Source: Spirogloea muscicola
Lineage: Eukaryota > Streptophyta > Zygnematophyceae > Spirogloeales > Spirogloeaceae
DNA: 38,561 nucleotides
Direction of reading: 5' to 3'
Assembly (NCBI GenBank): GCA_009602725.1
Contig: WELB01000012.1
Span: 779,322 to 817,882, forward strand
Shown: in pieces, positions 1-38,561 of the stretch
Layout of the letters: every line of letters begins with the position of its first letter
How positions within the stretch are numbered: the first letter of the stretch is position 1
Translations under genes and position numbers: made by a program
Notes under the pieces: generated by a model
What the model was told of the DNA's origin: nothing
Seen by the model: only the letters and a program-made list of their open reading frames with translations
The model's database searches: none

Positions 1-134
<134 letters not shown>

Positions 135-776
135 TTCACGGCAAGTCAAGGCCGCTCCGCCCCGCCCTCCCTCCACCCCAGGCGGTTGCGACAACCGCAG
201 GGGAGGAGGAGAGGGAGCGCGGAAGGCCGCGTGGGGCCGGACCCGCGGTCAACGGGGGCCGGCTTGAACGGGCCGCCACGTGGCGGTCAAACCCCCCCGC
301 CCCGACGCGCTCGGAGGAAAAGAGGTCAGGGTACTGGGTAACATTGGACCCGTGCGCGAATGCCCCGTCGGCACCGCAGGCGCATGCCCCTCACCACGGA
401 TAGGACATTGAATTAGCAGACAGCTTCCTTTCGAGGGACGAACTGGCGACCGATTTACGGGGGGGTTGTTCCCGGCCCAGGCCCCGGCCCGAAATGGCAG
501 GGAAGCCCGGACGCGGCAGTTGGGCGCTACGGCCTCCGGCACGTGGCTGCGCCGGAAGTGGGCTGCTGCCGTGCGGGCGGTTGCCGGTGACGGGGCAGGC
601 CGGCGGATGATTTGCGCGACGGCAGGAGACGCCCGGGAAGCACCAGCGAACGCCGTGAATCGGGCCCACCATTATGCCCACGAGCTGGCTGCTGTGAGTA
701 GACTCCCTGTGTGCTTTCACGCTTTTCTGGCCCCTTCGAGCTTTGTTCAATTGCTGCCCTGGGCTGGCCTTTCTGG
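135..776. other. GC-rich intergenic stretch without a recognisable gene
   Basis: Several open frames cross this segment on both strands, but they overlap one another, are rich in Pro, Arg and Ala, and match no family I recognise, as expected for GC-rich non-coding DNA. Its right end, from about 735, resembles the dispersed repeat family (a GGGCTGGC core at about 764) and passes into the inverted repeat described next. Confidence 0.5.
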
Positions 777-1056
777 CCCTCGCCCAAGTCTTCCGGATGC
801 GCTTGGCCATCTCTTTGCAGCGGTCCCTTGCCTTCGCGGTCCACTTGCGCGCAGGCCGCGCTTTTGGCGGCGGCCTCCGGCTTCCGTCAGGGCGACGTCT
901 TTCCGCCTGCTAGCTATTCAGACTTGCATCTACTGACTAGAGCTTACTGAGAGTCCGCTTGCTGCTGTCTCAGTCCTCAGCACTCCGGCTCCTTCGGACC
1001 TTGTCCATTCCTTTGGGCGGTCCCAGCCACCACTTAATCTGGCCGCACTTGCTTTC
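777..1056 (+). repeat. Left arm of a ~280-bp inverted repeat (partner 5466-5748)
   Basis: Reverse-complementing 5466-5748 gives a sequence that aligns along its whole length with this segment, with scattered substitutions (roughly 90% identity by eye). The shared part starts at CCTCGCCCAAGTCTTCCGG and ends near the GGCCGC/CTTGCTT motif. It contains one copy of the palindromic core repeat in the form CCTTGTCCATTC followed by GGGC. A shorter third copy of the inner end lies at about 11079-11130. It may be a transposon end or two separate insertions of a ~280-bp non-autonomous element. Confidence 0.75.
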
Positions 1057-1125
1057 TGGCCCCGTCGGACCTTGTCAATTCTTTTCGGGCTGGCTGATTG
1101 TCAGCCCTTGCCCCCTTCGCCCTGG

Positions 1126-1765
1126 CGGGTTTGATGCGCGACGCCGGGTACCGTGCGGTCACGGAGTGATCAACATTATGCCTATCACCACGGATGCCCA
1201 GGGACGTCATCATCGCCGCACACTTGACATTGTGGGCGTGCAACCTGGTGGAGGACCACGGGCCTTGGTCGATGTGGTTGTTACGGAGGCCTATGAAAGT
1301 CCAGCATCAATGGACATTGCTTCCACGCAGTGGGCGGTGCAAAACAAAATAAACTGAAGCACTACTCCGATTACCCCCAGTGCGATCAGCTTCTGCCAGC
1401 GGCAGTCGACATTTTTGGCTACTTAGGTCCTCGATCCCACACTCTTCTTCAAAATGTTGCCAATCTACGCCACACGACATGCAGATGTGTTCCCGGCTGA
1501 GATGGGCTAGCCAGCTGCATATCTGTCGTTCTTGCGACTGATAGTTATTTTCGGCCTGTTTGCAGCGTGCTCAGGCTAATGCTTTGCACCAGAAAGCTGG
1601 GCGAGCTCTAGTCGGTGGCAGAAGGGCTTCGTATCTGCCATCTAGTATTCAGGCATCGATTAGCGACCTTTATGTATTGAACCGTGGTTACTGAGCGGGT
1701 CAATCTGCTGTAGGTTATGTAGGTCTTGAGATGTGCTTGCCTCTGTACTTGGCCATTTGACCTTC
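1126..1765 (+). mobile_element. Decayed LINE-type retrotransposon 3' end, copy 1
   Basis: Translated in shifting frames, this stretch reads as the C-terminal end of a non-LTR reverse transcriptase polyprotein: an RRTLDIVGVQPGG-like strand, a VDVVVTEAY segment, a KHYSDYP-like piece, then an AVDIFGYLGPRSHTLL-like end. This layout (DNA-binding or zinc-type tail, then a late conserved 'TFG..GP' motif) is common in algal LINE ORF2 C-termini. It aligns over about 600 bp with the copy at 3640-4290, in the same orientation. Stops and frameshifts break it, so it is a dead remnant. The assignment rests on motif recall, not a search; the LINE clade is unknown. Confidence 0.55.
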
Positions 1766-2985
1766 GTTCGTTTCAAATAAACGTACTATTTCCTTTGAGA
1801 AGCCACTTCTCTCACAGTAATAGAAGTGGCTCTCCCAATGGGGGCAAGGGCTGTGAGAAGCCAGCCCGAAAAGAATTGACAAAAGGTCGAAGGTGCCAAA
1901 TGACGGAGGGGCCTAAAACCACCATGACGGAAGGGCCTGAAGATGCTATGTCAGAACGGGTGGAGGATGGCCACTCCTCTCACAGCCATCGCTCTTTTTT
2001 CCATTTGCTGTGCTGGCCAATCCCAGCCATCGCCCTCTACTGGAAGAGTCTATCTCTCTTAGGCAGCGCTTTTTGGCCTTTTTGGTCTCTCTCTTAGGGC
2101 GAGCACTTTCTTTCTTTTGGCCCCTTTGAACCTTGTCAATGCCTTTCGGGCTGGCTTTTCACAGCCCTTTGCCCCGTTCGAGAGAGCCACTTTCATTCTT
2201 GTCTATGTCTGTGGGCTGGCATCTCACATCGTAAATCGTCCACGCAGCTAAGCAAGTGGCTTATAAGGAAGGATGCTCCAGAATCTAGTCGACAGCAAAG
2301 TCAGAAGTGGCCGAAGAGCCTCATAGAGCCACCCAAGCATGACAGGACCTGCTGACAGTACGATATGAGCGAGTGGGGAGGGGCGGCGGGTTCCACACTC
2401 ACAGCCGAGTAGGAGCAATGGGTCTTGGAAATGGTACCAGGTACCGATCGGAGGCCAGCAAGGGCCGCACAGAGCGACATGCAACAGATCTGCATTGCCC
2501 ATCAAGTTTGCTGTCAGACTGCTCAACTTCGGGGCATCAAAACGCTACAAGCTCTTTCGAGGGGCCTTTCATGGTTGATCGGTGGCTAAAAGAGGCCAGA
2601 GCCCTCCGAATTCCATGTCTAATGCATTGCGTTTCCAATACAGACCAAAGTGTGCAAGGGATTTGAAGTTGCCTGAAAGCAGGTGATTGACGCATATAGA
2701 AAGGGCAACCTTTCCCGACTGAAAATGATGATGCGGGATGGCGCCAGCAGGTACGCTGGCGCATTGACCTTAGCAGCCACGACCAGATCAGTTTGCAAGC
2801 TGAATAGTTGCAAAGCAGCAGCCTGTAGTCAGGCAGGCTCGTGACAGAGACCGAAGCTTATGGTGGGAGCCCGAGGCAGCAGAAACGAATCTACAGGCGC
2901 AAAGATGTGATGCAAAGGAAAGCGCTTACAGATTATTTGAATGTGACTACGTGTGCCAAAAGTTTTGGAGTAAGGTCCAGCAAAA
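1766..2985. other. Repeat-rich intergenic DNA
   Basis: No gene is supported here. It holds several copies of the palindromic core repeat: a minus-oriented copy at about 1815-1895, and plus-oriented copies near 2010, 2150 and 2213. The 1823-1885 copy is almost identical to one at 30965-31025. The rest, about 2240-2985, could be the heavily decayed reverse transcriptase part of LINE copy 2, but no RT motif such as the catalytic F/YADD is visible. Confidence 0.5.
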
Positions 2986-3339
2986 AGGATGGACAAAGCC
3001 GGAGCAGCACCAGGTAAGCAGGGCAGCTTGCATAAGGCAGAGCCCTCTGATAAAGGAGATGGCTCTTTCAATGAGGCGCTCTTCTTCCTGAAACTAGACA
3101 GTCGCTATGTTAGGCCAGCCGATAGTCTTGCACAGACATGGGGACCGGAGAGCCCACAAAGATCGACATCATGGCAGCTCTCCATGTCAAGCGCAACTGC
3201 AGAGCATCCGCAAAATAGCAATTTGCTTCTTCCCTTCCCTGCAACCCCTCCTCGCTCCTCTCTCAACGCTTGCCCAAGCACCGGACTAGGGGGCATAGGC
3301 TAGACTCATTGCTGCAGTCCAAGATAAGCGTCGCAAGAC

Positions 3340-4295
3340 GCTGAGGAGGATGATAGAAATCAGGAACAACCCAAGGATTCTGGCAAGACTTACCTCTCTT
3401 GCAACACCTGCGGCTACCGACTGGATTTCTACCCACGCCATCAACAACTCCTTCAAGATCAGCCCCGAGGCCTATCGGACGCTCCTCCAACTGTTCCTTG
3501 GCCCGCCCCCCACCTGCCTGATCGGAGTCTGTCAATGTGAGAGCCTCTTTCGCACACTGAAACCTCGCTACGCTTACGCTGCACTGTCTCAGTGGCCCTG
3601 AAGTGGTGGGCTTTTATATCTACTACGAGAAGCCCTGGCGGACTTGTCGTGTGACGCTGGCTACCGCGCCATTGTGAAAAATGGACAAGATTATGCCCAT
3701 CACCACGACGCTCAGGGAGGCCATGACCGTCGCACCCTGGGCATTGTGGGTGTACAACCTTGCGGAGGTCCACGAGCCTTGGTCGATGTGGTTGTGACGG
3801 AGGCGTACAAATAGAGTCCAGCATCAACCCACATTGCTGGCCACGCAGTGCGAAGTGCAGAGCAGAGAAAGCTGCAGCACTACTTTGACTACCCCCGAGC
3901 GATCACCTCCTACCAGCCGCGATTGACACCTTTGGCTGCATTGGTCCTCGTCTTCATACCTTACTTGAGAACATCGCAGGTCTAGGATATGCACGCATAT
4001 GCATGAGGATATGCTTCCAGCCGAGATGGGCATGCCGACAGCCAAGTTGGCTTTCTGCAAGGTCGTGTCTCAGCCTGTTTTCAGCAAGTTCAGGCTCATG
4101 CTTTGCAAAAAGCTGGTCGAGCCTTAGCTGGTGGCACAAGGGCTTGTCAATTGCCATCCGGTATCGGGGCATCGATTAGAGACCTCTACAAAATGACTGG
4201 TGGTTACTGAGCGGGTCAGCTTAGCAGCAGCTGATGTACATCTGTATGTGTACTTGTGTTTGTACTTGGTCACTGAGGCCCTCCATCAACCAATA
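3340..4295 (+). mobile_element. Decayed LINE-type retrotransposon 3' end, copy 2 (longer)
   Basis: This is a second, longer and independently decayed copy of the element at 1126-1765. Going 5' to 3' there is an 'ARLTSLATPAATDWI' stretch, a Cys-containing zinc-like piece (CLIGVCQCE), then LREALADL-CDAGYRA, DRRTLGIVGVQP, RALVDVVVTEAY and an SPAST...KLQHYFDYP region, and finally the late segment that ends near a shared GGTTACTGAGCGGGTC motif. This order fits the C-terminal third of LINE ORF2 after the RT domain. At least one in-frame stop and several frameshifts interrupt it. The 5' limit is uncertain and may lie upstream of 3340. Confidence 0.6.
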
Positions 4296-5465
4296 CAACC
4301 TTTATGCTTCTGCCGCGCGCAATGAACTTCTGTTGCAAGATTGGCGTTGGCCTTCCATCGTACAAGCACGCTCAATTTCTGTCGGCCTGCAGCGTCACCT
4401 TTCCCTGCCCACTGCTGGCTATCCTGCGCCAACACTTCGTGTCAAATGTCTCAACGCTGGTTGTCATCAATCATTGCCCCTCCTTGGTGAAGTCTACTTC
4501 TTTCTCGTCTGCTTCTCTCCTACCGTCCTCACTTGCCCGCGGATCGTTCCGACTTGTATTGTCGAGAAGGGTAGCATTGCATGTCAAGAAGGGTTAAGCA
4601 AAAGATTATCATACTAGATTCGTCTTTGCCAAGTAGTTTGCAACGCCTTGTTGGGTTTTCTTTGTAGACTATGTCAATGGTTGGGGCTCTTGGGGCTGTC
4701 TTGCGTTTCGGGCCCCTCCTACCTGTGTTTCCCTGGCTGCCTAGCCTGTGGCTCCGTCATGAACACCTGTATGCATCTGGCTGGCTTTCACAGCCGCTCT
4801 TTTAATATCAGCAGCCGCTTTTTTTTTACCTGTGTAGGCTGGCCTTTCACAAGAAAGGCGCTCTACCAAAGGGGGCAAGGGCTGTGAAAAGCCAGGCCAA
4901 CTTAAAATTAGTCCAAAGGGCAGGGATTCCCTACAACCACGCAGCTATGCAATACAAGTTGCTACAGCGAAAGGGAGATACAAAATTTGGAGTCAGTAGC
5001 CGCAAGTCATTAGGTTGCAGCTTGAAGCTCTCAAAAGCCATCGCCATTCGAAATCAGAGGTTTATTCCCTTTGGGCTAGCCTCCCATAGCCATTATGTTA
5101 TAGGAGCAATTTCATTTTCATACCCATGGCCACCGTCTATTAAATTCTTTTAAGCTGGCCTCTCACAGTGGTTCGTCCTACCCCACTTCTGAGATAGCGC
5201 CCATGGCCCCTTCGTAGTTGAGAAGGGCTCGCCCGTTGAGGATAGGTGCTGGAAAAAGCCAGCCCAAAAAGAATGAACAAAGTACGAGAAGGGGCCAGGG
5301 GCCAGGGGGCACCAAGAAGAACACTAAGATAAACAAGCACGAGAAGAAATCAAGCAGCTACGAAGCACTCAATAACCCCTGCTGAGCAGCCGCAGGGCTC
5401 GTAGTTTCGTAATTTGGCCCCCTCGTACCTTGTCGCTTCTTTTCGGGCTGGCTTCTCACAGCCCT
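4296..5465. other. Repeat-rich intergenic DNA with paired palindromic cores
   Basis: No gene is recognised. The segment has plus copies of the palindromic repeat near 4775, 4838, 5153 and 5443 and minus copies near 4880 and 5255. The pair 4838/4880 folds on itself, because GGCTGGCCTTTCACA is followed about 40 nt later by TGTGAAAAGCCAGGCC. Small open frames here overlap and look like chance. Confidence 0.55.
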
Positions 5466-5748
5466 TGAAGCAAGCGCGGCCAGATTAACTCGTGGCTGGG
5501 AGAGGCCAGCCCAAAAGAATGGACAAGGTCTAAAGGGCCGGAGTGCTAAGGACTGAGACAACAGTAAGCGAACTCTCAGTAACCTCTAGTCAGTAGATGC
5601 AAATCTGAATAGCGAGCAGGCGGAAAGACGTCGCCCTGACGGTAGCCGGAGGCCGCCGCCAGAGCGCGGCCTGCGCGCAAGTGGACCGCAAAAGCTAGGG
5701 ACCGCTGCGAAGAGACGGCCAGGCGCATCCGGAAGACTTGGGCGAGGG
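5466..5748 (-). repeat. Right arm of the ~280-bp inverted repeat (partner 777-1056)
   Basis: This is the reverse complement of the 777-1056 segment with scattered substitutions and very few length changes. The two arms enclose about 4.4 kb that contains both LINE remnants. The inner end carries a minus copy of the palindromic core (GGCCAGCCCAAAAGAATGG). No target-site duplication at the outer edges is obvious by eye. Confidence 0.75.
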
Positions 5749-6600
5749 ACAAACTTACACGTCGAACAGAGACTCAAGTCGGCCATAGTGATCCGGGAGT
5801 TCCGCGTGGAAGGGCTCTCGCTCAACGGATCAAAGGTACGCCGGGATAAACCCGGCGACATGGAAGCCAGGCTGCTCGCCCTGCTGCCCGTGATGGCGGG
5901 CCGCTGCTCGCCGCGCAAGGCGGTGAAGTAGGTCAAGCCATTTGGCGCCAAAGGCGCCGTGTACGTCGACCCTTGCCCCCGCTGGGAGAGCCACTTCTTC
6001 TTTTTTCTACGTAGGAAGAGCCCGTTCTGGAAGAATCGCTCTCTCGAACATTCTCCCACGTCGCACCTATCTCCTCACGCTGTATCGTGGATACTGAGCT
6101 TCCATCTGCATCATTTCGTGTCCAGTTGTGTACTTTATCCTTTTCGGCACCTTTTTGTGGCCTTTGGATTTTGTCCATTCTTTTCTGGGGCTGGCTTTGC
6201 TAGCCCCTCTTTTCTATGGGCGAGCAATTTCTTCTATTTCTATCGCCCTCACACTGACACACCGTGGCGGGCCGACCTTTTGACCAATTGGGCTACACTT
6301 AGTGCGAACAATCTTGTGAGCCAGCGTCTCACTGACGACATGCCACGCGACAGGAGGGCCACTCAGCAGATAGGGAAGTCTTGCCGTCCGATTGAGGCCA
6401 CCTCCCGGTGCTATGGCCGTCCCAAGACTTACGACGCTCCGCATGCCGCTCCAGGACCGGGAGGCCGACGGTCCCGAAGCGCAACCGTCACGGCTGAAGG
6501 GGACCGGGCCCGGCGCGCCAGCGCGAACGGAGCCGGTCCGCCGCCGCTGCAAGCCCCGGCGCTCGGCCTCCCGCGGTGGGCCGGTCCGTCTCCCGCCCTC
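5749..6600. other. Intergenic stretch with one palindromic repeat copy
   Basis: Open frames on both strands overlap and have no recognisable family signature. A plus copy of the dispersed repeat lies at about 6150-6235, of the subtype with GGGGCTGGCTTTGCTAGCCCC, which is otherwise seen at 13480-13690. From about 6450 the sequence becomes strongly GC-rich and runs into a CT microsatellite. Confidence 0.5.
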
Positions 6601-6609
6601 CCGCCCCCC

Positions 6610-6647
<38 letters not shown>

Positions 6648-6648
6648 N
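6610..6648. repeat. CT microsatellite ending in an undetermined base
   Basis: About 18 CT units are followed by a single N at 6648. The N at the end of a simple repeat suggests a closed assembly gap or an unresolved repeat length, so the sequences left and right of it may not be truly adjacent. Confidence 0.85.
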
Positions 6649-6650
6649 CC

Positions 6651-6757
6651 GGCCCCGACCTCGCCGACTACCCCATGGACACCGTGCCAAACAAGGTCGA
6701 GCACCTGTTCCTGGCGCAGCTCTTCCACGACCGCAAGCAGAAAGAGGCGCGCATGAG
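6651..6757 (+). CDS. Possible orphan exon, no recognised family
   Basis: Directly after the N, one frame reads [20 protein letters not shown] and goes on for about 15 more polar residues to ARMR, ending at an AG|GTTCGT that could be a donor. The codons are strongly C/G-ending (gac, ctc, gcc, tac, aag, gtc, gag, cac, ctg), as in the real exons of this window, and the peptide has a normal amphipathic composition, unlike the Pro/Arg/Ser-rich chance frames around it. I do not recognise the family. No second exon was found downstream before the secreted-protein gene. It may be the cut end of a gene joined here across a gap, a pseudo-exon, or chance. Confidence 0.3.
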
Positions 6758-7322
6758 GTTCGTACGCCGGCCCACTGACGATCTGCTTGGCTGCGATCTG
6801 GTCCTGGTGTGTAGATGTTGGGATCGAGACCGGCTTGATAGTCTCTCTCTCCACCCTCCCCCCTTAACCACATTAATCCCCCTTCCCCTCCCTCGCTGCT
6901 CTCTTTAGCCCGCCCAGTCTACTAGGTAAGCCACTCATTGCCCCTGGTCCAGACAAATAGGCAGCCTTCTCTGAGTGGCAGCTCTTGCCCGCCCTTGGTC
7001 GCCTCCAACAGCTGGCTCTTCACCGACACTGCTCTCAGGGAGAAAGATATGTGCTTGACATATATGATTTGCTCGACGGGGCATCCTCTATGGGATGTCT
7101 TTAGTTCATCATCGCCAGCCCAACACCCCTATCCTAAGTCGCAGTCCTCTGAGTCGAAGTCATTTTCTTGCCTCTTCCCTCCAGTTACTCCCACCTACAC
7201 TTACCCCTTTCGACCGCGGTCTCCCACACATGGCGGCCCCGTCGGCCCTGTGACACAGCGCAACACTTCCCACTATCTCACTGCACCTTCCTGCCTGCTG
7301 TTGCTCTAAGCTGCAAGGCGCC
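6758..7322. other. Upstream region of secreted-protein gene A
   Basis: No coding sequence is supported. This region should hold the promoter and 5' UTR of the gene starting at 7323. It is C/T-rich in its last 150 nt, much like the leader of paralogue B. A TATATA-like stretch lies near 7058, but its role is a guess. Confidence 0.35.
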
Positions 7323-7942
7323 ATGGCCCGGCTCTCTTCACTAAGAGAATGTGTTCTTGCCACCATGCTTGTGGCGGTGGCCATGGCGAGCTGCGCGCGT
7401 GCTGCACGGCATGCGATGCCTGAAGAGAACGTGCCGCCCACAGTGGAGCCCGGTGTCGATCCCGCTTTGCAAGCTCATAGGGCTGAACGGACAAGGCTGC
7501 TGGCTGGCGATAGTGTCACTGTCGACCCCAGTGGTAAGTGCGCTCCTTCTAAGCTCACTGTCCCAGCAGCTATTAGCGTAAGTCTCAGGCGAGCTTTGAC
7601 TTCCATCAGTGATACTTGTGGTGGCAGGACGAAGGAAGAGGCTCTCAATTTAGTACGAAGTACGATGACCTCGTACAATGGGCGATGAATGTGCTATAAG
7701 CTGTGGCAAATTTGTGATGCTAAGCGTGGCGCTGACACCTCCCTCGCCTTCTTGTGCGGCCTGCAGCCCCAACCTGCAAGACTGCTGACGACCAGACTTG
7801 CCCGGGAATGTATGCATGTGGGGCCATATCGCCCATCTACTGCTACTGCACAAAGGACGACTGGAACAGCTTCTATAGCTATTGTCACTGCTTACTCCTC
7901 TGCGCAAAGAACCTTCAGAAGCCCTGCAACTGCTATATTTGA
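7323..7942 (+). CDS. Small secreted ten-cysteine protein A (128 aa, two exons)
   Basis: Exons are 7323-7533 and 7767-7942; the GT-AG intron is phase 1. The start MARLSSLRECVL is followed by a hydrophobic stretch (ATMLVAVAMA) and an ARA-type cleavage site near residue 27, so a secretory signal peptide is clear. Residues 28-71 form a charged, low-cysteine linker. Exon 2 encodes a C-terminal domain with ten cysteines, spaced C-x7-C-x5-C-x7-C-x-C-x11-C-x-C-x3-C-x7-C-x-C, rich in Tyr, Trp and Pro. The paralogue at 11702-12318 has the same spacing, intron phase and exon-2 length. TGTAA occurs 34 nt after the stop, a likely poly(A) signal. The predicted product is an extracellular, disulfide-rich protein. 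I recognise no family; wall protein, antimicrobial, protease inhibitor or signalling peptide are all open guesses. Confidence 0.8.
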
Positions 7943-7975
7943 GGCGTTCTGAAGGATGTTAGCGTTATGACTTCT

Positions 7976-7980
7976 TGTAA
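7976..7980 (+). promoter_or_regulatory. TGTAA poly(A) signal of gene A
   Basis: TGTAA is the usual chlorophyte polyadenylation signal. It lies 34 nt downstream of the stop codon at 7940-7942, so the 3' UTR of this gene would be very short. Confidence 0.5.
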
Positions 7981-8269
7981 ATCACTTTCATTAGTACGCT
8001 TTTGTAGTGAAGGTCAGCCGGTGTCAATTGAGTAGCAGTTGTGCACATTGTAAGGGGCCAACGGCTGTGGTAGTGTACAATAGAGTTGAACACTCGGCCC
8101 TTCCTTGGTGTGCCTCACCGGAGGATGGTGCTCCTCACTAAAGTAGCAGTAGGACTCTCTGTGAGATATCCGCAAGTAGGGTACTTTGAAGGCCAAGGCT
8201 CAAGTAGGAGCCACATCGTGCACGCATAACCTCATAAATGCAAGGAGTGAATAGATACGGAGTGCACGC

Positions 8270-8882
8270 CCAGGACACAAGTTATCGATCGTTTGAATAG
8301 TCCCAAAGGTCCTGGGTAGGCAATTGATGTTCGATGCGACATTCCTTTCCTTCTGTATCCTGGACACGTAATGCTCTATTCCACTTTAAGCTATTCGTGA
8401 ACAGCCACTACCTCGCTCACGCTTGCCACTGCTACTCGCTTCGTCATCTGAGGACTCCGACTTCGTGAGCAACGTCTTAAGAACATCGACCCCAGAGCGC
8501 ATAGCCTTGTATCTTGCCTTTCCTATAAATGCTTCGTATTCACCTCCATTGTAAAGATATATCAAGGCTTCAATTTTGCTCCATGATTCTGCTTATCGTT
8601 GCTGTGGTGTATGAGTTTCGTATGCTCACACGGCCGCAAGACGTTGCTGCTGTTAGATGATCCATACAGGCTTCAGTTGCATTGCACACGTCATCGTGCA
8701 GCTGCTCTCAGTTCTCACGTCGTTTCTCTGCAGGGAGAATAGTGAACGTGAAGATTCTCATTCAGGCCCACATATGTAGCTTGTCGGCAAGCAGCATGTG
8801 CTTGCCTTCGCGCCTGATCTGAAGTGAACTAAACTGCTTGGGGCAGGGCTTGCAATCTGGCTGGTGAACGCACCCGGTATAC
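8270..8882. repeat. ~610-bp tandem repeat, unit 1
   Basis: This unit aligns along its full length with 8883-9503. Shared marks include GTTATCG-ATCGTTTGAA near the start, CCTTTCCTATAAATGCTTCG in the middle, and CGCACCCGGTATACGACCA at the end. The copies differ by substitutions and small indels (by eye roughly 90% alike). No open frame is shared in a convincing way, so the repeat is probably non-coding. A TATAAAT box-like motif occurs in each unit (about 8524 and 9133). The hairpin of unit 2 is degenerate here. Confidence 0.8.
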
Positions 8883-9503
8883 GACCAGGACGCAAGTTAT
8901 CGGATCGTTTGAAATAGTCCTAACAGTCCTGGGTAGGAAATAGAGGTTCGATGCGACATGCCTTTCCTTCTGTATCCTGCGTGCTGTTCTATTCAACTTC
9001 GAGCTATTCGTGAACACTGCCTCGCTTACGCTTGCCACTACTGCTCGTTACGTCATCTGAGGACTCCGACTTTATGAGCGACGTCTACAGAACATCGACC
9101 CCAGAGCGCTTAGTCTTTTATCTTGCCTTTCCTATAAATGCTTCGTATTCACCTCCGTAGTAAAGATATAGGCTTCAATCTTGCTCCATGATTCTGCTTA
9201 TCGTTTCTGTGGTGTATGAGTTTCGTATGCTCACACGGCCGCAAGACGTTGCTGCTGATAGATGATCCATACAGGCTTCAGTTGCGTTGCACACGTCATC
9301 GTGCAGCTGCTGTCAGTTCCCCTCGTCGTTTCTCTGCAGGAAGAATAGTGAAGATTCTCATTCAGGCCCACTTATGTAGCTTGTCGGCAAGCTACATAAG
9401 TGGGCCTGTGCTTGTGCTTGCCTTCGCGCCTGATCTGAAGTGAACTAAACTGCTTGGGGCAGGGCTTGCAATCTGGCCGGTGAACGCACCCGGTATACGA
9501 CCA
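8883..9503. repeat. ~610-bp tandem repeat, unit 2
   Basis: This is the second, directly adjacent copy of the unit. It differs from unit 1 most clearly near 9363-9408, where it has a perfect hairpin instead of the imperfect one in unit 1. The small minus-strand open frames that end in the same residues in both units simply reflect the duplication. Confidence 0.8.
9363..9408. repeat. Perfect 46-nt hairpin (20-bp arms, 6-nt loop)
   Basis: The arm at 9363-9382 is exactly complementary to 9389-9408 and the loop is GTCGGC. The corresponding place in unit 1 (about 8764-8800) keeps the loop and part of the stem but has mismatches and lacks the outer part of the second arm. It could be a structured RNA element, a cruciform site or a product of repair at a snapback. 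Confidence 0.85.
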
Positions 9504-11701
9504 CTGACCAAAGCAAGAAACTGACATGGACTTCATAGCAGCTGCTTGCACGGCAGATCGCTGCAACTGATGAGTGCTCTGTGTAAAAAGCACAGTCCAG
9601 AATCGTGCCATGGCCGATCTGAAAGAATCTGAGCTGTCCCGGGCGTAATGTCAACAGCAACTTTGCATGAAACAATATGATCCATCATGTCGTGTGGCTT
9701 GGCAGCACAAACGAGCAAGGGTCTGAGCCCGTCTTTGACACGAGGCTTTGTTTTACAGATCTGTCTGCTAACCCCAACATGACTGCTGCATGCCGCATGC
9801 TGCTGCATGCGTCTGTGATCCGAACATGCTTATGGGCTTCTCACACAGCACCAAAGCGGTACCCACCTGCGCTTTACTTGTAGTACTGCAGTTATTGCTC
9901 GGAGTTGTAGACGCAGGCTGTCTCACCCTCTGTGCTCAGCCACACGTAGGCCCTCGGACTGAGCGTGCAACTTCTTATCGTGCTCCACAGGCTCGTCCAC
10001 TTGTAGATGACAAGAAAAGTGCGCTGACAAGGTCTATCTGCGAGTACCATTGCTTTTGCTGAGTACATCTTCAAGTCAGAAAAATTTCAATGATTAAGAT
10101 TTCTTCTGTCGATTCCGTCGAATTTTTTTAGTCATCAGCGCCGGCATTTCCTTGCCACCGCCTCCTCTTGGAAGCGTGCTTTCTACTTTAAGGATGAGAA
10201 GGTGGACGCTGCTGTGGCGGTAGCCGTAAGGCTTGCTGCCGTGGGCCCCGCTGCCTTTTCCCAGGAGTAAGACTCTTCCAGTTGAGGCCGATGGCTGTGA
10301 CTGGCCAGCCCAGAGAGACGAGAGTAAGGCAACTCCAATATGAGGAAGAGGTGGCTGTGGCAATCATAGATGCGCCTCTTATCTGATATGGAGATGAAGC
10401 GGCCGCCGACATGGAGCAGTGGCTCTTCCACTGTTTGCTGCTATGAAGGGAGTATGAAGCACTGGGCTCTTTCACTGTATGCTGCTACGAAAGGGGAACA
10501 TATGGTTCACGTCCGAAAGTGGGGGGCCTTTCACTCCATCAGTGATTCATGGGCTGGCCTCTTAATAGCCATTGCCCCATTGGAAAGTGTGTTTATTCTG
10601 CTGTTGCCGCTTGAGGACTCCGACCGGCCTGGCCTGGTCGCAACCAGGCCCGGTTGCGGCGGTTGGGGCCCGGGTGAATCCGCCAACCGGGGCCGGTCGC
10701 CGAGCCGCCCACGTGTCGGCCGACGCGGCGCTTGGCCTGCCACGCCAGCCGATCGGCCTCCCCGCCCCATAGCCTCGCCCCCCGCACGCCCCCCCCCCTC
10801 CACCCTCTCACTTCTCTCCCTCTCCCCTCGCGCTCTCTCTCTCCCCCCCTCTCTTTCTCGCTCTGTCTCTCCCCGTCACTCTCTGTGTCNCCCCTCCTGG
10901 GAAAAGCGCTCTTCGGCCTCTTCGGGACCTTGTCAGATCTTTTCCGGCATTTCCGGATCAATTCGGATCTTTCGGGATGCGGGGCTGGCTGATCACAGCC
11001 CTCGCCACTTTCTCCGCCTCTCCTGAGATTATTGAGCGTGTATTCCTAGAAGAGCTGTTCCTTCGCAGAAGAAAGCAAGCGCGGCCAGATTAAGCGGTGG
11101 CTGGGAGAGGCCAGCCCAAAAGAATGGACAAGGTCTGAAGGAGGTACTGCAGAAGGTACTGAGAGTGGCTTGGTCTTTTTGCACCTTCCGGCCTTTTCGG
11201 CCTTCAAGACCTTCATTCCTCTGGGCTGGCCTCTCACGTTCTTTTCTGTGGGCTGGCCATTCACAGCCATCGCCCTCAACTGGAAACACTCATTCTCTCA
11301 CAGCCATTGGAAGAGCTATGCCTTACCTTCTGCTTCATTCGCTCGTGCTCAATCACCTGGTGTTCTCTTTCCGTCAATCAAAGAAGAAATTGCGCGCGCA
11401 TAGAGAAGAGGGGCTGGCTACAGCCTCGCCCTGTCTCGCTTCTTCCCAGCCCTCGCCCTTGCCTCGACCTTCGGCTCTGCACAATCCCTTCAGCTTAGGA
11501 AAATGGGATCGATCCACACCGCCCAGCTCCCTCCCTCCTCTCCACCCCAGCCCGAGCATTGCAACCTCCACTCAAGTCGACTGTTCACTTGTGCCCTCAC
11601 TACATACCCCTACAAAGCTCAGCGCAGAAAGCAACCTCCTACCTCTCCTCCTTCGGACGCCTGCCCCTCTACTCACCTCCCGCTGCCACCTGCAGGCCAC
11701 C
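9504..11701. other. Intergenic region before secreted-protein gene B, with repeats
   Basis: No gene is supported. Palindromic-core copies lie near 10300 (minus), 10551, 10983, 11108 (minus), 11223, 11250 and 11410. The segment 11079-11130 is a third, partial copy of the inner end of the 777/5466 inverted repeat. At 10620-10890 a GC-rich stretch runs into a CT-rich tract that ends with an N at 10890, the same arrangement as in front of gene A. The last 200 nt are C/T-rich and probably are the leader of gene B. Confidence 0.5.
10790..10890. repeat. CT-rich low-complexity tract ending in N
   Basis: The tract is dominated by C and T, with broken CTCT runs, and ends with an undetermined base at 10890. 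As at 6648, this may mark an assembly join. Confidence 0.75.
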
Positions 11702-12318
11702 ATGGCCAGGCTCTCCTCCGTGCGCGACTGCTTCCTCGCCGCCGCTGTCGTGGCACTGGCTGTGGCCAGCTCCGCGGATGCTGCAGGGCGGCTGCAGCCA
11801 GCTCCATCGAGGCTCCAGGAGCACGTCGCGGTCCCCCCAATTGAGCTGAATGAGAACTCCGACTTGCAGGTCGCCGAGGCGCAGCACATGCGCATACTTT
11901 ACGACAGCGGTGTTGCAGTCGTCTGGCCTTGTAAGTGGCTCCTGCACACAAGATGCCACTCTCTCGAGACGAGACGTGAGAGCACTTGTCATCAGTCACT
12001 TCTTGTGCAGTGCAGCTGTTAAAGCGAGATTTAGCAAGCGCTTGCTCGCTACATGCAAGTTTCCTCAATTTCTGCTAAAGCTGCAGTCAAGCAATTCATG
12101 GCAAAACATTACAGCTCGCTCACCTCCTTGTGCCGCTTGCAGCCCCCACCTGCCAATATGCTGGCGACCCTACATGCCCCGGTATGTACCAGTGTGGGGC
12201 CAGGTCGCCAATCTTCTGCTATTGCACACAATTGGATTGGTGGCGCTACTATGGCTACTGCCACTGCCTCCTTTCCTGTGCAAAGCAGCTGATCAAACCT
12301 TGCAATTGCGGTGTGTGA
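11702..12318 (+). CDS. Small secreted ten-cysteine protein B (134 aa, two exons)
   Basis: Exons are 11702-11930 and 12143-12318 with a phase-1 GT-AG intron; exon 2 is 176 nt, the same as in gene A. The start MARLSSVRDCFL, a hydrophobic core (AAAVVALAVA) and an ADA-type cleavage site near residue 27 mark a secretory signal peptide. Residues 28-77 are a variable, Gln/Glu-containing linker unlike that of A. The C-terminal 57 residues share 39 with A, and all ten cysteines are in the same spacing. Conserved blocks include CPGMY, SPI, CYCT, DW, YCHCLL and KPCNC. Tandem duplication followed by divergence of the linker is the simplest history. The protein is predicted to be exported and disulfide-bonded; function is unknown. 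Confidence 0.8.
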
Positions 12319-13190
12319 GGCTCCCTCAAGGTGGCCTAGTATGGGCGCTTAGCAATTGCACACGTCCTTTCCGTATTCGCCTCTAGCGATTGATAGTGGT
12401 TGTCGAGAGTGGAGTGACATATGTGGACATACGTTGGAGTAGATGGGTAGGGGTTGGCAGCATATGTCATGTAGCATAAGATGTAAGCTTGGAGATACAT
12501 GGTCGTTCTGCAATGTAGAGTGCAATACCATTACTTTGAGGATGCTCCAGTGTCTTGCTGAAAGTGATTATCTGGCTGCACTTCTGATTCTGCTGCACGT
12601 CGTAATCTTGGACAGCACCAGCTACAGATTTCTAGCAGTCCTTTAACAAATGATCATTACTAAAGTGCATGTCATTGCCAATTGCCCAGTAAGCTGTACA
12701 CTGCATGTTCGAAAATTGTCAGGAGTATTAGGCCCGTATGGCTGGTGAGAGCTACAATGACTGGTCATTTATGCCAACTGGCTGCTCGTGTACAGCTTCT
12801 GAGCATGTCAAGGTTACAGGAGCCGCAAACTTCCACTTGCTGCTATCTCACCTGTGACTTAGCTTAAGTTGCCAGCTTAATGAGCTCGTTAGCTCAACTG
12901 CCACTCTTCTTCTTCCTATTATAGCATGTTGTCCACGGAGTACGCAATAAAAATGGTGTAGCACGGTATAGCACGTTAGATACATTAGCACAATTGCGCA
13001 TGAAATGAATGGGGGGCTAGATCAAGCCAGTACATTGTTCAGGCAAAAGCATGGAGAAGAGTGTCTAGTCTGCAAAGGCCGTACTCCAAACGGCGTGCGA
13101 CGCACAAGCGCCCGAGACCCGCGTCGACCTTGTCGCCTGTCCGATAGATGCGTTGCCTGGATAGAATCAAGCTCTATCAGCTTCTTCTTT
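12319..13190. other. 3' flank of gene B and intergenic DNA
   Basis: A TGTAA at 12482-12486 could be the poly(A) signal of gene B. Beyond it the sequence is comparatively A/T-rich, and its short open frames carry no family signature. I see no further gene. Confidence 0.45.
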
Positions 13191-13800
13191 CGGACTGGCT
13201 TTTTACAGCCCTCGGCCCCTTTGGAGAGCCCCGTTCTGCGCTCGGTGGCTCGAGCTACTGCACCGGCTTTCGAGCAGAGCTGAGCAGTGTCCCGCCATCA
13301 CCACGGGGAGCAGGCTGACTTCATCGCGGCTGGCTCTCACGCTCAGGTGTATCGCATGCGCCTGTCAGTCCCGCTGGAGCGGTCATTAGAGAGAGAATAG
13401 TCAATAGCACGTGCGTTTCATCTGCTTGCCGGTCGCGCTTTGGCTGCAGCCTCCGGCTCTGGCCAGGAAATTGCTCGCCCATAGAAAAAGAGGGGCTAGC
13501 ATAGCCAGCCCAGAAAAGAAAGGACAATATCCGAAGGTCCACGGCTGAGCAGCCGTAAGTCAGAGAAACTGGTCCCTGGGTAGCGGATTCCACTGACTTT
13601 TCGGCATCGTTTTGTGGCCCGTGTGGACCTTCGGATATTGTCCATTCTTTTCTGGGCTGGCTTTGCTAGCCCCTCTTTTCCTATGGCCTATGGCCATTTG
13701 CGTCGCTGTGTACTTTCAGCGCATTTCTGGCCCCTTTGAAACGTTTTAAATTCTTTTCTCTGGGCTGGCCACTCACAGTCGCCCTCTACTGGATAAGAAT
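13191..13800. repeat. Cluster of palindromic repeats including a large inverted pair
   Basis: The segment 13470-13533 (minus orientation: CCCATAGAAAAAGAGGGGCT, then agcatAGCCAGCCC and the AGGACAATATCCGAAGGTCC piece) is the inverse of 13613-13690. The two arms are separated by about 80 nt, giving a strong snapback. Further core copies lie at 13193 and 13764. The subtype with GGCTTTGCTAGCCCC also occurs at 6189. Confidence 0.7.
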
Positions 13801-14425
13801 TTTCCAGTAGAGCCCTCGCTGCTTCCTCTGGCTCTGGCCAGGGGACCCGCTTCCAGGAACCCAGTCTCTCTAACCTGAGGCTGCTTAGCAGAGGTTACTG
13901 AGTGCTTCGTAGCTGCTTCGTTTCTTTTTTTGTGCTTCTTGTTCTTCGTACTTTTCTCATTCTTCCAGTGGAGCCAGCACGCTCGCCTCCAGCCGCTTGG
14001 AGGAGGATTAGCGCGGGGGGGTCTTTGAGGCCAAATCCTCGATACTCGTCGTGAAAGCCCCCGCCCTGGCCTGCGAGTATCCGACAAGTCTGATTCACGT
14101 CTTACGGATGCCGAGATCATGGAGCCTGCCAACACCCCACTTTCGCCGCCCGCCCCAGCAACGGTCGTCCCATGACAGTTAGCAGCCATTAGTGGGGCGG
14201 TCATCGCTGCCACGGCGATCAATTAGCCAAACGGCGTCCTGCATGATGGTCCAATGCCACCGACGATCGTCGATCGGCCGTCGAGACTGTCCCAAGCCGG
14301 GGGGGGGGGCATGCCGGCCGGCAGTCACGAGCAATTTCTATAACCGGCTTCTAACGGGCTCCATAATTGGCCCCTCCTGGCTGCAGGCCACCTGGAGCAG
14401 GCCAGTCGCCCCGCGCCCCCCCCGC
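13801..14425. other. Intergenic region upstream of CDC20
   Basis: The segment has overlapping short frames with no recognised family. It contains a small palindrome at 13788-13815 (CTACTGGA and TCCAGTAG) and a G-run at about 14301. It should include the CDC20 promoter. Confidence 0.4.
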
Positions 14426-17370
14426 CATGGATCCGGCGAGGACGCCCTCCCGCTCCACCGCCCGGCCGCCCGCTCGCCTGGTCCGCTAACGGCGCCGCCG
14501 CGACGTCGCTGCATGCCGCCTCCGAATGCCGGCGGCTCGCCGGCGCGACGCGCCTGCGCCGCTTGCTCATGTCCTCAATCCATTCCATTCCATTGATAGA
14601 GCTGCTTCATTGAATCCGGAGCTACTGGCCTGGCTGCCGTGCAGTGCGGGGACCGCTTCATCCCCGCGCGGGACGCCGGCGACGCGAGCGCCGCGCAGTA
14701 CAACTTCCTGCGCACCGCTCTGGACACCTCGCTGGCGGAGTGCTGCACCACTCCGATCAGGGTAGGCTTATCGTTGTACAGCGCTGCCCCTATCTCCGGC
14801 ACAGCTGGCCACAGCTTCGAGCGCTTCGCTAACTGCCTGTCTTGCTGTGCAGGAAGAGTATCGGAAGAAGCTAGCGGAGAACGTCTTCGGCTTCGCAGAC
14901 AGCTGCGTGAGCCCTCCTGGAGGGGCTCCTTCCAAGGTTCTGGCCTTTCGCAGCAAGCCCCCGGTATTTCTGGATGGGCCGTCGTCGGCAAGGCTGCTCC
15001 ACCCTGCAGACGTCCAACCACTCCCGCTACCGGCTCCTCGGACAACCCCCGTAAGAGGCTTGAAGGAGGTGGGTATTCCAGCCAGCAGCTTCCTTTTCAA
15101 TCTGACGTTCTTGAGTAGGACATAGCCCAGTCCTGTTGCTGCTGACAGGAGACTTCAGCTTAGTCAGTTATCTGGTTTCTCGTTGGCAGAGGCCAGACTT
15201 GATCCTGGACCTCCCGCTCATCAAGGACGACTTTTACATCAACGTGCTCGACTGGTCTAGCACCAACGTGGTGGCAGTCGCCATGGAGGGCGTTGTTCAC
15301 CTCTGGAACTGCAACAACGGAGAAGTGCACGAGATAGCGGCATGCCTAGCTGATGACTACGTCTCCAGGTGACGCTTTGTCCAAGCTTCAAAGCCCAGAG
15401 CATTGGCATGGCAATGCGTGCAGAAGTCAAGCAAGATCTGGTTCTCTTGCAGTCTGGCATGGGCACGAGACGGGAAAACCATAGCCATTGGGCTTGGAAG
15501 CACTGAGATACAGCTGTGGAACACCTCTCCCATGCGCCAGGTCAGTAGAACGCACTTACGCAAGAGAAGGTTTACACATTCTCGGTGTTAGCTGTTACAT
15601 TGTAACCATTTCCTCTTCAACTCCTCCGATGTTGCAAGTGTATGTAGGGCTGCGAAGGGTACGGCTTGAGCAGGCTGCCAGCCCTCTGCTAACGTCACAA
15701 TCTGTCATGGTAGCTACTGTACAGTTGCTGCTTGTCAACACGTCAGCATGCTGGTCTCAGCAGTGGGCAAGGCCAACAATTGGCAGCGCGTTGTTCCTTG
15801 GCACGGCAGGTCCGACGGCTGGCTGGACACAGAGCACGAGTTGGGTCGCTTGCATGGAATGAGCACATGCTCTCCTCGGGCGGCTGCGACGCCCTCATTT
15901 TCAACCATGATGGTAGAACACACTAGCCGATATATGAATCAACACTGCTCAATCAGAAACACCTTGCAGCTCTCTTGCCAAGCTCTGGAAGTGACTTATG
16001 CCTCTGCACATGTTGCATGACCATATCGGTCATAGGTCAATCAGTGACACAGAACTGCATGCTGAAGCATGTTGCATGGGTCTTTTCGATCTCTGAAATC
16101 CATGCAAGATCCACTATTAGCATCTAGCCATGCTTTTTAAGACCAGTTTGTTGGTTCGGCACATGGCAGTGAGATCACGTGAGCACAGGACTTCCGAATT
16201 CACGGGTCACCATCAGGAGATCTGCGGCCTACGTTGGTCTGCTTCAGGCCGCCATTTGGCAAGCGGTGGCAACGACAATCTGGTCCATATCTGGGACGTA
16301 GCAGCAGCTACAGACAGAGGCACAACTGGCTATCTGCACCGCTTTGCAGACCATCATGCTGCTGTCAAGGCTCTTGCATGGTGCCCTTTCCAAGTGAGGC
16401 CCTGCATATGTGGCTTGTGCATGTTCTGCAAATTACAAATGTGCTTGTCTCTTGGTCAAGTGGATCATGGTGCTCACTTGTCCGCTGCAGCTCGTCCTTT
16501 GCAGCCCTCCAATGTGGTGCTTTGCATGTGGCAGAGCAACCTGGTCGCTACAGGTGGAGGTACAGCAGATCGTTGTATCAAGTTCTGGAACACGCACTCC
16601 GGCACATGTCTTGATTCGATTGATACGGATGCTCAGGTATCAGCCGATTCTGCTGCAGATGCTGCTGCAGATGTCCATGTTAGGAAGAGGTCCAGTCTTT
16701 CTGCACATCGGCTCACACTGAAGTCAGACTTCAGTGGTATCATATCATCTCCAACATGTTTACCTTGTGCAAATGGTGGCAGGTCTGTGGCTTGCTCTGG
16801 GACAAGCATAGAAAGGAAATATTGAGCGCACATGGGTTCAGCAAGAACCAGCTGTGCTTGTGGAAGTATCCTTCCATGGTCAGAATTGCGGAGCTCACAG
16901 GCCATACCAACAGGGTTCTGCACATGACTCAAGTATACTACCTGCTCCTGTGTGTCCTGCATGCATCTGCTAAAGCAGCTCACTGCATCTACCCAGAACG
17001 AGGTCCTTGTCTGGAGGATTGCACTATTTACATGGGTGCAACACACGTCCAAGTAGCTGCTGTTGTATGAAGTAGCAGGGTCACCGTAGTTGGCAGTAGT
17101 TGTTCACCGCACCTCGAATCGTTCCTTGGACTCAGTCTGGTATTTGACAGACAGGAACTTAATTGCCATAGCCAGAAGAGAAGGTGAATGCAGGTTCTTG
17201 ACTGTTCATAAGTGATGCAGGACCCAAGTAGTGGCCGGGTTGCAACGGCTGCTGCAGACGAGACCTTGCGTGTTTGGAACGTATTTGCAACACCAGAGAA
17301 GAGCACAACTAAACCAGAGAGAGACCGACAGTTGACCCCAGGAGGAGTCCATGTCCGAAGCATCCGATGA
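14426..17370 (+). CDS. CDC20: CDC20-type activator of the anaphase-promoting complex (WD40), 5' end uncertain
   Basis: Firm exons are 14645-14761, 14853-15050, 15190-15368, 15453-15540, 15810-15912, 16170-16393, 16535-16636, 16783-16932 and 17221-17370. Together they give 436 residues with all phases matching. From the first firm residue: C-box DRFIPAR (3-9), Mad2-interacting KVLAFRSKP (67-75), then seven WD40 blades (for example [61 protein letters not shown]), and the C-terminal IR tail (VRSIR-stop). These are the parts by which CDC20 recruits substrates to APC/C and answers the spindle checkpoint. FZR/CDH1-type is less likely because of the NEHMLSSGG and [10 protein letters not shown] wording. 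An ATG at 14426 is in the same frame but is followed by an in-frame TAA before the C-box exon. That exon may start at 14600 or 14645; no strong donor was found. Confidence 0.9.
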
Positions 17371-18281
17371 TGGGCCAGGGGGACACTTAACTCGCACTTC
17401 CTTTCCAGCTTGTGCTTGGCATGCGTGCTTGTAACGTTCTCTGCTGCATCTGTCTCCATCTTAGAGAGTTAGGTATACAGGTCCAAGCGTTATGCCAATG
17501 TAAGTGGCTGTGCTTGGCATGTGTGATTCTATGCTGCAGGCTGACTATAAGAAATTGCACAAGTGCTTCGCGTGCCGACGTGCTTGCAGTGGACTAATTG
17601 TGTGTCAGATGGGGCGGGAAACATTTGCTTACACCAACACTAGCAAGGGTAGGTAGCAGCCTTCCTTCCTATTGTATTGTACTGTATTGTGTTGTATCCT
17701 CTTGTACAGGTCTGCCTGGGAAAGCTCTACCCACTTAAAGGACACCAACACAGTAAAAGAAGTGGATTGCTTTCCTCAATACATAGTACTCTACATATAC
17801 TAAGCTCAACATAGTACCTGACTTGCAATCGTTGCATTGATGTACCTACATACAATTATGAGCATTGCTGCTTTTTACTTGAAGCGGGATGGTGTCAAAG
17901 CCTACACAAGTCTACGCTTGCTGCCATCAAATGGGTATTTTCTAGATTTCTGCCCTTTACCGTCTGTCTGTATGAAAGCCACTGCTCGCTATACATGCCT
18001 TCATATGGCTCATATTAGCAAGTTGCAGTGTATCATGGTCATATTTCTTATTTTTTCTGGGACAAGCTCAGAAAGAGACTGCAGGTAGGCACGGCACTTT
18101 CTTGCATAAGCTCTCATGTTTGGCAAGAGCTATCATCAGCCGACACATTACTCACCCTTTCTCTGACACTTCAAAATTGCAGCTGCCAAATCCTCAAAGC
18201 CTGCTGAGCTCTGCACTGTGCCCCTGCTGACGTTGCTGCTGCATTATACATACAAAGTACGTTCTCTACGTCTTTATCCAC
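17371..18281. other. Convergent 3' flanks of CDC20 and asparagine synthetase
   Basis: No further exon is seen. TGTAA at 17430-17434 lies 60 nt after the CDC20 stop and is a likely poly(A) signal. On the minus strand TGTAA (17629-17633 read in reverse) could serve asparagine synthetase. The TATTGTATTGTACTGTATTG-like run at about 17668-17690 is a short imperfect repeat. Confidence 0.5.
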
Positions 18282-21200
18282 CTAGGCTACACCATTGGCT
18301 ACCAGGGGCGTGCTAGCAGCAGCTTCCCGGTAAGAGTCGTCATGGACTCCAATGGCTGCTCTTCCAGAGGGGTCTAAGTTTTTCGACCAAGCTGCATCCC
18401 ACGACACAGCTGCAGCAGTGCTGCAAGCGATACTTGGGCCTCCTGGTACTGTCAACCTTGCTGACTCCTGCCAGGAAGACAAGCTTCGGGTGAGCTAATC
18501 AGGATGAGGCTGTGCCCTTGTGAGTGCAGGGCTGCCCACACCACCACGAGCAAGCATATCCATAACATGTTGTGCACTATAGATTGCACGGACACTGCAC
18601 ACCTAGCTGCGCATCACTACCTATCATCTGCTTCAAGCTCCTCTGCAAACATCAGGAGCAAAGCTTGCCAAAAGGCCCCGTCCACAACACATGGACTGCT
18701 TGCTGGAAGCACTGTAGTCACAATATGTAGGCACTAGGAAGCCCACGTGGTCCGTGGGTCTGAGAGTGGTGATGACGCTTTGTGACATGTCAATATGTCA
18801 ACAGGCCAATGAACATATACCTGAGGAAAGTGCTTTTGCTCAAAGATCATGCGGTAATAGTAACCCTCTTTTGTTGTTGGAGTGTTGTGGGGGAACATGT
18901 GCTTGGCACTTGCCATCATCTGATCAGAGACCTGGAGATGCAAGAGCACAGATAATTTTCCAGGATATAAATGATTTCATTGGACTTCCTCAACTGCTGC
19001 AGCATTCTTGTCAGTGGTTGTCAGTGGTAGCAATAATTCCAACCCTTAAACATAAAGGTCCTGCGCTCAAAGGCAGCAAATTGTACTGATTGCTGCAATG
19101 ACTTCTTCGCAATCTGTTGGACTTAGTATGTTATGGTTGCACCTACCTTGAAGGCAGCATGCTCCTTGAGACTGTCTATCCAGCTGTACCCAACCCCATC
19201 GCTGAACTGCTCCTTCTGGCGATACAAAATGTGCTGTGAAGGGTAGGAGGTGAAAATGTCAGTAAAGTAACAGAGCACAACAGATGTACAGAAGGCAGAG
19301 GACCTACAAAGCATCACTGATGCTGCATCGTTGTATTACAGAGTTGCAAGAGAATGTCCAGAAGAGCCAGCAGGCAGAATCTGTGATATAATTACAGGCT
19401 AGATAGTCTAGAGAGATAGTCTCACAGGGATAGAGATAGTCTCATGTCTAAAACAGACCTTAGGCAAATAGGGGTTTGCTTCATCGTCAAATGCCCTCCG
19501 CATGATGTACTTCTCTATCCTTCCTTCTCCTGACCTCACCTGAAAACCAACACTTAAGAACTTGATGACAATCTCAACCAAAGCAGCTCGAATCGTGTAG
19601 CATGCTCCTTCTCAAAATGCTCAACTTCAAAGTGAACCATTTAGCAGGCCAGGTGGTCTTACCATCTTCTCAGCAGGGTCTATAGACATGGCAAGGTTGA
19701 GAAACTCCTTGTCAAGAAAGGGGACCCGTGCCTCAACCCCCCACGCAGATGTTGATTTGTTTGCACGCAGGCAATCGTACATGTGAAGAGCCTTAATCTG
19801 TGGCAATACAACCCATCAAGGGTAAGAAGCTGGACCACACACATACTCCATGCACAAATGTCCTGATGGAGGGGTGATGTTCGCAGACGTAGTGACATGT
19901 GACATGTAAGCACAAACTCCCTACAAAAGCATGACATGAAGTGCATGCAACCCAAATTTACGAATGCACATCCTGGCAGATTCATTGACAGGGCAATAAG
20001 GACCTTAGTCTGCTTCTTGCCATCAGTTGCACATTATCTAATGACCATGCGTCAGAACCTTGCGACAGGTCTCTTGATGGAACTCCTCCTTGTTGGGGGC
20101 CTTGTGGAAGTACAGATAGCCTCCGAAAATCTCATCAGAACCCTCCCCTGACAGCACCATCTTCACACCAAGGGCTTTGATCTTCCTCGAAAGGAGGAAC
20201 ATGGGGGTCGAAGCCCGTATGGTTGTCACGTCGTAGGTTTCCACATGGTAGATCACATCCTCAATGGCATCAATGCCATCCTGGGCAGTGCAAGACAGCG
20301 TCTCATGTCTTGCAGTCATGTTACGTGTTAGCTTGTGCTCACAGGTCACATTCAACAGACTCGCAAGGCAGCCTTCCTCATGCCCAGATTGGAGAAGGCT
20401 GGTATGGCGCATGGAACCTGCACAACTGGCCTCATATTACCTGCACTGTGAAGTGAAACTCATGGTGGCGTGTGCCGAGATACTCAGCCACCTCTTTTGC
20501 TGCCTTCAGATCAGGAGATCCCTGCAGCACCCATGTCAATCTTCGCCTGAGAACCACCTTCTTCAAAGCCACATAATTCAAGAAAAATTCTCGAGACCTG
20601 CATGCCTAACGCCTAACCCTGTATCTTGTCCTACTGCCACTTTTAGACACATATCCACGTGTTGCTGGCCGAGACATCACAGTCAGCAACTGTGCCACTG
20701 CCAGTTTGAGAAAAGCAAGTGCAAGATGAGGCACTAGAATTACAGCAGAAAGATAAGCATTGCATTGAGAAGTTACACAAAGAAGCTTTCGTAAAATGTA
20801 AACTGCGGCTGACCTTGAGACCGACGCAAAATGAGTGAAGGTGGGAGCCCCACTGCTGGCCTGCTTTTGTGTCGGCGAGGTGGCGACTGGCGACTGCCGC
20901 TACAAGCGACGAGTCGAGGCCACCCGAAAGGAGCACGCCAAATGGCACATCCGTCATGAGACGTTTCACAACTGCCTGCACACCAATATTGCCTGAGACA
21001 CAACTACAACAAACCTGCAGCATCATACATCATTCTGCTTTTGAAGCAGCAGCCCGAGGGCTGCATTCTGTCAGTATATTTTGCAGGAAGTCCCACTGAA
21101 GTCAATGGTACAGCTAGTTCGTGAAACCTTCTCAAAGGCGGCACGGAGAGCCAGGGCGTCGTAGGGCGCCGATGGAATGTGCTCATCCCACCACGGGGGG

Positions 21201-23234
21201 TTATACCACCTCCGCAAGCCACCTGGACGGAGGGCCCCAGACAATCATTCTCTTCTTACTGACCATCTTACTTGTACTGGCCAGTAACAAGACAGGAAGA
21301 ACTTCAGCCAAATTAATTCAACAAGTGAGAGGCTCTCTTTGAGAGATTAGACTCCAGTCCTGAGCTCCAAATTAGTGACTATTCATCTAGATGATATGAG
21401 GCTGTGCAAGGGCACGGCATTCTTTTGCAAGTCACCGAAGCTTACGCAGCATTGCTCTGTGCAAGCAAGCAGCTACTTCTGAGTAAGGAGCCTCGAAGCT
21501 GGCCCACCTGCTTTGCTGGAGAAAATATGGCCTGGTGGAAACACCTGGAAGCGCTCGCAGTCGTCGACCAGCGCCTTCATCTCCGAAGCAAACCACACCG
21601 AGCCTGCCAAAGGGGAGAGCCCGATGAGGGAGGCCATGGAAGACGGGAGCCCACATCGAAGAGCCAACCTCGACAGCAGTTCCATATGCTGGAAGACAAC
21701 CAAGGGCCTCGATGCAATCGATGCATCAGCATTACCATCACGACCCCAGCCGAGATAGAGGGGCGTGATGCCAATGGGGTCTCGTGCGGCGATGAACGAG
21801 TTGTCGCGTGTGTCCAGCAGCACAAAGGAGAACATGCCATCTAGCATTGGCACCATGTCCTCCCCCACCTCCTCGTACTGCGAGGCGTCAGCCGCGAGCA
21901 TCAGGAGCGCGGCGTCAGCAGCCAGAAGAACGTTACAGAGAAGCTTCAGGGCCACAGAGAAGGAGCGGCGGCGGTGCAGAGGTGTGGGCGGCAGCCATGG
22001 CCGTGGCTTACTAGGTGGGCGATGACCTCACAATCGCTCTGCGTGTGGTATGAGTGCGTGCGTGCCAGCTGGGACTTGAGGTCCTCGTGGTTGTAGATTT
22101 CGCCATTCACCTGAAGCAGGGCGCAGCAACAACGTAATGGCGAGCTGCCCCGCATGCCGTCGCCAGGTGGCGGGTTTCAGCGAGCAGCTTGCCAGCACCA
22201 CAGCACGCTCTCACCGCAACGACGATATCCTTGCTCTCGTTGTAGAGCGGCTGGTCGCCGGACGCAGGGTCGATGATGGCCAGCCGCTCGTGCGCGAGGT
22301 AGTTGTTGCCAGCCACGAAGAGGCCGCTCCAGTCTGGCCCCCGGTGCCGCAGCCTACACAGAACGCAGGGCCCCACTGACGCCAGCAGTCAAGCAAAGCC
22401 ATCCCGCTCCGGCTGCTGCTGCTGGCCAGCCAGTGCTCGTGGCTGCAGCTTGTTTCCCTTATGAATACCACACTCTGTCTGGACATCCATTGCCGTCTAA
22501 GTGTGGTCACGGCTGGCGGAGCTCGCCCCGGCAGCGAAGCAGGCCAGTCAGGCCGACAGTTGTGGTCACCAGCAGATGGGCAGTGGCACAAAGTGGGCAA
22601 GCATCGCAGCTGGATGGAGCACAATTCACAGACATTCACTTCCAGCTAATTTGTGTGGACTGCATGAATGAAGACCCCTCCTTAAGCCCTGACCCTCATG
22701 CCCTGCATGCAAATCATTCGCGCTCCCCCCCCCCTCCTAGTCCAACTACGAGACCACTGCTTGGGCCCTGCGCCGGGGAGCTTGCAGCCGGCGCCGTCGG
22801 CAACGTCGGCGGCACGGTTGGAGGGCGGCCTGCCCTCCCTCTGCGGCTGATCGCTCCCGCGTTCTCAGCCCGAGGGCTCCAAAGTGGTGTGACCGCAGGC
22901 CAGGCCGGGATTGCAAGGGCTGCCAGCTCCGTCAGGCAAGGAATGCTGCCCCGAGGACCTTCGCCGCTGCGAGCCGCCGCTGGAGCCTGGGCGAGGGCTG
23001 AGCTCCTCTCGCAGGCCGTCCGCGAGCTCAACGAAAGCCCGCAGGGCCCGTAGAAAACGGCGGTGGCGGCCGCGGCGGAAGGGAAAGCCGAATTCAGGGT
23101 TTATGACGGGCCAAGGGTTTATGGTGGTCCGAGGGGTCAGGGTTGCGTGCTCGCCTGCGCGAGAGCTGCAGGACGCGGGTGCGCGTGGCCGCGGAGGCGT
23201 CGTGCGCCCCCAGCACGGCCAGGATGCCGCACAT
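18282..23234 (-). CDS. ASN: Asparagine synthetase (glutamine-hydrolysing), 571 aa, 14 exons
   Basis: Exons in gene order: 23234-23155, 22353-22215, 22110-22012, 21877-21736, 21603-21508, 21222-21128, 20975-20814, 20521-20441, 20280-20059, 19797-19663, 19539-19459, 19233-19147, 18931-18821, 18467-18282. The start is fixed by MCGILAVLG, whose Cys2 becomes the N-terminal nucleophile of the class II glutaminase. Next come [27 protein letters not shown] and [16 protein letters not shown]. The synthetase half has the pyrophosphatase loop SGGLDSS (234-240), then [18 protein letters not shown] and [17 protein letters not shown]. The tail LTVPGG...[23 protein letters not shown] (with a short gap) is of the plant/algal class, which is about 10-20 residues longer than this. 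It converts aspartate, glutamine and ATP to asparagine, probably in the cytosol. Intron 1 appears to use a GC donor (GCAG|GCGAGC). Confidence 0.95.
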
Positions 23235-23281
23235 CCCGCCGGCCCCCGGCTCCGCCGCGGGCGCCGCCGGANCGTGCTCGC

Positions 23282-23323
<42 letters not shown>

Positions 23324-24238
23324 AGGGTAGGCTTGCGCTCCACGGCGGGCCAGGAGAATGTTTCCAGGTAGGCCCGTTCCTCAACCCGCACCTTTGACTA
23401 CCAATATCCACGATCCTGCCGTAAATCCACCCTTAAAATGCTTAAACCTGGCGTCGAGTTTCACGTTTGCGATGGACATGGAATTCGATGTTGGTCCGGA
23501 GGAAAGAAGCCGAGGTGAGGGCTTTCACTGGGGCGGCACGGCGCGACAAGAGGGATTCCAGAGCGCGGGAACTGCTGCGGCCGGCCCCTCCTTCCGGTGC
23601 GCATGGCCGGCGAGCCGGGGCACCGGCCAGTCGCCCGATCGGCGCTGCAGCCGAGAGAGACGAGGCGCATGAAGCGACAGGGAGGCCACATCAAGCCAGT
23701 CCACTGCTCAGCCATCAGCTGGTGCATGACATGGAGCTACTCGAACGAAGACCCCGAGCAGCAGGTCGACGAGTGGAACAGGAAAGCCGCAATGGCTGGC
23801 CTTCTGCAGCCATGGCCTCCGTCCGAGAGAGCTCCCTTCTTGATGCTCGGCAGCCCCCGCTCCGCAGCAGCCGGCACGCCCACCCCGGCCTTCCTTGTTG
23901 ACGCCCCCCCCCCCACGCTGCGTCCCGGCAGCCCCGCCTGCCGCGCTCGGCCAAGCTACTCACGCTGCCCGCATGCACCGCCTGCGGAAGCGCGGCGGTC
24001 GTCAGCAGAGCGTACCCATTTGTTCTGCCGCGTCGTCGACCCCGCTGCGTCGACTTGCATCGGCTGCGCCCTGCCCGAGTGAGTGGGTGAGTGCCGGCTG
24101 CTTCAGGGAGGACAGCCTGAGCAAAGGCGTCGGGCTGGCTGTGCTAGAGGTGGCCACCACTCACAGCAAGCTTTGCGGACGAGCGAAGCGCCCTGGGGTT
24201 CTCGCCATGACCAGCGAGACCGGACGGCAGGCACCTCC
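23235..24238. promoter_or_regulatory. Divergent intergenic region between asparagine synthetase and SDHB
   Basis: About 1 kb separates the two start codons, which face away from each other, so both promoters must lie here. It contains an N at 23272, a GGC repeat just upstream of the asparagine synthetase ATG, and no supported gene. An upstream in-frame ATG at 24083 could extend SDHB, but the residues added look random. Confidence 0.5.
23282..23326. repeat. GGC trinucleotide repeat next to an undetermined base
   Basis: About 14 GGC units start 48 nt upstream of the asparagine synthetase ATG (read as GCC on its strand), probably inside its 5' leader or promoter. The N at 23272 beside it suggests the length may be wrong in the assembly. 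Confidence 0.85.
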
Positions 24239-26176
24239 ATGAATATCCTTCAGAGCATCACAAGAGGCGTCCGAGGATGCGCGGGCCGGCGAACAGGGGC
24301 TTTGGTCTGCTGCATGTCCTCCTCCGAGGGGAAATCAAGCACAGAGGATAGCCGTGTGTGCCATGGAACGGTTGCTTTCAGTGGTGCCGCCAGCAGGTGC
24401 TGGTCATCCTTAGCAAAGCAAAGTGAGGCGCCGGGAGTTGATGCGGCCACACGGCAAGCTGTATCTACGATGCCACTCGACGAAGTCAAGGAGCAGATTG
24501 AGGAGGAGGTGGCCAAGGGGAAGGAGTGGCCACCCCCACCATGGTCCCACCTTGCAGATACTCCCAGGTGGAAGGAGTTCCAGATATACAGGTGGAACCC
24601 TGATGTCGGTGGTCGATCGGTATTCCAAAGTTACCAGATTGATCTTAGCAGATGTGGTCCAATGGTAAGTCATCGACCAGACACAGCAGCAGCAAGACCA
24701 CGTCGCCTAGGATGGCTGCCTCTGCAAAGCCGAGTATTTACCTGACTTGCAGGTGTAAAGAGCAAAAGCATGCTCCTGTTCTACCTTTCTGCCAGATCCA
24801 TCGGAGCACCAGTCTGATGACGTACTTGAGGTGGTCAATCTGTTAACCACCACATCGCTCTGTGGGATGCTGCATTGGCTTGCCGGGTTTGCCTTCAATC
24901 GGGCAATGTCTCAAAGGCTCACATAGTCTTCCTCTGCACGCACTGCAATGACTGCCAGGTACTGGACGCTCTGAGGCTGATCAAGGAGGATCAAGACTCC
25001 ACGCTTGCTTATCGCCGATCATGCCGTGAAGGCATTTGTGGATCTTGCAGCATGAACATCGATGGTGTCAACTCACTTGCTTGCACCACCCCTGCTAGTC
25101 TCGACCCCAAGAAGCCAACTATCATTTCTCCTCTTCCACACATGTTTGTCATGAAGGATCTTGTTGTGGACCTGACTCATGTCTATCAGCAGTACAAGTA
25201 AGCAGTGCCGTCATGAGCAACTTCTATTGCGTCAGAGCGCACCCGTGCCTGAAGAAGCTGTAAAGATCTAGGATATACTCTTGGGCCCTTTATAGACTTG
25301 CTTGCAAATCCAGAGCAAGCCCACCTTGGAGCCACTAAAGCCTGTATACTACACATTGGATGGTGTCCTACTAACCCCGGAACTTTACTTGGTGTTCAGT
25401 AAGCAGAACTTTGCAGCTCAAAAGCCGTAACAGCAGTGGCCTGTGCACGACATTGGCAGGTCCATTGAGCCGTGGTTGAAGACCAACCAAAAGCCACCCA
25501 ACGGGAGAGAGTACCGGCAGCTTCCCAAGGACAGGGCAAAGCTGGACGGGAAGTATGAATGCATTCTATGCTTCTGCTGCCAGACTTCGTGCCCTTCGTA
25601 CTGGTGGAATGCAGAGAACTTTCTGGGGCCAGCCGTCCTTATACAAGCTCATCGGTGGATCGTTGATACGTGAGTCTGCATTATGCCATTTGCCATGACA
25701 TCAAAGGACTGTACTCATCCCTCAACGCACATCCTTAGAACAGTCAAACGAGATCCTTAGCCATAGGTGGTATACAGCTGTCGTATCTACGCAAAATGGT
25801 AGACCCAATCGTGCAAATGTGCATTACTGGCAGCCATCATCAGGATGGACCCTGCAGCCTTCAGCATTTCTACAAGGTCCCGTCGTGGTCAATAAGAAGC
25901 AACGAGAAAGTACCAAGGAGGCATGCAAGGCCATCTAAGGCTGACTTCGCAACTTCAACTGGATGGCAATTGTTCTGATGCAGGCGAGACCAGTACGCAA
26001 AGCAAAGGCTGGAAGCGCTTTCTGAGGGCCGCAGACTAACAGCCTGCCATCAGATTTTCAACTGCGCTGCAAGCTGCCCCAAGCACCTAAACCCTGGCAA
26101 GTCGATCGCCGAGATGAAGAGGGACGAGCTCCTGAGTGCTGCTAAGAGCATCCTGCCCCTTCTTGGCAAGAAGTAA
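24239..26176 (+). CDS. SDHB: Succinate dehydrogenase iron-sulfur subunit, mitochondrial (355 aa)
   Basis: Exons are 24239-24664, 24959-25197, 25460-25669 and 25984-26176, in phase 0, 2, 2. This subunit of respiratory complex II passes electrons from the flavoprotein to ubiquinone. The conserved part starts at FQIYRWNPD (residue 114). [2Fe-2S] ligands are C164, C169, C172 and C184 in [10 protein letters not shown]...LAC. The cluster-rich C-terminal half has [16 protein letters not shown] (C256, C259, C262, C266) and [19 protein letters not shown] (C313, C319, C323), as needed for the [4Fe-4S] and [3Fe-4S] centres. The first 113 residues are much longer than the usual targeting peptide. They start with [18 protein letters not shown], which fits mitochondrial import, and may hide an unspliced intron. 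The start is the first ATG with such a presequence. Confidence 0.93.
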
Positions 26177-26789
26177 TGCTCATCTTCAGTCCTTGATCAA
26201 CAATGCATGACAGTTGCCAAACACATCATCGTGTACCCGTTAATTCTTCAGATTTCAGCATACACTGGTGGCTTTCCACTCTTGGCTCGACTCCTTCAAG
26301 GGCATTGACGATTTTGCAGTCTTGCCAGTCACTGTTGGTGAAGTAAATGCAAGCTAGTGTGACTCACATCAGTGCTGCTTGGCCTCGAGGTAACTTTACC
26401 TGTTGACGTTGGCCAGGTCAGCCCTCTCTCGAGCAGCTCGTTGCTTCGTGAAGGACACAAGCATTCAACCAAAGACGGTCACTTACGAATAGAAGTTTTG
26501 CAACTCCGCGTTGACATGGTGTGCTAGATTAAGTTGGTGCATGAATCTTGCAACCCCCGAACCTAGGACGTAAGCAGAAATATTGGTCTGGAGGGGAGAC
26601 AATATGCAGAGCACATCGACCAAGATAGATTGGTGAATGCGCATGAACAGGACTCACTGACAATAATATGGAGCCGGTCTCTTTTGGCACACCATAACAA
26701 CGAGCGCAGCTGCTGGAAGAAGCAGCTCTTTCACGAACTCGGGTGGCAGGCGAAGCCGCGCAAAACAGGGGGCAGCAGAGCTTGATCTG
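26177..26789. other. 3' flank of SDHB, no gene seen
   Basis: The region is of mixed composition, with only short open frames. I see no TGTAA close to the SDHB stop. An AAAA at 26762-26765 is TTTT on the minus strand, about 25 nt past the tRNA, and can serve as its RNA polymerase III terminator. Confidence 0.45.
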
Positions 26790-26871
26790 CGTGTTCGGCA
26801 GGACTCGAACCTGCGCGGGCAGAGCCCAACAGCTTTCGAGGCTGTCCCGTTAACCACTCCGGCACGAACAC
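26790..26871 (-). tRNA. trnS-CGA: tRNA-Ser, anticodon CGA
   Basis: Reading the minus strand, a perfect 7-bp acceptor stem GTGTTCG/CGAACAC closes an 82-nt cloverleaf. It has U8-G9, a D arm with CCG/CGG and the GTGGTTAA loop, a 5-bp anticodon stem ACAGC/GCTGT around the loop CTCGAAA (anticodon CGA, reading UCG), the long variable arm typical of serine tRNAs (about 14 nt), and a T arm GCAGGTTCGAGTCCTGC whose GGTTCGAGTCC is a good B box. The discriminator base is G, as serine tRNAs require. CCA is not encoded, as usual for nuclear eukaryotic tRNAs. There is no intron. Confidence 0.95.
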
Positions 26872-27112
26872 ATGCAAGCACGTCGCGAGCGCCGCAAAGC
26901 GCTATAAACTGTTGTAAAGGCAATTTGCCGACAAATGCTCTCTGGGGCCTTCCTCTACTTCTTTAATTACTATCAGCAGCGATATAGCATTGATCCTGTA
27001 ATTCCTTACCGAATCCTTCATCCCGGCTTCATTCGGCTGGCTTTCCCAGCTGCGCTTTACGTACCAGCTGCGTTCTCCTCGTCGCCGCCGCGGGCGGGCC
27101 AGGCGGGCCGCC

Positions 27113-29777
27113 ATGGCGCTGGCGGCGCAGCTCCTGGCCGCGCCCTACGGCGCCGCGCTGCGCGCGCTGCCCGACGTGGCGCTGCGCGCCGCCGTGCGCG
27201 CCATGTCCGGTATGCGGCTGCGCTCGTCCCGCGCGCCCACGGCCGAGGCGCACCTCGCCGCCCTCCTCGACTTCGTCAAGGGTGCGGCCGGGCCCCCTTC
27301 GTGCCGCCTCTCTCGCCGTCTCAAAGGTTCAGGGCTTAAGGCTTAGAGCTTGCGCCTCTCGGCGACGGATGCGTCGCTGGGGGCCCTCTCTTGCCACAAG
27401 CATTGGGGTAAGGGCAATCTAGACGAGGCTGACCCATTCCCCGACGCCCCGAGCTGGCCGCTGCGCAGCACTGAAGCTGATGCCGATCGCGATCAACACC
27501 GAGGAGGCCAACGTGCAGGTGCTGCTTCCCCCACGTCAACCAGGTCCAATGTGGCCTTTGGGCTCAGATTAAAGTCTATTGGCGACGCCTTTGCAGCTGC
27601 GGCGCAGCCCGTTGGCACTGCAGACTCGATGACATGGCGCGGCCGTCTCGGCGGCGCTCTGACTGACGTCTCGCCGCTTCGCGCTGCGCCGCCGTCTCCT
27701 CCCCGCCCGAGGCCGCAGCACTACGAGGTCCCGACCGAGTTCTACAAGCTCGTGCTCGGCAAGCACCTCAAGTACAGGTGCGCAGCGGCCGCTGGTCGTC
27801 TGGTCCCCCCGGCCCCGCTGAAGTGAGCGTGCTTGGGTAATCATACGATGCTTTTGGGTTCCTTGTACTCAAGAATTTACTGCTGATTCCTAACTTTCTG
27901 AGCGCGAGCTCTGTGCCTACTACAGCAGCAGCTGACTCGGGCTCCGCCCCTTGGTGTGCTTTTCGTGCAGCTCCTGCCTGTACCCATCTCCAGCATCAAC
28001 ACTGGACGAGGCGGAGGAGCACACGCTGGCGCTCTACTGCGAGCGCGCCCAGCTGCAAGACGGGCAGGCCGTGCTCGACCTCGGGTGCGGCTGGGGCTCG
28101 CTGTCGCTCTACATTGCGGCACGCTACCCCGGCAGCTCCGTCACGAGCCTCTCGAACTCGAGCACGCAGCGCGCTTACATTGAGGAGGAGTGCAGGTTCT
28201 GACTTGCGCCTTGCTTTGACTCAGCCGCTTATCAATCGGCTCTGCTACCGGCAACGCTCGCTCGTCACTCAATGCTTGCATGAACCCCTAGAAAATTCAC
28301 AGGTGCAAGCAAAATGTGCAATGCTCACAACCAGTGGAAGCTGCGGGCTCGTGCAGGCAAAGAGGGATCAAGAACCTGGAAGTTGTGACTGCCAATGTGG
28401 TTGTCTTCGAGGCGGGCACCATGTACGACAGGATACTTTCAATTGAGATGTTTGAGGTTGAGCTTGCGACCTGACTGACCTTGATGGCTGCGAGGCCAAG
28501 ATGCAGGCTGCTGCGCCTTGCATTAGTCAGAACCACATTACTGTTGTTGATGCAGGTTTGCCAGGTCACAAGCATTGTGATGCCGTTATTGGGCAGTTCC
28601 ATTTGACTTTGGCGGGGTTGACTCAGGACGTGGTGGGCTACACTGCTGGCTGCAGCACATGAAGAACTACCAGAAGCTGCTGCACAAGGTCTCCGTGTGG
28701 TTGAAGCCCGACGGGCTCCTTTTCATCCACATCTTCACCCACAAACAATATGCATACCACTTTGAGGTCTCGTGCTCAACTCATTCGACCCACAGACGAC
28801 CACCTCATAGCTAAGCCTATACTTACTTCCTGCAGTATTGCACTTTGATACACTAAACACTCAATTGCATCAAGGATCGCCCAGCTACCATCTGGTCTGC
28901 TGCGATTGTATTTGGAGGTGTGCTGAAATTGCAATGTTCAATGTGGTTATGCTTGGTCCGCGTCACCTGGCCACAAGTAGACTACATCACTCTGGTCAGG
29001 CGCTGGAGATGCTTATACTTAACCGCAGTCCAATAGAAGTCGTGCATCCCTCGTCCCCTAGGTTGCGGATCTCTGAAGAGGTGGCCTGGTGCAGACTGCC
29101 AATGACGACGACTGGATGGGACGTCACTTCTTCACCGGAGGCACCATGCCCTCGGACGACCTCCTCCTGTATTTTCAGGTCTGCAATGAGTGGAAGCCCT
29201 CCACAATTTCATACAGCGAATAGGGAAGTTCTGCAGCAGTTGCCTCTGCTCGTATATTGTCACTGCTTGCTCTGGCTAATTACAACACTCCTGCTCTGCA
29301 ATGCCAGGATGATGTTGCAATTGTGGACCACTGGCGGGCTAGCGGGAAGAATTACCAGTTGACAAGGCAAGCAGTAGTGGTTGCATAGCAGCTCTATTAG
29401 GGTCGTATGGGTCTGATTTGACCCAACTCAGCGTGTATGCACAGAGCTGGCACGAAATGAGGGTACCACAATGAAGGAATGTTCCACTTAGTGCCCTGTA
29501 TTTCCCGGACCCCGCTCCCAGCTTAAGGAGTATCGCCAAGTGTGGATGTGATGTGGTAGCTGACTTTCAGTTGATGCGTGGCAGCGAAGCTTGGCTCCGT
29601 AACTTTGACAAGAATATTCACACAATACGGCCCATCCTCGCTAAGACTTATGGGGAAGACCAGCTGACCAAGTGGACGGTTTACTGGCGGACATTCTTCA
29701 TTGCCGTGGCAGAGCTATTTGGCTTCAGCAACGGGGAGGAGTGGCTCATCTCTCACTACCTATTCAAGCGGAAATGA
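27113..29777 (+). CDS. SAM-dependent methyltransferase, CFA synthase / coclaurine N-methyltransferase-like (349 aa)
   Basis: Nine exons: 27113-27281, 27469-27518, 27719-27777, 27971-28195, 28357-28456, 28656-28766, 29095-29178, 29308-29366, 29585-29777. The protein has the full pattern of the family: [13 protein letters not shown] and [18 protein letters not shown], the SAM-binding motif [10 protein letters not shown] (127-136), the SIEMFEHMKNY block, a [11 protein letters not shown] strand, [21 protein letters not shown], and the tail [21 protein letters not shown]. Plants keep close homologues called coclaurine N-methyltransferase-like proteins, most without proven substrate, and bacteria have cyclopropane-fatty-acid synthases with the same fold. 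In an alga without benzylisoquinoline alkaloids the substrate is open: an amine or a membrane lipid. There is no clear targeting peptide. Intron 8 has a GC donor (ACAAG|GCAAGC). Confidence 0.88.
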
Positions 29778-31457
29778 GCCCCCAAGCTACAGTTGTAGGT
29801 ACCCTGGACGACATGCAAAATCTGACACATAAGCCAGTGCATCATTGCCGCGCTCCCGCAATGGCATCAATGCCACCTTGTGCCCATGCAAGAGCGAAGA
29901 TCATGATAGTCTGTCAGCAGTTTAAGGCCCTGCGTGACACGACCTTGGCTGACCTTTGCTGCAGAAGGTGCGCACTGGGACTTGCACCACTTCCAGCCAA
30001 GTTGCGGTCTTATGAACCACCTTTAGGCCTTGAAGCCACAGCGTGACTACCAGAGAGAAAGTAGAGAAAGCGTGTTATGAATGATGGAGGGCCAGAGCAG
30101 CCAAGCACAAAGCCAAGAACATTATGCTTGTTGGGCCTGCGGCTATGTTGACCTGCTCAGTAGCTGCAGGTCAGCATGTCAAGGTCGTTACATGATGCCC
30201 AATTGCCAGGACGAAAGTTTCCAACCCTTTCTGCTTTCCAGAGTGTTATCTCCTGAGCAGTATACTTTTAGACTACTCTTAATTCTAGACTCCTTCGACC
30301 TTGCATAGCCATTACCCTTTGGAAGAGCATCTTCCTTCTTCGGGCTGGCCTTCTACTGCACAACTATTTGTAGTCACCACTTGCGTAGCTGTGCCTTTTG
30401 GTCCCTTCTGACCTTTTATTTTTTTGGGGCTGCCCTTTCACAGCCATTGTCGCTGTTTGGGGAGACCATAACTTAATAGCCATTGCCCCCCTGTGGAAGA
30501 GCTTCTTCTTTGAACCTTGTCCCCTTGAAGTGGGGCGACTCCTTTTATGTGCTGCTAATTTCCAACGTGCGGCTGCTGACTAGGGGTTACTGAGCAGGCA
30601 CCCTTAGTGGTCTCCAAACCCTTCAAATCCATTGAACATCGTTCACTCCGTTCGTGGCCTGGCTTTTCACAGCCCTCGCCCACTTTGGCAGAGCTGCTTC
30701 TCGTTTGGCGTCTGGCCTTGAGAACACAAGGGGTTAACTCTAATTGGAAAAAAGCAGTTTTCATGAGGTGCCTAAGGCGCAAGGCAAGTCAAGATTTGAC
30801 GACGAAGACAGGCTTACGAGATCAGATATGAGAGATAGGCACAAGCTGTAGCTCAGGCCTTCTGTCAAGCTATTGCTCAGGCCTGCGGCGCCGCACTGCA
30901 GCTTGACACTCGTGGAAAGTGCAGGTTAGTACCCATATCTGCAGACATCACCTGCTTTTACTAGAAGAAGTGGCTCTCCCAATGGGGGCAAGGGCTGTGA
31001 GAAGCCAGCCCGAAAAGAATTGACAAGGTTCGAAGGGCATCTGGCATCTAGGCATCTGTCAGTGCCTATGATGGCTGCTCCTTCGTGTTTCTTTAATCTC
31101 CACAAGGTGAAGAGACGTGAAGAAACAGATGGAGGGAACGCCCCTCTACTGGAAGAGTCTTTCTTTCGGCTTACATGGCCACCCTTTCAGACTAAGCGCA
31201 CCGCGTGCCTTCTCTCGTTAGCAATTGGTATCTCGCTTTTTACGCCATTCGGCCCCTCCAGACCTTGTCCTTTCTCTTGGGCTGGCCTCTGACAGCCGCC
31301 AGTCAATTTGGAAGCGCTGCTTCTCGCTTCGTCGTCTCTCCCACACACCAACCCGAGTGGCATTCAAAGGCTTGGTGGCTCGTGGCGCCGGGCAGCCGCC
31401 GACGCCGCCGCCCGCCGCCCGCGCGCGGCGGGAGGCGCGGCCCGCCGAGCCTTGGCC
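29778..31457. other. Intergenic region with a second cluster of palindromic repeats
   Basis: No gene is supported. Core copies lie at about 30341, 30427, 30655, 30997 (minus) and 31280. The copy at 30965-31025 is nearly identical to 1823-1885. Several copies carry the same side motifs as elsewhere, such as TACTGGAAGAGTCT at 31147. The GC-rich end (31380-31457) probably is the promoter and leader of ATG101. Confidence 0.55.
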
Positions 31458-33680
31458 ATGAGCTGCCAGGTGTTCGACCTCCAGCCCCTGGTGAGCAGCC
31501 GGTCACGCCGTCAGCCTCGATCTCCGCGAGCCCCCATTGCTCGAGCTTGGGCTTGCGCTGACGGCGCCCGCCCCGGGCTCGGCCTGCGCCCTTTCCGAGC
31601 GCCCGCAGGAGCTGGAGCCGTACCAGATACGCGAGATCCTACGCTGTAAGACACCCCCCCCCCTGAGGACCGAGAGCTCAGGGCCTAGGGCTCGGAATCG
31701 GGATCAGGGTTAGTCGCTCAACATCGGGAGTTAGGGCTCAGGAAGGGGCTCCTCGCTTCGCTCAGAAGCCCCCCACCGTCCTGGATCTCCAGCTAGCCTC
31801 CGCCGTCAAGTCCGTGCCCTGTTGTCATGGAGCCTGCTGGCGCAATTGCAAACCGCTGCTTGGACGTCCGGAAGCGGGCCAAGTGGCTGGCAAAGGGTAG
31901 TGCAGGGGCTGGCAGGGGTGCTCGGCAAGGCTGCCGCACTCTCGGGTCCCAATGGAGCCACTTAGAGAGGCGCAACCCACGCTTTGAGCATAAGCGAGGG
32001 TGCTCTACGGGTTGCTGGGAGGCCAATCACGTTGTGGTGCCTGGGACGCCCAACTTGACGAGGGTCTGTAGGCAGGCCCATCATCAACTGCCAGCAGCTC
32101 AACGCATGCCGAGCAGTCGTTGCTATGGTTGGCTTGTCCTCAAGCCCATAAAAACCCGCCTGTCGCAGGCCTCCTACACACTGTGCTGTTCAACCGGGCG
32201 CTAGGGCTGGTGCGCCCGCGGGACGTGGACTTGGAGCTCTTTGACATCACCTACGTGACCACCCCTCCCATTGCTCTCACTTTCACGTTCTCTTGGCCTG
32301 CTAGCGGAGCAGCTCCTGAGTACTTTTCATATGCTGTGCCGTTCTTGTTCCATTCGTCATTAAGCACCAACAAAAGACTTGTCCTTCCTTTGGGCTGAGC
32401 CCACTCAATAGTGCATGTCAGGTGCAGTGTGGCAACGCAGCCATAGAGAAGCTGGTGGAGGAGCGCATTGACTTCTTCTGTGCGTGGATGGATAAGCACC
32501 CGAGCAAGAAGGGGCAGGCAAGCACATGCCAGGCAGCTTGAGTGATGGGTTGTGAAGCTCTGGCGACTGCTTCTTGCTAGTCCTGCCATTCCAGCAAGTC
32601 ATCAAAGTGCCAAGTCCTGTAATAGGGCCTAGCTTCCAGCCTACATCCAGCACGAATGTGTATGTTGTTTCAGTTGTACCATATGTGCAGTTGTCCTTAT
32701 GTTGTAGGGCAATCGACAGAGTATGTTGTAGAGGTAGGCATGTATGCATGTCATTGATTGAAGTTTAGTGCCTGCTTACTTCTCCAGGTATGCCTCTCAT
32801 TCTATGAAAAGAGGAATAAGCAGATGGCGTGGTTCGGCAACCAGATGGAGCGCCTCTATTGGGAGCAGTGGTGCATTCACCTGGCTGTCGTGCAGTCGCC
32901 TGAAGCAACCCACCGGCTGGACAAGGTCTTAGACGGTGCTGGTGAGGCTGTCAGACATTTCTGTACAAAAGTTACGGCCCCTGCTGTCTTGACATGTTTG
33001 GACGCCCGTTACGGCCCCTGCTGTTTGCACATACTTGTGCTTGTTTGCTGCAGCACATGGTGATTGCCTGCAGGAGCTTAACATAGCAGTGTTTGTCACA
33101 ATGCTACGGTTTTTAGTTCTGAGATTCACTTGCGAGCGCCTATTTGTTAAAGTCTGGCTGGACGCAAATATACGTCTCTCTCTCTCATGAAATTTCTTGG
33201 CTCCAAGGAGACTTGCGCTAATGATCTTGCTGCTGCTCCTTGCCAGACATATTGGCAGAGGAGCGGCTACGACGGCATGCCGCGCTCGAGGCCACCGTTC
33301 GAGAGACGATACTGCAGATTTTACAGATTATCGATGAGAAGAAGGAACACATTCCGCCAGTTTTGAGCTCGGAGGTTGCCTGCTTTCCCTACGAGATTAC
33401 CATCCCAAGGTGAGGAATGCTTACCTCTTTGGCTCTTTGGAGTCAATCTGTGCCAGCTGGGTTGACAGCATAGTGTCACAGAGGAGCTGCACTGCTTTGC
33501 TGGCCGTGGCACACAGCCCAATATCATGCACGGGACCACAGCCTGGGCTACCTTGGCTGCTTCTATTTAGGAGCTGAATCCTGGATTATAACTCGTCCAT
33601 GCAGTGCCTCGGACTCGGCGTTTGGCATGGACATGTTCAAAAGGATGCTGCAAACTAATCCTCCAACAATGTTGAGCTAG
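31458..33680 (+). CDS. ATG101: Autophagy-related protein 101 (214 aa, seven exons)
   Basis: Exons are 31458-31490, 31609-31645, 32169-32254, 32422-32517, 32788-32941, 33247-33409 and 33605-33680, all in matching phases. ATG101 is a HORMA-fold partner of ATG13 in the ATG1 kinase complex that starts autophagosome formation. Recognisable blocks are MSCQVFDLQPL, the YQIREILRCLLHT helix, RALGLVRPRDVDLELFDITY, VCLSFYEKRNKQMAWF with W99-F100 where ATG101 has its WF finger, ERLYWEQW, and the conserved end FPYEITIP-SASDSAFGMDMFKRML. Length is close to the usual 215-220 residues. The first two exons are very short (33 and 37 nt) and would be missed by simple gene finders. Intron 4 appears to use a GC donor (GGCAG|GCAAGC). 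A likely poly(A) signal TGTAA is at 34232-34236. Confidence 0.92.
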
Positions 33681-34640
33681 TCACAGCCTCCCAATCGCAG
33701 ACATGACCCTCACAACAATGGCCAGAAGACATACAAGGAGCCCCTATGGCCCTTCTCAAGACCCTATTCTGCTGTCAAGAAGCAAGAGCTAGCCCCCTCT
33801 CATCCCATGCAGCTAAGAGATGCCACATGTACATAGTTATGCAAATTGGGCAATCATTGCCCAGCCCTTCTTAGTGGTTGTTTATATCTGCAGAGGGCCT
33901 AGAAGGCTTGGAGGCCCCTTCCTGTACATAGTGCCTTATTGTTTTTGCCAGTGTGCTATAAAGTGGCACAAGGCAGCATGTACATCGTGCAAATCAGCAT
34001 GAAGGCTTAGCTCTTGCTTCTTGATGCCCTCCTTGCACATAATGCTCTGTTTGCGGCCTCAAGCAGTTGCTTGTATCATTGCTTCAAACCTTGACAATAA
34101 GATTGTATTTATTATTTCCAAGGATCAGTTGTGTTCAGTCAATCCGCTATTGGATATCCAACAGTTCAGGTGGGTTTGCAGGTGGTGCCTGAACAGTCAG
34201 CCTTTTAGTTGCCTAGAAGTTGCTTAGAGGTTGTAATGTGCCTTCACAAACTTAAGTACTTGAACGACGAGTAGAGAGTAGTATAGAATGGCTGTTAGTA
34301 GGCATGTCATGCCCAGCCGCAGAGCGTCGTTGTGTCGTCGGTCAGACGGCGATTGGGCGGAACCGAGCAGGGCTAACCCTGGTCGGATATCTCGGGTAGG
34401 AAGGTGGTATAGGGATCCTCAGCGGGGATAACCTACGGGGTGAATCAAAACCCAATGCGGCTGCTGATATTAAAAAAGGGGCTGTGAAAGCCGGCCAGAT
34501 GCATACAAAATCGCTGGGATCACTGGGATGGCTCGCTGGGGCAACCCGTATGGGCGGGCCGGAGGCAGGTCAGAGTCCAGGCCAGGGTGGCCAGGGGGCC
34601 GCAGCGGCGAGGGATCCCCCGGCGGGGGTGACCACGCGAG
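33681..34640. other. 3' flank of ATG101 and intergenic DNA
   Basis: The first half is A/T-richer and likely 3' UTR of ATG101, ending near TGTAA at 34232. The second half (about 34310-34500) is different in base use and ends with a decayed minus copy of the palindromic core (GGGGCTGTGAAAGCCGGCCAG). No open frame is convincing. Confidence 0.45.
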
Positions 34641-34649
34641 CGTGAGGGA

Positions 34650-34980
34650 GGCGAGGAGTCAGTTCTGAGAGCTGCTGGAGAAGCACCGGGCGACGCTTGC
34701 CCTCTCCATGGCGGAGCTGGGCAACGTGCAAGCAAGGGGAGACACACCTGGACGCTGACGGTCCCAGCCGCAACCCCAAGCCGAGCACCCGAGACGGGAG
34801 CGCGGCGCGAGCCGACCATGACCGTGAGGAAGTGGAGCTGCCTGCGTGGCCGGCTTCGGCGATGCTGCTGCAGCCGCTCGACGCGAGGAGGCCAGTGAGA
34901 TATGTGCGCCCGGCAGGCGCTTATATCACCAGCGGACAAGCGCACCCGGGCCCGGAACTTCCTGACCACCCAGGATAGGA
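34650..34980 (+). mobile_element. Ty3/gypsy-like pol remnant, plus-strand copy
   Basis: One frame reads ELLEKHRATLALSMAELG, which resembles the segment just before the reverse transcriptase domain of gypsy polyproteins. After a one-nucleotide shift it continues as CKQGETHLDADGPSRNPKPS, which resembles the end of the RNase H domain (normally '..NVADALSR.P'). Everything between, meaning RT and most of RNase H, is missing. It is a dead deletion derivative. The segment is the left arm of an imperfect palindrome with 35031-35267. Confidence 0.55.
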
Positions 34981-35020
34981 GCCCGCGCAGGTTGTCCGCT
35001 GGTGATATAAGCGCCTGCCG
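34911..35020. repeat. Perfect 29-bp inverted repeat at the centre of a larger palindrome
   Basis: The arms 34911-34939 and 34992-35020 are exact reverse complements, separated by a 52-nt spacer. Outside them the two gypsy-like remnants continue as a longer, imperfect inverted repeat of about 250-300 bp per side. The left side has about 90 nt extra (about 34815-34905) that the right side lacks. Confidence 0.85.
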
Positions 35021-35030
35021 GATGCACATT

Positions 35031-35267
35031 TCATTGTCTTCTGATGGTCGGCTCGCGCGCCACGCTCCCGTCTCGGGTGCTCGGGTTGGGGTTGCGGCTG
35101 AGACCGTCAGCATCCAGGTGCATCTCCCCTTGCTTGCACGTGCCCAGCTCCGCCATGGAGAGGGCAAACGTTGCCCTGTGCTTCTCCAGGAACTGCTTCC
35201 GTTCTCCCTCCGACAACTCCTCTCCCACAACCCACTCGTGGGGCAGCTTCTCCTTCCCTGCTCCCAC
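35031..35267 (-). mobile_element. Ty3/gypsy-like pol remnant, minus-strand copy
   Basis: An uninterrupted 78-codon frame contains FLEKHRATFALSMAELG (residues 26-42) directly followed by CKQGEMHLDADGLSRNP (44-60). The first resembles the pre-RT segment and the second the C-terminal end of RNase H of gypsy-type pol. The deletion junction is the same as in the plus-strand copy, so both derive from one already deleted ancestor. A larger overlapping minus-strand frame (34520-35479) crosses the palindrome and is a shadow. Confidence 0.55.
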
Positions 35268-35755
35268 TTCTTCCTGCCGTGGTTGCCATGCGGACGCCGC
35301 CCAGCCTCCTGCTGCTGGGCCCCCTGCGCCATCTGTTCCTCCTGAAGCTCTACTCTCCCCCCCCTACCACGAAGCCGCCAGCACCTGCACGCGCTGCCCG
35401 CTGTAGGTAGAGCCCCTGCGCCAGCTGCCATGCTGCCTGCTGGCTCCGCTGCGCTGCTAAGCAGACTGTCAGCGACCAAGTGACGGCCCTAAGGTCCATA
35501 GCATTGGCCAGCAGCTTCCGTCGCTGCCTCTCGGTGAGTTCAGGAGCTGCGGTCATGCCGGTCTGGAAGCCCAAAGCCCGCTCCCGCTCGTCGGCGCGTG
35601 GCTCCTCCAGTTGCTGCGTGGTGTGGTCCCACACCATGCCGGGGCCCCTATTCCGGAATGCATAGGACCGCTGGATAGCTCACCAGCGTGGGCAGTGCCG
35701 CCCGTGGCTGCCCAACCTTGTTGCACGGCGCGAACGGAGGGCTGTCGTCCATCCT
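35268..35755. other. Flank of the gypsy-like remnant, possible element sequence
   Basis: On the minus strand, 35637-35350 can be read as a charged, Arg/Gln/Ala-rich frame with a helical ELTERQRRKLLANAM stretch that might be a gag remnant, but I have no motif to support it. Other frames overlap it. Confidence 0.3.
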
Positions 35756-35875
35756 CACTCCGGCCTCCGTCGCGTCGTCCTTCGCGTCTCCGGCCTCCGT
35801 CGTGTATCCGGCCTCCGTCGTGTCTCCGGCCTTGGTCGCGTTTCCGGCTCCTCGTCTTCGCCTCCGTCGCCAGGG
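35756..35875. repeat. Minisatellite with an 18-bp period
   Basis: The unit TCCGGCCTCCGTCGTGTA-like repeats about five times with substitutions; a first, longer interval interrupts the phase. Because 18 is a multiple of three, both strands show six-residue peptide repeats in the overlapping frames (such as TTEAGD or HDGGRR), which should not be taken as proof of coding. Confidence 0.75.
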
Positions 35876-37516
35876 GTGTGGTGACTCGTTTGCCACATTC
35901 TTTGCATGTCTGTGCACCTGGTAGTGAGGCCATGCAGGGCAGGTACTGCTAGCTAATGAATCAGAGTCCTGGCCTGTAGGCGGAGCTTCAGGTGTGGCAC
36001 CTCGACGCGTAGTTAGCACGATACGGGCAGGCACGACAGGCGACGCAGGCCAACACCATAATTACTCGAAACTTTTAAGTCGATCGTGCTGGCCACGGAT
36101 TTGTACCCATCCTTTTTGGTACATGCAGTCTCTCTCCAGAGAACAATCTTCAATGTTTGAGCCAGCTGCAGGGCGCAGGAGGGCAAAGACAAGCTGCCAG
36201 CAGCTCCGTACGCAGCGGGCCATCAATATGGCTTCGTAGCAAAGCTCAAAATAGCTATGTCCATCAACAGCTTCCAGGGAGGGCGCCTCGAGCAGCACCG
36301 AGCACAACTTTGGAGCCAAGCTCCTCTCTGGCGGCATGCCCAGCAATACCACCGCGTGCCTTCAATACTCTAACACCATCTCCTAATAATTGCCACAGCA
36401 ATGTGAGCACCATGCTCCAGCCCGGTAGTTTGCTGCTGGTGGAAGCTGCAGGTCTGCCCCTTGCCGGCACACTGGTCGCAAGTCGTCCTCCACAAACACG
36501 TTGCTTAACAAATTGCGTACCACTTGCAGATGCCAGCATGTGTTACTTGGCAGTACTCATTCTGTCAATGGCGATAAAATGCAGAATTGTGTAAAGGTTC
36601 TAATAAGTAAGTCATTGTCAGACACGTTGACGTTGTCAACGATGTGCTTACGCTACTTTGACGGCTTCAGGATGGCACGAGCAGATGCCTGACAAGCACG
36701 TCCATATGTTGTCAGGACTGCCCAACCACGTCAGTTTTGCACCCTCTGTATGCATGAAGTGTTCATGTGCTTGCTACTCATTGGTGCACCTGGTCAAAGC
36801 AGTGGCTCCATTTGCCTGCCATGTGCACGCTCACAGCGACGTCGGCCTTTGACAAAGCATTGGGATTTTGTAGCAAAATAAGTACCGAAAGTTGCTGCTA
36901 CAACATGATCATGATGTGCCCCTTCATTGAGCTGCGTGGGGTCAACTAGCTGCTAACCAAGCTTCTCCCCATCACTTTATATGCCACTTATAGTTGGTGC
37001 AAGAGCTTATTCGTCGCTTCCAGCAACCAGGTAGGAGTTAGGTGGAGTGCTTGACATCTCAAGTGCACGAATTATAAGCTGAGCAAGTTCAGGTCATCAA
37101 GGTCGTGAGGCTGGACATGAGCCTGCTGCCTTAAGCAGGCAGTGGAGCTGGCTTGAGTGAGTGAATTGGAGAACCTTGAAGAAAGTGGCTAGCCGTGCTC
37201 CATCACACATTGGAGTATGACTAGCAAGCTGCGGCTCAGCTGAAGAGCGACTGGTCAAAGTGTAGTAGGAGCAGCAACTTCTACTTGCTCAGCTGAATCA
37301 ATCTATCCTGCAATTTGTGCTCATGTCAATGGTGCAAGATTTGAAAAATAACTTAGGGATGCCACTACACAGAAGGCAACTGGCGCCTGCTTCTGCAGCA
37401 TATCCTCTGCACACTGTGCGTCTATATCCTTGAGCATACAGTATTTGTGAGGCTGCTACAATCAAGGTCTCTGCATTGACTACATTGCAGTGGCCCTGGA
37501 TGAGGTATTCAAGAGA
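35876..37516. other. Long intergenic stretch without a supported gene
   Basis: About 1.6 kb separate the retroelement debris from the phosphatase gene. A minus-strand frame at 36062-36352 (96 codons) has a fairly natural amino-acid mix but no family signature, splice partner or clear start context, so I do not call it. The rest has only short frames and may include the 3' UTR of the phosphatase gene. Confidence 0.45.
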
Positions 37517-38473
37517 TCAATGTCTCCAGTTATTCCAGACGAATGAGAAGCGCTCAAGGCGGCAGCCGGCGTCTCTGTGGTAGCAGGACGTGGCCAGGGA
37601 CTGCAGCGCGGCCGTCGTGCGCGGGGAGGCGCTCATAATCAGCTCTGTGGCTAGCGCCTCGGCGACACCCAGCAAGGCGCCGGCGATCACATCGAGGAAG
37701 TAGTGGCGGCCGAGGAGGACGCGGGATGTGGAGGTGGAGACTGCCCAGATGGTGGCAAACACGAAGACGAGGGGCCCATCGAGCGGCGGAGGCAGCATGG
37801 CCGCGAGCAGCGGCCACTGGAGGAAGCAGAGGGAGGCAGTGAGGATGGTCCGCGAGGCATGGCCCGACGGGAACGACCACTTGTCCACGGACACGACGAC
37901 GTTGTGGCCTGCGGGAGCAAGGAGATGAGAGGGAGTAGGGTGAGTGGCCGGAGGTCGCGGGCTCAAACTCCGTCTATTTCGTCCTTTGGAAAGCCGGTGT
38001 CAAAATCCAAATTTCAAATGGGCAGGGCTGGCAGCGTGGCGACGTGTGATGCTGGCAACGGGTTTGCACAGCCTTGGGCTCGGGCAGCAATTGGAGTAAA
38101 GGATCTAGGGCCTGCCTGTGTTGTAGCTCGGGCGAGGCCGTCGGACGATGACCTTGATGACGCCGATGACGGCGAGGTCGACGAGGTAGGCGGCGAAGGT
38201 GAGGAAGGCGAACCAGCGCAGGCGCGGGGGCAGGCGCGGCGACTGTGGCGCCAGCCAGATGGCCAGCGGCGCCGGGATCCAGAAGCGCCCGTCGCCAGAG
38301 ACCTCGAGCGCGCGCAGCACCCAGCGTGGAATGCCCTGCCCAGAACCGTCAGGGAGCAGGCCCGTCAGGCTCAGGGGAGCTCCAAGCCGCGAGCCGCAGC
38401 GAAGTGCCACCCGACTAGCGCCAGTAGCCACAGGGGGACGCGGCGGGGACAGGCGGCGTCTACTGCGGGGCAT
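37517..38473 (-). CDS. PAP2-type lipid phosphate phosphatase (249 aa as modelled)
   Basis: Exons in gene order are 38473-38116 and 37908-37517. The three signature motifs of the PAP2 superfamily are complete: K107-x6-RP (KVIVRRPRP), PSGH (133-136, in WSFPSGHASR) and SR-x5-H-x3-D (S181 to D192, SRVLLGRHYFLD), with the histidines at 136 and 188 acting in catalysis. Hydrophobic segments before motif 1 and around motifs 2-3 make it an integral membrane enzyme. The wording VRRPRP-YN and V(S)VDKWSFPSGHASR resembles the presqualene/polyisoprenoid diphosphate phosphatase (PLPP6-like) branch, but the lipid substrate cannot be told. The first ~55 residues look poorly coded and may contain an intron or a wrong start; the true 5' end could lie past the window. 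The intron has a GC donor (ACAG|GCAGGC). Confidence 0.85.
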
Positions 38474-38504
38474 GAGGGGGGGATGCTTCAATGGAAAAGC
38501 GAGA

Positions 38505-38561
38505 ACAGTGGAGGGAAGGAGGGAGGAAGGGAGGGAGGGAGGAGGGAGAGAGAGAGGGAGG
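38505..38561. repeat. Purine-rich low-complexity sequence at the window end
   Basis: GGGAGGAA- and GAGAGA-like runs extend to the last base. On the phosphatase strand this is a CT-rich tract about 30 nt upstream of its modelled start, like the C/T-rich leaders of other genes here. Confidence 0.7.

Follow-up and report, generated by a model that had tools for sequence, protein, structure and literature searches.

Two neighbouring genes with a ten-cysteine domain

Two small genes that lie next to each other on one contig (C12) of an apparently green-algal genome raise the questions of whether the cysteine-rich domain they share belongs to a true gene family, whether that family is already known and what its proteins might do outside the cell. 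The genes, g1 (7323-7942) and g2 (11702-12318), are both on the plus strand of the window, by which we mean the whole stretch of 38,561 nucleotides that was analysed, and are built as follows:

g1 exon 1, 7323-7533, plus strand: 211 nt; hydrophobic N-terminal segment resembling a signal peptide, and a linker (possible pro-region)
g1 intron, 7534-7766, plus strand: 233 nt, phase 1, GTAAGT...TGCAG
g1 exon 2, 7767-7942, plus strand: 176 nt including the stop codon; 57-residue ten-cysteine domain at 7769-7939
g2 exon 1, 11702-11930, plus strand: 229 nt; segment resembling a signal peptide, and a linker
g2 intron, 11931-12142, plus strand: 212 nt, phase 1, GTAAGT...TGCAG
g2 exon 2, 12143-12318, plus strand: 176 nt including the stop codon; 57-residue ten-cysteine domain at 12145-12315

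A preliminary description of this DNA had presented them as paralogous two-exon genes; both were found, and the coordinates and numbers that were checked agree. The proteins are 128 (g1) and 134 (g2) amino acids long and the introns sit immediately before the ten-cysteine domain, with the same site, the same phase (phase 1) and the same 176-nt exon 2 in both genes, as had been stated. Recomputing the identity of the two domains returned the value given before, 39 of 57 residues, and the spacing C-x7-C-x5-C-x7-C-x-C-x11-C-x-C-x3-C-x7-C-x-C, with its three C-x-C pairs, is exact in g1 and g2. From the splice sites, and from a reading frame that is conserved across copies, we infer that both genes are transcribed and spliced.

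A family of seven loci in two subfamilies

The genome that contains the window (153.1 Mb in 471 contigs) was searched with g1, g2, the domain of a second subfamily described below and an invented intermediate between them. All four queries recovered the identical seven loci, namely g1, g2 and five others (match E values from 0.0012 to 7e-42), a count from which more distant members may be missing, as the search scores best candidates against single-sequence queries. Since the g1 and g2 domains find each other and also the five further loci, their resemblance goes beyond chance, and what had been taken for a pair of genes is part of a seven-locus family. Two weak matches, on C14 (E 0.23) and C56 (E 0.27), lacked the ten-cysteine pattern and were not counted as members.

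Subfamily I comprises g1, g2 and two copies of g2, on C95 and C123, that are 93% identical to the g2 domain; subfamily II comprises three loci, on C6, C8 and C272, that are 40-44% identical to g2 (42-44% by the genome search, 40-42% by the alignment). The alignment of the seven domains contains 21 columns that are invariant at all loci, among them D31, W32, Y36, Y38 and the ten cysteines, whose conservation thus extends well past the two genes for which it was proposed, while positions 24 and 26 are occupied by F or Y in every domain. The spacing is less strict than the cysteines themselves: the loop between Cys3 and Cys4, 7 residues long in subfamily I, has 11 residues in the three homologues of subfamily II, so that the scaffold cannot be called invariant as it had been. 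A phase-1 intron is found at the same site in both subfamilies (six of the seven loci were modelled, and the donor and acceptor of C8 were read by eye). The shared intron site and phase, together with the 21 invariant columns and their ten cysteines, make the common descent of subfamilies I and II well supported.

The reading frames of g1, g2 and the copies on C123, C6 and C272 are open. In the C95 copy a stop codon interrupts the frame of exon 1, and in the C8 copy exon 1 carries an insertion of approximately 260 bases (counted by eye); not every copy in the family need therefore be functional. Parts of the C8 insert recur elsewhere in the genome (8 matches including itself, one of them nearly full length, at 91% identity, on C138), and the insert starts near a GT and ends with an AG, so that it could be removed by splicing.

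Three-copy genome regions

The copies of g2 on C95 and C123 belong to a much longer stretch of similarity:

g2 block, 11150-22493, plus strand: two counterparts, on C123 and C95; holds g2 and not g1

The counterpart on C123 starts from 11150 and is made up of pieces of 2402, 2076 and 6410 bases that are 81-88% identical, and that on C95 starts from about 11532, with shorter pieces from 10891, its main pieces (1958 and 8718 bases long) being 88% identical. No matching piece (at least 150 bases, E<=1e-10) was listed near 13.5-13.9 kb. The end at 22493 is set by the 20 kb that were compared, and an exon for a 2Fe-2S domain at 24.8-25.2 kb, found three times (on C12, C95 and C123) at 87% identity, extends the block to at least 25220. 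Similarly, the three loci of subfamily II match one another across much of 20 kb (pieces of at least 300 bases, 76-90%), and the gene for PsaD was found exactly three times (C19, C78 and C212), with 88-91% identity across some 3.2 kb. Three copies are thus seen for each of three regions that lie on different contigs, admittedly a small sample.

We considered amplification of the genes as the cause of most copies, and rejected it because g2 and the subfamily II loci sit in long matching blocks; that the 2Fe-2S exon and PsaD are likewise threefold also counts against it. Three diverged sets within one genome (153 Mb being 3 x 51) would explain this most simply, and would reflect either a hybrid triploid or related strains that were assembled together. 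Hybrid genomes do occur in microalgae: published abstracts describe allodiploid hybridization in Auxenochlorella and treat the diatom Fistulifera solaris as allopolyploid. If there are three sets, g2 and subfamily II each represent one gene in triplicate. On the other hand, g1 was found only once by the DNA search; its resemblance to the g2 copies on C95 and C123 is confined to exon 2 and the final part of the intron, and the matching blocks end upstream of g2, short of g1. Either two of the sets have lost g1, or the region around it is not common to all three. PsaD shows that the organism is an oxygenic phototroph, and its best PDB matches (the best 60 of 81) include chains that we take to be from plants and green algae; a search of the assembly for the large-subunit Rubisco family found none. 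Such a tripled genome would show, in copies of a locus that have diverged naturally, what selection keeps.

Selection on the domain and the linker

Substitutions were counted by the Nei-Gojobori method with our own script. Between the g1 and g2 domains dN was 0.27 and dS 1.57, and the resulting dN/dS of 0.17 is a rough one, as dS is near saturation; for exon 1 of the same genes the ratio was 0.43. In this domain, 22 of 33 synonymous sites had changed versus 31 of 138 nonsynonymous ones (rounded counts; Fisher P 3e-6). The neutral ratio that the preliminary description had named as evidence against its own reading was, accordingly, not observed. Among close pairs, the domain yielded 0.15 (g2-C123) and 0.19 (g2-C95) in subfamily I, and 0.18 (C272-C6), 0.33 (C6-C8) and 0.56 (C272-C8) in subfamily II. 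Fisher tests on rounded counts gave P <0.02 in six of seven pairs and a nonsignificant P of 0.19 for C272-C8, the seven having been taken from 21 domain and 15 exon-1 pairs that are not independent of one another. Exon 2 of C123 and C95 differs by three nonsynonymous changes and no synonymous one, and the ratios between the subfamilies (0.22-0.77) are unreliable on account of their high dS. The third codon position was the richest in differences in all five pairs counted, with 14, 12 and 27 at positions 1, 2 and 3 for g1-g2. On balance, these counts point to purifying selection on the domain and to a weaker constraint on the linker.

Predicted properties and possible role

All six modelled proteins begin with a hydrophobic N-terminus of signal type, in line with the signal peptide that had been proposed: the 11-residue Kyte-Doolittle maximum is 2.66-2.91 there, versus 1.44 or less after residue 45. 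At the other end the proteins stop 2-6 residues past the last cysteine, a tail so short that it shows neither a GPI anchor nor a membrane anchor, and they are probably soluble proteins of the extracellular or wall space. The stretch from residue 23 to the domain is acidic (charge -1 to -4) and the domain itself nearly neutral and not strongly cationic (net charge 0 to +2), both computed for six proteins. AlphaFold models of the two window domains were too poor to use (pLDDT 51.0 and 46.2); both of these weak models have strands (23-27, 38-42 and 52-54) and one helix (29-34) in the same places, a weak agreement. D31 and the conserved aromatic residues in the middle of the domain are the strongest clue to a binding face, and they could equally be residues of the core, aromatic residues being frequent in both settings.

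Taken together, the loci very probably represent a real, conserved, low-copy family of secreted, disulfide-rich proteins. The earlier interpretation stands with regard to the secretion signal, the ten cysteines, the failure to match a family and purifying selection, and falls with regard to a strict scaffold and a mere pair. As an explanation of the whole, the best we can offer, and still a tentative one, is a secreted, disulfide-stabilised domain that binds a constant extracellular partner. The small protein (128-134 amino acids) would enter the secretory pathway by means of its N-terminal signal peptide, with a faster-changing linker or pro-region preceding the compact C-terminal domain. As the protein would be secreted and its ten cysteines are conserved, as many as five disulfides could hold that domain and might keep an aromatic cluster (W32, Y36, Y38 and the F or Y at 24 and 26) beside D31; the aromatic face might then bind a constant partner such as a wall polysaccharide or a matrix glycoprotein. 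The family would be an old one of low copy number, in which purifying selection has maintained two subfamilies. That the domain is specifically a binding module for the wall or matrix is conceivable and somewhat more doubtful, and we favour it over a defence peptide with low confidence. The roles in defence, wall binding and symbiosis suggested earlier remain guesses.

Precursors of plant defence peptides consist of a signal, a variable acidic linker and a cysteine-rich C-terminal domain, and the present proteins have the same layout, with a linker of charge -1 to -4. They might then be precursors of a secreted antimicrobial peptide, which proteolysis would free from the acidic pro-region to attack microbes. 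We consider this unlikely: the charge of the domain is merely 0 to +2, no large array of members was found among the seven loci of the genome, and the domain is conserved between g1 and g2. Low copy number, and a conserved domain behind a linker that changes faster and might be cleaved off as a pro-region, would suit another improbable reading, in which a receptor reads the protein as a secreted signalling ligand or as a mating or recognition factor, the two subfamilies being two signals; however, g1 was found just once in the genome.

Comparison with known families

That the domain could not be assigned to any known family was borne out by library searches. For the seven domains there was no credible Pfam match (one stray at E 0.22 in one domain) and no NCBIfam match; in PDB the best E values, 1.1 for g2 alone and 1.8 for the profile, were not significant. 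Stray hits in PDB were to a viral pre-membrane protein, to phage portal proteins (two) and to a chitosanase; they had E 1.1-2.1, aligned over 13-34 residues and were dismissed as chance. As a control, seven of ten other chosen frames of the window were named by Pfam, which shows the library to be effective on this genome. Scans of viral contigs and prokaryotic genomes gave no confirmed relative, and no description of the ten-cysteine domain was met in the literature on cysteine-rich secreted proteins, although one may exist elsewhere. The family thus matches no model in Pfam, NCBIfam or PDB, homologues having been sought in its own genome, in prokaryotes and in viruses. The boldest interpretation would be that the domain has a novel fold with five disulfides, restricted to one group of green algae, and uses an aromatic recognition face in wall assembly or in cell-cell (possibly symbiotic) recognition; as a combination this is rather unlikely.

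Among known domains, those of the EGF type are similar in spacing, since C-x7-C-x5-C-x7-C-x-C-x11-C, from Cys1 to Cys6, falls within the EGF range, and both weak AlphaFold models place strands at Cys3 and Cys4-Cys5. In contrast to EGF-like domains, the present one continues with four extra cysteines in C-x-C-x3-C-x7-C-x-C; no Pfam EGF family was listed at E<=10 for the seven domains and two full proteins, a listing that, owing to the HMMER filters, omits most matches with E above about 0.1, and the PROSITE patterns EGF_1 and EGF_2 match none of the seven. The reading of the domain as EGF-like with an extended C-terminus is consequently very unlikely. The disulfides of EGF pair as 1-3, 2-4 and 5-6, and those of the inhibitor cystine knot as 1-4, 2-5 and 3-6, forming the knot. 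The cystine-stabilised helix motif, C-x-C...C-x3-C, is found in all seven domains, as such a short pattern would be in many cysteine-rich proteins, but the order of the CS-alpha-beta defensins (C-x3-C, Cys, C-x-C) is found in none, because the last C-x-C follows C-x3-C with no cysteine intervening. The adjacent Cys-Cys in the core of the hevein-type chitin-binding domain is likewise absent from all seven, again with no Pfam match. Least credible of all is a metal-binding, metallothionein-like C-x-C protein, as the three C-x-C pairs would suggest, for a signal-type N-terminus (present in all six modelled proteins) and conserved aromatic residues are unusual for metallothioneins.

Small domains of this kind, conserved in two subfamilies with ten fixed cysteines, are a tractable target for structural and functional tests, and orphans of this sort are frequent among the proteins that algae secrete. 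In a study of the green alga Trebouxia A48 (PMC12712428), 53 of 103 predicted secreted proteins had no annotation and 10 of 12 cysteine-rich proteins in the predicted secretome were at first uncharacterised, nine further proteins being annotated later by the authors through conserved-domain search. Compared by description, those cysteine-rich proteins resemble ours in their predicted secretion, in a cysteine content above 5% and in the lack of a database annotation, and most of the uncharacterised secreted proteins of Trebouxia A48 are small too (<300 amino acids) (PMC12712428).

Threefold regions of the genome

Three regions were each found three times, on different contigs of the 153 Mb assembly of the alga's own genome (G000), with identities among the copies of 76-91% when compared piece by piece. 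The first comprises positions 11150-25220 of the window and its counterparts on contigs C95 and C123, the second lies on C6, C8 and C272, and the third on C19, C78 and C212, the contigs with the three PsaD copies. Because this threefold presence concerns three regions on separate contigs, the assembly perhaps represents three diverged genome sets, derived from a hybrid triploid or from co-assembled strains. The plastid genome is probably absent from it, since the Rubisco large-subunit family had no match in the whole of G000.

Copies of the ten-cysteine family outside the window

The copy of g2 (the second ten-cysteine gene of the window) on C95 (stretches L015-L016) may be a pseudogene, because its exon 1 contains an in-frame TAG. 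In the subfamily II copy on C8, exon 1 carries an insert of about 260 bases (C8:1001495-1001745; L020:495-745) with CTCA at each end, borders near GT and AG, and eight matches across the genome, counting itself. This insert might act as a new intron.

Neighboring genes and repeats

The following neighbors were identified in the window:

16121-17067, +, CDC20/Fizzy-like WD40 protein (CDC20/Fizzy below the curated cut-off, generic WD40 above)
20041-22027, -, asparagine synthase with amidotransferase domain
24830-25198, +, 2Fe-2S protein, presumably of the succinate dehydrogenase type
26790-26871, -, tRNA gene (59.2 bits in Rfam; nothing else in the window reached the Rfam gathering threshold)
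37520-37999, -, PAP2 phosphatase

Between g1, the first ten-cysteine gene, and g2, a tandem duplication of about 610 bases (8296-9503) was observed, with four matching pieces of 90-98% identity. A dispersed repeat occupies approximately 3300-4300 and showed 76-83% identity in its longer matches, among the 40 scored of 6911 first-look candidates.
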